A DNA stretch of 64,000 nt from a virus. The translations under genes were made by a program, and so were the position numbers. This document shows, piece by piece, positions 1 through 64,000 of this stretch. Each line of letters begins with the position of its first letter. The stretch's first letter is position 1. The stretch is from IMG/VR virus record IMGVR_UViG_3300023170_000013, positions 29,944 through 93,943 of that record, one strand, 5' to 3'. The notes beneath the pieces are model-generated. The model was not told where the DNA came from. It was given only the letters and a program-made list of their open reading frames with translations, and did no database searches.

Positions 1-1
1 G

Positions 2-1078
2 GTTCCAAACATTTTAAAGCCATTGGTTGTACCCAGAAGATTTACGGTTGAAAGAACATCCACTGGTCAGGTATTTTTACAATTTGGAGGCGGAAGTGAA
101 TCGGATACGTTGAATGATCAGATTTCTGATCCTTCTTCTGTTGCTCTTCAACAAAGAGGAAAGAATTACATTTCTTCAACTTATTTTGATCCAAATGTTT
201 TGTCTTATCATGATAAGTTGGGAATTGGACCATCAAACACCACACTGGATATTACTTACCTTGTGAACAACGAAGTTCTTTCAAACGCCTCTGTTGGAGC
301 AGTAAATCAAGTTTTGTCTACCACTTTGGAGTTTAATGACGAAGAAACGTTGGACGAAACAAAAGTTTCAGATGTTCGCGGCGGGGTCGAGGTGGACAAC
401 GAAAAAGCAATCTCAGGTGACGTTTCAGCGCCTACAGCAGATGAATTAAGGCAGCGAGTTATTGGCTCCTTTTCAACTCAGAACAGAGCGGTAACAAGAG
501 AAGATTATATCTATCTTTCTTATTTAATGCCGGCTTCTTTGGGTGCTGTGAAAAGAGCAAATGCAGTGAGAGACTCAGACTCTCAAAAAAGAAATTTAAA
601 CTTATACATCTTATCAGAAGATACAGAAGGCAATTTTTCAACAGCCTCTTCTGTTTTGAAAAACAATCTTCGCACTTGGTTGTCCAGATACAAAATGATC
701 AATGACACTGTTGATGTTTTTGATGCGAAGATTATAAACTTGGGTATTAATTTTTCTGTATTGGCAGAGGAAGACACAAACAAATTTGATGTTTTACAGC
801 TTTGCATCGACAAATTAACAGAAGATTTAACCGAAAGAAAGTTCGATATTGGAGAAAATTTCAATATTATTGAAGTATACAAGAGCTTAAAAGAGTTGGA
901 AGAAGTGGTAGACGTTTTAGATGTTGAAATTGTCTCAAAGTTTGGCTCTCCTTACACTGACTTATTCTTAAGCATTGATGAGGCTCTCACTTCTGACGGT
1001 AGGGTGGTGGTTTGTCCTGATAATGCTGTTTTTGAAATTAAATTCCCTGAATCTGATATTAAAGGAACTGTGAAGTAA
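2..1078 (+). CDS. gp6: Baseplate wedge protein, gp6 / baseplate J-like (5' partial)
   Basis: The reading frame is open to the left edge of the window, so the N-terminus is missing; a TTG at 23 is not a convincing start. The visible 359 codons resemble the C-terminal half of T4 gp6 and the baseplate-J family, which form the ring of wedge arms joining inner and outer baseplate. The recognisable stretch is the A-V-T-R-E-D-Y block followed by a segment with K-R-A-N-A-V-R-D, typical where these proteins begin their C-terminal domains. The stop overlaps the next start (TAATG), so the two are translationally coupled. The assignment rests on this motif and on neighbouring baseplate genes. Confidence 0.75.
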   Translation, partial: VPNILKPLVVPRRFTVERTSTGQVFLQFGGGSESDTLNDQISDPSSVALQQRGKNYISSTYFDPNVLSYHDKLGIGPSNTTLDITYLVNNEVLSNASVGAVNQVLSTTLEFNDEETLDETKVSDVRGGVEVDNEKAISGDVSAPTADELRQRVIGSFSTQNRAVTREDYIYLSYLMPASLGAVKRANAVRDSDSQKRNLNLYILSEDTEGNFSTASSVLKNNLRTWLSRYKMINDTVDVFDAKIINLGINFSVLAEEDTNKFDVLQLCIDKLTEDLTERKFDIGENFNIIEVYKSLKELEEVVDVLDVEIVSKFGSPYTDLFLSIDEALTSDGRVVVCPDNAVFEIKFPESDIKGTVK

Positions 1079-2643
1079 TGGCCATTAAAAGATATTTAGC
1101 AGATGCCGACAATACAATTACAAATGCTTTTGATTCAAGCTTGATTTTAGCTAATAGGGGCACTGTCTCTAACATGGGTAGAGCCGACATTCTTGAAGTT
1201 TTTTCAATTTATGATCAAATTTCAGGCTCAGATTTTGGAGAAAGTCAAGAATTATCAAGAGTTTTGGTTAACTTCCCTATCACAACTGTTTCGGCAGACA
1301 GAACAGCAGGAAAAATTCCAGCAGCCGGCTCTGTTTCTTTTTATCTTCGTATGTTTAACGCAGAGCACTCTGAAACTCTTCCAAGAGACTATAAAATGAC
1401 CATTCAAGCGGTTTCTAGATCTTGGGAAGAGGGTGAAGGTTTGGATATGGATAACTATACAGACCAAACTTACAACAAATTGGAAGGTTCAAACTGGATT
1501 TCTGCTTCTCTGGGAACTGCTTGGACTTCTGTTGGTGGCGATTATCACGCTTCGCCTTCTTACACTGCTTCTTTTGGCAGAAAAGGAACAGAAAACATTG
1601 AAGTTGACATTACAAGTTTAGTAGAACAGTGGCTAGATGGGACAAAAACAAACTATGGAGTTGGGGTAAGATTAAGTTCTTCTTATGAAGCTTACTATTC
1701 CTCCTCAACTGGGCAGAACTCAAGTTCTTTTATACATAATACGGATGGCGCTCAAAGATCTTACTACACAAAAAAGTTTTTTGCAAGAGAGTCCGAATTC
1801 TTTTATAGAAGGCCAATCCTTGAAGCAAGGTGGGACTCCAGAATTGAAGATGATCGCAATTATTTCTTTTATTCGTCTTCGCTAGCACCTGCTGCTGACA
1901 ACCTTAATACGATCTACCTCTACAACTACGTTAGAGGGCGCTTGGCAAATATTCCATCTGTTGGCCAAGGAGCCATTCTTGTCAGTCTTTATTCAGGCTC
2001 TTCCAATGACACTGCCCCGTCTGGTTCAAAATTATTGCTTCCAGCGGGCGGAGGAGTGGTTTCTACGAATGATCTCAATGTAACTGGGGGCTGGGTATCA
2101 ACTGGGATTTATAGTGCCTCATTCGCCGTTACAGCAGCCTCTACGCCTGTCGCCACTTTGTATGATGTTTGGCACTCTGGCGGGGTGGAGTTCAAAACAG
2201 GGTCAATTTCACCTCAAACCTTTGATGCGCTTGGCTACAACGACAATAGAAAATACGTTATCAATGTTACCAATCTTAAAAAGTCATATGATACATCAGA
2301 AACTGGAAAATTTAGACTTTTTGTTCGTGAAAAAAACTGGAACCCAAATATTTATACTAGAGCGGTTGCCGCCCAATCAACTTTACCGATTGTTAGTGCC
2401 TCTTACAAAGTGATAAGAGTAGCAGACAACTATGAGGTTATTGGTCACGGCACCGGCTCCACTACAAATCACACTCTTATGTCCTATGATTCAGAAGGCA
2501 ACTACTTTGACTTGGACATGTCAATGTTAGAACCCGGATATATGTACGGTTTAAAATTTGCCTTTTACAATGATGCTGTTGGTGATTACCAAGAGCAAAA
2601 AGGCATCTTCAAATTTAGAGTAGAAGAAGACAATAATGAGTAA
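1078..2643 (+). CDS. Virion structural protein, DNRLRE-like beta domain
   Basis: A 521-residue protein rich in Ser, Thr, Tyr and Asn, as is usual for beta-structured tail proteins. Around residues 175-200 it carries D-I-T-S-L-V-E-Q-W-L-D-G-T followed by N-Y-G-V-G-V-R-L, which resembles the core of DNRLRE/CBM-type domains of surface and phage structural proteins. No enzyme motifs are visible. It starts on the A of the preceding stop codon and overlaps the next gene by 8 bases, so it belongs to the baseplate operon. It probably sits on the outer baseplate or carries fibres. I do not recognise a specific T4 equivalent. Confidence 0.6.
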   Translation: MAIKRYLADADNTITNAFDSSLILANRGTVSNMGRADILEVFSIYDQISGSDFGESQELSRVLVNFPITTVSADRTAGKIPAAGSVSFYLRMFNAEHSETLPRDYKMTIQAVSRSWEEGEGLDMDNYTDQTYNKLEGSNWISASLGTAWTSVGGDYHASPSYTASFGRKGTENIEVDITSLVEQWLDGTKTNYGVGVRLSSSYEAYYSSSTGQNSSSFIHNTDGAQRSYYTKKFFARESEFFYRRPILEARWDSRIEDDRNYFFYSSSLAPAADNLNTIYLYNYVRGRLANIPSVGQGAILVSLYSGSSNDTAPSGSKLLLPAGGGVVSTNDLNVTGGWVSTGIYSASFAVTAASTPVATLYDVWHSGGVEFKTGSISPQTFDALGYNDNRKYVINVTNLKKSYDTSETGKFRLFVREKNWNPNIYTRAVAAQSTLPIVSASYKVIRVADNYEVIGHGTGSTTNHTLMSYDSEGNYFDLDMSMLEPGYMYGLKFAFYNDAVGDYQEQKGIFKFRVEEDNNE

Positions 2644-5600
2644 AAAAGACCTTTTCAAAAAACAAAATCCAAATAAGTTCATTTCGTCTGCCAATTATGA
2701 CAAATTGAAAGAAGAAGTGGAATCCAAAGACTTCATCAAAGAAAAGATTAAAACTCAAAAATCTTTCACACCAAGAACGGACTTTTCAAAGCCAGAAAAC
2801 TTTGCTAGGTATGGGTTGGCAGAAGAATATTATCGAACTTCTGTTGAATATATCTACAATTCTTATCCTTATGATGGTTCTCTGTACGAAAGAGAAGATT
2901 GGTACAACAGGGGAACTTATTTAGATCAATACATTTTTGAAAATCTCTATCCTAGAACAAACGGATACGTTGTCTTGGGTGATGGCTGGGGTACGCAAGA
3001 CGCTACTGTAGGTGATTATTCTTTATCAACACAGTCAGAATACATTGGATTTACCGGCGGGCCGCATTTGGGCTTTGACCCTGACGGTGATCGAGCAAAA
3101 TCCAAAGCAAACTTGTTTAAAGCGTCAAAAAACAGAGAAAACAACCTTAAATTAGACCTTGAAGATGGCGTAACTGTTGAATTTTGGTTGAAAAAAGGTG
3201 CTTTTAACAACGCTTTGACCAAAAAAGAAGTGCTTTTTGATCTTTGGAACAACAATTTGTCGTCCTCTGCGGACTATGGAAGGCTCACAATCGAGCTTTC
3301 AGCCTCCGCAGTACCGTCTGATCCCGTCTTTTTGGTCACTTGCCAGTCCGGAACAGTCGGATATTTCCAAGAAGAGATTGGAAATTTAACAACAGCGGCC
3401 ATTGCAGACGACAATTGGCACCATTACGCTGTTTCTTTTGCTTCTGCATCCAGCGGTGTCAGTACAAAGTTTTATAGAGATGGCCAGTACGTCGAAGAGA
3501 AGGTTTTAGGAACAGCATTTAGCGATGCAACAGCCGCAAAGATGTCTGCTAACATTGGTGCTCTTGTCAATGCGCCTTCTGGTAATGTTTATCACGGCGA
3601 AGAGATGCTTGGCTACGGTAAAGTTCTTTCTTCTTCGTTTGACGAGTTCCGATATTGGAAAACAGAAAGAAATGCAAAGCAAATTTTCCAAAACTACAAC
3701 AATCAAGTTGGTGGCGGGACAAACACTGATGACGCAAACACGCTCCTAGGGGTCTATTTTAAGTTTAACGAGGGTGTGACAGGTACAGACACGGATAAGA
3801 CCGTTTTGGACTATTCTGGGCGTGTTTCCAACGGTTCTTGGACAGGATATGAAGCAGGCGATCGCAACGTTGGCTCTGCAATCGTTTCAGCAAGCGCATC
3901 TTCGTACGAATACAAAGATCCAATCATCTATTCTTTCCACCCTGATGTTTCGACTTTGAAGTCAAACTTGGAAAATAGCGGCTCGGTTCACGACAACCTA
4001 AACACATCAGCCCTTTTCTTCTCGCTTCCTTCTTGGATTATTGAAGAAGATGAGTCTTATGGTGGAGAGAACCTTCGTCATTTAACTCAAATAATGGGAA
4101 GCTATCTGGATACACTTTATCTTCAAATTGAAGAGTTGAAAGACATTAAGTCTGTTGAATATACTTCCGGCTCTGTCAAGCCTCTTCCGTTTGGGGACAG
4201 GCTTCTTTCTGACAAAGGTATGTTGGTTCCGGAACTGTTCGTTGATATGGATATTGTCGAACAGCTTTACAACAGAAACGAAAAAACAGATTATCAAACT
4301 GATCTAACAAAGATCAAAAACAAGATCTACGAAAACCTTTACAATAACTTAACTCACATCTACAAGTCCAAAGGGACTTATGACTCTTTTAGAAATACCC
4401 TGAATAGTCTTGGCATCTCACAAAAGATTGTGGATATTAATCTCTACTCGAACAACGCACAGTACGAGATTTTAGACAATACAAAGTTGATTATGGACAA
4501 CAAAAAGAAAATCAACTTTAAAGATCCAGACAACAACTCGGCAACCATTCATCAGTTTAGTTCATCGGCAGAGCCAAGCAAATCATTTATTTCAGGCTCT
4601 GGGGTTGGTAAATATTACTACACCCCGATTACAATTGATTCTTGTTTGACGCTACCTTCTGATAAGATTGGAGCAAACTTTTATTATCAAGCGATAACAA
4701 ATTCTTACTTGACTTGTTCTTTGTTTGGCTTTCACGATGTTGACGAAACACAGGCCGAGACAGATTTAACTTGGTTGGCAAGTGATCAAAATCAAGTTCA
4801 AGCACACGCTATTAGACCAACTTTGAAGACACCAGATGGTTATTTCTTGTTGACTGGTTCAGTTGGTGGTGCAAATATTGAATTAACCAGCAGCACTGTG
4901 AAAGATCTTTTCACAAATACAAACTGGAACGTGTCAGTTCGCTTTAAACATATCAATTACCCTCTGACACAAAGGGTGTCGGGCGCTTTTGATGTTGACG
5001 CAGATGCTTATCTCTTGGAGTTTTCCGGCTATAATGCTTCAACAAACTACATTGAAAATGAATTTAAAGTAACAGCATCAGTAAGCGAAGTACAAGGCCT
5101 TCTTTTTTCCGAAGCATCAAAAAGACTTTATGTTGGAGCACACAGAGAGAACTTTACTGGCTCTGTTTATCAAAACGGATACTCTTTTGCGAAGATTTCA
5201 AATATCAATTTCTGGTATAACTACCTTTCTGATAATGACTTGAAATCTCATTTAAGAGATCTTCACAATTACGGGATAACGAACAGCGAAAGAGACGCTT
5301 ATCTCTTGGATTCAAACTATCCAACGAAAGTTAAGAACATTGATACTTTGATGTTGCGTTGGGATTTTGAGACCGTAACAGGTTCAGACTCCTCCGGAAA
5401 CTTTACTGTAAATGATCTTGGAAACTTCCAAGGAGATACAGAAAATCAGTATTACCACAGTGGAAAAGGCTTTGGTTTCGAAGCATCTTCTACAGATGTT
5501 GTTAAGAAAGAAAAGGTTGCAACCTACAAGTTAGCACCTTATGATACAGTATCTTCCAATGAGATGATTTCCATCTTGTCGCAAGACGATGATGTGTTTT

Positions 5601-8600
5601 CTTTGGATAAAAGACCCATCAACTATTACTTTGCAGCAGAAAAAAGCTTTTACAAAGCAGTTGATGATCGTATTTTGGAATACTTCTCGACCTTGAAAGA
5701 CTTCAACAACTTGGTTGGTGAAACTGCAAACAGATATAGGCCAGAATATAAACAATTGAAGAAGTATAGGCAATATTTCTTCAACAAAGTCCAGAACGAA
5801 TTGGACTTTGAAAGATTTTTAGATTACTACAAGTGGGTTGATACCAGTATTGCAATGGTGATCGAGCAATTGATCCCTGCGACTGCCGAGTTTTCAAGCA
5901 CAGTTTGGAATGTTATTGAAAGTCACGTTTTGGAAAGAAACAAGTTCCAACATAAACTGCCTGTAATCAAGCCACAGACTGTTTATGAGACGACAATACA
6001 AGCTGCGCCAAACTCTTATCCTTTTTCAACAAAAGGCAACAAGGCGTTGAACTTGCAAAATGCTAATCCGCTGACTGCTAGTTCATTTTTGTCTGCATCT
6101 GTGGGGGCTCAATCAACGTTTTTCCTTTCGGGAACGGTGAAGAACATTGCGAGCATAAACACCAACAATGTAAACAGAAAACTTTATATCTCTGGCTCGG
6201 ATCAATTGAATACAATTGGCGTTCCTAGAACCCTCCTGAAAGACCAAAAAGGAAGTGTCGCTTCTGATGGTTTCCATTCGGTAATGATCACAGAGATCAA
6301 AGGAAACGACGATTACTTCCTAGATCCTTTTGCTTCCGTTGTTACAACAACGGACTCCATTCAAATCTCCGGAGTTGTTGATTATACTTTGCCAACAAGA
6401 CTATCGCAGCCCCAGTTTATAAGAACTAGATTTGCTGCTCCCGGCGGTTATGAAGTAACTTCCTTGGGTTATTTGGATTTTGAGACAAGTCAATACTCTG
6501 TCTATAACAATATGAACTATAGAAACGCTATTGTTCGCAAAGCTTTGGATGAGATTTACAGTGCGCCAGATGATGATCCAACAATCTTGGCAAATCCCGA
6601 AGATGGTTCTTACTTTTTGGGTGTCTATCGCAACCCAAGAAAAGAATACGTCACATCAGCAGCCGGATTTGTAACGCAATCTTTCTTTGATAATGGATTT
6701 GTTCAATACCCCATCCCAGCGTCTGATTTGCAGTATGATTGGATTGAAAAAAGCTACTCTTCTTCAAACTTGGAGTTTCTTTTGAACCAGACTGGTTCGG
6801 AAGAGATTACATTCAAGCCGGAAACTTTCTTTTCTTGGGTTGCAAGTCCCGGTTCGGCAACAAACATTTATGGAGCAGAGGTTAATTCTAACACAAACAC
6901 ATCAACAGTGGTACTAGAAACGCCTTCTGCCAGTAACAACTATTTTAGTTCTATTGGAAAGTTTGGTTACAACACTTGGCTTCAGACTAGAAATGGTGAT
7001 AGTTTAGTTGTACGGACACACAAAAAGAATAATACATTATCTGTTGATGATAGACTTCCGATTTTGCAGTTGGAAAACTCCAATGGTCAGAGAGTTGTTG
7101 AAAAAGGTTTGGTTGCCAATTCGTTCACAAATTATACCGAGCCCCTAGTGATCAAAAAGTACAAACCAATTCGTCACGTCTTTGTTTTGAACACAGAGGC
7201 AGAAGAATTTATTGAAGTTCAAAGTTCGTATGCCGGAAAGTTGGCTTCATTCTCTAACCGAGAATTGAATGCGAAGTTCAATTTAGACAATGTGAAAGTT
7301 GATACTGGATATGAAAAAGTAAAACAACTTTATCTTAACAATGCAAAGATTGATGGAAACCCAATCAAAGGATGGACTTCTGTCGAATATTCAGAAAGAG
7401 TTTGGCCAAAAGAAAAGTTTGAAGGCGTGAGTTCTCACAGAGATAAGCCAAACTATGATTCAACCAGTGAGCAATTGCTAGACATTTTGGGAACTGCTAA
7501 TACATTCTGGCAAAAAGAGGGTGAGCAAACCATAAGAAAACGTGGCGGTCGTTTGGATGCTGAAGTGCGAAAAGCACCAGTTTATACTAATGCTAAAAAC
7601 TCAATGGGTCATAAATCAATTTATTCTGAAAATGTGTTTCCATTGTCAGATTATGCGGTTACACCGGAAGAAGATCGCTACTTCGATGGCGAAGAGTTCT
7701 ATATAGCATCTGCAAACGCTGGAACTTCAGGACTGGGCGGGTTACCGGCTACATTCACTGTTGGTGATAAAGTAACTTTTACCATTAATGAAACAGCATA
7801 CGAATTAACAGCGTCAGCAACAGATAATGATGGTTATAATAGTTGGTTTAGGCATACAGAGTATGGTCAAAGTTTACAATATTTGGCAAATACGATCAAC
7901 CAACACCCGATCGTTTCGCAACACGTTCTTGCTGGGCATCTGATTATTAGCTCTTCTTCGCCGGCAGACTCTCATAAGTTGGGTCTTTATTTGACCACCC
8001 CCAATGGAGGCAACAATATCTCTGTCGAGGTTAGCTCCAGCGAGGAGGGTGCTTGGGTAGAGACGTCTGGCCCTAATGTTCGCACTGTCTATTCAAAAGA
8101 AGATGGAGAGTTAAACTCTTCTTTTTATGCTTTCTATACTCCTGTGAAGTATAAAGAAAATTATTTTTATCAAACAAAAGAATTTGGACACGCTGCTCCT
8201 TTGAACAACCGTGGCTTTAAAAACGAAGGTATTTTTGGCTCTGGGCGAGCAATGAAAAACGCACAATACCTTGTGGACTTTGGATTAGACGAGTTAGCAG
8301 TCGCGGGTATTACAATTACAGCGTCTGTTTCCTCTTCTTTGTTTGCCGATGGCATCTATAATCACTACTTGCCAACTGCATCTTTATCTTATGTTAATAA
8401 GGTTAAATCGCCGGTTGGAACGGGCTCGGTTTATCAGTTGAGGGAGATTACTCCCTACCACGGGCACACATACAGAGTGCCTGCTTTGAGTGAGAGAGAG
8501 CCTTTCTTTGCTTCTTTTGCAGAGTATAATGAGAGTATTAAGTTTCTCACGGATGACTACGCTATTGTACCAGAATTCAACATTTCAGAGCATATGCCTT

Positions 8601-11092
8601 ACTATGTTGATCAGAAAGGTGCAAACTTTAGAGCAACAAACAAAAAGTTTTTGGATTTAAAAGGTGCAATCAACACCACTTCAAGTGCTGAAACTGAAAC
8701 TTCCAATTACAGCGCAGATTTTTATAAAGATTATGTTAATACTGAATTTTTGCAAGGTTTTAAAGTAGTTAAAGAAGATCACGATAAGATAGGAAAAACA
8801 GGCGAGGTAACCCTTACTTGTAAGGGCGTGAAAAAGTTTCTCCCAAAGCAAGGTTTTTATCCGATGAACCGTTCGGTTCAGCTTGGAACACTGTTTTCTC
8901 AATCAGTTGGGCCAAACTTAACCGCATATACCAGCACAGAGCATGGCGCGGTTGAGACAAACCAAAACTCGGCAAAAGGGATATTCAAGACCAGCACCAC
9001 AGATGGCGAGCTATACGGAACGTCATTATATAATGAAGAGCAAATCAATGCCAATATGAGGCCGGCAATGCTTCAAGCCGCGCTGCAACCTTTCTTCGCC
9101 CCCGGCATTTTCTTTAATACTATCAAGTCCGGTATCGCTGTTGACTTTCTCTTGGAAAGCCAGCAAGGGTGGGCAACAGATTCATACACTAGCTTTATAA
9201 AAGGAAACTTTGACCATTTTCCATCTTCTTCAAACGTGATTACTGGAATGGGTGATCCAATTCGAGTTCCATTTGAAGCATTGACAGATTTGAACAAGTT
9301 TCCAACTAATTTGGACATTCCTTATTTGTGCCCTAGTTTCGTCACTGGCACACTAGAGTTTGGAGGTCAATCTAGACCTTTTGTGACTTTTAAATGGGAT
9401 GGGACAAAGGCTTCTAATCTTTATGAAAAGGCAATGAACAATTACTTGGCAGAGTCTGCCAACTTCTTTTTGAGAGAAAAAAGCTTTACTTCTTTTGTGT
9501 CCGATGTCGAAGAAAACTTTAAATTGTTTGAGACCGGTAAAACTTATTATATGGATATCGCTTTGCAACAAACTTCCAACCATGTCATGTTTAACGAGAT
9601 TTGGGTTGAAAACGAAGGAACAGGCTCTAACCTTTTACAGACAATTTTTACAGATCCGGGAAGAAAAGGAAGAGCATTCGGTCCTCCTTTTGGTGTCGAT
9701 CGCACCGATGGCGAATGGTATGCAGGTGGTAATGCTGGGTTGGACATTTCTGCTTCCTACATAGCTTCTGATCCATCTTATGCGCCTTATACTCCGCCTT
9801 ATTTTTATGGGAAGAGTGTGGCTAGGGTTGCATTTACACCGACAGAAACTAGAAGATATACATTAGAAGAAGTTCAAAGAAGTTCTAGTATCACCTACTT
9901 TAACGAAGGGTTGGATGGAGATCCAATTGAGGGAACTGCAACTTACAATGGTGCGGCTATTGATTATCAAATGCTTCTCTCTTCGAGTGTCAATTTACTG
10001 GGTAAAATAACACAGCCAGATATCAAGGTTGTGACAAGAGATTTACAGTCAGTTGTTCGGCAAAAAGAACTTTCTTCAACGTCCGATCTATCAATTGAGA
10101 CGACAAATGTCTTAACGGACAACCTTTTAAATATTAACAACGTATTTCAACCACAAGCCGATGTATCAATTGAGCTTGGCGAACCTTTGAATACGAACAA
10201 GGCATCTTGGAGAATTTCTACTAAATATGAATGCCCCGTTTTGAACTTCTACGAACAAGAAGCGGTTGCTTTCCACTCTCGTGGGATGTGGAGTGGCTTG
10301 GGTGAATTGCCAACCAACGAAAAAGAAGGTATCTTCCTTTCTGTTTTGCCAAGTTTTTCCGGTTCTTACTTTGCAGTAAACAATACCGGCTCTTTGGCGG
10401 ATCAATTGGGTTTTAAACCAGAAAAGAAAAGAATTGGAGCAATCGCAGAAAAAACTGTTATCAAAGAAGCAATTGTTGCTATTCCTTTCTTGGAAAGAGA
10501 AAATATCTCACAAGAAGAAGCGGATTTGACTGTTATTGAAAAGCAAAACTTCTTCTCTGTTGACCGTGATGTCTTGGAGCAGCAGATAAAAGACAATAAA
10601 GACACTACGCTAACAAGAATGTATAGAAGAATGCAAAACTATGTTATTCCGCCTAACTACAACTTTGTTAAGTATAGAGATATCAATCCTTTTGTTATGT
10701 ATCTTTTTGAATTTGATGTTGAATTCGACCAACAAGACCTAGCCTATATGTGGCAAGGTGTTATGCCAGACGCTTCCTTGACTGGAAATGAAGAATTTGA
10801 CGAAGTTACAATCAAGCATATGACTGGAAAAGATGAATTCTTCCATGGAAAAGAGATCCCATCAGATGTTCGTTGGTTGATCTTTAAAGTTAAACAAAAA
10901 GCAAGAAAAGATTATTTAGATGTAGTTAATTTGAGAGAGACAGCAATTGACGATTATGGTTACAACTGGCCATACGACTACTGCTCCATTGTTGAGATGG
11001 CAAAAGTGGAAGCAACTCTTAAAATTGTGCCAAAAGATACAACAGAAGAAGCAGGTGTCAAACTTGGAAAGATTTTGGAAGGTGAAGAATAA
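2636..11092 (+). CDS. Giant virion protein with LamG-like domains
   Basis: At 2818 residues this is the largest gene in the window. Residues about 175-360 look like a LamG/concanavalin-type jelly roll (T-V-E-F-W-L, then D-N-W-H-H-Y-A-V-S-F, ending with F-D-E-F-R-Y-W-K-T). A second similar module lies about 755-875 (N-W-N-V-S-V-R-F and I-N-F-W-Y-N-Y-L). Between them, near residues 460-580, is a helical segment (L-D-T-L-Y-L-Q-I-E-E-L, and I-Y-E-N-L-Y-N-N-L-T-H-I). The rest is beta-rich with no enzymatic motif. Position between gp6-like and other baseplate genes suggests a wedge or fibre-bearing protein, perhaps filling the role of T4 gp7 or gp10. Sugar binding is an inference from the LamG-like fold. 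Confidence 0.65.
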   Translation: MSKKDLFKKQNPNKFISSANYDKLKEEVESKDFIKEKIKTQKSFTPRTDFSKPENFARYGLAEEYYRTSVEYIYNSYPYDGSLYEREDWYNRGTYLDQYIFENLYPRTNGYVVLGDGWGTQDATVGDYSLSTQSEYIGFTGGPHLGFDPDGDRAKSKANLFKASKNRENNLKLDLEDGVTVEFWLKKGAFNNALTKKEVLFDLWNNNLSSSADYGRLTIELSASAVPSDPVFLVTCQSGTVGYFQEEIGNLTTAAIADDNWHHYAVSFASASSGVSTKFYRDGQYVEEKVLGTAFSDATAAKMSANIGALVNAPSGNVYHGEEMLGYGKVLSSSFDEFRYWKTERNAKQIFQNYNNQVGGGTNTDDANTLLGVYFKFNEGVTGTDTDKTVLDYSGRVSNGSWTGYEAGDRNVGSAIVSASASSYEYKDPIIYSFHPDVSTLKSNLENSGSVHDNLNTSALFFSLPSWIIEEDESYGGENLRHLTQIMGSYLDTLYLQIEELKDIKSVEYTSGSVKPLPFGDRLLSDKGMLVPELFVDMDIVEQLYNRNEKTDYQTDLTKIKNKIYENLYNNLTHIYKSKGTYDSFRNTLNSLGISQKIVDINLYSNNAQYEILDNTKLIMDNKKKINFKDPDNNSATIHQFSSSAEPSKSFISGSGVGKYYYTPITIDSCLTLPSDKIGANFYYQAITNSYLTCSLFGFHDVDETQAETDLTWLASDQNQVQAHAIRPTLKTPDGYFLLTGSVGGANIELTSSTVKDLFTNTNWNVSVRFKHINYPLTQRVSGAFDVDADAYLLEFSGYNASTNYIENEFKVTASVSEVQGLLFSEASKRLYVGAHRENFTGSVYQNGYSFAKISNINFWYNYLSDNDLKSHLRDLHNYGITNSERDAYLLDSNYPTKVKNIDTLMLRWDFETVTGSDSSGNFTVNDLGNFQGDTENQYYHSGKGFGFEASSTDVVKKEKVATYKLAPYDTVSSNEMISILSQDDDVFSLDKRPINYYFAAEKSFYKAVDDRILEYFSTLKDFNNLVGETANRYRPEYKQLKKYRQYFFNKVQNELDFERFLDYYKWVDTSIAMVIEQLIPATAEFSSTVWNVIESHVLERNKFQHKLPVIKPQTVYETTIQAAPNSYPFSTKGNKALNLQNANPLTASSFLSASVGAQSTFFLSGTVKNIASINTNNVNRKLYISGSDQLNTIGVPRTLLKDQKGSVASDGFHSVMITEIKGNDDYFLDPFASVVTTTDSIQISGVVDYTLPTRLSQPQFIRTRFAAPGGYEVTSLGYLDFETSQYSVYNNMNYRNAIVRKALDEIYSAPDDDPTILANPEDGSYFLGVYRNPRKEYVTSAAGFVTQSFFDNGFVQYPIPASDLQYDWIEKSYSSSNLEFLLNQTGSEEITFKPETFFSWVASPGSATNIYGAEVNSNTNTSTVVLETPSASNNYFSSIGKFGYNTWLQTRNGDSLVVRTHKKNNTLSVDDRLPILQLENSNGQRVVEKGLVANSFTNYTEPLVIKKYKPIRHVFVLNTEAEEFIEVQSSYAGKLASFSNRELNAKFNLDNVKVDTGYEKVKQLYLNNAKIDGNPIKGWTSVEYSERVWPKEKFEGVSSHRDKPNYDSTSEQLLDILGTANTFWQKEGEQTIRKRGGRLDAEVRKAPVYTNAKNSMGHKSIYSENVFPLSDYAVTPEEDRYFDGEEFYIASANAGTSGLGGLPATFTVGDKVTFTINETAYELTASATDNDGYNSWFRHTEYGQSLQYLANTINQHPIVSQHVLAGHLIISSSSPADSHKLGLYLTTPNGGNNISVEVSSSEEGAWVETSGPNVRTVYSKEDGELNSSFYAFYTPVKYKENYFYQTKEFGHAAPLNNRGFKNEGIFGSGRAMKNAQYLVDFGLDELAVAGITITASVSSSLFADGIYNHYLPTASLSYVNKVKSPVGTGSVYQLREITPYHGHTYRVPALSEREPFFASFAEYNESIKFLTDDYAIVPEFNISEHMPYYVDQKGANFRATNKKFLDLKGAINTTSSAETETSNYSADFYKDYVNTEFLQGFKVVKEDHDKIGKTGEVTLTCKGVKKFLPKQGFYPMNRSVQLGTLFSQSVGPNLTAYTSTEHGAVETNQNSAKGIFKTSTTDGELYGTSLYNEEQINANMRPAMLQAALQPFFAPGIFFNTIKSGIAVDFLLESQQGWATDSYTSFIKGNFDHFPSSSNVITGMGDPIRVPFEALTDLNKFPTNLDIPYLCPSFVTGTLEFGGQSRPFVTFKWDGTKASNLYEKAMNNYLAESANFFLREKSFTSFVSDVEENFKLFETGKTYYMDIALQQTSNHVMFNEIWVENEGTGSNLLQTIFTDPGRKGRAFGPPFGVDRTDGEWYAGGNAGLDISASYIASDPSYAPYTPPYFYGKSVARVAFTPTETRRYTLEEVQRSSSITYFNEGLDGDPIEGTATYNGAAIDYQMLLSSSVNLLGKITQPDIKVVTRDLQSVVRQKELSSTSDLSIETTNVLTDNLLNINNVFQPQADVSIELGEPLNTNKASWRISTKYECPVLNFYEQEAVAFHSRGMWSGLGELPTNEKEGIFLSVLPSFSGSYFAVNNTGSLADQLGFKPEKKRIGAIAEKTVIKEAIVAIPFLERENISQEEADLTVIEKQNFFSVDRDVLEQQIKDNKDTTLTRMYRRMQNYVIPPNYNFVKYRDINPFVMYLFEFDVEFDQQDLAYMWQGVMPDASLTGNEEFDEVTIKHMTGKDEFFHGKEIPSDVRWLIFKVKQKARKDYLDVVNLRETAIDDYGYNWPYDYCSIVEMAKVEATLKIVPKDTTEEAGVKLGKILEGEE

Positions 11093-12144
11093 TGGAATTT
11101 TTTGATAAAAAAGAAGAAGTTATGGAAATTCAATTAACTTCCTATGGTCGTCAATTACTTTCCAAAGGAATGATGAAACCAGCTTATTATGCTTTTTTTG
11201 ATGATGGAATTATGTATGATGGTGCGAAAGGTGGCTTAACAGAAGTTCAAAACGATGTTCAATATCGTGTTAAAAACGAAACAATCTTTATGAAAGATGT
11301 TGACGATTATGAACAAGCAGATCGTTTTGCAAAAAATCCCATTCTTATTCCAGATGAATTTGAAAAAAACGTTTTGCCACTTATGGATTTCAACTCAACG
11401 TTTGAAAACCAACTTGGGGCATCTAGAAATACAAATAACAACGCCCCTGCTTGGGCTGTTTCTTGTTTTTCAGCAGAGATTACAGGATCTAACAATTTCC
11501 TAACAGCATCAGCAGAAAGCAGAGACATTCCAATCCCGCAGATCAATATTGATCGAGAAAGCATTCAATATGAAGTTAGACCAAGTTCTGAAAACGTTGA
11601 TCAATTTAATGAATTGGAGCCTTGCGAGAGAGAGGAAAGTGCTTTCTTTAATTCAGAGGTTGTTTTTGGAGATGGAACAACTTTGGAAATCAAAGAAGGC
11701 AAGATTTTATTGAAGGTGGAGGAGAAAAACACCCTCTCTTTGAAAGATAACTTTGAAATTGAAGTGTTTGAAGTTGTTGATTTGAAAGAAACTCCTGTAT
11801 CTGCGACAAATACTGAATTTTTAGTACCATTAAAGTTTCTCAAAGAAGAAAAACAAATTCAAAACAATCTTTTGGTTGAACCTGATACGGAAATTCTAGA
11901 TTCATTAGACAAAGTTAACAATGGATTTGTTTCTTATTATTTAGATATATCATATGATGCAGACGTTGATGAGGTTTTGGTTTGTAAAAACGAAGAAAAA
12001 GACGACACAACACTTTTCTTTAAAAATCCAATCAACTGTGAGGAAGTAATTTCTCGACAAGGAGCAGAGTCTGTTTATGATAACAACCTAGGAGAAGGCG
12101 GAATTGATTTGTTTATTTCAACGTTGGACGAGGAGTGTGAATAA
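11092..12144 (+). CDS. Virion structural protein with LTxxGRxLLS N-terminal module
   Basis: A 350-residue acidic protein of unknown function. Its first 45 residues (L-T-S-Y-G-R-Q-L-L-S-K-G, then Y-Y-A-F-F-D-D-G-I-M-Y-D) match in pattern the start of the protein at 17956 (L-T-D-L-G-R-D-L-L-S, then H-F-A-L-G-D-D-E-I-D-Y). The two probably share a small assembly domain. It is coupled to its neighbours by TAATG overlaps on both sides and lies in the baseplate block, so a virion role is likely. No catalytic motifs or membrane segments are visible. Confidence 0.55.
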   Translation: MEFFDKKEEVMEIQLTSYGRQLLSKGMMKPAYYAFFDDGIMYDGAKGGLTEVQNDVQYRVKNETIFMKDVDDYEQADRFAKNPILIPDEFEKNVLPLMDFNSTFENQLGASRNTNNNAPAWAVSCFSAEITGSNNFLTASAESRDIPIPQINIDRESIQYEVRPSSENVDQFNELEPCEREESAFFNSEVVFGDGTTLEIKEGKILLKVEEKNTLSLKDNFEIEVFEVVDLKETPVSATNTEFLVPLKFLKEEKQIQNNLLVEPDTEILDSLDKVNNGFVSYYLDISYDADVDEVLVCKNEEKDDTTLFFKNPINCEEVISRQGAESVYDNNLGEGGIDLFISTLDEECE

Positions 12145-14567
12145 TGTCGATATTTGATGACTATATGGACGCAATACAGATTCCCTCAACAGACGGGGTC
12201 GGGCCAAGTAACGCTCCAACCCCATCTGTTGGAACTCCAACTTTCTCACCCGGAGAAGATCCATCTATTACTCCATCTCCGGCAGAAAATGCAGGATTTA
12301 TCCCCGCTGCGGAAGATGCTGACCCAGTTCCGATGCCAGTTTCAAGTGGTGGTGGGGACATACACCCTTTTTTGAAGACTATTCACGCTTCTTTTCCTAT
12401 GCCAGAGATTATTGATCTTAAGTTGAATGACCGTGGCCCTCTTTTAAACAAAACTTTGTCAATCAAAGTTAAAGTTTCCGGAGATTTCTTATCAGATGAG
12501 TGGTTTTGGGAAGATTTTCTAGAATATTTCAAACTCAAAGCTTATTTGGTACCAAACACAGACAAATTAGAGAATGAAAGTATTACAAGGACTTCTCTTT
12601 TTGATGATTATGTCGGCTATACAGGTCAAATCGACTTTAAAAGAGAGAAGAAATCACTTTTAAGCATAACTGATCTTGAAAATAAGAGCAATAAATTAGA
12701 AAATAAGTATTTCTTCGAAGCACAGATTGAAATCCCAGAGAGGCTCTTAACAGACCAATACGAGCATTATGTCGTAGTTCGCACTTTTTTCAGCCAGCCT
12801 GACTTTTCCAGAGATTTTTTGAACAATACGAAAAATCAAGTATTAGATATGTTGAATAGTGAAAACAATGGACTATGGGATGCAATAAAGATTGAGAAAA
12901 CATCTAGTTCCGAAGTTGTTTCTTATAAAAGGATTAGAGCTTACTATATTAATGATGGCTCCCAAGAGTTTTGGAACGGTGCATTCTCTTTTTTCTCTCA
13001 AAATCAGAAATACTATGCAAGTGGTGATGTCAGTGATGATGTTAGAAACAATCTCTCACCCAGACAGCTTTTCTTTATGGATGTTTTGTTCTCAAAACAA
13101 GATCTCTCTGATGATCTGTTGAAGCCGGTTGTAAGTAATTTAAAAACAGTAGATAAAAAACTGGACATTGGTTTAAACAAGAAAATACAAACAATTCAAA
13201 TCCCAACTCCAAATTCTGATATTTATTTATCAAAGGAAAAGAGCGGAGATGTAAAGGTTTTGTTTTCTTTGGATCTGTTCGAGCTTATTAAACAACATTC
13301 AGAACTTCCAGAAAGCCTTTTAGATTTTGTTCAAAAAGGGTTGACAGGGAATACAGTAAAAACATTTGAAATATATGACAGGGGAGCCGCAACAGTAGCT
13401 TCTGGTCGTCATCAATACTCGCTGGAAGTTAAAATTTCAGAAACATTCAGGCAGAATGTGGAAACTTTGATCAAAAGGTTGACAAATTCTCAAAGATTGT
13501 TGAATAATGCCTTTGAAGAGGCCAAAAAAGAAGAAAATTATGATGAAGTAACAAAAGAGTTTTCTAGAAGTTTCGCTGAAACTGGCGGAAATGGTATGCA
13601 AAATGACATTGATCAGGTTGCAAATGAAGTTTATGATGCTTTAACTACCAACTTTTTAGCTGATTTTGCGATTGGCTCTCTTACTTTGAAGAGAAAAAGA
13701 GTAAAAGAAGAGATCTTCAAAAAAGAAGAAGACCAATTCACCGGTGAAGACGTTGTTTTAAGTTATACCACACCCATAACTCTTTTTACAGATGTTATTT
13801 CAGCCGGTGAAATACAAATGTTTTCTTTTGAAGAAGTTACTTATAGCCCAAGCCTTTCCTACACTAGGGAAGAGTTTATGCAAAGCTACAATCTGAATAA
13901 CACAGACGTTGAGCAGTTTAAAAATCTTCAAAAGAATATCGAAGACTTTGTCGTTTCTTTGCAGCAGTTGACAAATGCAAAAGATTTAGAAACTAAAAAT
14001 GTGAAAAACCAATCAAATCAAAATAAAGCCAGACAAGTTAGGCTAGATCCAATTAAATTTGTATTTAAAAACATTTTTGTTCCTGCTAGCTACAATGAAG
14101 CGTTTGAATATAGCGAGGAAGTTCTTTTCTCTGGTGAACAAGAAACAATAGAGAAAGAAGAGGTGTTGACTTTCCCACAAGGTGTCGTATATAACTTTAT
14201 TCCATCGGCAACCACCGGTGAACAGCCGGATAAAAAACTGAAACAGTTAGAAAGATTGGATGAAGGAGACAAAAAGTTTATTTTCTCTGATAATTTGGGA
14301 ATGTCTTTTGAGAATGTTGCATTTAATGATGCACTTTCTAAAGTTGGTGCAAAAGTTCCGACTGCAACAGTCAGATTGGAATACCTTTCAGGGTATCAAA
14401 AGAGCCCAAACAAAGAAAATATTATGAGATCGCCCATCTTCCTAGAGTACAGCGAGCCTCTGGAAGAAGGAAAGACTTACTTATTTAGAGCAAAGCCGAT
14501 CCAGAAAGATTCTCAATTTGCTATTTATAATGAATACTTCATTAGAGAAGAGAGGTCTAGAGAATAA
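12144..14567 (+). CDS. Virion structural protein, function unknown
   Basis: An 807-residue protein in the baseplate operon. The first 75 residues are a low-complexity Pro/Ser/Gly/Thr/Asp region, which could be a flexible tether. The remainder alternates predicted strands and helices, with a charged helical stretch around 420-480 (R-L-T-N-S-Q-R-L-L-N-N-A-F-E-E-A). I recognise no named domain. It overlaps the preceding gene by one base and is followed after 2 bases by the next, which fits a subunit made stoichiometrically with them. Confidence 0.5.
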   Translation: MSIFDDYMDAIQIPSTDGVGPSNAPTPSVGTPTFSPGEDPSITPSPAENAGFIPAAEDADPVPMPVSSGGGDIHPFLKTIHASFPMPEIIDLKLNDRGPLLNKTLSIKVKVSGDFLSDEWFWEDFLEYFKLKAYLVPNTDKLENESITRTSLFDDYVGYTGQIDFKREKKSLLSITDLENKSNKLENKYFFEAQIEIPERLLTDQYEHYVVVRTFFSQPDFSRDFLNNTKNQVLDMLNSENNGLWDAIKIEKTSSSEVVSYKRIRAYYINDGSQEFWNGAFSFFSQNQKYYASGDVSDDVRNNLSPRQLFFMDVLFSKQDLSDDLLKPVVSNLKTVDKKLDIGLNKKIQTIQIPTPNSDIYLSKEKSGDVKVLFSLDLFELIKQHSELPESLLDFVQKGLTGNTVKTFEIYDRGAATVASGRHQYSLEVKISETFRQNVETLIKRLTNSQRLLNNAFEEAKKEENYDEVTKEFSRSFAETGGNGMQNDIDQVANEVYDALTTNFLADFAIGSLTLKRKRVKEEIFKKEEDQFTGEDVVLSYTTPITLFTDVISAGEIQMFSFEEVTYSPSLSYTREEFMQSYNLNNTDVEQFKNLQKNIEDFVVSLQQLTNAKDLETKNVKNQSNQNKARQVRLDPIKFVFKNIFVPASYNEAFEYSEEVLFSGEQETIEKEEVLTFPQGVVYNFIPSATTGEQPDKKLKQLERLDEGDKKFIFSDNLGMSFENVAFNDALSKVGAKVPTATVRLEYLSGYQKSPNKENIMRSPIFLEYSEPLEEGKTYLFRAKPIQKDSQFAIYNEYFIREERSRE

Positions 14568-14569
14568 AA

Positions 14570-17500
14570 ATGGCTGATACAAAAATTACTAATATTTGCC
14601 AAGAAGAGTCCGACTTTTTCTTGGATTTGTCTCCAACCGGCCCGAGCACTTTCTTGCCATTTACACTGGTTGAATCACAGCCGAATATTATAAAAGGCAA
14701 GAACCTTCGTTCAAAGCATTTGAGAATTATTTCCAAAGACATTTATTTTGGTTCTTTGGGTAGCAGTGTTGATATCTTTCGCTCTTCGGAATATGGATTT
14801 GGTGGATTTGACACCTCTAGAGATAACGGTACACTCTCTTTAAGAAAGAGGACAGCACCCAGTCAGGTAGAGTTTTATACGCTTGAAATTAATAAAAATA
14901 CTATATCATATGATGTTCCCTCGACTGCGGAAGGTAAGGCTCTCCTAGACTTTGAAAAATACGTTAAAGGAAAAGAATTTGTTTATTTGAACTTTGTTTT
15001 AGATGTGCCTTTCTCTCAAGAGGAGGTGAGACAAAACCAAATCTCTTCTGGAAGACCAGACCATCAATCAGGGTTTGTTGACAATGATCCTAGGATTTCT
15101 ACTTTTCAATCTGAATTTGTTTATAACCTTTATTTGAGAGATTATGAAAAGCTGATCGAAAGAACAAATCAAGAAGAATGGATTATTCCAAATGCACATA
15201 TGTTTTCTTTCTTGAAGGAAAGTTTGACAGATCAAGATGTTAAAAACTTTGATAAAGAATATTTGGAACTTATGTCGTATGGCGGGAATGAGGACGAACT
15301 GAAAGGTAGAATGACTGCCAAAAACTTTAGCTTTCAAGAATATCAAAATGGTTATCTTCCGGCAAAAGAAAATTACTTTAAAAGTGCTCCACAAACTACA
15401 AAAAACAAAGCAAAAAACTATGTTGTAACCCAAGATGATGTTATTGAATATAATCAATTGGCAGAACAATATAGAGGTGGTGCAAACTTTGGTTTCTATT
15501 TGGAGTTTCCATATGAACCCCCAACTCTTACTGGGAAAGAAGATGATCTGGATGACTTTAAAAACCTTTTCAAAAAAACAAACACTGATTTAAATTTGTA
15601 TGACTTGGTGATCAAAACTGATAAAGATTTGCCGGCCAGAACTGCTTTTGGCATTCCTCCGGGGCAGTCTATCGATCAGGAAGTGTCCGATTTTATCAAT
15701 AATGCAAACCCTTCAAGCTTCGAGTATATTTCTCAACTTTCTTTTGTTGAGTTCGGAAATTTAGGGAAAGCAAAATTACCTTTAGATTTCTCCTTGGATA
15801 AAACGAAGTATAAAACTTGGGATTTGACAGAGTTTTTCTTAAAATATGGCAAGATAGTCAATAAAGTTCAAAACAATGCTGTATTATCCGATATCTTAAA
15901 CATCTCTTCCAATGAAGATGTCACTGTTCTAGGTGAGTCAAGCGAAGCGATACAAAAATATCAAACAAATCCAACATACAGCTTTTTTCAAAAACTTATG
16001 ACAGAGACGGCAAATATAGGTTTCAGTAATTTGGTCAATAAAAACAGCTTAACAGCAAAGCAGTGCTTTATTGACTCTAGCGAGACCCCTCACGAAATTT
16101 TGTTTTATAAGATCACTAAAAAAGATCGAAATGGTAATCAACTTCAAACATTTATATTACCATCACCGGCAGAAGAAAGCAAAACAAGAAGAAAGTTGTT
16201 GAACTTTTTCGATGCACAAGTTAAGTATGATAAACAATACGAGTACGAGATCAATGCTTATCCTCTTGTATTAGCAAAGAAGTATTCTTATCTAGATAGT
16301 AATATAATTCAAACAACGGACGAATTGAGATTTAGTATATTTTTTAAGTTTATGAGTTATTTTGTAATTGATTTTATTAAGACTATGAAATTTAAGATTG
16401 TAGTTGTAGGTAAAAAATTAAAATATGATTTTAAAGTTATTTCACAAGTTATAAAAGATTACATCAATAACTTTCCCAAGAAATCAAAAATGGCGTTCCA
16501 AAATGCAAAATCCAAGATTATCTTTTTTGAAATTTTGGCAGATATTCAATTGGATTTTGACAATTTGTTAAAAAAGATAGAAAATTCTTTAGACTTCAGT
16601 AAGATTAACTCTGCTAGTAAGATTTCTGTAACAGAATTAAACACAATCAAGACAGTTGTTGCAAAACATTACTACAATCAGAGTATTTTTAGCTATAGAA
16701 AGACAGCAGCTATACCCAGAGACTCACAAGTGGGCAAAAAACTGCTCTCTCTTTTGGGAAGTTTTAAATACGATAATAGCCTCGCGCAGCTATTTTTAGA
16801 CAAGTTCACGCCCGGAGCAATAAACCTGCAAGGTGTCAAGCTTAAAACGTCTGAAACGAAGCTTTTGGCGATATCAAAAGATTTTACAAAATTAGAAAAA
16901 GAATTATCTTTGTACAAAAATGCGAACTTGAATCAAACTACCTTTGATGTTTTAGAGATTAAAGTAGAAGATTACATTGTTCTTATGGAGGTTCCATTAT
17001 TCTCTATTGAAGGGAGGGTTTTGGAAAATCCCCCAATCTATCCGGAAGTCAATTTTTCTGGTGTGAAAGGAAAGAACAATCAAATCTTTATTAGTTTGAA
17101 AACGCAAACTACAAGAATGTATGAAAAGCCTATCCCTTTTAATGACATTGAAGAAGATTATTTTAATAATCTGATCAAAAGCAAGGGAACTGATCGGAAC
17201 GGAAGGTTGCTTTTTAAAACAGACGATGAAAATAGAAAGTTCCAAATATTTAGATTGGAAGAAAAGCCAAAGTCCTACAAAGACTTTGATCAAAAAATAA
17301 GAAGAGAGATCAATCTTCAAGGAAAGTATGCCGGAGCAACCTATAAAGACCGCTTGCTTCCAAATAAAAAGTATTATTACACTTTTAGATCGATGGATGT
17401 CCACGACAACCTTTCAAATCCATCGCCGGTTTATGAAGTTGTCGTCAATGATCAAGCTGGGTTTATATTCCCAGAGTTTAAAGTAGTTCAATTGGAAGAC

Positions 17501-17914
17501 AAAGATTACTACCAGTACACACAATCTTTCAGAAAATACTTGGAAATCAAACCAAGCTTCGAAAATACAATCATAGATACAGAAATAACTGACAACTTTA
17601 AATCAGCATATGGCTTGGGGCTTGGAGGTGTTGCGCCTTTGGGTTCTGGAGTGGATAATGCTTGGGGTAAAAAGTTTAAAGTTAGGATTACATCGAAATC
17701 AAGTGGTAAAAAGATCGATGTTAATTTTGACTTTACAAAGAAATACGTTGGTGATATTGTGACAACCTCTGATGTTGCTGGATATGGAAAGTTGGATGAA
17801 GAAGACAGGAAAAACATGGTCACACTACCAGAAAGTCAAAGACCACCAACACAAGAGTTAGGACAAACAACAATCCTAGAAGATAGTGACTTCTTTAAAC
17901 GAAAAGAAGAATAA
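14570..17914 (+). CDS. Large virion structural protein with fibronectin-III-like C-terminal segment
   Basis: A 1114-residue protein ending the first structural operon. Around residues 925-965 it carries P-N-K-K-Y-Y-Y-T-F-R-S-M-D-V-H-D-N-L-S followed by P-S-P-V-Y-E-V-V-V, the usual look of the closing strands of a fibronectin-III domain. The middle section (about residues 580-680) is Lys/Phe/Ile rich and encoded by unusually AT-rich DNA near 16320-16600. No enzyme motif is visible. The next gene is separated by 41 bases holding a putative late promoter, so this is probably the end of a transcription unit. A baseplate or fibre role is inferred from location. Confidence 0.5.
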   Translation: MADTKITNICQEESDFFLDLSPTGPSTFLPFTLVESQPNIIKGKNLRSKHLRIISKDIYFGSLGSSVDIFRSSEYGFGGFDTSRDNGTLSLRKRTAPSQVEFYTLEINKNTISYDVPSTAEGKALLDFEKYVKGKEFVYLNFVLDVPFSQEEVRQNQISSGRPDHQSGFVDNDPRISTFQSEFVYNLYLRDYEKLIERTNQEEWIIPNAHMFSFLKESLTDQDVKNFDKEYLELMSYGGNEDELKGRMTAKNFSFQEYQNGYLPAKENYFKSAPQTTKNKAKNYVVTQDDVIEYNQLAEQYRGGANFGFYLEFPYEPPTLTGKEDDLDDFKNLFKKTNTDLNLYDLVIKTDKDLPARTAFGIPPGQSIDQEVSDFINNANPSSFEYISQLSFVEFGNLGKAKLPLDFSLDKTKYKTWDLTEFFLKYGKIVNKVQNNAVLSDILNISSNEDVTVLGESSEAIQKYQTNPTYSFFQKLMTETANIGFSNLVNKNSLTAKQCFIDSSETPHEILFYKITKKDRNGNQLQTFILPSPAEESKTRRKLLNFFDAQVKYDKQYEYEINAYPLVLAKKYSYLDSNIIQTTDELRFSIFFKFMSYFVIDFIKTMKFKIVVVGKKLKYDFKVISQVIKDYINNFPKKSKMAFQNAKSKIIFFEILADIQLDFDNLLKKIENSLDFSKINSASKISVTELNTIKTVVAKHYYNQSIFSYRKTAAIPRDSQVGKKLLSLLGSFKYDNSLAQLFLDKFTPGAINLQGVKLKTSETKLLAISKDFTKLEKELSLYKNANLNQTTFDVLEIKVEDYIVLMEVPLFSIEGRVLENPPIYPEVNFSGVKGKNNQIFISLKTQTTRMYEKPIPFNDIEEDYFNNLIKSKGTDRNGRLLFKTDDENRKFQIFRLEEKPKSYKDFDQKIRREINLQGKYAGATYKDRLLPNKKYYYTFRSMDVHDNLSNPSPVYEVVVNDQAGFIFPEFKVVQLEDKDYYQYTQSFRKYLEIKPSFENTIIDTEITDNFKSAYGLGLGGVAPLGSGVDNAWGKKFKVRITSKSSGKKIDVNFDFTKKYVGDIVTTSDVAGYGKLDEEDRKNMVTLPESQRPPTQELGQTTILEDSDFFKRKEE

Positions 17915-17918
17915 AAGA

Positions 17919-17927
17919 CTATTTATT
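17919..17927 (+). promoter_or_regulatory. CTATTTATT element, candidate late promoter
   Basis: CTATTTATT begins 37 bases before the ATG at 17956, in one of the few intergenic gaps. The same nine bases (or one mismatch) stand 35-50 bases before six other gene starts in the window. The pattern resembles the T4 late-promoter core TATAAATA. Promoter activity is inferred from recurrence and placement. Confidence 0.5.
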
Positions 17928-17955
17928 TTAAGTTTTATAAATTAGGAGACTAAAA

Positions 17956-18882
17956 ATGGGTTTTATTGACAACAGTGGGGACATTATTTTAGATGCAGTC
18001 CTTACAGACCTAGGGAGAGACCTGCTTTCAAGAGCAGACGGAAGTTATAAGATTACGCATTTTGCTTTGGGCGATGACGAGATTGATTACAGTCTTTATG
18101 ATGCTACTGCTAGCACTGGAACCGAGTCTACTTCTTTACGTCAGTTGCCTGTTTTTGAAGCATCTACTGAAAGTTCAATTGGCTTGAAGTACCGTTTGGT
18201 TTCAATGACAAACAACAATACTTTGTTTATGCCGATTGTGAAGCTGAACGAACTTCAAAGAAATACTCAAAAAGCATCTGGTGGGTATTTTGCTGTTTGC
18301 GTTGATAAGAATACAGAAGATTTGATCTTCACCAACAACACCACTGTTCAGGGTGTTCTGGCCGGTGCAAACCCAACCGAACAAGACACTTTTGTTCTTT
18401 TGCATCAAGGTTTAGATACAGACCTTATCTCACCAAAGCAATCTTTGAGCCCAGAGTTTTTTGAAACTGGCTATGTTGCTGAACTGGACAATCGTTTTGG
18501 CTCCGTAGTTTCAGTTGGAACTACCGCTGTCAATGCTCCTCTGACTTTTATTGACGATGATAATGTTGCATTTTATGATATGTCTTTGGAGTCTGATGGT
18601 GGAGAAACAGTTTTCGTTCAGCCAATCAGCAACGACACTGATTCGAAATTTATGACAATCTTGGGACCAAGGGGAACTTTCCTGCAATTCAAAATTAAAG
18701 CTTCCGAACTTCTCACTACTTCCACTACAATCTTTACGGAACTTGGCGGAACAATGAGTTCAACAACTTTTGGAGCATCTGGGACAGACGATCTTTACTT
18801 TATTGATGCTATCATTCGAGTTCGAGCAAAAGTTACAGGATATCAATTGGATATTCCATTAAGATTTATCAAAGAAATTTAA
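17956..18882 (+). CDS. Tail/baseplate structural protein with LTxxGRxLLS module
   Basis: A 308-residue protein with a good ribosome site (TAGGAG) 8 bases before the ATG. The N-terminus has L-T-D-L-G-R-D-L-L-S and, twenty residues on, H-F-A-L-G-D-D-E-I-D-Y, a pattern shared with the protein at 11092 and common, as far as I know, in marine T4-like structural proteins. The rest is beta-rich. It is the first gene after a putative late promoter and precedes two structural genes with related C-termini, so the three may assemble together. The exact role is unknown. Confidence 0.55.
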   Translation: MGFIDNSGDIILDAVLTDLGRDLLSRADGSYKITHFALGDDEIDYSLYDATASTGTESTSLRQLPVFEASTESSIGLKYRLVSMTNNNTLFMPIVKLNELQRNTQKASGGYFAVCVDKNTEDLIFTNNTTVQGVLAGANPTEQDTFVLLHQGLDTDLISPKQSLSPEFFETGYVAELDNRFGSVVSVGTTAVNAPLTFIDDDNVAFYDMSLESDGGETVFVQPISNDTDSKFMTILGPRGTFLQFKIKASELLTTSTTIFTELGGTMSSTTFGASGTDDLYFIDAIIRVRAKVTGYQLDIPLRFIKEI

Positions 18883-18898
18883 TTCAAAGGGATAAAAA

Positions 18899-20029
18899 AT
18901 GGCTGGTACGACTAAAAAAATTACCAAAACTCAACCAATTACAACCAAATTAAGGGAATCTATCCCTATTACCGGTTCAATTGTGTCTGGGACATACGCA
19001 GAACCGAACGGTGCAGGAACAACCTCGAACATTAAAGAGTATACTCACGAGATGTTCCAATCTGTTTACGACTATCCTTATGCTTCCTCCTCGGCAAACC
19101 ATCTTTTTGATTTGACCGCTGGGTATAGTACGAATTCCGACTTGGATGGTGTCACTGGAGAGGTGTCTGGCTCCAAAAAGAACAACATTTACAACGAAAT
19201 GGCACAAGTTCTTGTTGGTTTTGACATCAACAACAACATTCATCGCTTCGATAAAGATGGAGACCTTACTGGTGGTGCAAAGTTTGATGAAGTAATCACA
19301 ATCAACGTTGCTCGTCTTTTGGCAAAAGATGGAATTCAGAAAGGAACGTTTGAGTTGGAGCTTGGCGTTTCTGGATCGGACGCTGGGTATGCTGCTCCGT
19401 TTACTCAAAGAATTAAGATTAAAGACCTTAATGGGACTTCTTCTTACAAAGTAAACTCCCCCAAGGGAGAGTACGGTATTCTTTACGCAAACAACTCCAC
19501 AGGTACTCCTTTGGATGGTGTTGGTATTGATCCAACAGATAAAACTGCTCCTTGTGGTTTGATTTACTACCAAGCCGGCGTGGCAGTCCTTTCTGCTTCG
19601 ATGTTTATGCCATCTGCCAATGGTGGGATTATGAGTGCGTCTACCAACAACTTGCTTTGGCTTTCTTCTTCGTCTAGACAAGAAGATATTCACGAGATTT
19701 TGACTTCAGGCTCGATTGAAGAAGTTGCAACTGGACTTCGCAGAAGAATGTACAATATGACATTCAACAACACTACGAACTTGGTTTCAACAATGTACTT
19801 CTGCGATATTGAGCCGGAAGATTTCAACTTCAGTGCCAACCCGACTTACCTGACGGGAAGCAAGATTAGAGTTAAAGGAAACGACCCACAATCTCCTCCC
19901 AAGGCTTATATCACCACTGTTGGCCTTTACAACGGAGCAGATCAGCTTCTTGCAGTTGCAAAACTTTCCAAACCAATTGAAAATAACCCCGCACAAGCCT
20001 TGAAAATCAAAGTGCGCCTTGACTACTAA
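18899..20029 (+). CDS. Virion structural protein, paralogue of the 20049 product
   Basis: A 376-residue Ser/Thr/Asn-rich protein preceded by an AAAGGGA ribosome site. Its last 45 residues (Y-I-T-T-V-G-L-Y-N, L-L-A-V-A-K-L-S-K-P-I, ending K-I-K-V-R-L-D-Y) closely match the end of the next gene's product (Y-I-T-K-I-G-I-Y-D, L-I-A-V-A-N-L-A-N-P-V, ending K-L-K-M-D-L). The genes are therefore likely ancient duplicates with a shared C-terminal oligomerisation or attachment domain. Its place in the structural run suggests a baseplate or fibre-associated subunit. No catalytic signature is seen. Confidence 0.55.
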   Translation: MAGTTKKITKTQPITTKLRESIPITGSIVSGTYAEPNGAGTTSNIKEYTHEMFQSVYDYPYASSSANHLFDLTAGYSTNSDLDGVTGEVSGSKKNNIYNEMAQVLVGFDINNNIHRFDKDGDLTGGAKFDEVITINVARLLAKDGIQKGTFELELGVSGSDAGYAAPFTQRIKIKDLNGTSSYKVNSPKGEYGILYANNSTGTPLDGVGIDPTDKTAPCGLIYYQAGVAVLSASMFMPSANGGIMSASTNNLLWLSSSSRQEDIHEILTSGSIEEVATGLRRRMYNMTFNNTTNLVSTMYFCDIEPEDFNFSANPTYLTGSKIRVKGNDPQSPPKAYITTVGLYNGADQLLAVAKLSKPIENNPAQALKIKVRLDY

Positions 20030-20048
20030 ATTATTAAGGAGGTAAAAA

Positions 20049-21239
20049 GTGTCTTTGTATAAATTTAACAAGGGCGACACCCTGCTTAATACTTTGGTAG
20101 CGAGACCTTCCTATAATTTTTTCATTTATCAGAATGATCTCTACCTTAATGAACATGAGCCAATGTCTGGAGCTTACTCGTCTAGCGTTACAAATGTTCC
20201 ACCGGGCTATGTCAACCTTTATGAACTAAACGTCAACCGATCTTCTAGCAATTTAATCTATCCTTTTGTTTATCCTAGGTACGATCAAACATTTGCCTTG
20301 TCCAGTTTGCCGACTTCTTCTCAAGTTCAGCAGATCACAGGTTCTATTTCGGGGTCTTATCCACTTTCTTCGTCGATCAGTTTGTTTTATTTTGCTAGTA
20401 CTGATGCAACTGTAAAGCACAAGCTGCTTTCTTTGAAGAATACGATCAATTATTATCGCCCTATGAGCCCACATTTCAACTATTCAGGTCAGATCCCTGC
20501 CGGCTCGACCTATAGAACAAGGAATTTGGACGAAGAAAACATTAATTTGATCAATATTCCTGCAATTATCACTGGAAATAACATTAAAAAAGGCTCTGTT
20601 TCTTTGAAATATTATGTTTCCGGCACAATGGTTGCGGAATTGACAGATTACAAGAACGAAAGAGGCGAATTGGTTCAAGTTTCCGGAGCAATTGCAGCAA
20701 ATGATGGCAAAGTAGCAGGGTTGGTTCTTTATAATGAAGGATTTATCCTTCTTACGGGGGCTTGGGCTTTGGATACCAGCCACCAAGAAGATTACATTGG
20801 CGATGGAAATGACAATCCCAAGTGGATTTACTATGGAAGTGCCTTATCAGAGACCTTTACAGGTATCTCAACGCCATCTTCCAGTTATACTTTTGACTTT
20901 CAAGCAACAGAAAAGATTCCAAACTTAACTATGTTAGCTCACGCTAATAGAGGGGAGTTGAATTATTCAAATAATCCAACTTTTATCTCTTCTAGTTCAA
21001 CGTTGCCGACGATTACAACAGGTTCTCTTTATTATAAAGAAAACCCAGAAAGAGCAATCAAGAACATTGTGTCTTCTTCTTTCACACAAACCACCGGTTC
21101 GTTTGAAAAGATCACTTACATCACCAAAATTGGTATTTATGATGAATATAAGAACCTGATCGCAGTTGCTAACTTGGCAAACCCTGTTAGAAAAAGAGAA
21201 AAAGATTCATTCACATTTAAGTTAAAAATGGATTTATAA
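20049..21239 (+). CDS. Virion structural protein, paralogue of the 18899 product
   Basis: A 396-residue protein. GTG at 20049 is chosen as start because AAGGAGG stands just upstream with good spacing and no ATG lies nearby. The C-terminal 45 residues repeat the pattern of the 18899 product, including I-T-K-I-G-I-Y-D and L-A-N-P-V. The centre contains Y-R-P-M-S-P-H-F-N-Y-S-G followed by beta-rich sequence. It ends the first structural block; 29 bases later a DNA-metabolism unit begins with its own promoter-like sequence. Confidence 0.55.
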   Translation: MSLYKFNKGDTLLNTLVARPSYNFFIYQNDLYLNEHEPMSGAYSSSVTNVPPGYVNLYELNVNRSSSNLIYPFVYPRYDQTFALSSLPTSSQVQQITGSISGSYPLSSSISLFYFASTDATVKHKLLSLKNTINYYRPMSPHFNYSGQIPAGSTYRTRNLDEENINLINIPAIITGNNIKKGSVSLKYYVSGTMVAELTDYKNERGELVQVSGAIAANDGKVAGLVLYNEGFILLTGAWALDTSHQEDYIGDGNDNPKWIYYGSALSETFTGISTPSSSYTFDFQATEKIPNLTMLAHANRGELNYSNNPTFISSSSTLPTITTGSLYYKENPERAIKNIVSSSFTQTTGSFEKITYITKIGIYDEYKNLIAVANLANPVRKREKDSFTFKLKMDL

Positions 21240-21250
21240 TGTGGTATAAT
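21235..21250 (+). promoter_or_regulatory. Sigma70-like extended -10 promoter before the resolvase gene
   Basis: Two TATAAT hexamers lie 10 bases apart (21235-21240 and 21245-21250). The second is preceded by TGG, close to an extended -10 (TGn). No good -35 box is visible; TTCACA near 21210 is the nearest. It stands just before the AGG ribosome site and ATG at 21269. An early promoter is likely but not certain. Confidence 0.5.
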
Positions 21251-21268
21251 GTATCTTTGGAGGTTTAA

Positions 21269-21787
21269 ATGATATTAGGTTTAGATGTTAGCACAAGCAT
21301 AACTGGAATTTGTGTACTTGACAAAGAAGAAAATATAGTTTATAATTCTGCTGTGGATACTAGAAAATACAAAAATATGTACGAAAAAGCAGAAAAAGTA
21401 AAAGAAAAGCTTAAAGAATTAAAAAAAGAATATGATATTAATAGCATTTATATTGAAAAGTCTTTGCAATCTTTTAGATCAGGCTTCTCCTCTGCGAAAG
21501 TTCTTTCAACATTATCTGCTTTCAACGGGATTGTATCTTGGTTCTGTTATGAGATCTATGGAATTTCACCAGAATACATTTCGGCTTCCTCCGCAAGAAA
21601 AGATTGCGGTATCAAAGTTCCAAAAGGCCAAAAGGCAAAGCCCTTTGTTTTAGGAGTTCTGGTGAAAGAAGGTCTAATAAATCCAGAATACACGAAAAAA
21701 GGAAATCCAAAACCTATTTATTACGATATGTCAGATGCGATTGTCATTGCAAAATCAGGATTTTTAAAAAGGAGAGCAAATAAATGA
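21269..21787 (+). CDS. RuvC-like Holliday junction resolvase (RNase H fold)
   Basis: A 172-residue protein with the layout of RuvC-type resolvases. D6 is in G-L-D-V-S-T-S at the first strand, E63 in I-Y-I-E-K-S, and D153/D156 in Y-D-M-S-D-A near the end. Together these would supply the acidic metal-binding residues that cut four-way junctions. In T4 the equivalent job is done by the unrelated gp49 (endonuclease VII), so here it probably resolves branched replicative DNA before packaging. It is the first gene of the DNA-metabolism block and overlaps the next gene by 4 bases. A related role in another RNase H-fold nuclease family cannot be excluded. Confidence 0.8.
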   Translation: MILGLDVSTSITGICVLDKEENIVYNSAVDTRKYKNMYEKAEKVKEKLKELKKEYDINSIYIEKSLQSFRSGFSSAKVLSTLSAFNGIVSWFCYEIYGISPEYISASSARKDCGIKVPKGQKAKPFVLGVLVKEGLINPEYTKKGNPKPIYYDMSDAIVIAKSGFLKRRANK

Positions 21788-22224
21788 AAATCACTAAAAA
21801 GCTTTTGATGAAGATCATCAAAGAAGAATTGGTTAGAGAAAGTATGAGCGATTGGCAGGCACACGACCGAAGAGAACGAGGTTTGCCCCCGCTAAAGGCC
21901 AATTACGACATTTCCAATAGTATCCCTCCTGATGGATATGTCCCGCCTCCCGAGCCCAAACTCGAAAACCCCCCTCCCCTTCCACCTGCGACAGAGCAAG
22001 ATCTGGAAAAAGGAAGAATGGTCAGTTTTGACGGCCCCTATGAACAACAGATTCATTTCTTGAAAATGCATAATCAATGGTTAAGAAGAGTGTATATGAA
22101 GCCTCGCGTAAAGGGCTACGAGAGCCTAAGCCGGCTTGAGCAACTTAAAGTCCTAGCCAACGGTCCCAATCCCGGTGCGGTCCACGCAGACAAGGGAAGC
22201 TTGGAAGACTACCCTCTGGCATAA
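21784..22224 (+). CDS. Proline-rich protein with N-terminal capsid-tag-like helix
   Basis: A 146-residue protein that begins M-K-I-T-K-K-L-L-M-K-I-I-K-E-E-L, the tag found in several unrelated proteins here. After the tag come a charged segment, a proline-rich region (residues about 50-75, with P-P-P-E-P and P-P-L-P-P) and a helical C-terminal part with no recognised domain. The I-K-E sequence in the tag fits a T4-type prohead protease site. The start overlaps the resolvase stop (ATGA), so it is co-expressed with the resolvase. Its function is unknown; a packaged virion-internal protein is my inference from the tag. Confidence 0.6.
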   Translation: MKITKKLLMKIIKEELVRESMSDWQAHDRRERGLPPLKANYDISNSIPPDGYVPPPEPKLENPPPLPPATEQDLEKGRMVSFDGPYEQQIHFLKMHNQWLRRVYMKPRVKGYESLSRLEQLKVLANGPNPGAVHADKGSLEDYPLA

Positions 22225-22237
22225 TAAAACAAATCAC

Positions 22238-22266
22238 TTGACAACACCCCCCATTCTTGATATAAT
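22238..22266 (+). promoter_or_regulatory. Perfect consensus sigma70 promoter
   Basis: TTGACA at 22238-22243 and TATAAT at 22261-22266 are separated by exactly 17 bases, the ideal bacterial housekeeping promoter. It lies in the gap before the primase gene (ATG 22296). It should be recognised by host RNA polymerase immediately after infection, marking the primase and recombination genes as early. Confidence 0.92.
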
Positions 22267-22295
22267 GTGTGTAACTTTTTCAAAGGAAACCACAC

Positions 22296-23219
22296 ATGAA
22301 AGAACTATCCATCCTTAAAAACACATTAGATTATGCTTACTCCAAAGGGAGCGAGCATCTTTTCTATTGTCCTTTCTGCAAGCATCACAAACCAAAAATG
22401 TCTGTTAACATCTCTAAAAACGTATTCAAGTGCTGGGTTTGTGACACAAGCGGTAAAAACGTCTATTACCTTCTAAAAAGATTTGGCTCATTTGATAATC
22501 AACAAGAATGGCTGAAGATCACAAATCAGATCGATGTTCGCGATTTTGAACTGATCATAACAGGTTCGACAGTCCAAGAAAAGATCAAACAAAAGATCGA
22601 TCTACCAAAAGAATACAAGCCTCTTTTTACAGGTTCAATTGACCTTTATTCTCAAAAGCCCCTGAATTATCTTAAATCAAGGGGTTTTTCGCAAGAAAAG
22701 ATCCTAGAATGGAAGGTTGGATATTGCCCATCAGGAGAGTACAAAGGAAGAGTAATCATTCCTTCTTTTGATGATGAGGGAGATGTTAGTTATTTTATCT
22801 CTAGAACATACGAAAAAGATTGGAAAAAGTACAAAAACCCAAAAGCATCAAAAGATATTGTATTCAATGACCTTTTGATTGATTGGGAAAAACCAATCAT
22901 CTTGGTTGAAGGTGTTTTTGATGCGATCCATGAAAAGAATATGATCCCGATCTTGGGATCAACCCTCTCAGAAAGATCAGACCTTTTTCAAAAGATTGTT
23001 GAAAAAGCCAAGAAGGTTTTTATTGCTTTAGATCCAGATGCTTACAAAAAAGAGCTTGACATTATCTCAAGTTTGATCAAATATGGAGTAGACGTTTGGA
23101 AAATAGAAGTTCCAGAAGGGAAAGATTTGAACGACATTTCAAAATATGAATATCAAAGACTAAAAATGACAGCAGTTGAAGTTAGATTTGATACTTTATT
23201 TTCAATGATTAACATATAG
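22296..23219 (+). CDS. gp61: DNA primase (DnaG/T4 gp61-like)
   Basis: A 307-residue primase that would make RNA primers for lagging-strand synthesis with the phage helicase. A zinc-binding domain is formed by C25-x2-C28 and C46-x2-C49. The TOPRIM catalytic part has I-L-V-E-G-V-F-D-A with E205 and D209, then A-L-D-P-D with D246 and D248 as likely metal ligands. The length is near that of T4 gp61. An AAAGGAAA ribosome site precedes the ATG and a perfect sigma70 promoter lies 30 bases upstream. It is followed after 9 bases by a small membrane protein and then the Mre11-Rad50 fusion. Confidence 0.9.
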   Translation: MKELSILKNTLDYAYSKGSEHLFYCPFCKHHKPKMSVNISKNVFKCWVCDTSGKNVYYLLKRFGSFDNQQEWLKITNQIDVRDFELIITGSTVQEKIKQKIDLPKEYKPLFTGSIDLYSQKPLNYLKSRGFSQEKILEWKVGYCPSGEYKGRVIIPSFDDEGDVSYFISRTYEKDWKKYKNPKASKDIVFNDLLIDWEKPIILVEGVFDAIHEKNMIPILGSTLSERSDLFQKIVEKAKKVFIALDPDAYKKELDIISSLIKYGVDVWKIEVPEGKDLNDISKYEYQRLKMTAVEVRFDTLFSMINI

Positions 23220-23228
23220 GAGACACAA

Positions 23229-23624
23229 ATGATTGAATTTTTGAAGCAACAAGGCGTTTATGAACTGGTTTGGTTTTTAGGTGGTATTCTAGCTTACATG
23301 ACTCTGCAATTTGTTGTAGGTGTAACACAAGCATTCAAGCTTATGAGGTCTGCAATGTATCTATCTCTTTCTTTTCTTTTGCAGGTTTATGTCGACACTA
23401 GACAAGAAATCCAAGAGCAAAAAGAAAGCTTCAAAAGAATGAATCCAGATTACACAGACTATGCTCTAGAAAAAGAGTTTGATAAAAGAGAGAAAGACGT
23501 TGATCTCTGGAGAGACAAGGCATTCAAAGAATTGCACGGATTATCTCCGGTAGTGTTTAATGCTGTAAGAAGTGAAATTAATGAAAAAATAGAAGAAGTT
23601 AAAAAGGGAGGTCTTAATGACTAA
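23229..23624 (+). CDS. Small membrane-anchored protein
   Basis: A 131-residue protein. Residues about 11-32 are hydrophobic (V-W-F-L-G-G-I-L-A-Y-M) and 40-53 form a second apolar stretch (A-M-Y-L-S-L-S-F-L-L-Q-V-Y), so one or two membrane segments are likely. The remainder is a charged cytoplasmic helix. A TAGGAG ribosome site precedes the ATG. It overlaps the recombination nuclease gene by 8 bases, so it is made with the early replication proteins. It may tether a complex to the membrane, but I recognise no family and do not assign a function. Confidence 0.6.
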   Translation: MIEFLKQQGVYELVWFLGGILAYMTLQFVVGVTQAFKLMRSAMYLSLSFLLQVYVDTRQEIQEQKESFKRMNPDYTDYALEKEFDKREKDVDLWRDKAFKELHGLSPVVFNAVRSEINEKIEEVKKGGLND

Positions 23625-26600
23625 GTTCGCTCACATCGCAGATACCCATATCAAAAACCTTAAATATCACTACGAGTATGATCTAGTTTTCAAGCAACTT
23701 TACAAAGAATTGAAAAAAGAAAAGCCAGATTATATCATTCATTGTGGTGATATTGCCCACACCAAGACCCAAATCTCACCAGAATTTGTTGAAATCTGCT
23801 CTGATTTCTTCAAGAACTTGGCAGAAATTGCACCAACTTATATTATCTTGGGGAACCACGACGGAAACCTACGCAATAAAAGCCGTCAGGATGCCATTTC
23901 TCCCATTGTAGATGCCCTAGGTATAGCTAACCTCCATTTGATCAAGAACGCGGCTAAAATAAGGCTTCCAGAGCCTTTTACGCTGAATGTGTTGAGCATC
24001 TTTGACGAAGACAATTGGGATCTAACACAAGATCTCGATCGCATCAACATTGCTCTTTACCATGGAGCAGTCAAAGGGTCGAAAACCGACGTTGGGTATG
24101 TGATCGAACACGGTGATGTTGAGATCAAAGATCTTAAAAAGTTTGATTATGGTTTTTTGGGAGACATTCACAAGACAAATCAGAAGATCGATCGCAAAGG
24201 GAAGATCAGATATGCTGGTTCGACTGTACAACAGAACTTTGGCGAGACAGATGACAAGGGTTTTTTGATTTGGGAGATTGAAGATAAGGACAAGTTTTCT
24301 GTTCGGCATATTCTTTTGGAAAACCCAAAACCTTTTGTTACAATTAAGCTAACAAAGAAAGGCAAAATTCCAAAATCCGCCAAGCCAAAGCCCGGCTCTA
24401 GGATCAGGTTGGTGTCTGAAAGCAACATCACGCTCGATGTCCTTAAAAAAGCCATTGAAGACGCTAAAATTGACTTTAAAGCAGAGTCTGTCACTCACTT
24501 GAGCAAAGCAGAATTGGCTAAAAAGAGCGTTGAACTGAAAGACAACGAGATTGAGAACCTTCGAGATGTAGAAGTCCAGAAAAAACTGATGAAAGAGTAT
24601 CTAGAAGAATTTGAAGTTGAAGATGACATTATGGACAAGATTGTAGAACTTAATGCAAAGTACAATTCACTGGTTGAAGGTAATGATGATCAGTTTCGCA
24701 ATTTAAACTGGAAAATGAAATCCATGGAGTGGGAAAACCTTTTCAACTATGGGGGTGATAACTCGCTAGACTTTGAAAAAATGAAAGGAATCATCGGGAT
24801 CTTTGGGAAAAACTACTCCGGAAAATCCAGCATTATTGACTCTTTTCTCCTAGGAGCGTTTAACACCACTTCAAAGCCGGCAAAGAAGAATATTTCCTTT
24901 ATTAATCAAAACAAGGAAGATGCTAGCATCGAGCTTAAATTTGACATTGGAGGAGAAGAGTACACTATTTCCAGAAGTATTGAAAAATACGTTAAAAAAC
25001 TGAAAGGAAAGACAACAGACGAAGCAAAAGTGAATGTTGATTTCTCTTATTTTGACCCTGCTGCGAAGAAAGTTGTAGAATTGAACGGAAACACAAGAGC
25101 AGAGACAGATAGAAATATTCGCAAATATATTGGTTCAATTGAAGATTTTCTGATCACATCAATGTCGGCACAGCATGGAGCATTGCAATTTGTGAACGAA
25201 GGCTCCACCAAGCGTAAGGAAATCTTGGCAAAATTCCTAGATTTGGTGTTTTTTGAAGAAAAATTCAAAGCAGCAAAAGAAGACTCCAGAGACCTTAAAG
25301 CTCTGATCAAAAAAGAAGAAGAAAGAAACTTTAAAGACGAGATTTTTGAACAAGAAAGCGCCTTAATCTATAATCAATTAGATTTGGATGAGAAGAAAGA
25401 ATGCTGTGATCTTCTGAAAGAAGAGAAGAAAGAAATGGAAAAAGAACTTTCTCTTTTAGAGCACAAAATCAAGTCAGTTCCAGCAAAAATCATCAACGTT
25501 GAAAAGTGTAGAAAAGAGTTGAAAAACTCAAATCAAATCTTGGAAACCTTGAAGTCAAGCCAAGCTGCGTTGGAAAGCCAGAAAGAAGAGAAAAGTGCTT
25601 ATTTGAATAAAATCAAAGAGTTCCTTTCTACTTTTGATCCGGAAGAATATTACCAATCTTACGAGGTCGGTAAAGAAAAAGCCAAGCAAGTTAAATTGAT
25701 CTTAAATGAGGTAAAACAAGAGGAAATCAAGAAGAAGATGGAAGAGAAAAAGATCTCTCTTCTTGATCAAGTTCCTTGTGGAGATCAGTTCAAAACTTGC
25801 AAATTCATTAAAGACGCTTTTGTGGCAAAAACAACAGTTTCAGAGTTGGAATTGGCACTAAAAGGACTTCAGAAGGAAAAAGAAGAAGCACAGAACTATA
25901 TTGACAGCGACGAATACAAGAAGGCAGAAGAGTATGTTCAAAACTACGAAAAATTAGTTGAGAAAAAGAACAAAGTTAACTCTGAATTGCTTAAGTTGAA
26001 GAACAAAGTGCTTCAGGGTCAAACTAAGGTTTCATCCACTGAAAGCATTATTTCTGAATTGAAGTCCGACATTAAAGAATACGAAGATAACAGAGAAGCA
26101 ATTGAAAACTTGGAAGCCCTAGCAAAAGAAAAAAAGCAACTTAAAAAAGACCTTAAACAAAAAGAAAACGAATATAACACCTGTGAAGCAGAATATATTC
26201 ACCTTCATACTGTTAAGGGACAAATTGAGCAAAAGCTGGAAACTGTCAAAAAAGAGGCAGAAGAATATGAAGAAAATAAAAAGAAGTTCGCAGCATATCA
26301 TTTGTTCATGACTTGCTATCATAACTCTGGCATCTCATATGAGATTATCAAGAAAAGGCTCCCAAAGATCAACGAAGAGGTTCAAAAGATCCTGACAGGA
26401 ATTGTTGATTTCGAAGTTTTCTTTGAAACAGAAGAAAAGAAATTGAATATTCTTATTCAACACCAAGGGCACGATCCTAGACCGCTAGAATTAGGCTCCG
26501 GAGCCGAAAAGTCCATTGCCGCCATGGCTATAAGGCTGGCTCTATTGAATGTCTCTTCTCTTCCAAAGAGTGATATTTTCATTCTAGACGAGCCGGGAAC

Positions 26601-26766
26601 AGCATTGGATGAAAGCAATCTGGAAGGCTTTACCAGAATACTTCAAATGATTAAAAACTACTTTAAAACTGTTTTGATCATAAGTCATATGGATTCTCTC
26701 AAGGACATTGTTGACTCGACAATTGATATTGACAGAGTTGACGGATTTGCGAGAGTAAATCAGTAA
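23617..26766 (+). CDS. Mre11-Rad50 single-chain fusion (T4 gp47-gp46 / SbcD-SbcC)
   Basis: A 1049-residue protein joining two normally separate subunits. Residues 1-250 are an Mre11/SbcD phosphoesterase with D9-T-H11, G-D45, G-N80-H81-D82, H149 and G-D-I-H near 182-185. Residues 380-1049 are a Rad50/SbcC ATPase: Walker A at G397-S404, a long coiled-coil pair about 560-910 with C721 and C728 at its tip, signature L-G-S-G-A-E-K near 959-965, and Walker B ending D991-E992. In T4 these are genes 47 and 46, needed for recombination-dependent replication and host DNA degradation. The fusion has no internal stop. It overlaps the preceding gene and is read from the early promoter region. Confidence 0.93.
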   Translation: MTKFAHIADTHIKNLKYHYEYDLVFKQLYKELKKEKPDYIIHCGDIAHTKTQISPEFVEICSDFFKNLAEIAPTYIILGNHDGNLRNKSRQDAISPIVDALGIANLHLIKNAAKIRLPEPFTLNVLSIFDEDNWDLTQDLDRINIALYHGAVKGSKTDVGYVIEHGDVEIKDLKKFDYGFLGDIHKTNQKIDRKGKIRYAGSTVQQNFGETDDKGFLIWEIEDKDKFSVRHILLENPKPFVTIKLTKKGKIPKSAKPKPGSRIRLVSESNITLDVLKKAIEDAKIDFKAESVTHLSKAELAKKSVELKDNEIENLRDVEVQKKLMKEYLEEFEVEDDIMDKIVELNAKYNSLVEGNDDQFRNLNWKMKSMEWENLFNYGGDNSLDFEKMKGIIGIFGKNYSGKSSIIDSFLLGAFNTTSKPAKKNISFINQNKEDASIELKFDIGGEEYTISRSIEKYVKKLKGKTTDEAKVNVDFSYFDPAAKKVVELNGNTRAETDRNIRKYIGSIEDFLITSMSAQHGALQFVNEGSTKRKEILAKFLDLVFFEEKFKAAKEDSRDLKALIKKEEERNFKDEIFEQESALIYNQLDLDEKKECCDLLKEEKKEMEKELSLLEHKIKSVPAKIINVEKCRKELKNSNQILETLKSSQAALESQKEEKSAYLNKIKEFLSTFDPEEYYQSYEVGKEKAKQVKLILNEVKQEEIKKKMEEKKISLLDQVPCGDQFKTCKFIKDAFVAKTTVSELELALKGLQKEKEEAQNYIDSDEYKKAEEYVQNYEKLVEKKNKVNSELLKLKNKVLQGQTKVSSTESIISELKSDIKEYEDNREAIENLEALAKEKKQLKKDLKQKENEYNTCEAEYIHLHTVKGQIEQKLETVKKEAEEYEENKKKFAAYHLFMTCYHNSGISYEIIKKRLPKINEEVQKILTGIVDFEVFFETEEKKLNILIQHQGHDPRPLELGSGAEKSIAAMAIRLALLNVSSLPKSDIFILDEPGTALDESNLEGFTRILQMIKNYFKTVLIISHMDSLKDIVDSTIDIDRVDGFARVNQ

Positions 26767-26773
26767 AAAGCAC

Positions 26774-26790
26774 CTATTTATATATAAATA
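26774..26790 (+). promoter_or_regulatory. T4-type late promoter (TATAAATA) overlapping a CTATTTATA element
   Basis: CTATTTATA at 26774-26782 runs into a perfect T4 late-promoter core, TATAAATA, at 26783-26790. It lies in the 42-base gap between the early Mre11-Rad50 gene and the accessory/lysis operon, 19 bases before the ATG at 26809. This is where an early-to-late switch would be expected. Confidence 0.6.
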
Positions 26791-26808
26791 TGTAAAAGGT
26801 GTCCAATA

Positions 26809-27228
26809 ATGATCAAGATTAAGTTCCTCAAAAAACTCCCCGTTTCAGGAGGCAAATGCCCTCCTGCCACACAAGATCTGAAACTAAACACCAAAAATAG
26901 AAACGCTTCAATTAAGGCAGAACACATCCAATACGGCCCTTTAAACCTATCTGACGAGGCTTATTGGGAAAGAGCCGCAGAACATTGGAACACCACTCCT
27001 GCCGTGGCTAAAAAGTCCAAATGCGGCAATTGTGTTGCTTTTGATATTTCACCTAGAATGGATGATTGTATGCCCGGCCCTGTGTCCGATAAGGATGGCC
27101 GTTTGGGTTACTGCTGGATGCACCACTTCAAATGCCACAGTGCGAGAACATGCTACACATGGGCAGCAGGTGGGCCAATCAAAGAAGACAAAGTTTCCCT
27201 TGAATGGCAAGAAAAGGGTGAAAAATAA
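26809..27228 (+). CDS. Conserved cysteine-rich protein, possible metal or Fe-S binder
   Basis: A 139-residue protein with seven cysteines (17, 72, 75, 87, 102, 109, 115). The motif block is C-G-N-C-V-A-F-D, M-D-D-C-M-P-G, G-Y-C-W-M-H-H-F-K-C and S-A-R-T-C-Y-T-W-A. The spacing suggests bound zinc or an iron-sulfur cluster. I recall close relatives of this block in marine T4-like phages, sometimes labelled high-potential iron-sulfur-like, but the function is unproven. It is the first gene after a TATAAATA late promoter and is coupled (TAATG) to the Lys-rich gene that follows, so a virion-associated role is possible. Confidence 0.65.
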   Translation: MIKIKFLKKLPVSGGKCPPATQDLKLNTKNRNASIKAEHIQYGPLNLSDEAYWERAAEHWNTTPAVAKKSKCGNCVAFDISPRMDDCMPGPVSDKDGRLGYCWMHHFKCHSARTCYTWAAGGPIKEDKVSLEWQEKGEK

Positions 27229-28499
27229 TGCCCTATAAGATCAGGAAAACAAAGTGCAAAAAATCAGATGGTTCTTCCGGAACTCACGTTGTTTATAAAA
27301 AAAGCGGTAAGCGTGTCGGATGCACAGATGAGCCAGAAGATTACAAAAAAGCTCTTTATGCAGCAGAAGTTAATGAAGTTTTGATCTTGGAAGATACGCT
27401 GTATAAAAACGTAGAAGATGACGTGTTTCTACACTTTACCTTGCGAGATAGAGCTTATAAGATCAGAGAAATGGGAGAATTACTTCGACAGCCCGAAGGT
27501 ATAGAGAAGTTTGGAACAGATACAATTGACGCAGTTTCTTTGATTTGGGGAGATTTTGTCCCCAAAGTGCAGACCAATCACCTAGGCGGCGAAGACATTG
27601 TAGCAATCATTTTCAAGACTGATGTGCCTCCAAAATATGGCTATGTTGAAGAGGTGAAATGGGACGTTGAAAGACTTCCTATTTACGATGTTAGGATTGT
27701 GCCTTTCGAAGAAGCAGTTCAAATGTTGAGAAATGCGCCTGAATATGTCGATGAAATGGATTATGTTCTTTACAAGGAAAATAAACAAATGAATATTGAA
27801 GACCTAAGTGCGATCATTCGAGAGGAAGTTAAGCTTGCACTGGAAGAAGCCAAAAAGAAGAAAAAGAAGAAGAAAAAATCTAAAAAGAAGAAGGGCAAAG
27901 ACGATCGCTGCACTCGTATTGCAAAAAGAAAGTATGATGTGTGGCCGTCAGCCTACGCTAGCGGCGCAGTTGTTCAGTGCCGCAGAGGAAAGATTTGGAA
28001 AGGTCTAACAGAAGAGAAGGAAATCACCCCAGAAGACAAAGAGACAATTTCTGATATTGTAGCCAAATTGAGAGCAGCATCGGAGTCTCACGCTCAAATG
28101 GCAAAAGATTTGGAAGATGGTGCAGCAAAGCTTGAAAAAGGTTCAGAAGCCCATTCTAGCCAAGCAGACAAATTAGAAAAGATGATCCAAGAAAGAAAAA
28201 AGAAGAAAAAGAAGTCTAAAAAAAAAGTAAAAACTGACTTCTCCAAAGAAAAGGACAAAGGCCTTCACGGTTGGTTTGAAAGGCAAGGTGGTAAAGGAAA
28301 AAGTAAAGGCTGGGTTGATTGTAATACTTGCCGAACAGACAAGAAAACAGGAAAGAAAACTTGTAAATCTTGTGGTCGTCAAAAAGGCGAGAAAAGAGCA
28401 AAATACCCCTCTTGCCGTCCAACCCCTGCTGCTTGTGGGACTGCTGGCAAAGGAAAGTCTTGGGGTAAAAAGTCTGCTAAAAAAGGAAAAAAGAAATGA
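27228..28499 (+). CDS. Lys-rich multidomain protein with DUF5872-like cysteine module
   Basis: A 423-residue, extremely basic protein built of modules. Residues 1-45 form a small basic Cys-containing unit (Y-K-I-R-K-T-K-C to K-R-V-G-C-T-D). Residues about 50-180 are a globular domain. At 188 a helix M-N-I-E-D-L-S-A-I-I-R-E-E-V like the tag of other proteins here is followed by a poly-Lys run. Next comes R-C-T-R-I-A-K-R-K-Y and W-P-S-A-Y-A-S-G-A, and last, from about 345, G-L-H-G-W-F-E-R-Q-G-G with C-N-T-C and C-K-S-C. The last modules resemble those called DUF5872 in aquatic viruses. It could bind packaged DNA; this is inference. Confidence 0.65.
   Translation: MPYKIRKTKCKKSDGSSGTHVVYKKSGKRVGCTDEPEDYKKALYAAEVNEVLILEDTLYKNVEDDVFLHFTLRDRAYKIREMGELLRQPEGIEKFGTDTIDAVSLIWGDFVPKVQTNHLGGEDIVAIIFKTDVPPKYGYVEEVKWDVERLPIYDVRIVPFEEAVQMLRNAPEYVDEMDYVLYKENKQMNIEDLSAIIREEVKLALEEAKKKKKKKKKSKKKKGKDDRCTRIAKRKYDVWPSAYASGAVVQCRRGKIWKGLTEEKEITPEDKETISDIVAKLRAASESHAQMAKDLEDGAAKLEKGSEAHSSQADKLEKMIQERKKKKKKSKKKVKTDFSKEKDKGLHGWFERQGGKGKSKGWVDCNTCRTDKKTGKKTCKSCGRQKGEKRAKYPSCRPTPAACGTAGKGKSWGKKSAKKGKKK
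27789..28499 (+). other. Possible internal translation start giving a tagged shorter protein
   Basis: Inside the Lys-rich gene, an in-frame ATG at 27789 is preceded by AAGGA with about 9 bases of spacing. The protein from this point (236 residues) would begin M-N-I-E-D-L-S-A-I-I-R-E-E-V-K, which resembles the N-terminal tags of neighbouring proteins and includes an I-R-E site. Either a second product is made or the tag sits between two domains as a protease site. The sequence does not decide between these. Confidence 0.35.
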
Positions 28500-29341
28500 A
28501 AATAAAGATTTTGAAAGAGATGAAAGGGTGCGGTGGTGTTTATGAAAGATGCCCACATTCCGGGTGCTCCCATTGCAGGAGTGAACACGGTCGAGATTTT
28601 GATAAGCACGATCACGAAGGTTCAATGGCAAGAACCAATCTTTGGAAAACCAAAAAGTATTGTGAAAAGTTATTAGATATGCTTAATGACAAAGATGATC
28701 TTCCAGAGTGGGTTGACGCAAAGATCACAAAAGCAACAGACTATCTTTCCTCTGTTAAAAGATATATGGCTGGTGAGATTGCCAGAGATCAGGGAATGCT
28801 TGAAGAAAGGCTTTCCGAAGGAATGAAATATCATATGGATAACAATATTACGATTGATAAAAATATTTATCGCATCCACTCTGACAACTTCTTTTCTCTT
28901 TTCAAAGAAGCAAGAAATCTTTGGAAAAGAGGTTTGGTTAATTTAACAGAAGCTGAAAGATATTACATCTCTGAAACTGAAATTGGAGAGTTTAGCATCT
29001 TTGAGGGCAAAAGAGTTCCATTGGACTTTCCAATGGTTGAGGAGTCTCTTTTGGAAGCAAAGTATAAAGGAAAGGATGTTAAACTTAACAAGCCACAAAG
29101 AGGTGGTTCCAAGAAGTTTTATGTTTACGTTAGAGATCCAAAAACTAAAAACATTCGCAAAGTTTCTTTTGGAGACAAAGGAATGTCTGTAAAGGTGGCA
29201 GATCCAGAGAGAAGAAAGTCTTTTGCAGCACGACATAAATGCAAGGAAAAAAAAGACAAAACAAAAGCAGGATACTGGGCTTGTCGTATTGGGCGCTACC
29301 CTCATCTAACTGGTTCAAAGAAAAGGTTTACTTGGTGGTAA
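28496..29341 (+). CDS. Two-module phage protein of unknown function
   Basis: A 281-residue protein, coupled to the preceding gene by ATGA overlap. The N-terminal module (residues about 1-95) has two Cys pairs near the start (C-G-G-V-Y-E-R-C, C-S-H-C) then L-P-E-W-V-D-A-K-I-T-K-A-T-D-Y-L-S-S-V, a helical pattern I associate with small marine phage proteins. The C-terminal module (from about 195) is basic, with K-K-F-Y-V-Y-V-R-D-P, V-S-F-G-D-K-G, R-K-S-F-A-A-R-H-K-C and G-Y-W-A-C-R-I-G-R-Y. The two modules look like a fusion of separately occurring families. I do not know the function. Confidence 0.6.
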   Translation: MKIKILKEMKGCGGVYERCPHSGCSHCRSEHGRDFDKHDHEGSMARTNLWKTKKYCEKLLDMLNDKDDLPEWVDAKITKATDYLSSVKRYMAGEIARDQGMLEERLSEGMKYHMDNNITIDKNIYRIHSDNFFSLFKEARNLWKRGLVNLTEAERYYISETEIGEFSIFEGKRVPLDFPMVEESLLEAKYKGKDVKLNKPQRGGSKKFYVYVRDPKTKNIRKVSFGDKGMSVKVADPERRKSFAARHKCKEKKDKTKAGYWACRIGRYPHLTGSKKRFTWW

Positions 29342-29342
29342 T

Positions 29343-29621
29343 ATGGAATTTCCTTTCAAAGAAAAGAAGTTAGAAAACAATATCGTGATCAGAGAGTTCA
29401 AAGAAAATGTTGATTCCGAAGAGCTTATCTGGCATAGAGATAGAGAAAACAGAGAAGTTACAATCTTGCAATCTTCTGGATGGCAACTTCAAATGGACAA
29501 TGAAATTCCAAAAACCCTTGAAGAGGGAAAAACTTATTATATTCCTGCTTTTGTTTACCACAGAGTGATCAAAGGCAGCGGCAATCTTATTGTTAAAATA
29601 AAAAAGGAAGAGATTAAATGA
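29343..29621 (+). CDS. Small cupin-fold protein
   Basis: A 92-residue protein with the pattern of a single cupin barrel: I-W-H-R-D-R-E-N-R at the first conserved strand, a central W-Q-L-Q-M-D-N, and G-K-T-Y-Y-I-P-A-F-V-Y-H-R-V-I-K-G-S-G near the end. The two histidines (H31 and the one in V-Y-H-R) are likely metal ligands. Small cupins of this type occur in T4-like cyanophages as I recall, with no proven substrate. It starts 2 bases after the preceding stop and overlaps the next gene by 4. Confidence 0.65.
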   Translation: MEFPFKEKKLENNIVIREFKENVDSEELIWHRDRENREVTILQSSGWQLQMDNEIPKTLEEGKTYYIPAFVYHRVIKGSGNLIVKIKKEEIK

Positions 29622-31435
29622 AGATGAAATTAATCATGGAAAGTTTTCGAAAAACAATGAAAGAATTCAAAGAGAGAGAAGGCAAAACAATGTCTTATGA
29701 TTCTTCTTTGGGTGGCTTTGTTGTTTCAAAAGAAGACTTGTCAAAAATCAACCAAGCAATCGAAAAGATCTACAAAGCATTTGAAGAAAGAACCGGAGGA
29801 ACTGCTGAAAATATCCCTAGGATTGAAGCAGAAGATCTAGAGCCTGTTGCGGGAGCTTTGAACGAATCGGCGGAACAAGGTGGGGAGCCCACCGAAGAGG
29901 AAAAGGATTATATTGCTCTACGACATTTTGGATACGATTCATGGAACGAATTGCCCGAAGAAGACAAAGATCTTGTGATGAGAAGGTTGGAGCTTTTCAC
30001 TTCGGGCGGCGAAATGAAGCAAACCATTGGAGCCGTTAGTGGCTTGAAAAAAGGTCTGGGACGTATGAGCCCAGAGGACTTTGAAAAAGGGGGATACGTC
30101 CTTCCCGTTTCCGCAGAAGTTCTGGAAGATTTTCAGGCTATGGTCAATGAATTGAAAGAAGGTGGTGAAGTCGATAGCCTTTTTGAAAAAGCTAGGGACT
30201 GGTATCATAAAATTAGAGATCTCCTCGATGAAGAAACTGGAAATGATCAAGACGCTACTTTGCTAGGTCTTCTTATTGCAACGTACAGCCCCAGAGCAAA
30301 GTTTGCTCTGAACTTGGCTGAAGCTGCTTTTATGTTCAAAGCAGTTGAAATGGATGCAAAGGACAACAAAGAGCTTTTGAGAGAATATATTAATATCTTT
30401 CCCGGTGGTAAAAAGAAAAAGCAGGGAGAATTTCGAGGGTTTACAAAGGCGCACAAAGTTCCAAACTTCACCCTGAACCTGATCGCCCCAGATTTGTCTG
30501 GTGGGCGAGATAAAGAAGGGAAAATTAGCTATGATGAGCTTTATATGTGGAACTCCACAATTGACACTTGGATGATTGACGCTTTTTATCCAAATGTCAG
30601 AGGTGTTACAACGGCAAAAGAATGGGAAAAGATCAAAGGCAAGATGATGGGTAACGTTGTTACTTATCGGTATATGGCAGGGTTGGTCGCACAGGAAGCG
30701 AAAAAACTAGGCCTCTTACCTCATGAGCTTCAAGCTATTGTGTGGGTTGCTTCTCAAATCAGAAAGACTGGAGAGAAAGGTCTTGGTGTCACTACTGAGT
30801 TTGCAATCAATCAAATTAAACAATCCATTGTCAACCTAGAAAAGATTAAAGAACAATTCAACGAAGAGGAAAGGATTAATAAGAAGTTGGTCGGACCATA
30901 CCTTAAAGAGTTGGATATGGACAAAGAATATACAGAACAGTTTGGAGATCAAAGCTGGCTTAAAGTTATTTTGGATAAGATTGAAACAGATGGTTTTGAT
31001 GAGGCTGCTGATTATATCTTAGGAATTAAAAAAGGAGACAAAACGGTTGTTCCCGGTGTGCGCTCTATCACAGCCTCTGGTAAGAAAGGGAAAGAACCAG
31101 ATCGCTTTAATCCTGTTCGCCCAGAGTTTAAACCAAAGAAAGAGAAGAAAGAAAAGGAAGAAAAGAAGAAGAAGCCAAAGGACACAAGATATCAAGACGC
31201 AGAAAAATATGGAGAACTTAAAACATTTTATGTTATGAATGAAGTCATTCAGATGCGAACCGGAAAGTTCAATAACCTTCACGACTCAATTCTTTTGTAT
31301 TTGAGTGATGATTTCTCTAAAGAAAAGGCTGTTGATTATATTCTAGGCAGGTTCGACTCCGAAGCAAAAGCCTCCAAAGATTATTTCATCAAAGAAAGCA
31401 AAAGAAGATTTGTTGTAAGGATTTTGAAATCATGA
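29618..31435 (+). CDS. Large accessory protein, phage family of unknown function
   Basis: A 605-residue protein that I do not recognise with certainty. The first 20 residues are a basic amphipathic helix (M-E-S-F-R-K-T-M-K-E-F-K). Residues about 200-400 are mostly helical, with L-L-I-A-T-Y-S-P-R-A-K-F-A-L-N-L, D-T-W-M-I-D-A-F-Y-P-N and L-P-H-E-L-Q-A-I-V-W-V-A. This order resembles a widespread uncharacterised phage family (possibly DUF7178). A Lys/Glu-rich low-complexity linker lies about 505-525. It is coupled by 4-base overlaps to the cupin gene upstream and the lysis enzyme downstream. Confidence 0.5.
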   Translation: MKMKLIMESFRKTMKEFKEREGKTMSYDSSLGGFVVSKEDLSKINQAIEKIYKAFEERTGGTAENIPRIEAEDLEPVAGALNESAEQGGEPTEEEKDYIALRHFGYDSWNELPEEDKDLVMRRLELFTSGGEMKQTIGAVSGLKKGLGRMSPEDFEKGGYVLPVSAEVLEDFQAMVNELKEGGEVDSLFEKARDWYHKIRDLLDEETGNDQDATLLGLLIATYSPRAKFALNLAEAAFMFKAVEMDAKDNKELLREYINIFPGGKKKKQGEFRGFTKAHKVPNFTLNLIAPDLSGGRDKEGKISYDELYMWNSTIDTWMIDAFYPNVRGVTTAKEWEKIKGKMMGNVVTYRYMAGLVAQEAKKLGLLPHELQAIVWVASQIRKTGEKGLGVTTEFAINQIKQSIVNLEKIKEQFNEEERINKKLVGPYLKELDMDKEYTEQFGDQSWLKVILDKIETDGFDEAADYILGIKKGDKTVVPGVRSITASGKKGKEPDRFNPVRPEFKPKKEKKEKEEKKKKPKDTRYQDAEKYGELKTFYVMNEVIQMRTGKFNNLHDSILLYLSDDFSKEKAVDYILGRFDSEAKASKDYFIKESKRRFVVRILKS

Positions 31436-32148
31436 AGATGGACGAAAAATATCCTCTCCTTCCACACGACGAAGAGATTTCAGATTGGCAATGGTGTATC
31501 AAAAAAGCAATCATTGATATTCACGCCAAAGCAATGCCTTATAAAAGAGGCACTTGGGGTGGTTCAACCGAAGACATTTATTATGACAAAAGAAGGATCT
31601 TGAGAAAAGGCGAAGGAACCTACTGTGTTGGATGCACTTCTGAAATCTTCTTCCGCGCTTGGAAAGAATTCACAGGGGATTACCTTGAAACACCAGAAGG
31701 CAACTTTACAGGCAAAGAAGCTTGGGAAGTTGCAAGAGCCTTTTTCTTTGCTTACAAAGACGAAGAGATTGACGGAATGCGAACAGACGAATTTGGAGCA
31801 ATGGGTTGGTTTAAATGGTTAGCAAACAGACCAGAACGCTTTGATTGGATTGAAACCTTCACAACACACAATCCTTATGAGATCCAATTTGGAGATTGGG
31901 TTTCAATGCAGTTTGCAGAAGATTATTCATCCGGCCACGCTACAGTGGGGTTGGGATTGGACAAGTACAAAGGCAATGATGTTGTCAACGTTTATTCTTC
32001 AACTACTTATTATGATAAAACTTGGATGAAAGAAAAGGGCGTTGAAAATCCCTACTCAACAGGGAACGGCTTTGATTATTACCGTTTAAACGTAACAAAG
32101 AGTGGATTTAAAAGAAAGTTCTTTGTTTCAAGATTAGTTCAAAAATAG
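31432..32148 (+). CDS. Putative NlpC/P60- or CHAP-like endolysin
   Basis: A 238-residue protein with a papain-like layout. G-T-Y-C-V-G-C-T-S-E-I-F (C65 or C68 as nucleophile) begins the first helix. Later G-D-W-V-S-M-Q (residues 154-160) and S-G-H-A-T-V-G-L-G with H169 form the strand pair typical of NlpC/P60 and CHAP amidases. These enzymes cut peptide or amide bonds in peptidoglycan. No signal peptide is present, and a holin-like gene follows within 10 bases, which supports a cytoplasmic endolysin released by a holin. The start overlaps the upstream stop (ATGA). The family is remote, so the activity is inferred. Confidence 0.6.
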   Translation: MKMDEKYPLLPHDEEISDWQWCIKKAIIDIHAKAMPYKRGTWGGSTEDIYYDKRRILRKGEGTYCVGCTSEIFFRAWKEFTGDYLETPEGNFTGKEAWEVARAFFFAYKDEEIDGMRTDEFGAMGWFKWLANRPERFDWIETFTTHNPYEIQFGDWVSMQFAEDYSSGHATVGLGLDKYKGNDVVNVYSSTTYYDKTWMKEKGVENPYSTGNGFDYYRLNVTKSGFKRKFFVSRLVQK

Positions 32149-32157
32149 GAGTTTAAA

Positions 32158-32469
32158 ATGGCTAGAAGAACAGCTTTTGTTGATAAATATTTATCATCGT
32201 TTATTTCAAAAAAGTTATTGGTTTGGATTGTCGCAACAGTCGTGTTTTTGACAACTGGCAATCTTAAATCAGGAGATTGGCTTGTGATCTCTGCTATTTA
32301 CATTGGTGGGCAATCTGTTATTGACGCAGTGAAAGCAATGAAAGGCTCGACCAATGTTACAACGAAAGTTGAAACAGCAGTGAAGACAATCTTGTCCGAC
32401 AAAGACAAGAAAGATGAGAAAGGGAAAGTTCCCCTTTCTGATACAACAGGCGATACGGTGACAAAATGA
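32158..32469 (+). CDS. Putative holin
   Basis: A 103-residue protein with two hydrophobic segments, about residues 19-34 (L-L-V-W-I-V-A-T-V-V-F-L) and 41-59 (D-W-L-V-I-S-A-I-Y-I-G-G-Q). A charged tail rich in Lys and Asp follows. Size, two membrane spans, charged C-terminus and position right after a peptidoglycan-hydrolase-like gene match class II holins. A TAGGAG ribosome site precedes the ATG and the stop overlaps the next start. The alternative is a structural membrane protein. Confidence 0.6.
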   Translation: MARRTAFVDKYLSSFISKKLLVWIVATVVFLTTGNLKSGDWLVISAIYIGGQSVIDAVKAMKGSTNVTTKVETAVKTILSDKDKKDEKGKVPLSDTTGDTVTK

Positions 32470-32879
32470 GTGAGATTTGGGCAGAGGTTAAAAGAAAGTG
32501 GACAGAGTCCAAATATTTTATAGCAGTTGTTTTTGTTTTCTTGACAGTTGCTATTTTTCTTTTGACGACCAGCGATGGTCAAAAAAGATTGAGACAAATC
32601 ATAAGGTCTTTGCAAAAAAGAAGAGAAGATGAATTGTACGAAATCCAAGAAAAACAAAATCAAAAAGAAAAAGAAAAGAAAGATTTAAAAAAGAAACATG
32701 AGAAGATTTTGGAAGAGATTGGAAAAGAATACAAGATTGGAAAAGAAAACGCCAAGAAAGAATACGACAAGAAGGTTAAAAAGATCTTGAAACAAACAAA
32801 GAAAGATCCTTCTCAGTTGTCCAAAAGATTGGCAGATGAATTTGGTCTTGACTACAAGGAAGATAATAATGAAAATTAA
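32466..32879 (+). CDS. Putative inner-membrane spanin-like coiled-coil protein
   Basis: A 137-residue protein with one N-terminal membrane span (residues about 18-36, F-I-A-V-V-F-V-F-L-T-V) and then a long Lys/Glu coiled coil to about residue 115. This is the architecture of Rz-type inner-membrane spanins, which fuse inner and outer membranes in the last step of lysis of Gram-negative hosts. It overlaps the holin-like gene by 4 bases and the tagged ArdA-like gene by 11. No lipoprotein partner is obvious within it; the product at 33419 is a candidate partner. Confidence 0.55.
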   Translation: MSEIWAEVKRKWTESKYFIAVVFVFLTVAIFLLTTSDGQKRLRQIIRSLQKRREDELYEIQEKQNQKEKEKKDLKKKHEKILEEIGKEYKIGKENAKKEYDKKVKKILKQTKKDPSQLSKRLADEFGLDYKEDNNEN

Positions 32880-33405
32880 AAAAAAACAACTCTTAAAAAT
32901 CATCAAAGAAGAGCTTTTAAAAGAAAACATACAAGAACTTTTTGCAACAATAAGACAGCTTATCAATGCCGGCCAATATGACAGGGCATATGCTCAAATC
33001 ATGGTGCAAATTGATGAAGACGATCCAAAGCACAAAATGGCAATTGATTATCTTGTTAGGCACAGTGGAGATGATTCGTATGAAGATAAGCTAAATAGTT
33101 GGCCTGATAGCGATTTTAGAAAATTAATTGCATATGGCTTTCTGCAATACGATCATGATTTTGATGACTTTCTGTCGAACTATGTCCAAGGTATCTTCGA
33201 AAGTCCCGAAGATTATCTTAAATATAGGTGGGAAGAGTACACTTGGGACATGATTGAGGAGCTTCCACTTCCCTCCGACATAGAACGTTATATCGATATC
33301 GAAATCAATTGGGCTATGTGGGCAAGAGACAGTGAGCTTAATGGCGAGTTTGCATCTTGGGAGCTTGATGGCGTTCCCGGAGTTTTGATTATATCCCCAG
33401 CATAA
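32869..33405 (+). CDS. ArdA-like antirestriction protein with N-terminal capsid-tag-like helix
   Basis: A 178-residue acidic protein. I chose the ATG at 32869 over an in-frame ATG at 32836 because AAGGA lies just upstream and the tag then starts at residue 1 (M-K-I-K-K-K-Q-L-L-K-I-I-K-E-E-L). Residues about 105-162 resemble the last domain of ArdA DNA mimics: G-I-F-E-S-P-E-D-Y, E-E-L-P-L-P-S-D-I-E-R-Y-I-D-I-E, then A-R-D-S-E-L-N-G-E-F. ArdA proteins block type I restriction enzymes by imitating DNA. The N-terminal ArdA domains are not visible, so this is a short or divergent form. The tag suggests it could be packaged and injected. Confidence 0.55.
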   Translation: MKIKKKQLLKIIKEELLKENIQELFATIRQLINAGQYDRAYAQIMVQIDEDDPKHKMAIDYLVRHSGDDSYEDKLNSWPDSDFRKLIAYGFLQYDHDFDDFLSNYVQGIFESPEDYLKYRWEEYTWDMIEELPLPSDIERYIDIEINWAMWARDSELNGEFASWELDGVPGVLIISPA

Positions 33406-33418
33406 GACAGGAGTAGAA

Positions 33419-33859
33419 ATGATTACCTTTAAACGCGTTTTAAGCACCATTCTAGCCACTTTCATCACAATTTCGCCCTGCTATGCCAATAAGTCCACAA
33501 GGCTTCAAAAAGGGGCAAAAGCGCCCTTTTCTGGAACGCTCTTGGATGATGAAGCGGTAGCAAAGATTTTGGCAAAACAAGATTACTTGAAAAAAAGCTT
33601 GAAGTTGGATTGTTCTTACCAAAGACAAAAAGAAAAAGCAAAGCTTCAATTGAAGATTGATCAATGCAAAGTAGATTTCAAAATTGAGAAAGAATTGAGA
33701 AAAAACTTAAGAAAGATTGATCAAGAAGAGATTACAAGATTAAGAAAGATTGCAAAGCCGCAAAACAATTGGACACCTCTTTGGATCACAATTGGCTTTG
33801 TTGCAGGAGCAGGAACAACAATTTTAATTCTTTATGGAATACAAGGAATTCAAAAGTGA
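33419..33859 (+). CDS. Secreted, C-terminally membrane-anchored lysis-region protein
   Basis: A 146-residue protein with a signal peptide at residues 1-23 (hydrophobic I-L-A-T-F-I-T-I-S then C-Y-A before N-K). A periplasmic part follows with A-P-F-S-G-T-L-L-D-D-E-A-V-A-K-I-L and a coiled-coil stretch containing two Cys. A C-terminal membrane span lies at about 119-141. The A-P-F-S-G-x-L-L-D motif is one I associate with lysis-region proteins of tailed phages. A role as spanin or spanin partner is plausible. It shares four bases with the next, tagged, gene. Confidence 0.5.
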   Translation: MITFKRVLSTILATFITISPCYANKSTRLQKGAKAPFSGTLLDDEAVAKILAKQDYLKKSLKLDCSYQRQKEKAKLQLKIDQCKVDFKIEKELRKNLRKIDQEEITRLRKIAKPQNNWTPLWITIGFVAGAGTTILILYGIQGIQK

Positions 33860-34311
33860 AGATCAAAAAAGAAACCATTTTCAAGATCATCAAAGAAGAG
33901 ATTGAAAGAGAACTTTCAAAAGAAGAAAAGCACAAGATTGTTTCTTTTGATTTTGATGATACCTTGACCTTTGCTCCTTTTGATCCGGAAGAAGAACATT
34001 CTGTTTACAAAGGGCCTCATGAGGAAATGATGAAAAAGATTAGAGGCTATATCGAAGATCCAGAAGTTACCGTTTATATTGTAACAAGCAGAAAGCAGGG
34101 CGGCATGGGACAAGTTAAAGGTTTTGTCGAAAAATATAAATTAAAAGTTGACGGCATTTATTGCACAGACGGAGATTGGAAAGCCCCCACTTTGAAAGAA
34201 TTGGGTGTAACTTTGCATCATGACGATGACAGTCAAGAAAATGAAAGAGCAGAAGCAGTAGGAATCCAGACAGTTCCAAGTGATCCATATGGCGATTACG
34301 GCACATTTTAA
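33856..34311 (+). CDS. HAD-family phosphatase with N-terminal capsid-tag-like helix
   Basis: A 151-residue protein. GTG at 33856 is chosen as start because AAGGA stands 8 bases upstream and the tag (V/M-K-I-K-K-E-T-I-F-K-I-I-K-E-E-I) begins exactly there; it overlaps the preceding stop (GTGA). HAD motif I is F-D-F-D-D-T-L-T (D32, D34), motif II is T77 in V-T-S-R-K, a Lys near 109 may be motif III, and H-D-D-D (123-125) is motif IV. Such small HAD enzymes dephosphorylate nucleotides or polynucleotide 3' ends, as in the T4 Pnkp phosphatase domain. The substrate here is unknown. Confidence 0.7.
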   Translation: MKIKKETIFKIIKEEIERELSKEEKHKIVSFDFDDTLTFAPFDPEEEHSVYKGPHEEMMKKIRGYIEDPEVTVYIVTSRKQGGMGQVKGFVEKYKLKVDGIYCTDGDWKAPTLKELGVTLHHDDDSQENERAEAVGIQTVPSDPYGDYGTF

Positions 34312-34338
34312 AGCAACAGGCCAATGGAGAAGTTATAG

Positions 34339-35133
34339 ATGAAAAGTCATAATAGCAATATAAAAATTAAAAAGAATCTTCTCTTCAAAATTCTGAAAGA
34401 AGAGATCAAAAAAGAATTTTTGAAAGAAGGTATTTTAAGGATTCAAGATTATATTTCAAATGAAAATTTGAAATTGATTGAAGATACGTTTCGCAACCTT
34501 TTAAATACATATTTAACTTCCGATAGAGAAGAAAGCCTTTATTGGAATGTTGAGAAATTTGAATTTATAAATGTTGCCGGAGAGGAGGAGGTTGTTGACT
34601 TGATGCTTTCCGTTGGTCGGCCACCAAGAGGAATGGAAGGGGCTGTTGCATATCTAGATGCTAGGCCCAGTATTGGCTATTACCACTTAGCAATGTGTGT
34701 GTTAAACAAGGAAGATTATGATATAGAGGACGGTATTGATACCATGATTAATCATGAATTAATTCACTTGATAGATTCAAAATATTTTAAACGAAAAGAC
34801 AGGAAAAAAGCTTACTTAGCTAGGCGAGAAGAAATTTTAGCTTTTTCTAGTCAGATATATAAACAGGTTGTTGACTTTTTAAATTCGGAAGATGAGCAGG
34901 ACAAAGATTATTTGAATATTTTGCTTAATCTTTATAAAGATGGTGCGATAAAACAATTACAATTATTTAAAGCTATATTAAAGACTAGTCAACAGCTTGG
35001 AGCGATAGGCAAAGATCCCAGATTTATAAAATCTATAATGCATCAGCACACAATGAAAGATAAGCAACCTTATTTAAAACATCTTTACAAAAAATTGTGG
35101 CCATTGATTCAAAAGAAACTTCAGGAGGTTTAA
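34339..35133 (+). CDS. HExxH zinc metallopeptidase-like protein with tag helix
   Basis: A 264-residue protein. After a six-residue extension, the tag reads N-I-K-I-K-K-N-L-L-F-K-I-L-K-E-E-I. Residues 139-143 are H-E-L-I-H in I-N-H-E-L-I-H-L-I-D, the zinc and catalytic motif of gluzincin-type peptidases. E164 or E165 in A-R-R-E-E-I-L-A-F is a suitable third ligand twenty-odd residues on. The C-terminal part is helical. Its substrate could be a host protein after injection or a virion component; neither is shown. It is followed by a coupled small zinc-binding protein (TAATG overlap). Confidence 0.65.
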   Translation: MKSHNSNIKIKKNLLFKILKEEIKKEFLKEGILRIQDYISNENLKLIEDTFRNLLNTYLTSDREESLYWNVEKFEFINVAGEEEVVDLMLSVGRPPRGMEGAVAYLDARPSIGYYHLAMCVLNKEDYDIEDGIDTMINHELIHLIDSKYFKRKDRKKAYLARREEILAFSSQIYKQVVDFLNSEDEQDKDYLNILLNLYKDGAIKQLQLFKAILKTSQQLGAIGKDPRFIKSIMHQHTMKDKQPYLKHLYKKLWPLIQKKLQEV

Positions 35134-35474
35134 TGAAAGATCAGAATTATGTTGTGAAAATGGAGAAAGCAATCTCCGAAAAGTGGGGTGCAGAGGCAAT
35201 TCAAAACCCAAAAGCAGGATGGGATCAAGAAAAAGAAAAAGAATATCTTGAACAGTTGAAAGAAAAAGAAAGAAAAAAGAGAGATTTAGAGAAAAAAGCA
35301 AAACAAAATCTTTCAAAAGTGGCAAGAGCGTGTCCTATTTGTGAACAAGACAAGATTAGTTCAAGGCACGATGTTTATTTCACAAAGTTTTCTTGTTGTT
35401 TTGATTGCTATGTGCAGTGGATTGAAGGTAGAGAGCAAAGATGGAAGGAAGGTTGGAGACCAGACAAAAAATAG
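35133..35474 (+). CDS. Small zinc-binding protein of unknown function
   Basis: A 113-residue protein starting at the ATG at 35133, just after CAGGAGG, rather than at in-frame codons upstream inside the previous gene. Residues about 60-110 hold C-P-I-C-E-Q-D-K-I-S-S-R-H-D and, further on, F-S-C-C-F-D-C-Y-V-Q-W, ending E-G-W-R-P. Two CxxC-like pairs would bind one zinc. The N-terminal half is a charged helix. I recall this C-terminal pattern from marine T4-like phages next to terminase genes, but no function is known. It ends the accessory operon. Confidence 0.6.
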   Translation: MKDQNYVVKMEKAISEKWGAEAIQNPKAGWDQEKEKEYLEQLKEKERKKRDLEKKAKQNLSKVARACPICEQDKISSRHDVYFTKFSCCFDCYVQWIEGREQRWKEGWRPDKK

Positions 35475-35493
35475 TCTTTTAACCTTCTAATTA

Positions 35494-35502
35494 CTATTTA
35501 TT
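35494..35502 (+). promoter_or_regulatory. CTATTTATT element, candidate late promoter
   Basis: A perfect CTATTTATT lies 40 bases before the ATG at 35534, in the 59-base gap between the accessory operon and the packaging block. The flanks (TTA before, ACAA after) resemble other copies. It would drive terminase and portal expression. Confidence 0.5.
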
Positions 35503-35533
35503 ACAAACAAATTGTTTTATTGGAGATTTAAAT

Positions 35534-36046
35534 ATGTCAGAAATGTTAGCAGTAGTTAGAGGAATTTCCCAAGTATTGGCAAATACCTATCACGGCGCTT
35601 ACGATCCTAGAACTGGTGAAAAAATTAAAGTGGGTTTGAAACGAGATGAAGAAGTTCCCCATACGGAGCATCAACTTCTGGATGGCTTTAAAGTTCGTTT
35701 TCACGGAAACAAACTTGTTATCACTTATCAGGCCGATGTTGATCTGAAACATCTTCACAGGGTGGATTATGAGCGAGAAGTAGAAGAGATTTATGCTAAT
35801 ATCGTCAAATATCTTCAAACAGAATACAAAAAACACACTGGTCGCTCCCTTCGTTTGACCGAAGAAGGCGAATGTGACATTCTTATGCAGTCGGTTTCTA
35901 GAAAAAGAAACTTTGTTCAGTGTGTCAAGCATTACAAGATTAACAATATCAAGGGAGAGCCTAACCCCTACGATGATGGTGAAGATCTCGTAAGAGACGC
36001 AACCAAAAGATTTATCGCTATGGGTAAAAACAACACTCCGTTTTAA
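35534..36046 (+). CDS. Conserved protein upstream of terminase; possible small terminase or virion protein
   Basis: A 170-residue protein beginning M-S-E-M-L-A-V-V-R-G. The centre has F-K-V-R-F-H-G-N-K-L-V-I-T-Y-Q-A-D-V and a helical stretch I-Y-A-N-I-V-K-Y-L. It ends close to a Tyr/Asp segment. No membrane span or catalytic signature is visible. It lies 8 bases before the large terminase and is first in that operon, so the position fits a small terminase subunit. The sequence does not look like T4 gp16, however, and I do not assign that function. Confidence 0.5.
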   Translation: MSEMLAVVRGISQVLANTYHGAYDPRTGEKIKVGLKRDEEVPHTEHQLLDGFKVRFHGNKLVITYQADVDLKHLHRVDYEREVEEIYANIVKYLQTEYKKHTGRSLRLTEEGECDILMQSVSRKRNFVQCVKHYKINNIKGEPNPYDDGEDLVRDATKRFIAMGKNNTPF

Positions 36047-36054
36047 GGATTGAA

Positions 36055-37653
36055 ATGTCTAAAAATGCTGCAAGAATTCCAAAGAAACAAATTAAAGCGG
36101 AAATCCTCAAATCAGGTAGAGATCCGGTTTATTTTATCAATAACTATGTAAAAACTGTCCACCCAGTTCGTGGAGCAGTCCCTTTCAAGACTTACCCTTT
36201 CCAAACAGAACTTTTAAAAGAATTTCAAAACAATCGCTACAATATCATCCTTAAAGCAAGGCAGTTGGGTATCTCCACCTTGAGTGCGTCTTATATTCTT
36301 TGGATGATGTTGTTTTCTCAAAACAAAAACATTCTTGTTATTGCAACAAAGCTCCAAACAGCCGGGAACTTGGTTAGAAAAGTCAAACAAATGATGAACT
36401 CTCTCCCCAGTTGGATGAGGATTGCATCAATCAAGATTGATAACCGAACTTCTTTTGAACTTTCAAACGGTTCGCAAATCAAAGCATCTGCCACTTCCGC
36501 TGATGCAGGTCGTTCGGAAGCTCTTTCTCTTTTGGTTATTGATGAAGCTGCTCATATTGAGAACATGGACGAGCTTTGGGCTGGTCTTTATCCCACAATT
36601 TCAACCGGTGGTCGTGTTATTGCACTTTCTTCTCCAATGGGCGTTGGGAACTGGTTTCACAAGATGTGCGTTGGAGCAGAAAACAGCGAAAATGACTTCT
36701 TTTTGACCACTTTACCTTGGGATGTTCACCCTGAAAGGGACGATAACTGGTTTAAAAAAGAAACAAACAACCTCCCGCAAAGAAAGATTGCACAGGAATA
36801 CCTTTGTTCATTCAACGCTTCCGGTGAAACTGTTGTTCACGCTGACGATCTTACTTTTTATGAGAAGAAAGTGGAGATCCCAAAGTACAAATCAGGGTTT
36901 GACAGAAACTATTGGATCTGGAAAGAAGCAGAAAAAGGCAAAAACTATCTTATTTCAGCAGACGTTGCTAGGGGTGACGGAAGAGACCATTCTGCTTTTC
37001 ATGTTGTTGACGTTGAAGAGATGGATATCGTAGCAGAATATTGTGGAAAACCTTCAATTGACCTTTTTGCCACTTTTCTGCAAGATGTTGCTAGGGAATA
37101 TGGAAATCCTCTTTTGGTTGTGGAAAACAACAACATTGGATACGCAGTTTTAGAGAAGCTAATCGAAGCAGGGTATCCAAATCTTTACTTTTCCATCAAA
37201 GGTTCGGGTGAATACATTGATTCTTTTGCTGCCGAGACAAGAACTGGGTCTGTTCCCGGCTTTTCAACATCTCACAAGACCAGACCCCTGATCATTGCAA
37301 AGTTGGAAGAATTCATCAGAAATAAACTACTTAATATCAAATCAAACCGCCTTATACAAGAGTTAAGAACGTTTGTTTGGAACAATGGCCGACCAGAAGC
37401 AATGAAAGGTTACAATGATGACCTTACAATGTCTTTGGCGATTGCTTGCTGGGTTAGAGACACCGCCATTGTCCAAGGAAGAAGGAACGATGACTTTAAA
37501 AGAGCCTTGATTGGTGGAATTATGTCAACAAGATCTGGATTGGATGTTAGAGTTCCGGGTCAAAGAGATTACAATAGAAACGCAGATCTGCAAAGAAAAG
37601 CAAGACAAGCTGCGAAACAACAAGAACAATTCAGTTGGGTATACAAAGGATAA
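36055..37653 (+). CDS. terL: Terminase large subunit (gp17-like)
   Basis: A 532-residue packaging motor. The ATPase domain has a deviant Walker A L-K-A-R-Q-L-G-I-S-T at 66-75, the form common in T4-like terminases, and Walker B L-L-V-I-D163-E164-A-A-H. The RNase H-fold nuclease has D303 in I-S-A-D-V-A-R-G, E357 in V-V-E-N-N-N-I-G and the G-Y-N-D-D-L motif near 470. It cuts concatemeric DNA and drives it into proheads through the portal, encoded 3 bases downstream. The length is slightly below T4 gp17 (610). Confidence 0.95.
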   Translation: MSKNAARIPKKQIKAEILKSGRDPVYFINNYVKTVHPVRGAVPFKTYPFQTELLKEFQNNRYNIILKARQLGISTLSASYILWMMLFSQNKNILVIATKLQTAGNLVRKVKQMMNSLPSWMRIASIKIDNRTSFELSNGSQIKASATSADAGRSEALSLLVIDEAAHIENMDELWAGLYPTISTGGRVIALSSPMGVGNWFHKMCVGAENSENDFFLTTLPWDVHPERDDNWFKKETNNLPQRKIAQEYLCSFNASGETVVHADDLTFYEKKVEIPKYKSGFDRNYWIWKEAEKGKNYLISADVARGDGRDHSAFHVVDVEEMDIVAEYCGKPSIDLFATFLQDVAREYGNPLLVVENNNIGYAVLEKLIEAGYPNLYFSIKGSGEYIDSFAAETRTGSVPGFSTSHKTRPLIIAKLEEFIRNKLLNIKSNRLIQELRTFVWNNGRPEAMKGYNDDLTMSLAIACWVRDTAIVQGRRNDDFKRALIGGIMSTRSGLDVRVPGQRDYNRNADLQRKARQAAKQQEQFSWVYKG

Positions 37654-37656
37654 AAA

Positions 37657-39624
37657 ATGGCTGCTCCGAAAAATGATAAAAGCAACAGAAACCCTAATTC
37701 TGGTCTTTTCCAAAGGCTGACTAGGCTTTTCTCTGGTCCGATTGTTAACTATCGCTCTCAAACATACAGAAAAGAGCGAAGAAGACAGATGGACAAGTAT
37801 AACTTCACGTCTGCTTCTGGTAAGCAATTCAAAAAATCTATTCATGATCCATTTGCCAATACAACCTATAATTATGTTGCGTCTCAAGGGCGAGCAGAAA
37901 GGTACGCAGACTTCGAGCAGATGGAGTATATGCCAGAGATCGCATCAGCAATTGACATTTATGCAGATGAAATGACAACCTCTACCTTCATCAACAATCT
38001 TTTGACAATTGACACCAGAAACCAAGAGATCAAGCACATTCTTGAAGAGCTTTACATGGACATCCTTAACGTTGAGTTCAACCTTTTTGGATGGTGTCGC
38101 TCAATGTGTAAGTTTGGAGATTTCTTTCTTTACTTGGATATTGAAGAAGGAAAAGGAATTACAAATGCCATTGGTCTTCCGACCCACGAGCTTGAAAGAA
38201 TGGAAGGTTTGGACAAAACAAATCCAAACTATATCCAATATCAGTGGAACTCTGGTGGTCTAACTTTTGAGAACTGGCAAGTCGCTCATTTCCGTATCTT
38301 GGGGAATGACAAGTATTCTCCTTATGGAACTTCTGTTCTAGAGCCGGCAAGAAGGATTTGGCGGCAATTAACTCTTATCGAGGACGCAATGATGGCTTAT
38401 CGCATTGTTCGCTCTCCGGAAAGAAGGATTTTTAAGATTGAAGTTGGCAACATTCCTCCGCAGGAAGTGGAACAGTATGTCCAAAGGGTTATGACCCAGA
38501 TGAAAAGAAATCAGGTTATCGATCCTGATACTGGCCGTGTTGATCTTCGCTACAACCCTCTTTCAGTTGAAGAAGATTACTTCCTTCCTGTTCGAAATGG
38601 AGTTGGCTCTGATATTTCTTCTTTGGCAGGTGGGCAGTTCACTGGTGATATTGATGATGTAAAGTATCTTCGTGCTAAATTATTTGCAGCACTCAAAGTT
38701 CCAGAGTCCTACCTTGCAGGTGGAGAAGCTGGCGGAGAAGTTGAAAAAGGTGCTCTAGCACAAAAGGACATTCGCTTTGCAAGAACTATCCAAAGGCTGC
38801 AAAGATCGGTGATTTCCGAATTGGAAAAGATTGGGATCATCCATCTTCACACTTTGGGTTACAAAAACAAAGATCTTGTTTCTTTCAAGCTGCGTTTGAG
38901 CAACCCGTCTAGAATTGCAGAGCTTCAGGAGTTGGAATACTGGCGAACCAAGTTTGATATTGCTGCGTCTGCAACTGAAACTTACTTCTCTCGTCGTTGG
39001 ATTGGTGAGAACATCTTCAATCTTTCCGAAGCAGATCAGTTAAGAAACGAAAGAGAGCAATTCTACGATCGCGTGTTTATCGCAGAGTTGGAAAAAGTCG
39101 CAGAAGTTGCAGAGAACGAAAGAGGTGGAATTGGAGGTGGTGGAGACGACCTAGCCGGAGATGCTACCGGAACAGATGCTGGTGATTTAGCTGGCGATCT
39201 AGACTTAGGCGGTGATACCGGTGGGGACACGGATCTAGACTTAGGCGGTGATACCGGTGGGGACACTGGTAGTGGAGGGGAAGAGCCTATGCTGCTAGCC
39301 ACTCCGGGTAAAAGAGATGATGAAGAGTACAAATATGAAAAAGATGGAATGACAACAACCTCCAAATCAAAAGGAAAATGGTATAAACCAGTTGGTCATG
39401 ACAAAAGAAAATCATTAGCCCCAAAGAAGAAAAGCTACAAAGCAAAGTATTCAGATCGTTCCGCTAGCCGTTCCAAAGAAAATGTTTTCCCAGACTTTAA
39501 TTCATTTTTAAGATCTTCTAAGGGAATGTATGAGGAAAAAGGATCTAATTATTCAGATGTTATAAACAATACAAGAGAAGTGGACAGACTCTTGAAAGAA
39601 CTGGAGAAGAAAGATGAAAACTAA
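37657..39624 (+). CDS. gp20: Portal protein (gp20-like)
   Basis: A 655-residue portal that forms the dodecameric DNA channel at the head vertex. The body is typical: Y-M-P-E-I-A-S-A-I-D-I-Y-A-D-E near residue 90, F-R-I-L-G-N-D-K-Y-S-P-Y-G-T-S near 210, and V-P-E-S-Y-L-A-G-G-E-A near 345. It exceeds T4 gp20 (524) because of a C-terminal extension that includes an Asp/Gly repeat region (about 500-545) and a basic tail. It overlaps the next gene by 11 bases. The extension may face the capsid interior or bind scaffold; that is not shown. Confidence 0.93.
   Translation: MAAPKNDKSNRNPNSGLFQRLTRLFSGPIVNYRSQTYRKERRRQMDKYNFTSASGKQFKKSIHDPFANTTYNYVASQGRAERYADFEQMEYMPEIASAIDIYADEMTTSTFINNLLTIDTRNQEIKHILEELYMDILNVEFNLFGWCRSMCKFGDFFLYLDIEEGKGITNAIGLPTHELERMEGLDKTNPNYIQYQWNSGGLTFENWQVAHFRILGNDKYSPYGTSVLEPARRIWRQLTLIEDAMMAYRIVRSPERRIFKIEVGNIPPQEVEQYVQRVMTQMKRNQVIDPDTGRVDLRYNPLSVEEDYFLPVRNGVGSDISSLAGGQFTGDIDDVKYLRAKLFAALKVPESYLAGGEAGGEVEKGALAQKDIRFARTIQRLQRSVISELEKIGIIHLHTLGYKNKDLVSFKLRLSNPSRIAELQELEYWRTKFDIAASATETYFSRRWIGENIFNLSEADQLRNEREQFYDRVFIAELEKVAEVAENERGGIGGGGDDLAGDATGTDAGDLAGDLDLGGDTGGDTDLDLGGDTGGDTGSGGEEPMLLATPGKRDDEEYKYEKDGMTTTSKSKGKWYKPVGHDKRKSLAPKKKSYKAKYSDRSASRSKENVFPDFNSFLRSSKGMYEEKGSNYSDVINNTREVDRLLKELEKKDEN
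39196..39267 (+). repeat. Tandem 36-base repeat in the portal C-terminus
   Basis: Two near-identical in-frame copies of a 36-base unit (39196-39231 and 39232-39267), each encoding D-L-D-L-G-G-D-T-G-G-D-T. Further shorter Gly/Asp repeats flank them. The result is a very acidic linker. The near-identity of the copies suggests a recent duplication. Confidence 0.85.
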
Positions 39625-40426
39625 AAAGCTCAAACATAATAAGAAAAGAAACACTGCTTTTCTTTATGAGTGTTTAGTAAGAGAAATGACAATCTCGGTA
39701 TTAAACAAAGATAAAGAAAAGACCGCGAAGATTAAAGATTGTCTTAAGGAGTTTTTCAAAAAAGGAACCAATCTGAATAGGCAGTTGGATACTTACAAGA
39801 CCCTTTATAATACCACTAATTGTTCTTTGGATAATGCTCATCGTCTTCTTCATGAAGCAAAAGACAAAAACTACAAGATTGATGAAAAAGAACTTTTCAA
39901 CGAGCAGACAAGATTGATCAACTTTATGAACAAAGAGTTGGGTTCTGGTATTTTCAATTACTTTCTGCCCAATTACAAAACAATCGCTTCTATCTCACAG
40001 ATCTTCAACAGAGACACTTCTGTTAAAAACAGAGTTATTCTTGAGAACGAAATTGTCAAAACAATGTTGAAGCCAGTTCAAGAAAAGAAAGAAGTTGTCA
40101 CAGACAACCTTGTTTTTGATGTTTTTATGAAAAAGTTCAATGAGAAGTACGGAGAAGATCTTTTCGAAGAGCAGAAAGATCTGATCAAAAGGTACCTTTT
40201 CTCCCTAGATGGCTCCAATTCTGAAGTTGTTCTTTTCTTGGAACAAGAGATGGAAAAGATTGAAACCGATCTCCGTTTGATGGAGGTAAAAGAAATCAAT
40301 CCACAAGTTAAAGAAAAGATTTCTAAAGTAAAACAAACTCTCAAAGAAGCAGAACAGATTGACGACAAGATGGTCCTTAAAATTCTTAAAATCCAGCAAC
40401 TTATAAGAGAATTCAAGAATGTTTAA
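39614..40426 (+). CDS. Head-region protein, helical, unknown function
   Basis: A 270-residue, mostly helical, charged protein. It begins M-K-T-K-K-L-K-H-N-K-K-R-N-T-A-F-L-Y-E-C-L-V-R-E and ends in coiled-coil-like sequence (K-I-S-K-V-K-Q-T-L-K-E-A). It overlaps the portal gene by 11 bases and the next by 8, so it is made with head-assembly proteins. Similar helical genes follow the portal in other marine T4-like phages as I recall. A prohead core or assembly role, like T4 gp67/gp68, is plausible but not shown. Confidence 0.5.
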   Translation: MKTKKLKHNKKRNTAFLYECLVREMTISVLNKDKEKTAKIKDCLKEFFKKGTNLNRQLDTYKTLYNTTNCSLDNAHRLLHEAKDKNYKIDEKELFNEQTRLINFMNKELGSGIFNYFLPNYKTIASISQIFNRDTSVKNRVILENEIVKTMLKPVQEKKEVVTDNLVFDVFMKKFNEKYGEDLFEEQKDLIKRYLFSLDGSNSEVVLFLEQEMEKIETDLRLMEVKEINPQVKEKISKVKQTLKEAEQIDDKMVLKILKIQQLIREFKNV

Positions 40427-40970
40427 GATTAAAATTCAACCTCCGGGTTATCACAAAGAGATTGAGATTGAATGCGTCAAAACCTTAAGTGGCGATCTAA
40501 TGTTCAATAGTCACCCTGAATTTGATATTCATCTAGATGTTAAAAACAAAAAGATTGTCACTGTTGCAAAACAAGAACATGGCTCGGATGCATACCCTAT
40601 TCAGGATGAGTTCTTGGATTATATTTGCAAAAAAGGTGCAGCAGACTATACTTCTATCAAAGCAGGTTATGTTCCAAACTCTTTGGGTGCAAAATTGTTA
40701 GAACCAAAAGATGATAGTTTAAACTCTTTCGATGTTGTTATTTTTCTAATCCACAAATATTTGAAAGAAAACGAAAAGTATATTAATTTTATTGAAAACT
40801 TCGAAGATCAATATGAAGAAGATTTAACCAATCCAACACCGGAAGAATCTACAGAGCTTGGTGAAGTTCCACACAAAGAAAGGCAAGGTTCAGTTCCTCC
40901 TAATAAGTATTATGGATATGGCTACGGATACAGGCCCTATGTCTATGAAGGTATTGAGAAGGATAATTGA
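40419..40970 (+). CDS. Head-region protein, unknown function
   Basis: A 183-residue acidic protein with no recognised domain. The N-terminal part looks like a small beta domain (F-K-I-K-I-Q-P-P-G-Y-H-K-E-I-E-I-E), followed by helices. The tail has Y-Y-G-Y-G-Y-G-Y-R-P-Y, a Tyr/Gly-rich low-complexity end. It overlaps both neighbours and belongs to the portal-protease transcription unit. I can say only that it is probably involved in head assembly by location. Confidence 0.45.
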   Translation: MFKIKIQPPGYHKEIEIECVKTLSGDLMFNSHPEFDIHLDVKNKKIVTVAKQEHGSDAYPIQDEFLDYICKKGAADYTSIKAGYVPNSLGAKLLEPKDDSLNSFDVVIFLIHKYLKENEKYINFIENFEDQYEEDLTNPTPEESTELGEVPHKERQGSVPPNKYYGYGYGYRPYVYEGIEKDN

Positions 40971-41254
40971 TGGATTTATTTTATTTTTTGTTAGTTGGTT
41001 TTGGAATGACACAAATTTTGGTTTATGGTTTTATTTTTGACAACATTCGTCCAAAGCATCATTTTTTTCATTGTCCGATGTGTGTCGGCTTTTGGGTTGG
41101 GGTTTTTTTGTGTACAATAAATCCCTTTGTATCACTATTTAATTTTGATGTCACAATAACAAATTGCTTTTGTTTGGGTTGTTTGAATTCAGGCACGGCA
41201 TATGTTTTGTGCAATCTTTTTGGAGACTCTGGAATAAGAGTAGAAAGGAGCTAA
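40970..41254 (+). CDS. Small membrane protein with CPxCxGFWxG motif (DUF1360-like)
   Basis: A 94-residue protein; I start it at the ATG at 40970, which overlaps the previous stop (TGATG), rather than the TTG just before. It has hydrophobic segments at about 2-20 and 35-60 and a further apolar C-terminal part. H-C-P-M-C-V-G-F-W-V-G-V-F between the first two resembles DUF1360 membrane proteins, whose role is unknown. Five cysteines in total suggest metal binding or disulfides. A membrane protein among head genes might anchor prohead assembly to the inner membrane; that is speculation. Confidence 0.5.
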   Translation: MDLFYFLLVGFGMTQILVYGFIFDNIRPKHHFFHCPMCVGFWVGVFLCTINPFVSLFNFDVTITNCFCLGCLNSGTAYVLCNLFGDSGIRVERS

Positions 41255-41256
41255 CT

Positions 41257-41313
41257 ATGTGGATCGAAAAATGGAAATTGCAACCAGTTCGCCGCTGCTG
41301 TAAAGGTAAGTAG
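41257..41313 (+). CDS. Possible 18-residue leader-like peptide
   Basis: ATG at 41257 stands 6 bases after AAAGGAG and opens an 18-codon frame (M-W-I-E-K-W-K-L-Q-P-V-R-R-C-C-K-G-K) ending in TAG at 41311. The strong ribosome site is otherwise unexplained because the next gene starts 102 bases later. The stop abuts a GC-rich hairpin. It may be a tiny basic protein or a translated leader, or chance. Confidence 0.3.
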   Translation: MWIEKWKLQPVRRCCKGK

Positions 41314-41317
41314 CTCG

Positions 41318-41331
41318 CGCCGCTCGCGGCG
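41318..41331 (+). other. GC-rich hairpin before the prohead protease gene
   Basis: CGCCG-CTCG-CGGCG can form a 5-bp all-GC stem with a 4-base loop, in an AT-rich genome and in one of the few spacers. It is not followed by a clear U-run, so it is a poor intrinsic terminator. It could be an RNA-processing or translation-control element for the downstream protease. Confidence 0.4.
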
Positions 41332-41358
41332 GCTTTCAAAAGTAAAAGGACTTGTATA

Positions 41359-41958
41359 ATGTCAAAGAAGTTGTTAACAGAGTTTTATGAATTATGCCCC
41401 AATGGGGTTTGCGAAGATATATTAACGGAATCGGAAAAAAGAATGGTTAGGGAGAACGGTGCTCTTTTTCTTTCTGGAGTGATCCAAAGAGCGGAGCATT
41501 TGAATGGTAATGGTAGAGTTTATCCCCGACCTATCTTACAAAGAGAAATGAGCACTTATCGTAAGCTGATCGAAGAAGGAAGAGCAGTTGGAGAACTGGA
41601 TCATCCAGACTCTTCTGTTGTGAACCTTCGTAATGTTTCCCACAAAGTTACTGACTGCTGGTGGGATGGTGATAATGTTTATGGAAAATTGCAAGTATTG
41701 AATACACCTTCTGGTCAAACTCTTCGCGCTTTGGTTGAAGGAGGTGTTAAGATTGGGATCTCATCGCGTGGATTGGGCTCTGTTGTTGAGTCTGCCGGTA
41801 GAACATTAGTAGAAGATGACTTCCAGCTTATCTGCTTTGACATTGTACAAGAACCTTCTACTTCTGGTGCTTTCCTTTTCCAAGAAGAAAAGCAAAGGCT
41901 TCATGAAAACAAAAATGTAAAAATCAATTCACTTTTAGATGACATTTTAAAGGGATAA
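41359..41958 (+). CDS. gp21: Prohead core protease (gp21-like)
   Basis: A 199-residue serine protease of the T4 gp21 (herpesvirus assemblin-like) fold. The catalytic His is H82 in V-G-E-L-D-H-P-D, the nucleophile is S135 or S136 in I-G-I-S-S-R-G-L-G, and an upstream G-R-V-Y-P-R motif is conserved in the family. It is packaged in the scaffold and, after prohead assembly, digests scaffold and trims the capsid protein and any tagged internal proteins at [I/L]-x-E sites. A candidate tagged protein follows 1 base downstream. Confidence 0.9.
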   Translation: MSKKLLTEFYELCPNGVCEDILTESEKRMVRENGALFLSGVIQRAEHLNGNGRVYPRPILQREMSTYRKLIEEGRAVGELDHPDSSVVNLRNVSHKVTDCWWDGDNVYGKLQVLNTPSGQTLRALVEGGVKIGISSRGLGSVVESAGRTLVEDDFQLICFDIVQEPSTSGAFLFQEEKQRLHENKNVKINSLLDDILKG

Positions 41959-41959
41959 A

Positions 41960-42355
41960 ATGAAAATCAACCTTGAAAAATTAAAAAACATTATTAGACC
42001 TATTGTTAAAGAAGTTATTGAAGAGTCTTTGACAAAAGATGGTCTTTTAGCTTCCATTATCCAAGAGACAGCAATCGGGTTGGCAAAAGCACAAGTTATT
42101 GTTGAAGAAAAGAAAACCAACCAATCTCAAAAGATTAGAATGGAACAGCAAAATAGAAAAAATCAAGAAGCAAGAAAAAAGCTTTTGGACTCTATTGGAA
42201 GTCAAAGGTTCAATGGTGTGAATGTTTTTGAAAACACAAAGCCAATGACCGCTCAAGAAAGCAGCCGTTCCCCCTTGGCCAACCAAGATCCAAATGATGC
42301 GGGTGTGGATATCACAGCGCTTCCGGGAATGGGAAACTGGTCAAAACTAATTTAA
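41960..42355 (+). CDS. Small protein downstream of the protease with tag-like N-terminal helix
   Basis: A 131-residue protein. The N-terminus M-K-I-N-L-E-K-L-K-N-I-I-R-P-I-V-K-E-V-I-E-E-S is a longer variant of the tag seen elsewhere and contains an I-E-E site. The middle is a charged coiled-coil (residues about 50-75) and the C-terminus is Pro/Gly/Asp rich. It is directly behind the protease, where other T4-like phages carry head-core proteins. It may be a core component whose N-terminal helix is the prototype of the cargo tag. No domain is recognised. Confidence 0.55.
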   Translation: MKINLEKLKNIIRPIVKEVIEESLTKDGLLASIIQETAIGLAKAQVIVEEKKTNQSQKIRMEQQNRKNQEARKKLLDSIGSQRFNGVNVFENTKPMTAQESSRSPLANQDPNDAGVDITALPGMGNWSKLI

Positions 42356-42364
42356 GGGAATAAA

Positions 42365-42613
42365 ATGGCTACAAACGTAAAAATCTTTAAGAGAAAAAAT
42401 GAAACAGAAGAAAACCTTGTTAGGCGATTCATCAAGAAATGCAAGAAAGAAAGGATCGTTGAAGAAGCAAGGGAAAGAAAAGAATATCTTAAACCTTCTG
42501 TAAGAAAGCGAAGAAAGCGCGAAAGAGCGCAAAGACAAAGAGAAAGAGACGCTCGGAAAGCTGCAAAGCAGTTGGAAAAGTTCAAAACAAGAAAAAGGAA
42601 TAAATCAAAATGA
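42365..42613 (+). CDS. rpsU: Ribosomal protein bS21 homologue
   Basis: An 82-residue, very basic protein with the full bS21 pattern. It has a short N-terminal strand (N-V-K-I-F-K-R-K-N-E-T-E), then L-V-R-R-F-I-K-K-C matching the L-R-R-F-K-R-S-C helix start of bacterial bS21. The R-K-E-Y-L-K-P-S-V-R-K-R segment matches R-R-E-F-Y-E-K-P, followed by a long Arg/Lys helix. bS21 sits on the small subunit near the mRNA exit of the decoding platform and affects initiation. A phage copy could replace the host protein and bias translation to phage mRNA. It overlaps the next gene by 4 bases. Confidence 0.85.
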   Translation: MATNVKIFKRKNETEENLVRRFIKKCKKERIVEEARERKEYLKPSVRKRRKRERAQRQRERDARKAAKQLEKFKTRKRNKSK

Positions 42614-43044
42614 GTTGGAAATATTATGACGTTGGACTTCACAATGTTGGAAGTTATCAGGTCTCAGGGAAGCCTTTTTTAACATCTTCAACTGCTCCAG
42701 CTTCTGGTTCCGCAGTAACACCCTTGAAGATTACCTTTCCCTTTGTCACGAAAAAGATCGTATTGACAAACAATGAGCAAACAGCAAACGAAGATATGCG
42801 CCTTGCAATGTCTGCTAGAGGTGTTCGTGATGAAGTTTCAAATTACTTTGTGGTCCACGCAGAGAAAGATGGGAACGGCTATTTGGAGCTTGACATTAAA
42901 TGCACAGAAATCCACCTTATGTCAGACGGCTCACATACTGCTGACTTCTCTGTTTATGCTGCTTTAACTTCAATTCCTGTTGAAAGAGTTACAAACATTA
43001 GCCCGTCTGGTTCAAACTGGTCTGGCTCTGCGGGAATTGGATAA
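42610..43044 (+). CDS. Beta-rich structural protein, possible head decoration
   Basis: A 144-residue Ser/Thr-rich protein, mainly predicted strands, ending with P-S-G-S-N-W-S-G-S-A-G. Conserved-looking elements are P-L-K-I-T-F-P-F-V-T-K-K-I-V-L-T-N-N and Y-L-E-L-D-I-K-C-T-E-I-H-L. It resembles small tail- or head-surface proteins more than enzymes. It is the first of five short structural genes that lie between the protease and scaffold genes, so I suggest a capsid-associated role. No named family is recognised. Confidence 0.5.
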   Translation: MSWKYYDVGLHNVGSYQVSGKPFLTSSTAPASGSAVTPLKITFPFVTKKIVLTNNEQTANEDMRLAMSARGVRDEVSNYFVVHAEKDGNGYLELDIKCTEIHLMSDGSHTADFSVYAALTSIPVERVTNISPSGSNWSGSAGIG

Positions 43045-43050
43045 ATCAAA

Positions 43051-43545
43051 ATGGCTAGAAGGTATACTGATTCTTCTTTTGTTATTCAAACTTTGGCAGA
43101 ACTTTCCAGCCAAAGAGATAAGACGATCGATCAAGTTCCTTTTTCGATTGGGCCATTTGGAGCAGCAGGGTTGCACCAAAGAAACAATGCTTATATTGTT
43201 TCAGAAAGAGAAAACCCAAAAGATTTTTTATTTGAGGTTGAAAACATGAACTTTAATTTTAGAGAAATTACAGAAAGCACAACGGCCAATGCAAATGATC
43301 GTGTGATTGGTGTTAAAACAACCACTGCCGAGGCTTCTGTTACAATCAATCTTCCCCCTGCTGCAACCGTTAGAACCGGTTTTGTGCTTATCGTCAAAGA
43401 TACCGAAGGAAGTGCAGCAGATTATAACATTGTTGTGGATGCTGCTGGCTCTGAAACAATTGATGGTGCAGCAACTTTTACAATCACTAAAAACTATGCT
43501 GCTATCAACTTTGTTACAAACGGCTCCAATTGGTTTGTTTATTAA
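43051..43545 (+). CDS. Beta-rich virion protein with repeat-type C-terminal domain
   Basis: A 164-residue protein. The C-terminal 95 residues follow a pattern common in phage fibres and surface proteins: V-I-G-V-K-T-T-T then V-T-I-N-L-P-P-A-A-T, F-V-L-I-V-K-D-T-E-G, I-V-V-D-A-A-G-S-E-T-I-D-G and a final S-N-W-F-V-Y. This is a small beta-sandwich or beta-helix cap. The N-terminal 60 residues are distinct and may form the attachment part. It is in the same run as the putative decoration genes. Confidence 0.55.
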   Translation: MARRYTDSSFVIQTLAELSSQRDKTIDQVPFSIGPFGAAGLHQRNNAYIVSERENPKDFLFEVENMNFNFREITESTTANANDRVIGVKTTTAEASVTINLPPAATVRTGFVLIVKDTEGSAADYNIVVDAAGSETIDGAATFTITKNYAAINFVTNGSNWFVY

Positions 43546-43561
43546 TAAAAGGATATAGAAA

Positions 43562-44395
43562 ATGGCTTATAAACAAGGTGCAGAAGTAGACGGTGTTGGT
43601 GGCGCGGGAGCAGTTCAACATGTATCAACTGGCACCACCTTATCAGGAAGTCAAAACTTTAAAGTATCAGAATCTTCTGTTGCTGTGGAAAATAAACACC
43701 TTTCCTTAACTGGCGCTGTTGGGGAACTTGAAACCCCGGCAACTCTTTATTTTTATTCTGGCGTTGAAGGTGGTGATAATATTCAAGTAGATGGAAACGG
43801 ATTTCAAATTAACTCTTCCACGTCTGCTTATCTTAACGGTTCCACTATTGGAGAGATCTCTGCCCAAGAAGTTGGCCTTTCTGGTTCAAATTCCGTTGCT
43901 CTACATTCGGACTCTGGCTTGGTACAGTTGAGTGCTTCTTCTGGAACGCAGATCACCGGTGCTCTGGGTGTTGATGGGACTACCACTTTGGGCACAACAA
44001 ACTTGGGAACAACCTCTGTGCAGGGCAACCTTTCTGTTGAATCCGGCCAAGCATACGCAGTGATGTATGGAACAACAATTGAAAGCGCCGGCACAGTTTC
44101 TGTTAACTTGAACAACGGAACAAGTCAAATTTTCTTTGTTAACGCCACCAACGTAACAATGTCAAACCCAACGAACGGTCAAGATGGCGGAGTATACAAC
44201 TTTATTTTCAAACAAGATGCAACCGGCTCTAGAGCCTTAACGTTCGGCTCTAAGTATTTGTTTCCGGGAGGTACGCTCCCTACTCTGACAGAAGCCGCAA
44301 ACGCTGTTGACGTTGTTTCTTGCATTTACACAGGGGATGTTGATGGTGGCGCACTTCTTTGCTCCGCTGTTAATAACTTCTCTTCGAGCGCATAA
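43562..44395 (+). CDS. Fibre-like repetitive beta protein in the head cluster
   Basis: A 277-residue Gly/Ser/Thr/Val-rich protein. The middle has short repeated turns such as I-T-G-A-L-G-V-D-G-T-T-T-L-G-T-T-N-L-G-T-T, the usual look of trimeric beta-helical fibre shafts. A C-terminal domain has N-L-N-N-G-T-S-Q-I-F-F-V-N-A and T-G-S-R-A-L-T-F-G-S-K-Y. An AAAGGA ribosome site precedes the ATG. Since it lies among head genes, a head fibre is possible, but a tail or whisker role cannot be excluded. Confidence 0.55.
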   Translation: MAYKQGAEVDGVGGAGAVQHVSTGTTLSGSQNFKVSESSVAVENKHLSLTGAVGELETPATLYFYSGVEGGDNIQVDGNGFQINSSTSAYLNGSTIGEISAQEVGLSGSNSVALHSDSGLVQLSASSGTQITGALGVDGTTTLGTTNLGTTSVQGNLSVESGQAYAVMYGTTIESAGTVSVNLNNGTSQIFFVNATNVTMSNPTNGQDGGVYNFIFKQDATGSRALTFGSKYLFPGGTLPTLTEAANAVDVVSCIYTGDVDGGALLCSAVNNFSSSA

Positions 44396-44406
44396 GGTAA
44401 GATATC

Positions 44407-45213
44407 ATGTTTACTATGCCAATGGGAATATATGGTAGAGCTAGTGGTGGAGGAGCTAGCTATATCCTTCCAGTTGTTTATTACAAATTTGAAAGTCAAG
44501 ACGGCTCAGATACTTCCAATGCTGGTAATTCTTTTGATTTTACCTTAAACGGCTCCCCGGCTTTTACTGGCTCTGTCCCTACGGGGGGTGGGTCTTATTC
44601 TCTTGTTATCGACGGTGTTAACGATTACGGCTCTACCTCTGACAATGCTACAATTGGTTCCGCCATAGATGGAGGCTACTCGGTCTCAGCTTGGATCAAC
44701 CTTTCCCCAACTCAGTATGGCAACACAGGCGTACCATTCTGGAATATATATGACAGCGGTAATGGGAACGCTAATTATAAAAACGTTGCACAAGGTACTT
44801 TATATGGTCACAACAGTACAACGTATGGCTGGGGAGTGCAGGGTATGCACAGAGGGACTGGCGGATTTAGCAGCATTAGTGTTAGTTACGGTGGTATTGA
44901 TTTTTCATATGGCTCTGGTTGGAGCGCTGCAACATCTTGGTTCCACGTTGTCTGGACTTATGATCCAACAACAGACACACACACGCAATATGGAAATGGC
45001 AGTCTGCTTCGCTCAGGAAACCCAGCATCTGGCGATCCTTTGATACCGACCAGTGCTAAGTTTGAAATAGCTAGAAACGATACCTCAACAGCGAACCAAG
45101 ATTTCTTTGTTGATGAGCTTGCGCTTTGGGGGCAGGTTTTAACAGCAGATCAGGTAACAACTCTCTATAACTCAGGTGAAGTTATTGATAACAATACCGC
45201 ACTAGAGGAATAA
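44407..45213 (+). CDS. LamG/concanavalin-like carbohydrate-binding virion protein
   Basis: A 268-residue protein consisting almost entirely of a LamG-type jelly roll. Visible elements are V-V-Y-Y-K-F-E-S-Q-D-G at the start, then G-G-Y-S-V-S-A-W-I-N-L-S, W-F-H-V-V-W-T-Y-D-P in the centre, and F-V-D-E-L-A-L-W-G-Q-V-L-T near the end. Such domains usually bind glycans. A second ATG three codons in could also be the start. Located between fibre-like and scaffold genes, it may decorate the capsid and help attachment to surfaces. The first such domain pair in the window is in the giant protein at 2636. Confidence 0.65.
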   Translation: MFTMPMGIYGRASGGGASYILPVVYYKFESQDGSDTSNAGNSFDFTLNGSPAFTGSVPTGGGSYSLVIDGVNDYGSTSDNATIGSAIDGGYSVSAWINLSPTQYGNTGVPFWNIYDSGNGNANYKNVAQGTLYGHNSTTYGWGVQGMHRGTGGFSSISVSYGGIDFSYGSGWSAATSWFHVVWTYDPTTDTHTQYGNGSLLRSGNPASGDPLIPTSAKFEIARNDTSTANQDFFVDELALWGQVLTADQVTTLYNSGEVIDNNTALEE

Positions 45214-45215
45214 AA

Positions 45216-45437
45216 ATGTCAAAGTATGCAATTATTTCATCTTCAGATTTATCTTCTTATGATTTCTCTTATTTGGGCAACGTGAGAAAGTCGTTGGATG
45301 AAATTTTAGCTGTTGTAGAGTGGGAAGGCTCAGATCCTCAGTGGGTTGTAGACCTTTCAGCATCAGTTTTAACACAAGAAGAGGCACAAGCAACAATGTC
45401 AACGGCAGCATGGACTGTCTTAACAGGCTCTTCTTGA
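45216..45437 (+). CDS. Short protein following the LamG-like gene
   Basis: A 73-residue acidic protein starting 2 bases after the LamG-like gene. It has V-R-K-S-L-D-E-I-L-A-V-V-E-W-E-G and L-T-Q-E-E-A-Q-A-T-M. The sequence resembles short chaperone-like or tail-fibre-assembly-associated products only in size and position; no family is recognised. It is the last gene of the decoration run and is followed by a late-promoter-like element. Confidence 0.45.
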   Translation: MSKYAIISSSDLSSYDFSYLGNVRKSLDEILAVVEWEGSDPQWVVDLSASVLTQEEAQATMSTAAWTVLTGSS

Positions 45438-45448
45438 TCAAAATAAAG

Positions 45449-45476
45449 TATTTATTAGAAATAACAACTATTTATT
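45449..45476 (+). promoter_or_regulatory. Tandem late-promoter-like elements before the scaffold gene
   Basis: GTATTTATT (45449-45457) and CTATTTATT (45468-45476) lie in the 71-base gap before the scaffold ATG at 45509; the second begins 41 bases before it. This is the only place with two copies, immediately upstream of the scaffold and major capsid genes, which need the highest late expression. Confidence 0.5.
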
Positions 45477-45508
45477 TATAAAATTTAAGTTTACTAGGAG
45501 TATAAAAC

Positions 45509-46558
45509 ATGTCTTCTTTGTTAGAGCAAGCAATCGTAGATGCAAAGGCATTAAAAGAAGTTGCAATTCAAAACGCTGAAAGAGCAATCATTGAAAAGTA
45601 TTCTGATGAAGTTCGTTCTACTTTGGATCAACTTTTGGAACAAGAAGAGCCTGCTGGCGAAGAAGTTGGCAATGGTGATCTGGAACCTGCATTGGAAGAG
45701 GAAATTCCGTTCGCACACAGAACTTCTGATGTCGAGCCTCAAATGGTCTCTATCGATCTTCAGCAATTGGAAGAAGAGATCAACAAAAGGTTTGAAGGTG
45801 TTCTGGCAGAGAGAAAGTCTTTTCTGATTGCAGAGCCGGAAGTTCTGGAAGAAGCAAGCTGCGGCGGCCCTCACAAAAAAGATGAAGATGAGCCGGTTTA
45901 TATGGAAGACGAAGAAGAAAAGCTTGAAGAAGCTAAATGCCCTTCGGATTGTAAATGTGAGAAGTGTAAAGACAAGCTTGAAGAAGAAATTGAATTGGAT
46001 GATGAACTTTTCTTGGAAGAAGGCTTCTATTTGGATTACAAAACCCAACCCACAGGACATGTTGGTGCTTTCACCGACTCTGAAATGGAATTGGCAATGG
46101 ATCTTGAAAGAATCAAAGAAAAATATGAAGACAAGATCGAAAAACAACAAGGCATTATGCAAGAAGCAGTTGAGATCATTGAAGATCTTGAAGCCAAAAA
46201 CAAAAAATATGAGAATTACTTTAAGAAACTGAAAGAAAGTTTTGAAAAAGTTAAATTAGACAACACAAAATTGATGTATACCAACAAGGCCCTGATGAAC
46301 GACTCCCTTAATGAGCGGCAAAAACAAAAGATTGCCGAAAGTTTGTCAAGCGCCAAGAATGAAGAACAGGCCAAGATAATTTTTGAGACATTATCACAAA
46401 GTTCAATGGGAAGCAACAGAGTTGCTCCAAAATCATTGAGCGAAGCAGTCGAAAAACGAAGTCTGTTGACAGTGGCTCCTCGAAGAAAAGAAAACAAGGA
46501 GACCATTGAAGAAGCAATCTCTAGCCGTTGGAAGAGATTGGCAGGAATTAAAAACTAA
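45509..46558 (+). CDS. gp22: Prohead scaffold / core protein (gp22-like)
   Basis: A 349-residue, Glu/Lys-rich, largely helical protein directly upstream of the major capsid gene, the position and composition of T4 gp22. It forms the internal core around which the prohead shell assembles and is destroyed by the protease. A coiled coil spans about 195-285 and the C-terminal end has S-S-R-W-K-R-L-A-G-I, a basic tip of the type that contacts the shell. Unusually, residues 118-153 include five cysteines (118, 144, 148, 150, 153), four of them within ten residues. Confidence 0.8.
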   Translation: MSSLLEQAIVDAKALKEVAIQNAERAIIEKYSDEVRSTLDQLLEQEEPAGEEVGNGDLEPALEEEIPFAHRTSDVEPQMVSIDLQQLEEEINKRFEGVLAERKSFLIAEPEVLEEASCGGPHKKDEDEPVYMEDEEEKLEEAKCPSDCKCEKCKDKLEEEIELDDELFLEEGFYLDYKTQPTGHVGAFTDSEMELAMDLERIKEKYEDKIEKQQGIMQEAVEIIEDLEAKNKKYENYFKKLKESFEKVKLDNTKLMYTNKALMNDSLNERQKQKIAESLSSAKNEEQAKIIFETLSQSSMGSNRVAPKSLSEAVEKRSLLTVAPRRKENKETIEEAISSRWKRLAGIKN

Positions 46559-46582
46559 AATTATTAATTAAGGAGAAAACAA

Positions 46583-48382
46583 ATGTCTGTATTGAAAACT
46601 TTGACAGAAGGCATTGTTGAGCGTGACCTTGCACAAGAAGGCAAAGCACTTCTTTCCAAGTGGGAAAGAACTGGTCTTCTCGAAGGTCTCACTTCTGACT
46701 ATCAGCGTCAGTCGATGTCTCGTCTGCTTGAAAACCAAGCAAAACAACTCTTGAAAGAAGCATCCTCGATGGCTGCTGGTGATGTGGAAGGCTTCTCTGC
46801 TGTTGCTTTCCCGATTGTTCGTCGTGTCTTTGGCGGTCTCGTTGCTAACGATATCGTTTCAGTTCAGCCCATGAGCCTCCCCTCTGGCCTGATCTTCTTC
46901 ATGGACTTTACCTACACCAACTCACGACTTGGTGAAACCGCAGGTCGCTCCATTTATGGTACTGACAAAGTGGCAAAAGGCATCAGAGATGGTGTCAACA
47001 TCATTGATAGTACCTACACTACCAATAACGGTGGCCCCTACTTGATGGGTGGAACTTATGCTTCCCCTACCGCTTCTTGTCGGGTTACCTCCAGTGCAGT
47101 CTCTGCTATTGACTACATTGATCTGGACGCCATCACCGATGCAGAAGCAAAGAAAATTCGCTTTGACCCGGACCTCTCCGGCTCGACCTCTCTCAACCTG
47201 TGGGAGATTGCTCTTACTCGCGCCGATCTGGAAGTATTCGGCGAAACTACTGATGATCTGCTTGACTATGATAACTTGCCGGCGTTTACTATGACTGGCG
47301 ACCAGTTGGCAGAATTTGTATCTGGTGGTGTTGATGCAATTGTTGACATCGCTTCCGGCAACACCAAGCAAATTCGTCGCCTGACCCAGCAGACTTCGAC
47401 TCTGCTTAAGCTTTACTTTGTGTCCGAGCTTGGTTGGGGTGCTAACTTGGCAATTAAAACCGGCGTTGAAAAACAAGGTAATCTGGTTGCTCCGGTTAAA
47501 GACGACTTTGATATCGGCGGCGCGATTGGTTCCGTTGTCGGTGGAGATCCTTGGGGCCTTGAAGGTGCTGGTTCTGCTGCTGGTACTTTTGATGGCAGGG
47601 CTCGCGACTTGATCCCCGAAATCGATATTAAAGTTGATTCGGTTGCTGTCACCGCGCAAACCAAAAAGCTCAAAGCAAAATGGTCTCCGGAACTTGGTCA
47701 AGACCTCAACGCATACCACAACTTGGATGCAGAAGTTGAACTTACCTCGATCCTTTCCGAGCAGATTGCTCTTGAAATTGACCGTGAACTTCTGAATGAC
47801 CTCGTGAACGGCGCTACTGCTGCTACCCGTTACTGGTCGCGTTCACCCGGTCTTTTTGTGGACCGAACCACTGGCGCAGAAGTTGGTGCAAACACTGCTG
47901 CTCCGGACTTCACCGGTACTGTTTCCGAGTGGTATGAGACTCTTGTCGAGACCATCAACGATGTGTCCGCAGAAATCCACACCAAAACTCTCCGTGGTGG
48001 TGCAAACTTCATTGTTTGTTCGCCGCAGGTTGCAAACATTCTTGAGTTTACCTCTGGTTTCCGTGCTTCTGTCACTGCTGATGTTGCCAAAGGCGACATT
48101 GGTGCTGTCAAGACTGGCAACCTTTCCAAGAAGTTTGACGTTTACGTTGACCCCTACTTCCTCAAGAACGTGATTCTTGTTGGTCGTAAAGGTTCCAGCT
48201 TCCTTGAAAGCGGTTATGTGTACGCACCTTATGTGCCCCTGCAAGTGACCCCGACCATCTTTGGTGTCGAAGACTTCGTGCCCCGAAAGGGTGTCATGAC
48301 CCGTTACGCCAAGAAAATGGTCCGACCCGATATGTACGGTCTGGTTGTTTGTCGCGGACTTAACGGCGAAAGCGGAGCATAA
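46583..48382 (+). CDS. gp23: Major capsid protein (gp23-like)
   Basis: A 599-residue HK97-fold capsid protein. The N-terminal 60 residues form a charged helical propeptide as in T4 gp23. L57-K58-E59 followed by A60 is a good [I/L]-x-E prohead protease site, and the sequence after it (G-F-S-A-V-A-F-P-I-V-R-R-V-F) matches the start of the mature shell domain. The end has R-Y-A-K-K-M-V-R-P-D-M-Y-G-L-V-V. A strong AAGGAG site precedes the ATG. Its codons are richer in C- and G-ending forms than those of its neighbours, as expected for the most abundant protein. A hairpin terminator follows. Confidence 0.93.
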   Translation: MSVLKTLTEGIVERDLAQEGKALLSKWERTGLLEGLTSDYQRQSMSRLLENQAKQLLKEASSMAAGDVEGFSAVAFPIVRRVFGGLVANDIVSVQPMSLPSGLIFFMDFTYTNSRLGETAGRSIYGTDKVAKGIRDGVNIIDSTYTTNNGGPYLMGGTYASPTASCRVTSSAVSAIDYIDLDAITDAEAKKIRFDPDLSGSTSLNLWEIALTRADLEVFGETTDDLLDYDNLPAFTMTGDQLAEFVSGGVDAIVDIASGNTKQIRRLTQQTSTLLKLYFVSELGWGANLAIKTGVEKQGNLVAPVKDDFDIGGAIGSVVGGDPWGLEGAGSAAGTFDGRARDLIPEIDIKVDSVAVTAQTKKLKAKWSPELGQDLNAYHNLDAEVELTSILSEQIALEIDRELLNDLVNGATAATRYWSRSPGLFVDRTTGAEVGANTAAPDFTGTVSEWYETLVETINDVSAEIHTKTLRGGANFIVCSPQVANILEFTSGFRASVTADVAKGDIGAVKTGNLSKKFDVYVDPYFLKNVILVGRKGSSFLESGYVYAPYVPLQVTPTIFGVEDFVPRKGVMTRYAKKMVRPDMYGLVVCRGLNGESGA

Positions 48383-48420
48383 TTTTAATTTAGGTTAAAA
48401 TTACAACCCTCCTTTTATTG

Positions 48421-48455
48421 AAACCCCCTTCCTTTCAGGTTGGGGGTTTTCTTTT
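48421..48455 (+). terminator. Rho-independent terminator after the major capsid gene
   Basis: AAACCCCC (48421-48428) pairs with GGGGGTTT (48442-48449) around a 13-base loop, and the 3' arm continues into TTTTCTTTT. This is the clearest intrinsic terminator in the window and would limit read-through from the capsid operon into the neck and tail operon. Confidence 0.85.
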
Positions 48456-48463
48456 GTCTTCAA

Positions 48464-48472
48464 CTATTTATT
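48464..48472 (+). promoter_or_regulatory. CTATTTATT element, candidate late promoter
   Basis: CTATTTATT lies directly downstream of the intrinsic terminator and 40 bases before the ATG at 48504. A terminator followed at once by this element strongly suggests it restarts transcription for the neck genes. Confidence 0.6.
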
Positions 48473-48503
48473 AGAAAACCTTATAAATCGGGAGATCTAA
48501 TGA

Positions 48504-49778
48504 ATGGCTATCCCCACATTAACACCTGTCAGTCAAACAAGCAAAAATATCTTACCTGAAACTGGGTCTGTTGCAAATGTAACAAGCACATCAGTTCCTT
48601 TTGGGGTCTATCTTAATTCCAATGACTTTCTTTCCGGAGCGGCAGATCAGGTTAACTACACTTACCGTAAGTTGGGTGGTGATCTTCTTGAAATTGAATT
48701 ATCAGAAAAACAAATCTATACTGCTTATGAAGAAGCAACTTTAGAATATTCTTACCTTGTCAACATCCACCAAGCAAAGAACTCTCTGGGCGATTCTTTG
48801 GGGGCTACAACGGCTTCTTTTGATCATTTGGGGGAATACAAGGCAGGAACCCTTTCTTCGTCTTTAAGCGGCGGAAACGTGGCTTTAAAGTACACAAAAT
48901 TCTCTTATGGTTATGCTAGAAGGTTTGGAGATGCAGCAGCCACAGAAGCAACTGTTGGTGGCACTCAAAACTTTTATTCCTCTTCTTTTACTTTGCAAGA
49001 TGATGTACAGGATTATGATCTGATTTCCGCAATCTCTTCTTCTGTTGCATCCGGTTCACTGCCGGCGACAATTGATTATGAAAACAAAAGAATCATGATC
49101 AGAAGAGTTTATTATCTTTCTCCTAGAGCGATCTGGCGGTTTTATGGGTATTATGGCGGCTTGGGCGCAACTGGTAACTTGAGCACCTATGGGCAGTTTG
49201 CAGACGATTCTACTTTCCAATTGGTACCAGTTTGGCAAAACAAAGCTCAAGCAGCCGAGTATGAAGATGCAATTAGAACCAGAACGTCTCAATATTCTTA
49301 TGAGATTAGAAACAACAAGATTAGGATTTTCCCAATTCCACCTTCTCTTTTGAACAATAAAAAGATGTGGTTTGAGTTTACAGTGGATTCAAATCCTTGG
49401 GAAGACGATGCTGATCGCCCCTCTGGTGTTGATGGTGTCAACAATATGAACACCCTTCCTTTTGCGAACATTCCATTTGAAAGCATCAACTCGATCGGAA
49501 AGCAGTGGATCAGAAGGTTTGCTTTGGCTCTTTCAAAAGAAATGTTGGGACAGATCCGAGGAAAATTCAGCACTCTTCCAATTCCGGGTGAATCTGTTAC
49601 TCTTAACCATTCTGAATTGCTTTCACAAGGCAAAGAAGAGCAAGATAAATTAAGAGAAGAATTAAAAACAATTTTGGATGAGATGACTTATCCAAAATTA
49701 ATTGAATCAGATGCTCAAATGACAGAGAATGCGCAAAAGGTTTTCACGTCTGCTCCAAATTACATTTTGATGGGATAA
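48504..49778 (+). CDS. Neck / head-completion protein (gp13-like)
   Basis: A 424-residue protein, the first gene after the capsid terminator. It has a helical segment Q-I-Y-T-A-Y-E-E-A-T-L-E-Y-S-Y-L near residue 75. A later stretch is Y-Y-L-S-P-R-A-I-W-R-F-Y-G-Y-Y, followed by I-R-I-F-P-I-P-P. In marine T4-like phages this position and look correspond to the neck protein gp13, which closes the filled head for tail joining. ATG at 48504 is chosen; an out-of-frame ATG four bases earlier gives only a short frame. The gp13 assignment depends on gene order. Confidence 0.6.
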   Translation: MAIPTLTPVSQTSKNILPETGSVANVTSTSVPFGVYLNSNDFLSGAADQVNYTYRKLGGDLLEIELSEKQIYTAYEEATLEYSYLVNIHQAKNSLGDSLGATTASFDHLGEYKAGTLSSSLSGGNVALKYTKFSYGYARRFGDAAATEATVGGTQNFYSSSFTLQDDVQDYDLISAISSSVASGSLPATIDYENKRIMIRRVYYLSPRAIWRFYGYYGGLGATGNLSTYGQFADDSTFQLVPVWQNKAQAAEYEDAIRTRTSQYSYEIRNNKIRIFPIPPSLLNNKKMWFEFTVDSNPWEDDADRPSGVDGVNNMNTLPFANIPFESINSIGKQWIRRFALALSKEMLGQIRGKFSTLPIPGESVTLNHSELLSQGKEEQDKLREELKTILDEMTYPKLIESDAQMTENAQKVFTSAPNYILMG

Positions 49779-49789
49779 GGAAGTAACAA

Positions 49790-50281
49790 ATGTCAACAAA
49801 TAACAAATGGTCACAGCCAGACGCTCCGCCTCCTCCAATGTTCTTGAACCAGAAGGAAAGAGATCTGGTCAAGCAAGTTAACGATGAACTGATCGAGCGT
49901 GTTATTGGGCAAACTATCCTTTATTATCCTATTGATTTGGAGTTGACAAACTTCCATCCTCTTTATGGAGAGTCTATGGAAAAAACCTTTCTCCCTCCTG
50001 TCAGGGTTCACGCAATGGTTAAGTGGGACTCACAGGCAACAAACAACACAGGATACGGAATTGATCGCTTGCAGAAGATCTCAATCAACTTTCACAAAAG
50101 AAGATTAACAGAAGATCAAAATCTTTTTGTTAGGGAAGGGGATTTTGTTCTTTATGCAGATCTTTTTTATGAAATTGTCACCTTAACAGAACCCAAGTGG
50201 CTGTTTGGACGAGGAGACAAGTCTTTTGAGATAATGGCAGAATGTATCCGAGCAAGAGAAGGAACTTTCAATGCACAATAA
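49790..50281 (+). CDS. Neck protein (gp14-like)
   Basis: A 163-residue protein with L-Y-Y-P-I-D-L-E-L-T-N and L-Y-G-E-S-M-E-K-T-F-L-P-P-V-R-V, resembling the G-E-S-x-x-K-T-F and P-V-R-V elements of T4 gp14. Later elements are L-T-E-D-Q-N-L-F-V-R-E-G-D-F-V and a Trp/Glu-rich end. gp14 helps form the head-tail connector. The gene starts 11 bases after the previous stop with GGAAG upstream and overlaps the next by 11 bases, keeping the order 13-14-15 expected of T4-like phages. Confidence 0.65.
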   Translation: MSTNNKWSQPDAPPPPMFLNQKERDLVKQVNDELIERVIGQTILYYPIDLELTNFHPLYGESMEKTFLPPVRVHAMVKWDSQATNNTGYGIDRLQKISINFHKRRLTEDQNLFVREGDFVLYADLFYEIVTLTEPKWLFGRGDKSFEIMAECIRAREGTFNAQ

Positions 50282-51152
50282 AAAAAGAGATGAAAAACTA
50301 GAAAATGGAGAAGTTGTTTATCTTCAGCCTTCAAACTTGGAAAACATTGACTTCTCTGTTTTTGAGTGGGTTGATGAGCACCTTAATATTTCCATAGAAA
50401 CAAACAAAGGCTTTGAAAAAGTTCCAGTTATTTGGACTTCCGCTGAAAGATCTTTTCAATCCAAGAACGACAAAGAATTGCGCGATTCCGAAGGTGGATT
50501 GATCTACCCTATCATGACAATTGCTAGAACAAGCGTTACAAAACCTAGGAATAAACGCGGTGTCTTTTTTGCTCCAATGCCGGAGATCAACGACTATAGA
50601 GGCGGAGCAGTAAAGATCACAAAGAAACTAAATCAAAACAAAACAGCAAACTTTGCAAACGCTGACGCTTTTAAAGACCCCGGAATAAGACAAATCAACT
50701 TTGTTCTTCCAAAGAAAAGAGAAGAAAAAGATGTTTTTAAAACAATTTCTATTCCGCTCCCGGTTTACATTGAAGCAAATTATCAGATTAGCATTAAAGC
50801 TCAGTTCCAACAGCAAATGAACCAAATGATTAATCCATTTATTTCCAATGTTGGTGGAATTAACTATTTCCCTCTTTCTAGGAATGGGCACTTTTATGAA
50901 GCTTTTATCCAAGATGACTTTGGAATTGCAAACAATGTTGAGAATATGGGCTCGGAAGAAAGAACATACGAAGCAAAAGTAAATATAAATGTCTTTGCTT
51001 ACCTTGTTGGCGAAGGCGACAACCAATCGAAGCCTTTCTTGGTTGAAAGAGAAAACCCAGTTCAAGTTAGGTTTATGAGAGAGAAATCTAGTTTAGGTGA
51101 AAAGAATGATCGAACTGATCCTGTAAAAGATTATAGAAACTTTGGAGAATAA
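50271..51152 (+). CDS. Tail completion / sheath stabiliser (gp15-like)
   Basis: A 293-residue protein immediately before the sheath gene. I-P-L-P-V-Y-I-E-A-N-Y-Q-I-S-I-K-A-Q and then Q-Q-Q-M-N-Q-M-I-N-P-F resemble the central part of T4 gp15, the hexameric ring that caps the tail and contacts the neck. The N-terminal part has no clear match. The ATG lies inside the end of the neck gene. It ends 69 bases before the sheath start, a gap with a late-promoter-like element. Confidence 0.65.
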   Translation: MHNKKRDEKLENGEVVYLQPSNLENIDFSVFEWVDEHLNISIETNKGFEKVPVIWTSAERSFQSKNDKELRDSEGGLIYPIMTIARTSVTKPRNKRGVFFAPMPEINDYRGGAVKITKKLNQNKTANFANADAFKDPGIRQINFVLPKKREEKDVFKTISIPLPVYIEANYQISIKAQFQQQMNQMINPFISNVGGINYFPLSRNGHFYEAFIQDDFGIANNVENMGSEERTYEAKVNINVFAYLVGEGDNQSKPFLVERENPVQVRFMREKSSLGEKNDRTDPVKDYRNFGE

Positions 51153-51173
51153 TTCTTTTTGAGCCTGATCAAC

Positions 51174-51182
51174 CTATTTATT
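51174..51182 (+). promoter_or_regulatory. CTATTTATT element, candidate late promoter
   Basis: CTATTTATT in the gap before the tail sheath gene, 47 bases upstream of the ATG at 51221, with the flanks CAAC before and ATAA after shared with other copies. It fits independent high expression of the sheath and tube genes. Confidence 0.5.
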
Positions 51183-51220
51183 ATAAGAAAAATGATATTT
51201 GATGTATAGGAGATTATTGA

Positions 51221-54202
51221 ATGTCCGCTAAGAATTTTAGATTTAGATCCCCCGGAATTCGAATTGAAGAGATCGATCAAAGCTTCATTGACGAGCCAAT
51301 CCTTTCCAATGTTGGTCCTGTTATTGTTGGGCGTTCCCAGCAAGGGCCTCTGATGAAACCGGTTGTTGTTAGTTCTGTTGATGAGTTTATTCGAGTTTTT
51401 GGCGTTCCTGCTGCTGGAGGAGTTTCAGCAGGGGACGGATGGCGAGATGAAAACACAACTTCCCCCCACTATGGAGCACACGCTGCTGTTGCTTACTTGA
51501 GAAACGCTGCTCCTGTTACTTTTATCCGATTGGGCGGATACCAACACCCACAAGCATCAGAGGCCGGCTATGCTGGTTGGAAAACAACTGATATTACACC
51601 TGATTCTGACTTAGCAGCCAACGGCGGTGCTTATGGCCTTTGGCTGTTACCTTCAGCTTCTAGCGGTGAGCACGGAACAGGCTCTCTTGCTGCTGTTTTC
51701 TACATTGATGAAAAGGCCGGATTGGCTGTCGGACAAGGTTCAGATGCTGCAACTCACTTTTTGGGTAAGTTTACGGGCAAAATGAGCACAGCAGACATTG
51801 ATTTGTATTTTACATCTTCTATCGCTGCTGGATATGATGAAGTTCAGAAAAAACAATATAAAATCTCTTTGAACCCGGATAAGGCAAACTTTATCCGTAA
51901 AGCAATGAACACAAGCCCAGTTGCTTGTAACTCTGCTTTGAATGATAAAAGAGAGCTTTTCTGGGTTGGTGAGACCTTTGAAGACAACATCAAGAAATTG
52001 GCTGATGCAGATTCTAATTCAGACACTCTTGCTTTCATCACAGCGCTGGATAAAGAAACCGAAAACAACAAAGCTGATTATCGTTATCCCGCACAAGCTG
52101 CAAAGACTGGATATGTATTCTCGCAAGACTTGGGAGCAGCCGGCTCTTTTGACCCGATTGATAACCCTCCCCAGAGATTGTTCAGACTTGTTGGCCTGAC
52201 CGAGGGAAGCTGGGCTTCGAAAAACCTTAAAGTTTCTATCTCAAATATTCGATATACTAAAGTGGATTCCGCAGCAGATCCTTATCCTACTTTTAGTGTT
52301 CAGGTTCGCGGGGTTTCTGATCGTGATGATGCTCCAGAAATCTTGGAAGCATTTGATAACCTCAATCTCAATCCTCGTTCTTCTGATTATGTTGCTAGAA
52401 GAATTGGAGATCAATATCTTAAGCTGGATCAGACAACTGATAAATTTGATGTTGTTGGTGAATTTCCAAACCGGTCTCGCTATATTCGAGTTGAAATGCA
52501 CCCAGCCGTAAAGGCAGGTAACGCAAATCCTGAACTGGTTCCGTTTGGCTTCTTGGGGCCGGCTCGACGACAGAAGTTTCAAATTTGTTCTGGCGCTCTT
52601 GATCCTGCGACCGGATATCTTAACTGGTCCGGTTCTTACGCTTCCTCTTCAGTGGCGTATGACATTAACGCGACTGGAGATGTAGATTGCATTGTGTCAA
52701 ACAACGCCGGCGAAAACCAAGCGTTTACTGGTTCCCTAGAGTGGCCTGATTATCTTCTTCGTGTTACTGCCTCTAACGCTACTCGCGGATTGGCGAGAGG
52801 GGCTTACTTTGGTGTTCGAACGACACGCGAAGATACCGGTCGTTACTACTCCAGAGCTTATTTGGACCTTACTTATCCACTGGAAGGCAAAACTGGAGCC
52901 GGAATTGATCCTTGGGAAAAAGGTACTGGAACTGTTCACACTTTCGCATTCTCTTTGGATGACGTTCGACAAGCTTCTTCTTCTGCAAAAGGGTGGCAAG
53001 ATGATGCTGTGTACGCTAATACAAACCGCACAGGCGGCTCTTCTATTTCTGCTACTGGTATTTACTACAAGCCGCAGGGAGCCAACGTTGCAGCAGCCTC
53101 TTGGACGCGCCTTTACAGCAACACTTCCGAAGGTTGGAAGATTGTTTTGGACGCTGGTTATAATAAGTTTACGATGCCTCTCCACGGTGGTTTTGATGGT
53201 CTGGACATCAAACAAAAAGATCCTTTCTCCATCGATGAATTGGACGGTGGCGCTGCAAATGATGGCCGAACAAACTATGCTTGGTACTCCGTCCTCACGG
53301 CTATCAAAATGTTCAAAGATCCTGAGTTCTTGGACGCAGATGTTGCAGCAGTTCCCGGCCTGATGGAACCCAACTTGAACGTTCAACTGGCTGATTATGC
53401 TCGTGAAAGAGGCGATATGCTTGCAGTTCTTGATTTGGATTCTCAATATCGACCGCTTGAAGTTCTCAAACCTTCCGAGGTTGGAACAAACGCGAAAAGA
53501 GGAACTGTTTCTGGTGCAATCAACCACAGACGGGGCGACTTGGCACAGGTCAATCACTCTTATGCTTGCACGTTCTATCCTTGGGTTGATATTGTTGATG
53601 CAAGAAATGACGCAACTGTTACTGTTCCCCCCTCCGTTGCGATGCTTGGCGTGTTTGGGCGAGTTAAACAAACTTCTGATGTTTGGTTTGCTCCGGCAGG
53701 GTTCAACCGAGGTGGTCTTTCCTCCGGTCTGGCTGGTGTGACCGTTGTCAACGTGAAAGATAGATTGACTTCTTCTGAGAGAGATGACCTTTACGATAAC
53801 GGAATTAACCCCATTGCTAACTTCCCCGCAGAAGGTATCGTGGTCTTCGGACAGAAAACCCTTCAACTGGAAAGGTCGGCATTGGATAGGATTAATGTTC
53901 GACGACTGCTTATCTTCCTGAAGCGAAGAATTTCGGCAATTGCAAAAACTGTTCTTTTCGAGCAAAACGTTCAAGCAACGTGGTCTGACTTCTCTAGAAG
54001 AGCAAACGAAGTTCTGGAAGGAGTGAAAGATGGATTGGGTCTGGTAGATTACAGATTTGTCTTGGACAACACAACCACCACACCTGACCTTGTTGACCAA
54101 AACATTCTTTATGCAAAGCTTTTCATTAAACCAGCAAGAGCGATTGAGTTTATTGCTCTGGACTTCATTATCACAAACACTGGTGCAGAGTTTCCAGAAT
54201 AA
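51221..54202 (+). CDS. gp18: Tail sheath protein (gp18-like)
   Basis: A 993-residue contractile sheath subunit. The N-terminus R-S-P-G-I-R-I-E-E-I-D-Q-S and V-G-P-V-I-V-G-R-S-Q-Q-G-P are standard for T4-type sheaths. The conserved C-terminal domain has R-R-L-L-I-F-L-K-R-R-I, F-E-Q-N-V-Q-A-T-W and A-R-A-I-E-F-I-A-L-D-F-I-I. It is larger than T4 gp18 (659), so extra surface domains are inserted in the middle (about residues 120-700). Contraction of this sheath drives the tube into the host. Codon use is closer to the capsid gene than to its other neighbours. Confidence 0.93.
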   Translation: MSAKNFRFRSPGIRIEEIDQSFIDEPILSNVGPVIVGRSQQGPLMKPVVVSSVDEFIRVFGVPAAGGVSAGDGWRDENTTSPHYGAHAAVAYLRNAAPVTFIRLGGYQHPQASEAGYAGWKTTDITPDSDLAANGGAYGLWLLPSASSGEHGTGSLAAVFYIDEKAGLAVGQGSDAATHFLGKFTGKMSTADIDLYFTSSIAAGYDEVQKKQYKISLNPDKANFIRKAMNTSPVACNSALNDKRELFWVGETFEDNIKKLADADSNSDTLAFITALDKETENNKADYRYPAQAAKTGYVFSQDLGAAGSFDPIDNPPQRLFRLVGLTEGSWASKNLKVSISNIRYTKVDSAADPYPTFSVQVRGVSDRDDAPEILEAFDNLNLNPRSSDYVARRIGDQYLKLDQTTDKFDVVGEFPNRSRYIRVEMHPAVKAGNANPELVPFGFLGPARRQKFQICSGALDPATGYLNWSGSYASSSVAYDINATGDVDCIVSNNAGENQAFTGSLEWPDYLLRVTASNATRGLARGAYFGVRTTREDTGRYYSRAYLDLTYPLEGKTGAGIDPWEKGTGTVHTFAFSLDDVRQASSSAKGWQDDAVYANTNRTGGSSISATGIYYKPQGANVAAASWTRLYSNTSEGWKIVLDAGYNKFTMPLHGGFDGLDIKQKDPFSIDELDGGAANDGRTNYAWYSVLTAIKMFKDPEFLDADVAAVPGLMEPNLNVQLADYARERGDMLAVLDLDSQYRPLEVLKPSEVGTNAKRGTVSGAINHRRGDLAQVNHSYACTFYPWVDIVDARNDATVTVPPSVAMLGVFGRVKQTSDVWFAPAGFNRGGLSSGLAGVTVVNVKDRLTSSERDDLYDNGINPIANFPAEGIVVFGQKTLQLERSALDRINVRRLLIFLKRRISAIAKTVLFEQNVQATWSDFSRRANEVLEGVKDGLGLVDYRFVLDNTTTTPDLVDQNILYAKLFIKPARAIEFIALDFIITNTGAEFPE

Positions 54203-54246
54203 TATAAAAGAACTAGTTAATAATAAAAGTAGGAGAATATGAATAA

Positions 54247-54903
54247 ATGGCTAGAACAAAGAATAGATTTTGGCACCAAAGCACAATCCAACCGAAGCGG
54301 CAATTCAAGTTTGTCGCAGAGGTTGGAAACGGTAGGGTTCTTTATCCTTACCTGTTGAGGAAAATTACCCGACCCGAACTTACAATGCCGGACAAACAGC
54401 ACAAGATCTTGGGTCATGAGTTTCATTTTCCCGTTGGAACCCAACAGTGGAATATTGTTAACATTGAGTTTATGGATATTGCAAAAGACTATGCAGACGA
54501 TGGAGATGTTCAAAACGCTGCCTTGTTCCTTCAGAACGCAATTTATGCTGCGGGCTATATTTACCCAAAAAGTCTGCCCGATGCTACCGTTGGTCTTACT
54601 AAGGGGAAAGCAGTAGTTGCTATGAGTAACTTGGAGGTTTTCCAACTGGACGCAGAGAATCGCGTTTTGGAAACTTACACATTCCACAATCCTTTTATCA
54701 CAAAAGTTAACTTTGGTGGTGAATTCTCCTACGATGCAGAAGATTTTGTTATGCCCAATATCGACATTCGCTACGACTGGGCAGAAATTCAGCCGGGACT
54801 TAGGGGTGTTCTTGACCAATCTTACGGCGGTCTCACTTCGGATGCAGACCGGCAAGCAGGTCGCGCAAGAACTTTGAGTGGCGACCGTCTCCCGGACGTT
54901 TAA
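54247..54903 (+). CDS. gp19: Tail tube protein (gp19-like)
   Basis: A 218-residue tube subunit directly after the sheath gene. It has P-K-R-Q-F-K-F-V-A-E-V near the start, Y-L-L-R-K-I-T-R-P-E-L-T-M and a C-terminal V-L-E-T-Y-T-F-H-N-P-F-I-T-K-V-N-F-G, all typical of gp19 proteins that stack as hexamers to form the DNA channel. A GTAGGAG site lies upstream; the nearby ATG seven bases earlier is in another frame. The length is a little above T4 gp19 (163). Confidence 0.9.
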   Translation: MARTKNRFWHQSTIQPKRQFKFVAEVGNGRVLYPYLLRKITRPELTMPDKQHKILGHEFHFPVGTQQWNIVNIEFMDIAKDYADDGDVQNAALFLQNAIYAAGYIYPKSLPDATVGLTKGKAVVAMSNLEVFQLDAENRVLETYTFHNPFITKVNFGGEFSYDAEDFVMPNIDIRYDWAEIQPGLRGVLDQSYGGLTSDADRQAGRARTLSGDRLPDV

Positions 54904-54929
54904 AATAAAATAGACTTATGAGGTGATTA

Positions 54930-55769
54930 ATGTCTTTAAGAAACAATTCAGAACGGCTTGGCGCTCATCCTACTAGCGAAGCGCCGGCTCCTGCCTTTGC
55001 AGAAAATCAATTTTCCTTTGTCCTTCCTACAATGTTTGTTGAACTCCCTTCAAAGGGAGAGTTTTATTTGGAAGGGCACCCTCTCCATGGCTTAGACGCA
55101 GTTGAAATCAGAATGATGACAGCTAAAGATGAAGACCTTTTGACAAACCCTGATTTGATCAAAAAGAAAGTGGTTTTGGATCGCTTGATTCAATCCCTTT
55201 TGGTTGATAAAAGATTAAGGGTTGATGATCTTCTTGTTGGAGACAAGAATGCTATTCTTTTGAATGCCAGAGTTGCAGGGTACGGCTCAGACTATGAAGT
55301 TGAAATTACATGCCCTAGTTGCGGTGCAAAAGAAAAGAAAGAATATGACATTGAAGAATGTCTTCAAACAAAAGAAAGCGAAGAGTTGGAAGAGGCTCAA
55401 AAAACAGAAAGAGGCACTTTTCTTGTTCAGCTTCCTTTGGTTAAGTACACTTGTGAAGTAAAGCTTTTGACAGGTAAAGAAGAAAAGAAGATCTTGAAAA
55501 ACTTTGACTTTAATTCGAAGAAAAAGAAAAACACAACTCTAACAGATCAGTTAAAAGAAACAATCGTTGCCCTCAACGGTGACGAAGACAAGAAAAAGAT
55601 TGAGTTCTTTGTTGATCATATGCCAGCATCGGATGCAAGGTTCTTGAGAAAGGTTTATGATAAATTAGCACCAGATGTTCAAATGGCCACAGAATTTGAA
55701 TGCAGGGAATGCGAACACTTAGAGGTCATTGAGGTGCCTCTCACTGTTGACTTTTTTTGGCCTAAGTGA
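54930..55769 (+). CDS. gp26: gp26-like baseplate hub / tail assembly protein with zinc-ribbon cysteines
   Basis: A 279-residue protein resembling the T4_baseplate (gp26) family: V-E-L-P-S-K-G-E-F-Y near the start, then I-R-M-M-T-A-K-D-E-D-L-L and L-L-V-G-D-K-N-A-I-L. C128-x2-C131 and C258-x2-C261 could form one zinc ribbon. It lies between the tube and tape-measure genes, the standard site of tail assembly chaperones. The gene ends with a run of seven T (55752-55758) and the following frame lacks an ATG, which suggests a frameshifted longer product. Confidence 0.7.
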   Translation: MSLRNNSERLGAHPTSEAPAPAFAENQFSFVLPTMFVELPSKGEFYLEGHPLHGLDAVEIRMMTAKDEDLLTNPDLIKKKVVLDRLIQSLLVDKRLRVDDLLVGDKNAILLNARVAGYGSDYEVEITCPSCGAKEKKEYDIEECLQTKESEELEEAQKTERGTFLVQLPLVKYTCEVKLLTGKEEKKILKNFDFNSKKKKNTTLTDQLKETIVALNGDEDKKKIEFFVDHMPASDARFLRKVYDKLAPDVQMATEFECRECEHLEVIEVPLTVDFFWPK

Positions 55770-55944
55770 TGAATACATCCAGCACGTATACGAAGAGATG
55801 TTTCTCTTGAAGTACCACGGTGGATGGTCTCTTTTTGAACTTTACAACCTACCTATCACCCTCAGAAGATGGTTTCTTCAAAGATTGAATGAAGAGATCG
55901 AACGTCAGAACGAACAGATCGAAAAAGCCTACAAATCTAAATAA
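55747..55944 (+). CDS. Downstream chaperone frame, probably read by frameshift (gp51/GT-like)
   Basis: A short reading frame overlapping the end of the gp26-like gene in the +1 frame. Its conserved-looking part begins G-L-S-D-E-Y-I-Q-H-V-Y-E-E-M-F-L-L-K-Y and continues G-G-W-S-L-F-E-L-Y-N-L-P, then R-R-W-F-L-Q-R-L and a charged helix. No ATG or GTG is available before this part; only TTG codons (55747 and earlier), the nearest with a modest GAGGTG upstream. Either a TTG start or a frameshift at the T-run must be used. Position before the tape measure gene fits the T part of a G-GT chaperone pair. Confidence 0.6.
   Translation: MTFFGLSDEYIQHVYEEMFLLKYHGGWSLFELYNLPITLRRWFLQRLNEEIERQNEQIEKAYKSK
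55751..55759 (+). promoter_or_regulatory. Candidate programmed frameshift site (run of seven T)
   Basis: C-TTTTTTT-G lies four codons before the stop of the gp26-like gene. A +1 (or -2) slip moves ribosomes into the open frame that follows without a start codon, adding 61 residues. Tail assembly chaperone genes of many tailed phages use frameshifting at exactly this genome position. Confidence 0.5.
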
Positions 55945-55957
55945 TCTTACTTCCCAT

Positions 55958-55966
55958 CTATTTATT
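55958..55966 (+). promoter_or_regulatory. CTATTTATT element, candidate late promoter
   Basis: CTATTTATT lies 50 bases before the tape measure ATG at 56008, in a 63-base gap. This is the largest spacing of the set, and its downstream flank (GTGTGG) differs from the others. Confidence 0.45.
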
Positions 55967-56007
55967 GTGTGGTCTATAGAAATGACTAATTTAAGGAACT
56001 TTGTCAA

Positions 56008-58194
56008 ATGGCAGATCAAGATTTTACAAAAATTCAAGCAGATCTACAAAGAGTGATCGCATCAGAAAGAGAACTTTTGAAAGTTAGGGAGGAAAGGCTC
56101 AACCAAAGTAAACAAACCGTAGAAGTGCAGAACAAACTATTAAAAATTGAAACTCAAAGAATAGAAAATGATATACAAGATCGTAAGCTGCAAGCGGACA
56201 TGAAGGATGATGCCAAAGAAAAAGCAGAAATACTTAGAGAGATTGTTGAACTTGAAGAAGAGTTAGAAGAAGCCAACGAAAAACTTAAAAAGTCAGAAGA
56301 AGCTTTACAAGAATCAAAAGAAAGAAACTTTAAAACAACTTTAAAACAGATAGATGTCTACACAAAGTTAGAAAGTGTAATGAAAACACTTAAAAACCCA
56401 TATGCGGCATTGGGGAAAGCTTTAAACTATCTTATCAACCTAAGTATTGCAGCAACAAAGACTTACGACGAACAAAGAGCAGCCCTTGCAAAATTAACTG
56501 GTGGTTTGTCTAGGTATAATCAAGAATTAGCAGATGGAATGAACCAAGCATCTTTGTATGGCGTAACAATGGAAGAATTTGGAAAATCATTCAATGATGC
56601 TGCTGCCGAACTTACTTCTTTTGGCTCCTTGAATGCTAGCACAAGAAAAGAAATTGGTCTATTAGCTGGTCAAATGGGCCGGCTCGGTATGGACAACTTT
56701 TTGAAAAACTTGGAGATGGGAGTTCAAGGTTTGGGTATGACCCAAGATCAGGCAATGGAAACCCAAAAAGAATTGCTTGGGCTGGGTTCTGCGTTGGGGC
56801 CTAAGTTCAAAAAAATGATGGATGCCGACTTCGGACCAGCAATGGAATCTTTGGCTGCTCATACAAAAGGAAAAGCAATTCAAGTTTTCAAAGAGTTGGC
56901 AATCCAATCAAAGAAGACAGGCTTGGAATTGTCAAAATTAAGAGCATTTTCAGAGCAATTTGATACATTTGAAGGTGCTGCCTCTGCCGTTGGAAAGTTG
57001 AATGCTGCTTTAGGTGGGAACTATTTCAATTCTCTGGAGCTTTTAAAAGCATCGGAGTCCGAGAGAGTTGATATTATCCGTCAAGGTATGGCCCTTTCAG
57101 GTAAGAGATTCCAAGATCTTTCTCGTTTTGAAAAGAAGTTTATGGCACAGGCGTTAGGGGTTTCTTCTGTTACAGACGCACAAAAGCTTTTGAGAACAGA
57201 GCAGGAAAAAGAAGCAGAAGAATTGGAAAGGTTAACAAAGCAAGGTGAAAAGTTTGGCCTTTCAGCCGAACAAATGAAAGAGAGAATAAGAGCAACGCAA
57301 AAAGTTTCAGAACAGTTCCAAATGGCAATGCAAAACTTGGCATTTGCCTTCAAACCGGTTATTGATTTTCTTTCAAAGACGGCTAAATACCTAGCAGAGT
57401 TCATGGAAAAGTTTAAAAAAGCAGATCAATCAGGTCGTGCTTTCGCTGCTAGCTTAGGGATACTGGTTATTTCCTTGGTGGCCATCAAATTAGCTTTGAT
57501 GGGTATTAGTAAGGTAGTTGGCCTTATGGGGATCTTTGGGGGCGTAGGTGGTGGAGCAGCAGCAGCCGCAGGTGGTGTAGGGCTTTTAAAATCTCTAGGG
57601 ATTGTTGTATTAGGGTTGGTAGTTGCTGGCGCTGCTTTGTACTTCTTAGGCACTACAATCATGCCTGCTTTGGGCACTGGCTTTAAAAAACTTAGTGAAG
57701 GACTAAAATCATTGGAAACTATTTCATGGGAGGCAATGGGCAAAGCAGCCGCTGGACTGACCGTGATTACGGGTACTATATTTTTATTGGGGAAATTCTT
57801 GACCACGGGATCTCTAGGGATGGGGGCCATTGCCTTTGCAGTAGTAGTAGCCGCTTTTTGGGCCTTGAGTGGTGCGTTGTATGCACTTGGAGGAGGAATT
57901 TCATCCCTAGGTGAGGGGCTCAAATCACTTGAAGGTGTAAGCGCTGAAAAGAGTATAAAAAAATTAGCCAATATTGCGAAACTTGTCAAAGAAATCAACA
58001 CTAGAGGTGCTGATACATTAAAAATTAACTTAAACAAGATCAAAATAGAAGGCGATTTAGATTACACATTCACAGTTGATTTTGACAATATTCCTAAAAG
58101 TCGGCGTGATATGGAAAAGAAACTTGAAAAATTTGTTAAGGAAGTTGCTAAAAACACAAAAGCGATCAATGCAATCAAGGGGTATGGTCGATAA
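56008..58194 (+). CDS. Tape measure protein
   Basis: A 728-residue protein. Residues 1-120 are a long coiled coil rich in Glu, Lys and Gln. The middle is helical with many Ala, and residues about 478-640 contain several hydrophobic segments separated by Gly/Ala-rich turns (L-G-I-L-V-I-S-L-V-A, G-I-V-V-L-G-L-V-V-A-G, A-I-A-F-A-V-V-V-A-A-F-W). This architecture sets tail length and forms a channel in the inner membrane during injection. It follows the chaperone genes and precedes baseplate genes, the usual order. In T4 the function belongs to gp29. Confidence 0.8.
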   Translation: MADQDFTKIQADLQRVIASERELLKVREERLNQSKQTVEVQNKLLKIETQRIENDIQDRKLQADMKDDAKEKAEILREIVELEEELEEANEKLKKSEEALQESKERNFKTTLKQIDVYTKLESVMKTLKNPYAALGKALNYLINLSIAATKTYDEQRAALAKLTGGLSRYNQELADGMNQASLYGVTMEEFGKSFNDAAAELTSFGSLNASTRKEIGLLAGQMGRLGMDNFLKNLEMGVQGLGMTQDQAMETQKELLGLGSALGPKFKKMMDADFGPAMESLAAHTKGKAIQVFKELAIQSKKTGLELSKLRAFSEQFDTFEGAASAVGKLNAALGGNYFNSLELLKASESERVDIIRQGMALSGKRFQDLSRFEKKFMAQALGVSSVTDAQKLLRTEQEKEAEELERLTKQGEKFGLSAEQMKERIRATQKVSEQFQMAMQNLAFAFKPVIDFLSKTAKYLAEFMEKFKKADQSGRAFAASLGILVISLVAIKLALMGISKVVGLMGIFGGVGGGAAAAAGGVGLLKSLGIVVLGLVVAGAALYFLGTTIMPALGTGFKKLSEGLKSLETISWEAMGKAAAGLTVITGTIFLLGKFLTTGSLGMGAIAFAVVVAAFWALSGALYALGGGISSLGEGLKSLEGVSAEKSIKKLANIAKLVKEINTRGADTLKINLNKIKIEGDLDYTFTVDFDNIPKSRRDMEKKLEKFVKEVAKNTKAINAIKGYGR

Positions 58195-58206
58195 AGGAGT
58201 AGAGAA

Positions 58207-59136
58207 GTGGCAAAAGAATTTAAAGATGGGTTAAGAACAGGTGGAACAGATGTCTTCTCTAATAATGGTATATACTTAGAGTTTTATCATATTCCAACAA
58301 ACAAATCAATCAAGTTTAAAGCTTATATAACAAACTATAATGAAACTTATGACACTTCTTTTGATCCTGTTGATGTGTATGGACGATTAGATCCAATTAC
58401 AATCTACAAAGGAACTAAAAGAACAATCTCTTTAGGATGGGATGTTGTAGCAGAAACAGAAGCAGAGGCATACACAAACCTTCAAAGAGTTCAAAAATAC
58501 ATTCAAATGATGTATCCTCGCTACAATGAGTATGTATACGGAAGTGGGAAATCAAGTTACTCTGTTTCAGTTGTTGGCGCACCTCCGCTTTTGAAAATGA
58601 AGTTTATCAACCTTATTGCAGATTCTTCCAGATCTTCTTTCCAAAAGGTGGAAGAAGAGTTGGACACCAAGCGCGATCTAAACTCTGTTGGAGTTGGCCC
58701 ATCTAGAGAGGCAGGCGGAAGTACTCCGTTTGAAGATATTAAACAAAAATTACTATCAAGCTTGTATCTTGGTGCAGAATCGTATCTTGGTGCAGAATCT
58801 GTACGAAAATCCAATCTTATAAAGTTTGGATACACTCACGGAACAGCAAAAACACACGGTATCATTGTTGCTCCGGGCTCTTTGACTGTTGATAATCACA
58901 TTCACGATGAAGGTTCTCTTATTCGCTCTATAAATTGTGGTGTTGCTGTTTTGCCAACAAAAATTTCACTGGCAACCACTTATACAGTAATTCACAATCA
59001 CGATCTTGGAGAATCTGATAGGTATTCAGTTGAAACAAAAGGTAAGAAAGTAAACAGGAAGTTTAAAAATAAAAGTAGAAGGTTCCAACATTTCCCATAC
59101 GGAGCCCAAAGAGATATCAAGAGGTTGAAAAACTAA
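58207..59136 (+). CDS. Tail tube-baseplate junction protein (gp48/gp54-like)
   Basis: A 309-residue protein with GTG start at 58207 after AAAGGAG. I-K-F-K-A-Y-I-T-N-Y-N-E-T-Y followed by V-Y-G-R-L-D-P-I-T and K-R-T-I-S-L-G-W-D-V resembles the T4 gp54/gp48 tube-initiating proteins that sit on the hub and nucleate the tube. It contains an 18-base tandem duplication giving Y-L-G-A-E-S twice. It is placed right after the tape measure and coupled (TAATG) to a gp53-like gene, which supports the baseplate role. Confidence 0.65.
   Translation: MAKEFKDGLRTGGTDVFSNNGIYLEFYHIPTNKSIKFKAYITNYNETYDTSFDPVDVYGRLDPITIYKGTKRTISLGWDVVAETEAEAYTNLQRVQKYIQMMYPRYNEYVYGSGKSSYSVSVVGAPPLLKMKFINLIADSSRSSFQKVEEELDTKRDLNSVGVGPSREAGGSTPFEDIKQKLLSSLYLGAESYLGAESVRKSNLIKFGYTHGTAKTHGIIVAPGSLTVDNHIHDEGSLIRSINCGVAVLPTKISLATTYTVIHNHDLGESDRYSVETKGKKVNRKFKNKSRRFQHFPYGAQRDIKRLKN
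58764..58799 (+). repeat. Exact tandem 18-base repeat inside the junction-protein gene
   Basis: Two identical 18-base units (58764-58781 and 58782-58799) encode Y-L-G-A-E-S twice in frame. The lack of any difference between copies suggests a recent slippage event in this lineage. Confidence 0.9.
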
Positions 59137-59480
59137 TGCCAAGGAACAAAGAGTTAGGAAGAGGAAACTTTCTTGTAACAAAGTTTGATATGTTTAAACA
59201 AGTCAGCGAAAGAAGAAATATGGAAGCAATTGAATTCTCTTCAAATCTACGCTTCAATCCCATTCCAGAAAGTGTTGAAAGTCTTCTTTCTTATTATGAG
59301 CACGAATGGAAAAGAGGGGACAAGTTTTATAAATTGGCAGATCTTTATTATGGAGATGTTGACTATTGGTGGATCATCCCACTCTTCAACAATAAACCAA
59401 CTGAATTTCATTTCAAAGCAGGTGACAAAATATTAGTTCCAGTTGAAATTGACTTTTTAATTGAACAGTATGGGTTTTAA
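59136..59480 (+). CDS. gp53: Baseplate wedge protein with LysM-like domain (gp53-like)
   Basis: A 114-residue protein. Residues about 50-110 form a LysM-like fold as in T4 gp53: W-K-R-G-D-K-F-Y-K-L-A-D-L-Y-Y-G-D, then Y-W-W-I-I-P-L-F-N-N-K-P and G-D-K-I-L-V-P. gp53 is the small clamp of the wedge that binds the hub. It shares a base with the stop of the preceding gene, and the next gene follows after 2 bases. Confidence 0.8.
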   Translation: MPRNKELGRGNFLVTKFDMFKQVSERRNMEAIEFSSNLRFNPIPESVESLLSYYEHEWKRGDKFYKLADLYYGDVDYWWIIPLFNNKPTEFHFKAGDKILVPVEIDFLIEQYGF

Positions 59481-59482
59481 AA

Positions 59483-62443
59483 ATGGCAGACGATAAAAAA
59501 ATCAATAAAAATAAACTTTCTTCCAGAATTCACAGAGCAGAACAATGCCTCTTGGCTGGTAATGTTATATCATTAACGGAGAATGATATAACTCGCCAAA
59601 AAATACAAGCAAATTTAAACTTATATGCTTGTGAAAACAAGCACCATTTTTCCTTGGGAACTCGTCCAGACATTGTGGAGGAAACAATAGGAACAACTTT
59701 TGTAGGCTCTGGTATGCAAGAGTTTATGGATCTAGATGAAGAGGAGATTTCTTATCTGGCTCCAAGGATAAGGCTTTTTAGAGTACAAAGTGCAAAAGAA
59801 GCAGCGATACAAAAAACTAATTCAAATATTAAAAACTTACAAAATAAAAACAAGCAACAAGCTAGTGAATATAAGAAATCAAAAATAATACAAAGGGGCG
59901 ATAAAGCTACAAAGAAATTTTATGACAGACAGTTGAAGATGGACACAAAAGAAAGAAAAGATGAAATAAACAAAAACAAAAAAAGATTGAAAAAACTAAA
60001 ATCATCTGATGAAATTCTAGAATTTAAATTTGAAAATTTTCAAAATAATGAAGATATCAACAATATTATAACTGGAAAAAGAGACCGTGTGCAGGAAGCA
60101 GGGATTGTTAGCTGCAACTGGCGGTTGATGGGAAAAAACCCAGTTGAGGCAGAACGACAAGTCGATGTTGAAATTAAGTTTTTCTTTTCTTCAATCGAAA
60201 CCCTACTTTCGAATGGCGCACCCGGAACAAATGCACCAAATTATTTAGATTTGATACCAGACTTTAAAAGAAGTGATGATTTTCAATATGACGTTCTTTT
60301 GTCGGTTGGATACGAAGTGCCAGATAAAAACTTTCAAACAATTGTTGGAAGTAAGCAAAGATATGAAAAAATAATAAACGCGATTAAAATGTCCAACAAA
60401 GTGTTGAATTTAAAATTTACAACACAAGACATTGAATTTGATCAAACTGGTACGATCTATATGACAATTAGATACATTGGTTATATGGAAGAGAGGCTGG
60501 CAAAGATTTTATTGTTTAATGACCTTGGCCCTTCCAAGTACCAACAAGTCCAGTCAGAATATATAAAAGAAAATGAGAAAAAAGCATATAACGCAAAAGT
60601 TAAAAGCATTGCCCAGACAATTCTAAAAGCATATAGGAAATTTCCTCCTCCAAAAACTTTGTCTTCGTGGTGGTGGAAGCAGTCTGCGGTAAAAGAGGCA
60701 GAAGACAAATATAGACGGTATCAAAAAGTTTTAAATAAAATGGAGACAGTTGTGAATGCTGATTTAGCAATTAATTTATCAGCAAAAATTGACACTTTAA
60801 AATTAATTAATCAAGAGATATATAAGTTAAAAAAAATTGCCGGCTCAACAAAGAAAGGCGCTCCAGCTAGTGAGAAAGGCCTACAATCTGGTGTTAAACA
60901 GATCACTATTAAAACACAAGAGCTTGCTCACGTTATAGGATTGAGCGATCTTAAGCAGTTTTTTGAAAAAGAGGATATCAAAAAACTTTTAAATAAAAGA
61001 TCTTATAAATATTATTTAAGCTCTTTAAAGCAAGAAGAATCTGTATTGGTGCCAAGCTACTCATCTAACTCCGCTATAAAGGGGTTAGTGGATAATTTGG
61101 GAGACTTATCTAAAAACATCTCAAAAGGTAAACAAAGAACAAACAAGAAAGAGTTAAAAAAATCTTTAAATAAAATAATATCTAAAGCATCTATTCAAAA
61201 TGCCGATGCTTCAAAGCAAAAATACACAATCGAATATACTACCCTAGGTGCAATATTCGATGCTTTTATAGAAGTATGTTTAAAATCAAAAGTCAATATC
61301 GCAAAGAAGCCAGAGATAAACAATTTTTTAGAAAGGTCTAGATTTGTTTTTGGAAACATAAGAATGCTGTCATACCAAAGGGACGGCTCTTCAAAAGAAG
61401 TTATTGTTTCTTTAAACGATTTCCCAGTTTCTGTTAAGTATTTTAATGCTTGGTTTTTAAACACAATTGTTGATGGAGGATCTAAATCTTTAAGCTTATT
61501 AAGAGCTTTCAATTCCTTTGTCTCAAAATTAGTAGTTTCCAGTGTTGGTTCAAGTTGTTTTCGAAATCAAGACACAGACTTTAAATCTTTTCCTAGAAAT
61601 AGTATAAGTGTGAGTTCGCATTTTATTAACAGCGATCTAGACCCCTTTACCTATCAAATGGGCAAGCAAAAATTATCAGAACTTCCAACAGACGAAAAAA
61701 GATTAGGTGGTTCTTTCTTTCTTAAAATGATTAGGAAATATGATCAAGAGAGGTTGATACATGAAAACTATAAGTCAATATTTCATTATGTGATTATTGG
61801 CGCTAGGAATTCGTTTTTATCATCTAGACAGCAAAATATTATAAATGATTCTAAAACTGGAATTTTTCACTTTTTCCTAGGAAGGGACAATGGTTTGGTT
61901 AAAACTATAAACTTCTCCAAGGCAGACCAAAAGTATTTAGAAGAAGTGAATTTAACTCGCCAAAACACAAATACAAGATTAGAGACATTTAGAAGAATTT
62001 ACAATGCACAAATAGAACTGTTCGGAAATTCTGCGTTTATCCCCGGACAAATGATTTATATCAATGCGGATTCGATATCTAAAAACTCTAATATTGCCTT
62101 GGATTTAGGTTTGGGAGGATATTTTGTTATAACAGAAGTTTCAAACTCTTTTGAAGGGGGTGCTTACAATACTAGTTTGAAATGTATTTGGGTTGGCTTT
62201 GGCAGAGGGGGTCGATTAAAATACGGCTCTGCCGGGCGGCAAAAAGGACAATCCGCTTCTGATGTATTTTCAGAATTAAATGCCATTTCAGATATTGTGT
62301 TCAAGATAGCTAGAGCTTCAAACGTTAAAAATAAAGGAACAGTCATATTCACAAAAACATCAGTCGTCTCCCATGCCGAATCTTATAGAGAATATCTATA
62401 TGAACAGTTTAAAAAAATATACCCAGATGTAGATCTCAAGTAA
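59483..62443 (+). CDS. Large baseplate hub-like structural protein
   Basis: A 986-residue, Lys/Asn/Ile-rich protein encoded by rather AT-rich DNA. Residues about 105-180 are coiled-coil-like. The C-terminal part has I-P-G-Q-M-I-Y-I-N-A-D, then G-G-Y-F-V-I-T-E-V-S-N-S-F-E-G-G-A-Y-N-T-S-L, which recalls the beta domains of tail hub proteins (gp27/late-control-D type). Its place after the gp53-like gene supports a baseplate role. The central region has no recognised domain and could carry extra functions. The assignment to the hub is tentative. Confidence 0.5.
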   Translation: MADDKKINKNKLSSRIHRAEQCLLAGNVISLTENDITRQKIQANLNLYACENKHHFSLGTRPDIVEETIGTTFVGSGMQEFMDLDEEEISYLAPRIRLFRVQSAKEAAIQKTNSNIKNLQNKNKQQASEYKKSKIIQRGDKATKKFYDRQLKMDTKERKDEINKNKKRLKKLKSSDEILEFKFENFQNNEDINNIITGKRDRVQEAGIVSCNWRLMGKNPVEAERQVDVEIKFFFSSIETLLSNGAPGTNAPNYLDLIPDFKRSDDFQYDVLLSVGYEVPDKNFQTIVGSKQRYEKIINAIKMSNKVLNLKFTTQDIEFDQTGTIYMTIRYIGYMEERLAKILLFNDLGPSKYQQVQSEYIKENEKKAYNAKVKSIAQTILKAYRKFPPPKTLSSWWWKQSAVKEAEDKYRRYQKVLNKMETVVNADLAINLSAKIDTLKLINQEIYKLKKIAGSTKKGAPASEKGLQSGVKQITIKTQELAHVIGLSDLKQFFEKEDIKKLLNKRSYKYYLSSLKQEESVLVPSYSSNSAIKGLVDNLGDLSKNISKGKQRTNKKELKKSLNKIISKASIQNADASKQKYTIEYTTLGAIFDAFIEVCLKSKVNIAKKPEINNFLERSRFVFGNIRMLSYQRDGSSKEVIVSLNDFPVSVKYFNAWFLNTIVDGGSKSLSLLRAFNSFVSKLVVSSVGSSCFRNQDTDFKSFPRNSISVSSHFINSDLDPFTYQMGKQKLSELPTDEKRLGGSFFLKMIRKYDQERLIHENYKSIFHYVIIGARNSFLSSRQQNIINDSKTGIFHFFLGRDNGLVKTINFSKADQKYLEEVNLTRQNTNTRLETFRRIYNAQIELFGNSAFIPGQMIYINADSISKNSNIALDLGLGGYFVITEVSNSFEGGAYNTSLKCIWVGFGRGGRLKYGSAGRQKGQSASDVFSELNAISDIVFKIARASNVKNKGTVIFTKTSVVSHAESYREYLYEQFKKIYPDVDLK

Positions 62444-62455
62444 GGAACTAATCAA

Positions 62456-63766
62456 ATGGAAAAGTTTGATCTTGATAAGATCAATTTAGATCTTAGCGAA
62501 AATTATACAAACGATGTTATTCCTTCAAACCAGTCCAACCAATCTTCCTTGAAAGAAGCATTTGTTGAAAGACTAAAGTTTATCAAAGGAGGCTCTCCAA
62601 TCCTTCTTCCTGATGGCTTTGATTTTGTCAAAACAGGATTTTACTTTGGGAAAGTAAACGAAAAAGGACAAGTTATAATCCCAAAAAGATCTTCTTTTCA
62701 ATTGGTTGATCCAAAATTCACAGATGACGAAGAGATCTACCTTAACAAAGACCTTTATAACATATATCAAAATTTTTATGATATAAGAAAATATGACTTT
62801 GCAATAGGCAAAAACCAAATTGATTTATTCTCAGAAGTTTTTCTTATTCAAAAGGGGGCACAACTTCCAGAAGAAGTAGAAGAAGATTATTTGGATTTTG
62901 CTTCTGATCTGATCTTGGATAAGTTTGAAGATTTTATCTTGGGAACACCCTTAGATCAAGCTTCCAACTTTGATCTTTTTATAAAAACAATCTATTCACT
63001 TTTCAAAGAACAAAGAATAGGCCCTGAGATCTTATATTCAAATTACATTCTTTCTTTTCGTAATTCAATGTTAAATTCAGGACTTGGGTTTGAAATCGGA
63101 GATGCTAATGCACCTTACGATAACAATGAATTTAAGTTTGATAACTTTTATAGAATCCCGCAGTATGGTGGATTGGTTTGTCTTTGTTATCTTTCCGGTA
63201 TGAGATATGACAAAAATGTTCCTTGGCGGTTTTTTATGGATTTTAACTTATCTTCAACAAAAAGTCAATTAAAAAATAAACAATTAAAAGATTACTTCGA
63301 GGAAAACTTCGAAGTTGTCGAAGGTAGCTACAAAGAATTTGAACTTTTGTATTATTCTTTTTTCAAAGCTTATTTGAAAATATTAAAGCAATATTCTTTG
63401 ATCTTTAAATCTGAACAAATTGTTAAATCTTGTTCTAAATCAAATACTAAAATCAATAGATCTTATTCTATTCAAAGAAAGATCTTAACAGAATATGAAT
63501 ACCAAGATTATTATATTCAAAATTATTTGATAAACAATAATTTAATTTATTATTATTCAGATCTTTTAAGTTTTATTTTTAAAAGTAATAAGAATATAAA
63601 TAAATTAAAATTTAATATAGAAAGAATTTTGAAAAAAGGTCTTGACAGGAAGTCAGTCATCGAGTATACTTACAACACGCTCAAAAATTGTTCCAAACAG
63701 ACACGGAGGAAAAATGTACTTTCAAACACTTCAAAACAAGGTATTTCTTCAAGGTCAAGTTATTGA
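62456..63766 (+). CDS. Baseplate-region protein with AT-rich degenerate-looking C-terminus
   Basis: A 436-residue protein with AAGGAAC before the ATG. The first 260 residues look like a folded domain (P-I-L-L-P-D-G-F-D-F-V-K-T-G-F-Y-F-G, then I-P-K-R-S-S-F-Q). The last 130 residues are Asn/Tyr/Lys/Ile-rich low complexity from extremely AT-rich DNA (63400-63620), and the final 45 codons run through the promoter and start of the next gene. It may be a virion protein by position. The C-terminal end may be poorly conserved. Confidence 0.5.
   Translation: MEKFDLDKINLDLSENYTNDVIPSNQSNQSSLKEAFVERLKFIKGGSPILLPDGFDFVKTGFYFGKVNEKGQVIIPKRSSFQLVDPKFTDDEEIYLNKDLYNIYQNFYDIRKYDFAIGKNQIDLFSEVFLIQKGAQLPEEVEEDYLDFASDLILDKFEDFILGTPLDQASNFDLFIKTIYSLFKEQRIGPEILYSNYILSFRNSMLNSGLGFEIGDANAPYDNNEFKFDNFYRIPQYGGLVCLCYLSGMRYDKNVPWRFFMDFNLSSTKSQLKNKQLKDYFEENFEVVEGSYKEFELLYYSFFKAYLKILKQYSLIFKSEQIVKSCSKSNTKINRSYSIQRKILTEYEYQDYYIQNYLINNNLIYYYSDLLSFIFKSNKNINKLKFNIERILKKGLDRKSVIEYTYNTLKNCSKQTRRKNVLSNTSKQGISSRSSY
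63642..63670 (+). promoter_or_regulatory. Near-perfect sigma70 promoter inside the end of the preceding gene
   Basis: TTGACA (63642-63647), 17 bases, then TATACT (63665-63670). It matches the consensus at 11 of 12 positions and lies about 45 bases before the ATG at 63714. It overlaps the last codons of the previous reading frame and marks the start of a new early gene or operon. Confidence 0.85.
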
Positions 63767-64000
63767 CTACATCCCCAAGTCCGCAAACAAAACTTGGGAG
63801 TTCAACCCCAAGCTTAATCGTCCCTCCGCCAAATACGGCATTGTTCTGACAGAAGGCCAATCTCTTTCCGAAGTTTGCCCTGCCACCATTTCGAAAGAAT
63901 GGGAAGAATGTCAGAAAAGAATGAAAGCATTCCTCAAATCTTTCCAGCACGTTGGATGCGATCCAACAAAAATGAACGTTCACACGATTTTTCCTTTTGA
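63714..64000 (+). CDS. Early gene of unknown function (3' partial)
   Basis: ATG at 63714 follows ACGGAGG with 4-5 bases of spacing and opens a frame of at least 95 codons that runs off the window. The protein begins M-Y-F-Q-T-L-Q-N-K-V-F-L-Q-G and includes V-C-P-A-T-I-S-K-E-W-E-E-C. Codons here are much less AT-biased than in the preceding gene tail, which supports real coding. No domain is recognised from the visible part. The strong sigma70 promoter upstream indicates early expression. Confidence 0.75.
   Translation, partial: MYFQTLQNKVFLQGQVIDYIPKSANKTWEFNPKLNRPSAKYGIVLTEGQSLSEVCPATISKEWEECQKRMKAFLKSFQHVGCDPTKMNVHTIFPF

Follow-up and report, generated by a model that had tools for sequence, protein, structure and literature searches.

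A shared N-terminal helix on unrelated proteins of Far-T4-type phages as a candidate capsid-targeting leader

The analysed stretch of DNA (the window, 64,000 nt) corresponds to nt 29944-93943 of a 93,943-nt viral contig, and it raises the question of why proteins with unrelated bodies should begin with variants of the same short, predicted helix. A larger contig of 156,945 nt (G010) spans the window collinearly at nt 88476-152475 with 99.99% identity. The proteins closest to the gp23 of the window (46583) come from an uncultured large phage, Microcystis phage Mel-JY01, Flavobacterium phage immuto and Rhodothermus phage RM378. With its gp23-type capsid protein, its S77 protease and these RM378-like closest relatives, the phage of the window is a Far-T4-type myovirus. 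The features on which the analysis draws are as follows, with putative cleavage points marked by an arrow here and below.

21784..22224, + strand: tagged protein 1, 146 aa, proline-rich body; tag MKITKKLLMKIIKEELVRE at nt 21784-21849
27789..27854, + strand: internal tag MNIEDLSAIIREEVKLALEE↓A, residues 188-209 of the 27228-28499 product
32869..33405, + strand: tagged protein 2, 178 aa; tag MKIKKKQLLKIIKEELLKE at nt 32869-32934
33856..34311, + strand: tagged protein 3, 151 aa, HAD-like phosphatase, GTG start; tag VKIKKETIFKIIKEEIERE at nt 33856-33921
34339..35133, + strand: tagged protein 4, 264 aa, HELIH zinc-peptidase-like motif
36055..39624, + strand: head module with large terminase-like (36055) and portal-like gp20 (37657) genes, from gene order and product names in relatives
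41359..41958, + strand: gp21-type prohead protease (Peptidase_S77; PF03420 2.9e-30, phrog_207 4.3e-54), presumed tag remover
41960..42355, + strand: conserved head-module gene directly after gp21, with divergent N-terminal tag MKINLEKLKNIIRPIVKEVIEES (tag score 21.3)
45509..46558, + strand: putative gp22 scaffold with C-terminus RWKRLAGI (nt 46526-46555), from its place before gp23 and the conserved motif
46583..48382, + strand: gp23 major capsid protein, matching T4 gp23* structures

A match to the T4 late promoter lies upstream of 26809 and is suggestive only, given seven matches in the window versus 2.2 expected.

The tagged proteins of the window

The initial annotation had reported a shared N-terminal helix on the products at 21784, 32869, 33856 and 34339, and all four tags were confirmed. 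A tag profile built from relatives scored 50 bits for 21784, 48 for 32869 and 40 for 33856. In the 34339 product the tag, IKIKKNLLFKILKEEIKKEFLKE, is offset and begins at residue 8 (residues 8-29, nt 34360-34425), scoring 31 bits with the first residue ignored. The head-module gene 41960 scored 21, the best spurious ORF of the window 14 and the next 1, and the same profile gave no matches in reversed copies of ten related genomes. The motif I/L-K-E14 inside the tag is present in all four proteins, and exit sites at the end of the helix are present in two, as LLKE↓N at residues 16-19 of 32869 and as FLKE↓G in 34339; 21784 and 33856 possess the internal IKE only. Two further occurrences had escaped the initial annotation, namely the tag inside the 27228 product and the divergent tag on 41960. 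The larger contig carries the 21784 gene at 110259 and, outside the window, seven more tagged genes at 45-51 kb, one with pentapeptide-like repeats, so that it holds about a dozen tagged genes in total.

The functions first suggested for the bodies fared unevenly. An ArdA-like identity for 32869 was not upheld, since Pfam ArdA scored 14.7 bits, below its cut-off of 27; a single-sequence AlphaFold model (pLDDT 38) was too poor for judging the fold, and a search for relatives returned the same phage only. The HAD phosphatase label of 33856 is backed by weak matches (5-nucleotidase at 18.8 bits, below the cut-off, and phrog_1238 at 2.3e-7). The HELIH motif is the sole basis for regarding 34339, for which no relative was found in the phage collection, as an HExxH peptidase.

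The domain behind the internal tag of the 27228 product carries an N-terminal tag in other phages. Its ortholog on contig G033 (L084) opens MKITKTKLKKIIKEEFIQVLSE-KDDRC and its immuto ortholog (111184) opens VGKVNKAYIENIIKEILSE-KKADRC; the helix differs in length between the two, the immuto tag being shorter, and LSE directly before the domain is constant. A cyanophage homologue of this domain, T4-GC0119, is annotated as 'structural protein', which seemed to point to the virion; because it is given as hypothetical in the source paper, it was dropped.

Spread and conservation of the tag

A short-peptide tblastn search of the phage collection with the tag returned no matches, and so DNA patterns were used instead. 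A 45-base degenerate pattern that included the start codon identified 116 stretches in IMG/VR and, with the loci of the window itself, 128 matches, essentially all of them gene starts with differing bodies; a second, Arg-rich version identified 108 stretches. When 257 Gb of bacterial and archaeal genomes were scanned in a similar way, only nine stretches were obtained; they lie on six MAG contigs, of which one is equal in length to a known viral contig, and misbinned phage are the likely source. The pattern scans yielded 655 non-redundant environmental-phage proteins (median length 113 aa) that have the tag in common and nothing else, a phenomenon much larger than the 'at least four' proteins originally counted; its carriers make up a large set of aquatic T4-like phages. 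The consensus is M-K-[IV]-[TSK]-K-x-x-L-x-x-I-I-[KR]-E-E, over about 22 residues. Conservation in an alignment of 143 proteins is confined to the tag, in which only five positions (M1, K2, L8, I12 and E14) hardly vary. Each of ten large contigs examined over its full length contains 5 to 31 tags, 135 of the 136 lying on the prevailing strand; on a 293-kb contig (G048), 21 tagged starts fall within 47.9-57.8 kb, and 19 cases of tags inside longer proteins were found.

The DNA of the tags is alike, as had been noted, but this likeness largely follows from the conserved protein sequence. Tags share the same codon at a frequency of 0.49-0.61 versus 0.41-0.50 expected from codon usage, and synonymous codons vary nearly as far as codon usage permits. 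Such wide synonymous variation under a retained protein motif places selection on the peptide and not on the DNA.

Families recognised among the 143 cargos include pentapeptide repeats (six), sigma-70, an SLT transglycosylase and a ParB-like nuclease, ParBc_2 (one each), and for most cargos no family was recognised. Enrichment for anti-defence functions was not clear, and PADLOC matches among the 143 were all weak. Tagged bodies are mostly acidic, with a median pI of 4.7 and 16% above 8; T4-type internal proteins are basic (PMC9026906). Twin-arginine-like (Tat-like) signal sequences lie directly behind two tags, an arrangement that would make most sense if the tag were removed first.

The tag is absent from the whole genome of RM378 and from the 50 kb of Mel-JY01 examined. 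Literature searches with the tag string and for descriptions of Far-T4 phages, with subscription papers outside their reach, found the tag nowhere mentioned, and a literature search for virion proteomics of a tag-bearing phage found none.

The exit motif, the prohead protease and the head module

Conservation of the tag ends near residue 22, and the region of this exit is enriched for a cleavage-type motif. For [LI]-x-E with its first residue at positions 16-32, 472 occurrences were counted versus 184±11 in within-protein shuffles (2.6-fold), a null that ignores helix periodicity, and the motif lies at residues 20-22 in 192 of 653 proteins. In the same region neither [LI]-x-D (115 versus 133 in shuffles) nor [AV]-x-E (155 versus 169) is enriched. 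An exit [LI]xE is present in 64% of tagged proteins versus 22% under the null; the other 36%, including two of the four window proteins, have none starting at residues 16-30. An amphipathic helix rich in Leu and Glu would account in part for Leu at residues 16 and 19-20, but not for the contrasts between Glu and Asp and between Leu and Val. T4 gp21 cuts after L/I-X-E, and Asp at this position inhibits processing of IPIII (PMC9026906); enrichment of [LI]xE without that of [LI]xD or [AV]xE therefore matches the specificity reported for T4 gp21.

The flanks of the exit agree with a second presumed substrate. The exit consensus is [LV]-L-[KRSN]-E followed by Q, S, A or G, with Q enriched 5.2-fold and S 2.4-fold at P1' following the residue-22 Glu. 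In tag-bearing phages the sequence ELL[RK]E↓[ASTQ] is conserved in gp23, in the region matching the T4 gp23* N-terminus, and in the window gp23 the presumed site of maturation cleavage, QLLKE↓ASSM, falls after residue 59 (nt 46748-46759); the exit flanks resemble this presumed gp23 site, LL[KR]E↓A/S/T/Q, of the same phages. One 273-kb phage (G006) has a helix variant extended by five residues (EEYSRLKRQGLLxE), and LLxE shifts along with it. The earlier proposal of a cut at I/L-x-E thus stands as regards the motif, and the best-supported site moves from I-K-E14 to the exit (E19-E22, LL[KR]E↓[ASQ]).

Tag-bearing phages also possess the presumed protease. Of the tag-bearing contigs, the 22 that reach 160 kb or more all encode the S77 prohead protease, as do 7 of 13 ThyX-selected, size-matched control contigs (Fisher p=0.001, with a small control sample). 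The tag is absent from all 43 ThyX-selected controls, which include S77-positive phages, and is therefore a trait of a lineage rather than of S77 phages in general. Among the tag contigs without S77, the T4 portal is also absent in 36 of 37 and lies at the contig end in the remaining one, and these contigs look like fragments missing the head module. An HK97-type capsid gene was found in none of 50 tag contigs. The association with a gp21-type protease on which the initial annotation had staked its proposal was borne out, no tag contig with the head module in view being found to lack the protease.

A tag form is also present within the head module itself. The 41960 family lies 80-1,700 nt downstream of the S77 domain in ten of ten genomes and carries the tag core at its N-terminus (for example, MKKSELKNIIKECVKEVIFEEG and MNKSQLKKLIKPVVKECIQEVLIEEG), where, in 41960, a helix at 5-26 is predicted with moderate confidence. 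Further tag genes near gp21 besides this core gene were not clearly above chance and do not enter the argument. Since the tag form is on a conserved head-module gene, the term 'effector set', used of the tagged proteins at the outset, is not valid for every member. The cultured phage immuto, whose host is Flavobacterium sp. LMO8, has short tag forms on three genes, MKKSQLREIIRKEL, MKKSQLRQIIKEAL and MKKSELVKLIKEEL, of which MKKSQLRQIIKEAL was missed by the 22-column profile and recovered by pairwise comparison of N-termini, and a weaker form, MKKSQIVKAVQEVLEEMS, two genes before gp21. Besides the short tag, immuto has two additional repeated leaders, and exits are predicted in its products at 102294, 102880, 111184, 113188, 117631, 118632 and 111675. 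At its C-terminus the gp22 scaffold of this group ends in a motif, RWKRLAGI, that is kept in the Far-T4 relatives examined, and the repeated immuto leader MKKQILSEQFKRMQFLAGIITES includes it.

Candidate function and comparison with known systems

We consider the helix to be a probable capsid-targeting leader that is cut by the S77 protease, with the cargo most likely delivered along with the DNA, and assign this reading a probability of about 0.78. The initial proposal of a targeting helix that is like and yet unlike the T4 CTS, removed at [I/L]-x-E, survives every sequence test run. From these tests we infer core binding, cleavage, packaging and delivery of the tagged proteins, and an injected effector set is plausible. 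Late in infection, tagged proteins would bind the core of the assembling prohead via the helix, which may mimic the conserved tag-bearing protein encoded beside gp21, and closure of the gp23 shell would enclose them. The S77 protease would then cleave the end of the helix behind [LI]-x-E ([LV]-L-[KRSN]-E↓[QSA]), as in gp23 maturation. The freed cargo would stay with the DNA and most likely accompany it into the next host, and early action there would fall to its varied bodies.

An alternative that keeps the prohead targeting holds that the cargo consists of structural or core proteins for head building and maturation, which are then degraded or retained and not injected. A tag form on the conserved gene beside gp21 fits this, as does the fragmentation of the T4 core proteins gp22, gp67 and gp68 by gp21 (PMC9026906), and acidic cargo is closer to scaffold than to DNA-bound internal proteins. 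However, up to 31 tagged proteins per genome with no shared bodies fit a variable, delivered cargo better, and enzyme-like bodies (HAD, sigma-70, SLT, ParBc_2 and the zinc-peptidase motif) also weigh against a purely structural role, which leaves this alternative unlikely, though the strongest of those considered. It is considerably less probable that the helix docks on another partner, such as a host complex, membrane, chaperone or tail, and that LxE reflects amphipathic design only. The helix is indeed predicted (with low confidence) and has a Leu-rich register, and packaging of the tagged proteins is itself deduced from sequence; yet the exit is enriched for Glu and not Asp and for Leu/Ile and not Ala/Val, its P1' preference echoes gp23, the longer variant helix of the 273-kb phage retains LLxE at its own exit, and the tag accompanies S77 heads and is common to a head gene.

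Least credible, and very improbable, is that the tags are a passive by-product, either as paralogs of one ancestor with diverged bodies or as DNA that seeds recombination. The clustering of consecutive tagged genes at 47.9-57.8 kb of the 293-kb contig and the slight excess of same-codon use would be expected under such an origin, which is at odds with the wide variation of synonymous codons under a retained peptide motif, with bodies that comprise unrelated known folds, and with the 19 tags that lie inside longer proteins. Returning to the capsid-targeting leader, a broader form of it can be put forward tentatively and is itself rather doubtful: Far-T4 phages may possess a general delivery system whose peptide address is a copy of a conserved prohead protein's N-terminus. 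In such a system each phage would load tens of interchangeable proteins, some of them with export signals and some as multi-tag fusions, and the head protease would free them; several tags (three in immuto) would coexist, every one paired with a core component of its own, the gp22 C-terminus being one example.

If the targeting and delivery reading is correct, hundreds of anonymous ORFs of abundant aquatic phages would become predicted virion cargo through one short motif, and the action of this cargo would be dated to the first minutes of infection. T4-style loading of internal proteins would then be a widespread means of delivery, carrying as many as 31 payloads per phage, and not a coliphage oddity, and the tag would provide a new address peptide, unlike that of T4, for loading chosen proteins into phage heads. 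As the cultured phage immuto has a short form of the tag, the question is testable now.

Among known systems, the 41960 family may be likened to the gp21-cut core proteins gp67 and gp68 of T4, which the T4 gene order places by the protease; the 41960 family also lies in the head module beside the protease, and the likeness is one of gene neighbourhood only. In phage SPN3US, propeptides of 20 and 24 residues are removed from gp45 and gp225 by the prohead protease, and these resemble the present tag in their N-terminal position and similar length, and in a removal by that enzyme which for the tag is predicted; unlike here, the protease motif is AxE and not [LI]xE, few substrates are known, and the parts of the source consulted describe no tag across many unrelated proteins (PMC10052503). 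T4 internal proteins have only a CTS in common (PMC3012670). The CTS of IPI-III and the leader of Alt share with the present tag a short N-terminal leader on unrelated bodies, a variable cargo set, a gp21 S77 protease in the genome, and an L/I-x-E that ends the leader with Asp disfavoured at P1. The T4 CTS leader is 10 residues long, whereas the present tag is visibly different and spans about 22, is found on up to 31 genes per genome and, in divergent form, on the gene beside gp21, and heads a putative cargo that is mostly acidic, where T-even internal proteins are typically, though not by strict definition, basic and associated with packaged DNA. The tag is undescribed in the searchable literature and differs from the T4 CTS in sequence, length, scale and cargo charge.

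Tagged proteins and internal tags

Internal copies of the tag, the putative prohead-targeting leader, were found in 19 proteins (for example at L062, L359, L372 and L102 of other phages), and in most of these the internal copy is a second one that lies behind an N-terminal tag, as if double-tagged proteins were fusions of tagged modules. One tagged protein resembles sigma-70 region 2 proteins, and virions may therefore contain a sigma factor. In two further proteins, a twin-arginine-like signal sequence follows the tag.

L101:6843-7991 (-), tagged sigma-70 region 2-like protein
L094:12360-13202 (-), tag with twin-arginine-like signal (RSRRDFLKGVGAAAA)
L260:15444-16280 (+), tag with twin-arginine-like signal (GRREFLKKFGASAAG)

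Gene run 26809-35474

Three of the tagged genes of the window lie in the run at 26809-35474, and the perfect T4 late-promoter-like match immediately upstream (TATAAATA, 26783-26790) is at most suggestive of a promoter for this run. The product of 28496-29341 has a C-terminal domain (~residues 185-264) that is also present in unrelated marine Pelagibacter and Roseobacter phages, some of which have small genomes.

Protease, scaffold and further leaders

A conserved L-T-E motif at approximately residue 25 of the prohead protease, present in the window protease at 41359 (as DILTE|S) and in L120-L146 from other phages, is a possible self-cleavage site. The cultured Flavobacterium phage immuto (L398/L399/L181) possesses two additional N-terminal leaders, each of which recurs and has an LxE-like site close to its end.

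Pattern A, M..NFDLKKFLVENKLT.NS[KR][IL]LKE
Pattern B, MKKQILSEQF[KR]RMQxLAGIITES
Genome positions of the leaders, nt 1803, 103806, 117631, 118632; 25061, 111675

One immuto leader also contains R[WMF]x[RK]LAG[IL], the conserved C-terminal end of the gp22-like scaffold in the Far-T4 relatives examined (window nt 46526-46555), of which the RM378 scaffold possesses a weaker form.

Follow-up and report, generated by a model that had tools for sequence, protein, structure and literature searches.

A putative head-targeting tag joined to an ArdA C-terminal-like module in a T4-like aquatic phage

A phage faces restriction before making any protein, and ArdA is effective for conjugative elements partly through its very early synthesis. 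In the ArdA protein of Tn916 (ORF18; structure 2W82), domains 2 and 3 comprise residues 62-103 and 104-165, with domain 3 serving antimodification and dimerization, and domains 1 and 2 serving antirestriction (PMC3906837). A small protein made of the ArdA C-terminal part only, sArdC, blocks type I restriction by EcoKI and EcoR124II (PMC12548430). Anti-restriction proteins may also travel with the DNA: in phage T4, the internal proteins IPI-III combine a cleaved targeting peptide of 10-19 residues with nearly unrelated cargo (PMC9026906, PMC3012670), and the injected anti-restriction proteins IP1-3 inhibit GmrSD (PMC12373910). Phage P1 carries the anti-restriction proteins DarA and Hdf in its head, and injection with the DNA was proposed earlier for the ArdA domains of polyvalent proteins (PMC5512222). 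Within a literature search of incomplete coverage, no earlier description was found of a head-targeting tag on an ArdA module.

The DNA analyzed here, hereafter the window, is a stretch of 64,000 nucleotides (IMG/VR record IMGVR_UViG_3300023170_000013, positions 29,944 to 93,943), and its terminase, portal, protease and capsid genes assign it to a T4-like phage whose nearest named relatives are Microcystis phage Mel-JY01 and Flavobacterium phage immuto. The gene of interest, found by ORF calling, occupies 32869..33405 on the plus strand (ATG at 32869, stop at 33405), is flanked by a spanin-like gene on one side and a second lysis-region gene on the other, and encodes a tagged, ArdA-C-like protein of 178 aa with a pI of 4.4. 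This ORF is a real gene: a Shine-Dalgarno-like AAGGA precedes it, its start codon lies inside the end of the preceding gene, and codon usage is compatible with this frame only. The gene is carried by one phage species, represented by the window and IMG/VR 3300023176_005537 (99.99% identical), from which all matches came when viral contigs were searched with the 178-aa protein. The same query gave no match in genome contigs, no tblastn relatives in phages and plasmids (where its C-domain alone produced chance matches to tape measures and other proteins), nothing meaningful in PHROGs or NCBIfam, and a single spurious phmmer match in the PDB.

Among 24,736 Pfam families, ArdA (PF07275) was the top family for the protein (E 0.049), with residues 89-162 aligned to profile positions 87-147 and a score of 14.7 bits, which is under the curated cut-off of 27 bits. 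This assignment was made independently of a preliminary description, which had likened residues 105-162 to the ArdA C-terminal domain. ArdA sequences were taken from ColIb-P9, from phages and, by retrieval with a C-domain DNA pattern, from many further viral genes. An HMM built from 80 ArdA C-domains, almost all of viral origin and with the window protein left out, scored the protein at 15.7 bits over residues 72-157 and ranked it second of 50,001 in a composition-shuffle test; when 11,868 ORFs from related phage contigs were scanned, it was the sole match at E<1. In hhalign against 32 ArdA C-domains the window protein reached 28.4, compared with a maximum of 23.6 among 524 control proteins and shuffles, and an ArdA-C profile containing the window protein, run on 33 related phage records, matched the 32869 gene alone. 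An earlier, smaller full-length ArdA HMM placed the protein at rank 95 of 20,001, and the ArdA signal is therefore regarded as real but weak; pairwise BLASTP against ColIb ArdA gave no signal. The alignment to ArdA starts at about residue 71 and reaches the C-terminal end, the part aligned in ArdA being its domains 2 and 3. Thus, the proposed likeness held in the Pfam, HMM and hhalign comparisons with a wider extent than described, and residues 71-178 (33079..33402, plus strand), which are also covered by the structural comparisons below, show a statistically supported, weak resemblance to the C-terminal two thirds of ArdA.

Translation of the ORF bears out the motif order of the preliminary description, with SPEDY at residues 112-116, PSDIERYIDIE at 135-145 and ARDSELNGEF at 152-161, an order shared with domains 2-3 of the Tn916 and ColIb-P9 ArdA proteins (GxFxSxEDY...P...YxDxE...ARD). 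Of the domain 3 motif, Y-x-D-x-E ... A-R-D-L, residues Y141, D143, E145, A152, R153 and D154 are retained and the final L is replaced by S155; the invariance of this motif in one ArdA alignment is partly by construction, as its sequences were retrieved by that motif. The protein is also acidic, as had been claimed, with a net charge of -18 over residues 71-178 (108 residues), or -0.17 per residue, within the range of viral ArdA C-domains (-0.183 +/- 0.029). Compared with ArdA, two of its helices are each longer by about four residues (one turn of helix). ArdA domain 1 (YVAxLxxYNxGxLxGxW) was looked for by alignment and is absent: this block holds N20, G22, G26 and W28 of the ArdA alignment, and nothing in the window protein corresponds to its W or to most of its length. 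The window protein thus differs from the Tn916 and ColIb-P9 proteins in lacking domain 1, in its score under the Pfam cut-off and in the L to S change, while sharing their charge density. Because domain 1 is absent, the protein is by alignment sArdC-like and not a full ArdA: like sArdC (PMC12548430) it has the ArdA C-terminal part only and is acidic, and it differs in its N-terminal tag, about 50 extra residues, the two helices lengthened by a turn, and a very low identity of 17-30%. Other short phage proteins consisting mainly of the ArdA C-terminal domain, and in this respect sArdC-like, were observed at L103, L105, L106, L124, L145 and L186.

AlphaFold2 modeling of the single window protein sequence was poor (pLDDT 38), and a model of residues 71-178 built on 17 viral ArdA rows reached a pLDDT of 78 and a pTM of 0.65. 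In VIA-align, this second model matched 2w82_B first, with a modest Z of 4.9, an rmsd of 5.0 and 92 of 108 residues aligned; the match spans chain residues 69-164, that is, domains 2-3 of the ArdA crystal structure. In BFVD, four of the five top matches were antirestriction proteins by name (best E 0.0078), and Foldseek of the same model against the PDB gave no significant match. As the alignment was made up of ArdA rows, the likeness of the model is a consistency test rather than independent proof. The comparison with ArdA suggested in the preliminary description came out in favor of 2w82_B in one search, gave nothing in Foldseek against the PDB, and is partly circular.

The first 16 residues of the protein, MKIKKKQLLKIIKEEL (32869..32916, plus strand), form a putative propeptide for head targeting, which may be cleaved after IIKE, as delineated by a tag HMM and by recurrence. 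Starts of this type are also present on genes 21784, 33853 and 34339 of the window and in relatives. An HMM of 22 tags, all taken from other phages, matched at the start Met of the 32869 gene (E 0.0063), detected the tag of the fourth tagged gene (21784..22224, plus strand, starting MKITKKLLMKIIKEEL; E 2.4e-5), and detected the 33853 tag weakly. A DNA pattern scan (at least 120 stretches) combined with terminase-flanking loci yielded at least 195 distinct tagged ORFs in related viral contigs, four of them within the window; their median length is 110 aa, and their bodies are mostly unrelated to one another and mostly without a known family. Flavobacterium phage immuto (immuto_13-6C), an isolated relative, also has a tagged gene, immuto136C_190 (QQO92346.1); its tag ends with IIKE followed by A. 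Among the tagged ORFs listed, the window protein alone matched the ArdA-C profile and no second ArdA fusion was found, and the tag was present on none of 77 viral ArdAs. A tblastn search of named phages with the tag peptide, too short a query, gave no match, and full-text literature of limited coverage contained no mention of the tag sequence. Judged by its recurrence, the N-terminal stretch of 15-16 residues is a genuine modular tag. The preliminary description had called it a putative packaging tag, and its recurrence and modularity are borne out by the tagged ORFs; packaging itself is supported indirectly, by this modularity, the probably late operon, cassette exchange and the match to a capsid motif.

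Three sister contigs (L020, L021 and L024) join window position 32860 to 33418 with 5 bp between, and the 32869 gene is therefore a clean one-gene insertion (32861..33417, plus strand; blastn of the sister contigs against the window and junction sequences). A second tagged cassette (33853..34311, plus strand) encodes a HAD/5'-nucleotidase-like protein (phrog_1238, E 2.3e-7). In L019 and L020 its body is either lacking or has recombined at the tag, and L021 and L024 do not have the gene. The third (34339..35133, plus strand), recognized from its sequence and tag and likewise absent in L021 and L024, has a HELIH zinc-peptidase-like motif. Compared with window 33853-34385, L019:437-525 and L020:8272-8360 show the HAD-like tag leading into the peptidase-like body, with the crossover within the tag, as if tags act as recombination sites for cargo exchange. 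The tag regions of 33853 and 32869 are 76.6% identical in DNA over 77 nt, a likeness that points to exchange of cargo by recombination at the tag. At window 32143-32163, L020 (5171-7114) and L024 (3611-5554) carry a two-gene insertion encoding structural-looking proteins of 136 and 511 aa; it is bounded by an overlap of about 20 bp, and at its start the 136-aa protein is similar to window gene 42610. A T4-type late promoter-like site, TATAAATA (26783..26790, plus strand), lies 19 nt upstream of the gene that opens the overlapping run to which 32869 belongs; it may be a chance occurrence, as seven such sites were observed in the window against 2.2 expected by chance.

The major capsid protein (46583..48382, plus strand) has KQLLKE followed by AS at residue 59, where the pattern K[QE]LL[KR]E followed by A is almost invariant in the window phage and its relatives. 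This motif is presumably a prohead protease site; T4 gp23 is trimmed near the same position. The probable prohead protease (41359..41958, plus strand) was recognized by its N-terminal sequence and by adjoining portal/core genes as in immuto. The tag of the window protein ends in KIIKE followed by E, so that IIKE resembles the capsid LLKE (as KQLLKE resembles KIIKE) and the next residue is E instead of A. Tag end and capsid motif both fit the pattern KQ[LI][LI][KR]E. This resemblance is the main evidence from the sequence, of an indirect kind, that the tag may be a propeptide which targets the head and is cleaved off, as the T4 CTS is (PMC9026906).

The arrangement shares with T4 IPI-III a short N-terminal tag on unrelated cargo, what may be a protease motif at the tag end, gain and loss of genes, and, putatively, the anti-restriction role known for the IPs. 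It differs in the sequence and length of the tag, in an acidic rather than basic protein, and in packaging, which is putative here; the fold of T4 IPI* is also unlike that predicted for the window protein. The polyvalent proteins are large and multidomain, occur mainly in Firmicutes and are associated with ArdC-N, and P1 DarA and Hdf belong to another family, set apart by their literature description (PMC5512222).

We infer packaging, cleavage, injection, inhibition and target for the 32869 product, which would proceed as follows. The protein would be made late in infection from the lysis-region operon and directed to the prohead core by its N-terminal helix of 15-16 residues, after which the prohead protease would remove the tag behind I-I-K-E. 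The remaining acidic protein, ending in a DNA mimic like ArdA domains 2 and 3, would enter the next host together with the ejected DNA, where the module would occupy the DNA-binding site of a restriction enzyme before any phage gene expression, the target most likely being a type I system, at its specificity/methylase core. An antirestriction protein made in a late lysis operon would be of little use unless packaged, which favors packaging. Type I enzymes are put first among the possible targets because both ArdA and sArdC, with its C-terminal part only, act on them, and the type I proposal of the preliminary description is still reasonable given that sArdC blocks type I restriction (PMC12548430). 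We give about even credence to a head-packaged, injected DNA-mimic antirestriction protein of the ArdA-C type, analogous to T4 IPI and most likely directed at the type I core. Somewhat more tentatively, aquatic T4-like phages may possess a second head-targeting tag, MKITKxQLKQIIKEEL, which is unlike that of T4 and would serve as a port into which many different injected proteins are plugged, in a rapidly changing assortment; at 32869 the plugged-in module would be ArdA-C.

The tagged cargo might instead be packaged and resemble ArdA by chance or through convergence of an acidic helical protein, acting as a core filler or on another host target. The subthreshold Pfam score, the one shuffle in 50,000 that outscores the window protein, the weak result of the first small ArdA HMM and the mostly unassigned function of tagged cargo would fit this explanation. 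We nevertheless consider it unlikely, since three profile tests converge on one segment and register, the window protein comes first of 525 in hhalign, its charge density equals that of ArdA, and the insertions of about one turn seem to sit at two helices rather than being scattered. More doubtful is an ArdA-C-like antirestriction protein that is expressed in the infected cell and left unpackaged, with the tag serving contact with the membrane, replisome or scaffold, or degradation; in other phages, ArdA is encoded by ordinary expressed genes that lack the tag, but the present gene lies in a probably late lysis operon, its tag end resembles the presumptive capsid cleavage motif, and the tag occurs on many small, diverse proteins, like the T4 CTS.

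A packaged ArdA-like DNA mimic with a target other than type I, such as BREX, a type IV enzyme or a host regulator, appears improbable, as the targets of ArdA and sArdC known so far are type I systems, even though T7 Ocr, also a DNA mimic, blocks BREX (PMC7261183), ArdA can alter gene regulation (PMC13300388) and T4 IPs target GmrSD (PMC12373910). Counted against the preferred reading, that of an injected ArdA-C-type inhibitor of type I restriction, are the Pfam score below the cut-off, the absence of ArdA domain 1, a P1' residue that is E and not A, G or S, a strongly acidic protein where the T4 IPs are basic, the partly circular model with ArdA rows, and the mainly antimodification role of domain 3 in Tn916 (PMC3906837).

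If correct, a head-packaged ArdA module would solve the timing problem of restriction, in the way that T4 IPI solves it for type IV enzymes, and the tag would mark hundreds of small aquatic-phage proteins as probable injected effectors. Three further genes of the window were noted. The gene following the probable prohead protease (41960-42355) starts with the weakly tag-like MKINLEKLKNIIRPIVKEVIEESL and may encode a core protein from which the tag arose. A 423-aa lysine-rich protein with K runs (27228-28499) contains an internal tag-like LSAIIREEVKLAL and the motif DDRCTRIAKRKYDVWPSAYASGAVVQCR, which a tagged protein in L288 also carries at its end; the lysine-rich protein may be a DNA-binding internal protein. 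Finally, the 29618-31435 product starts with MKMKLIMESFRKTMKEF, which is unlike the main tag and possibly represents another N-terminal targeting element.
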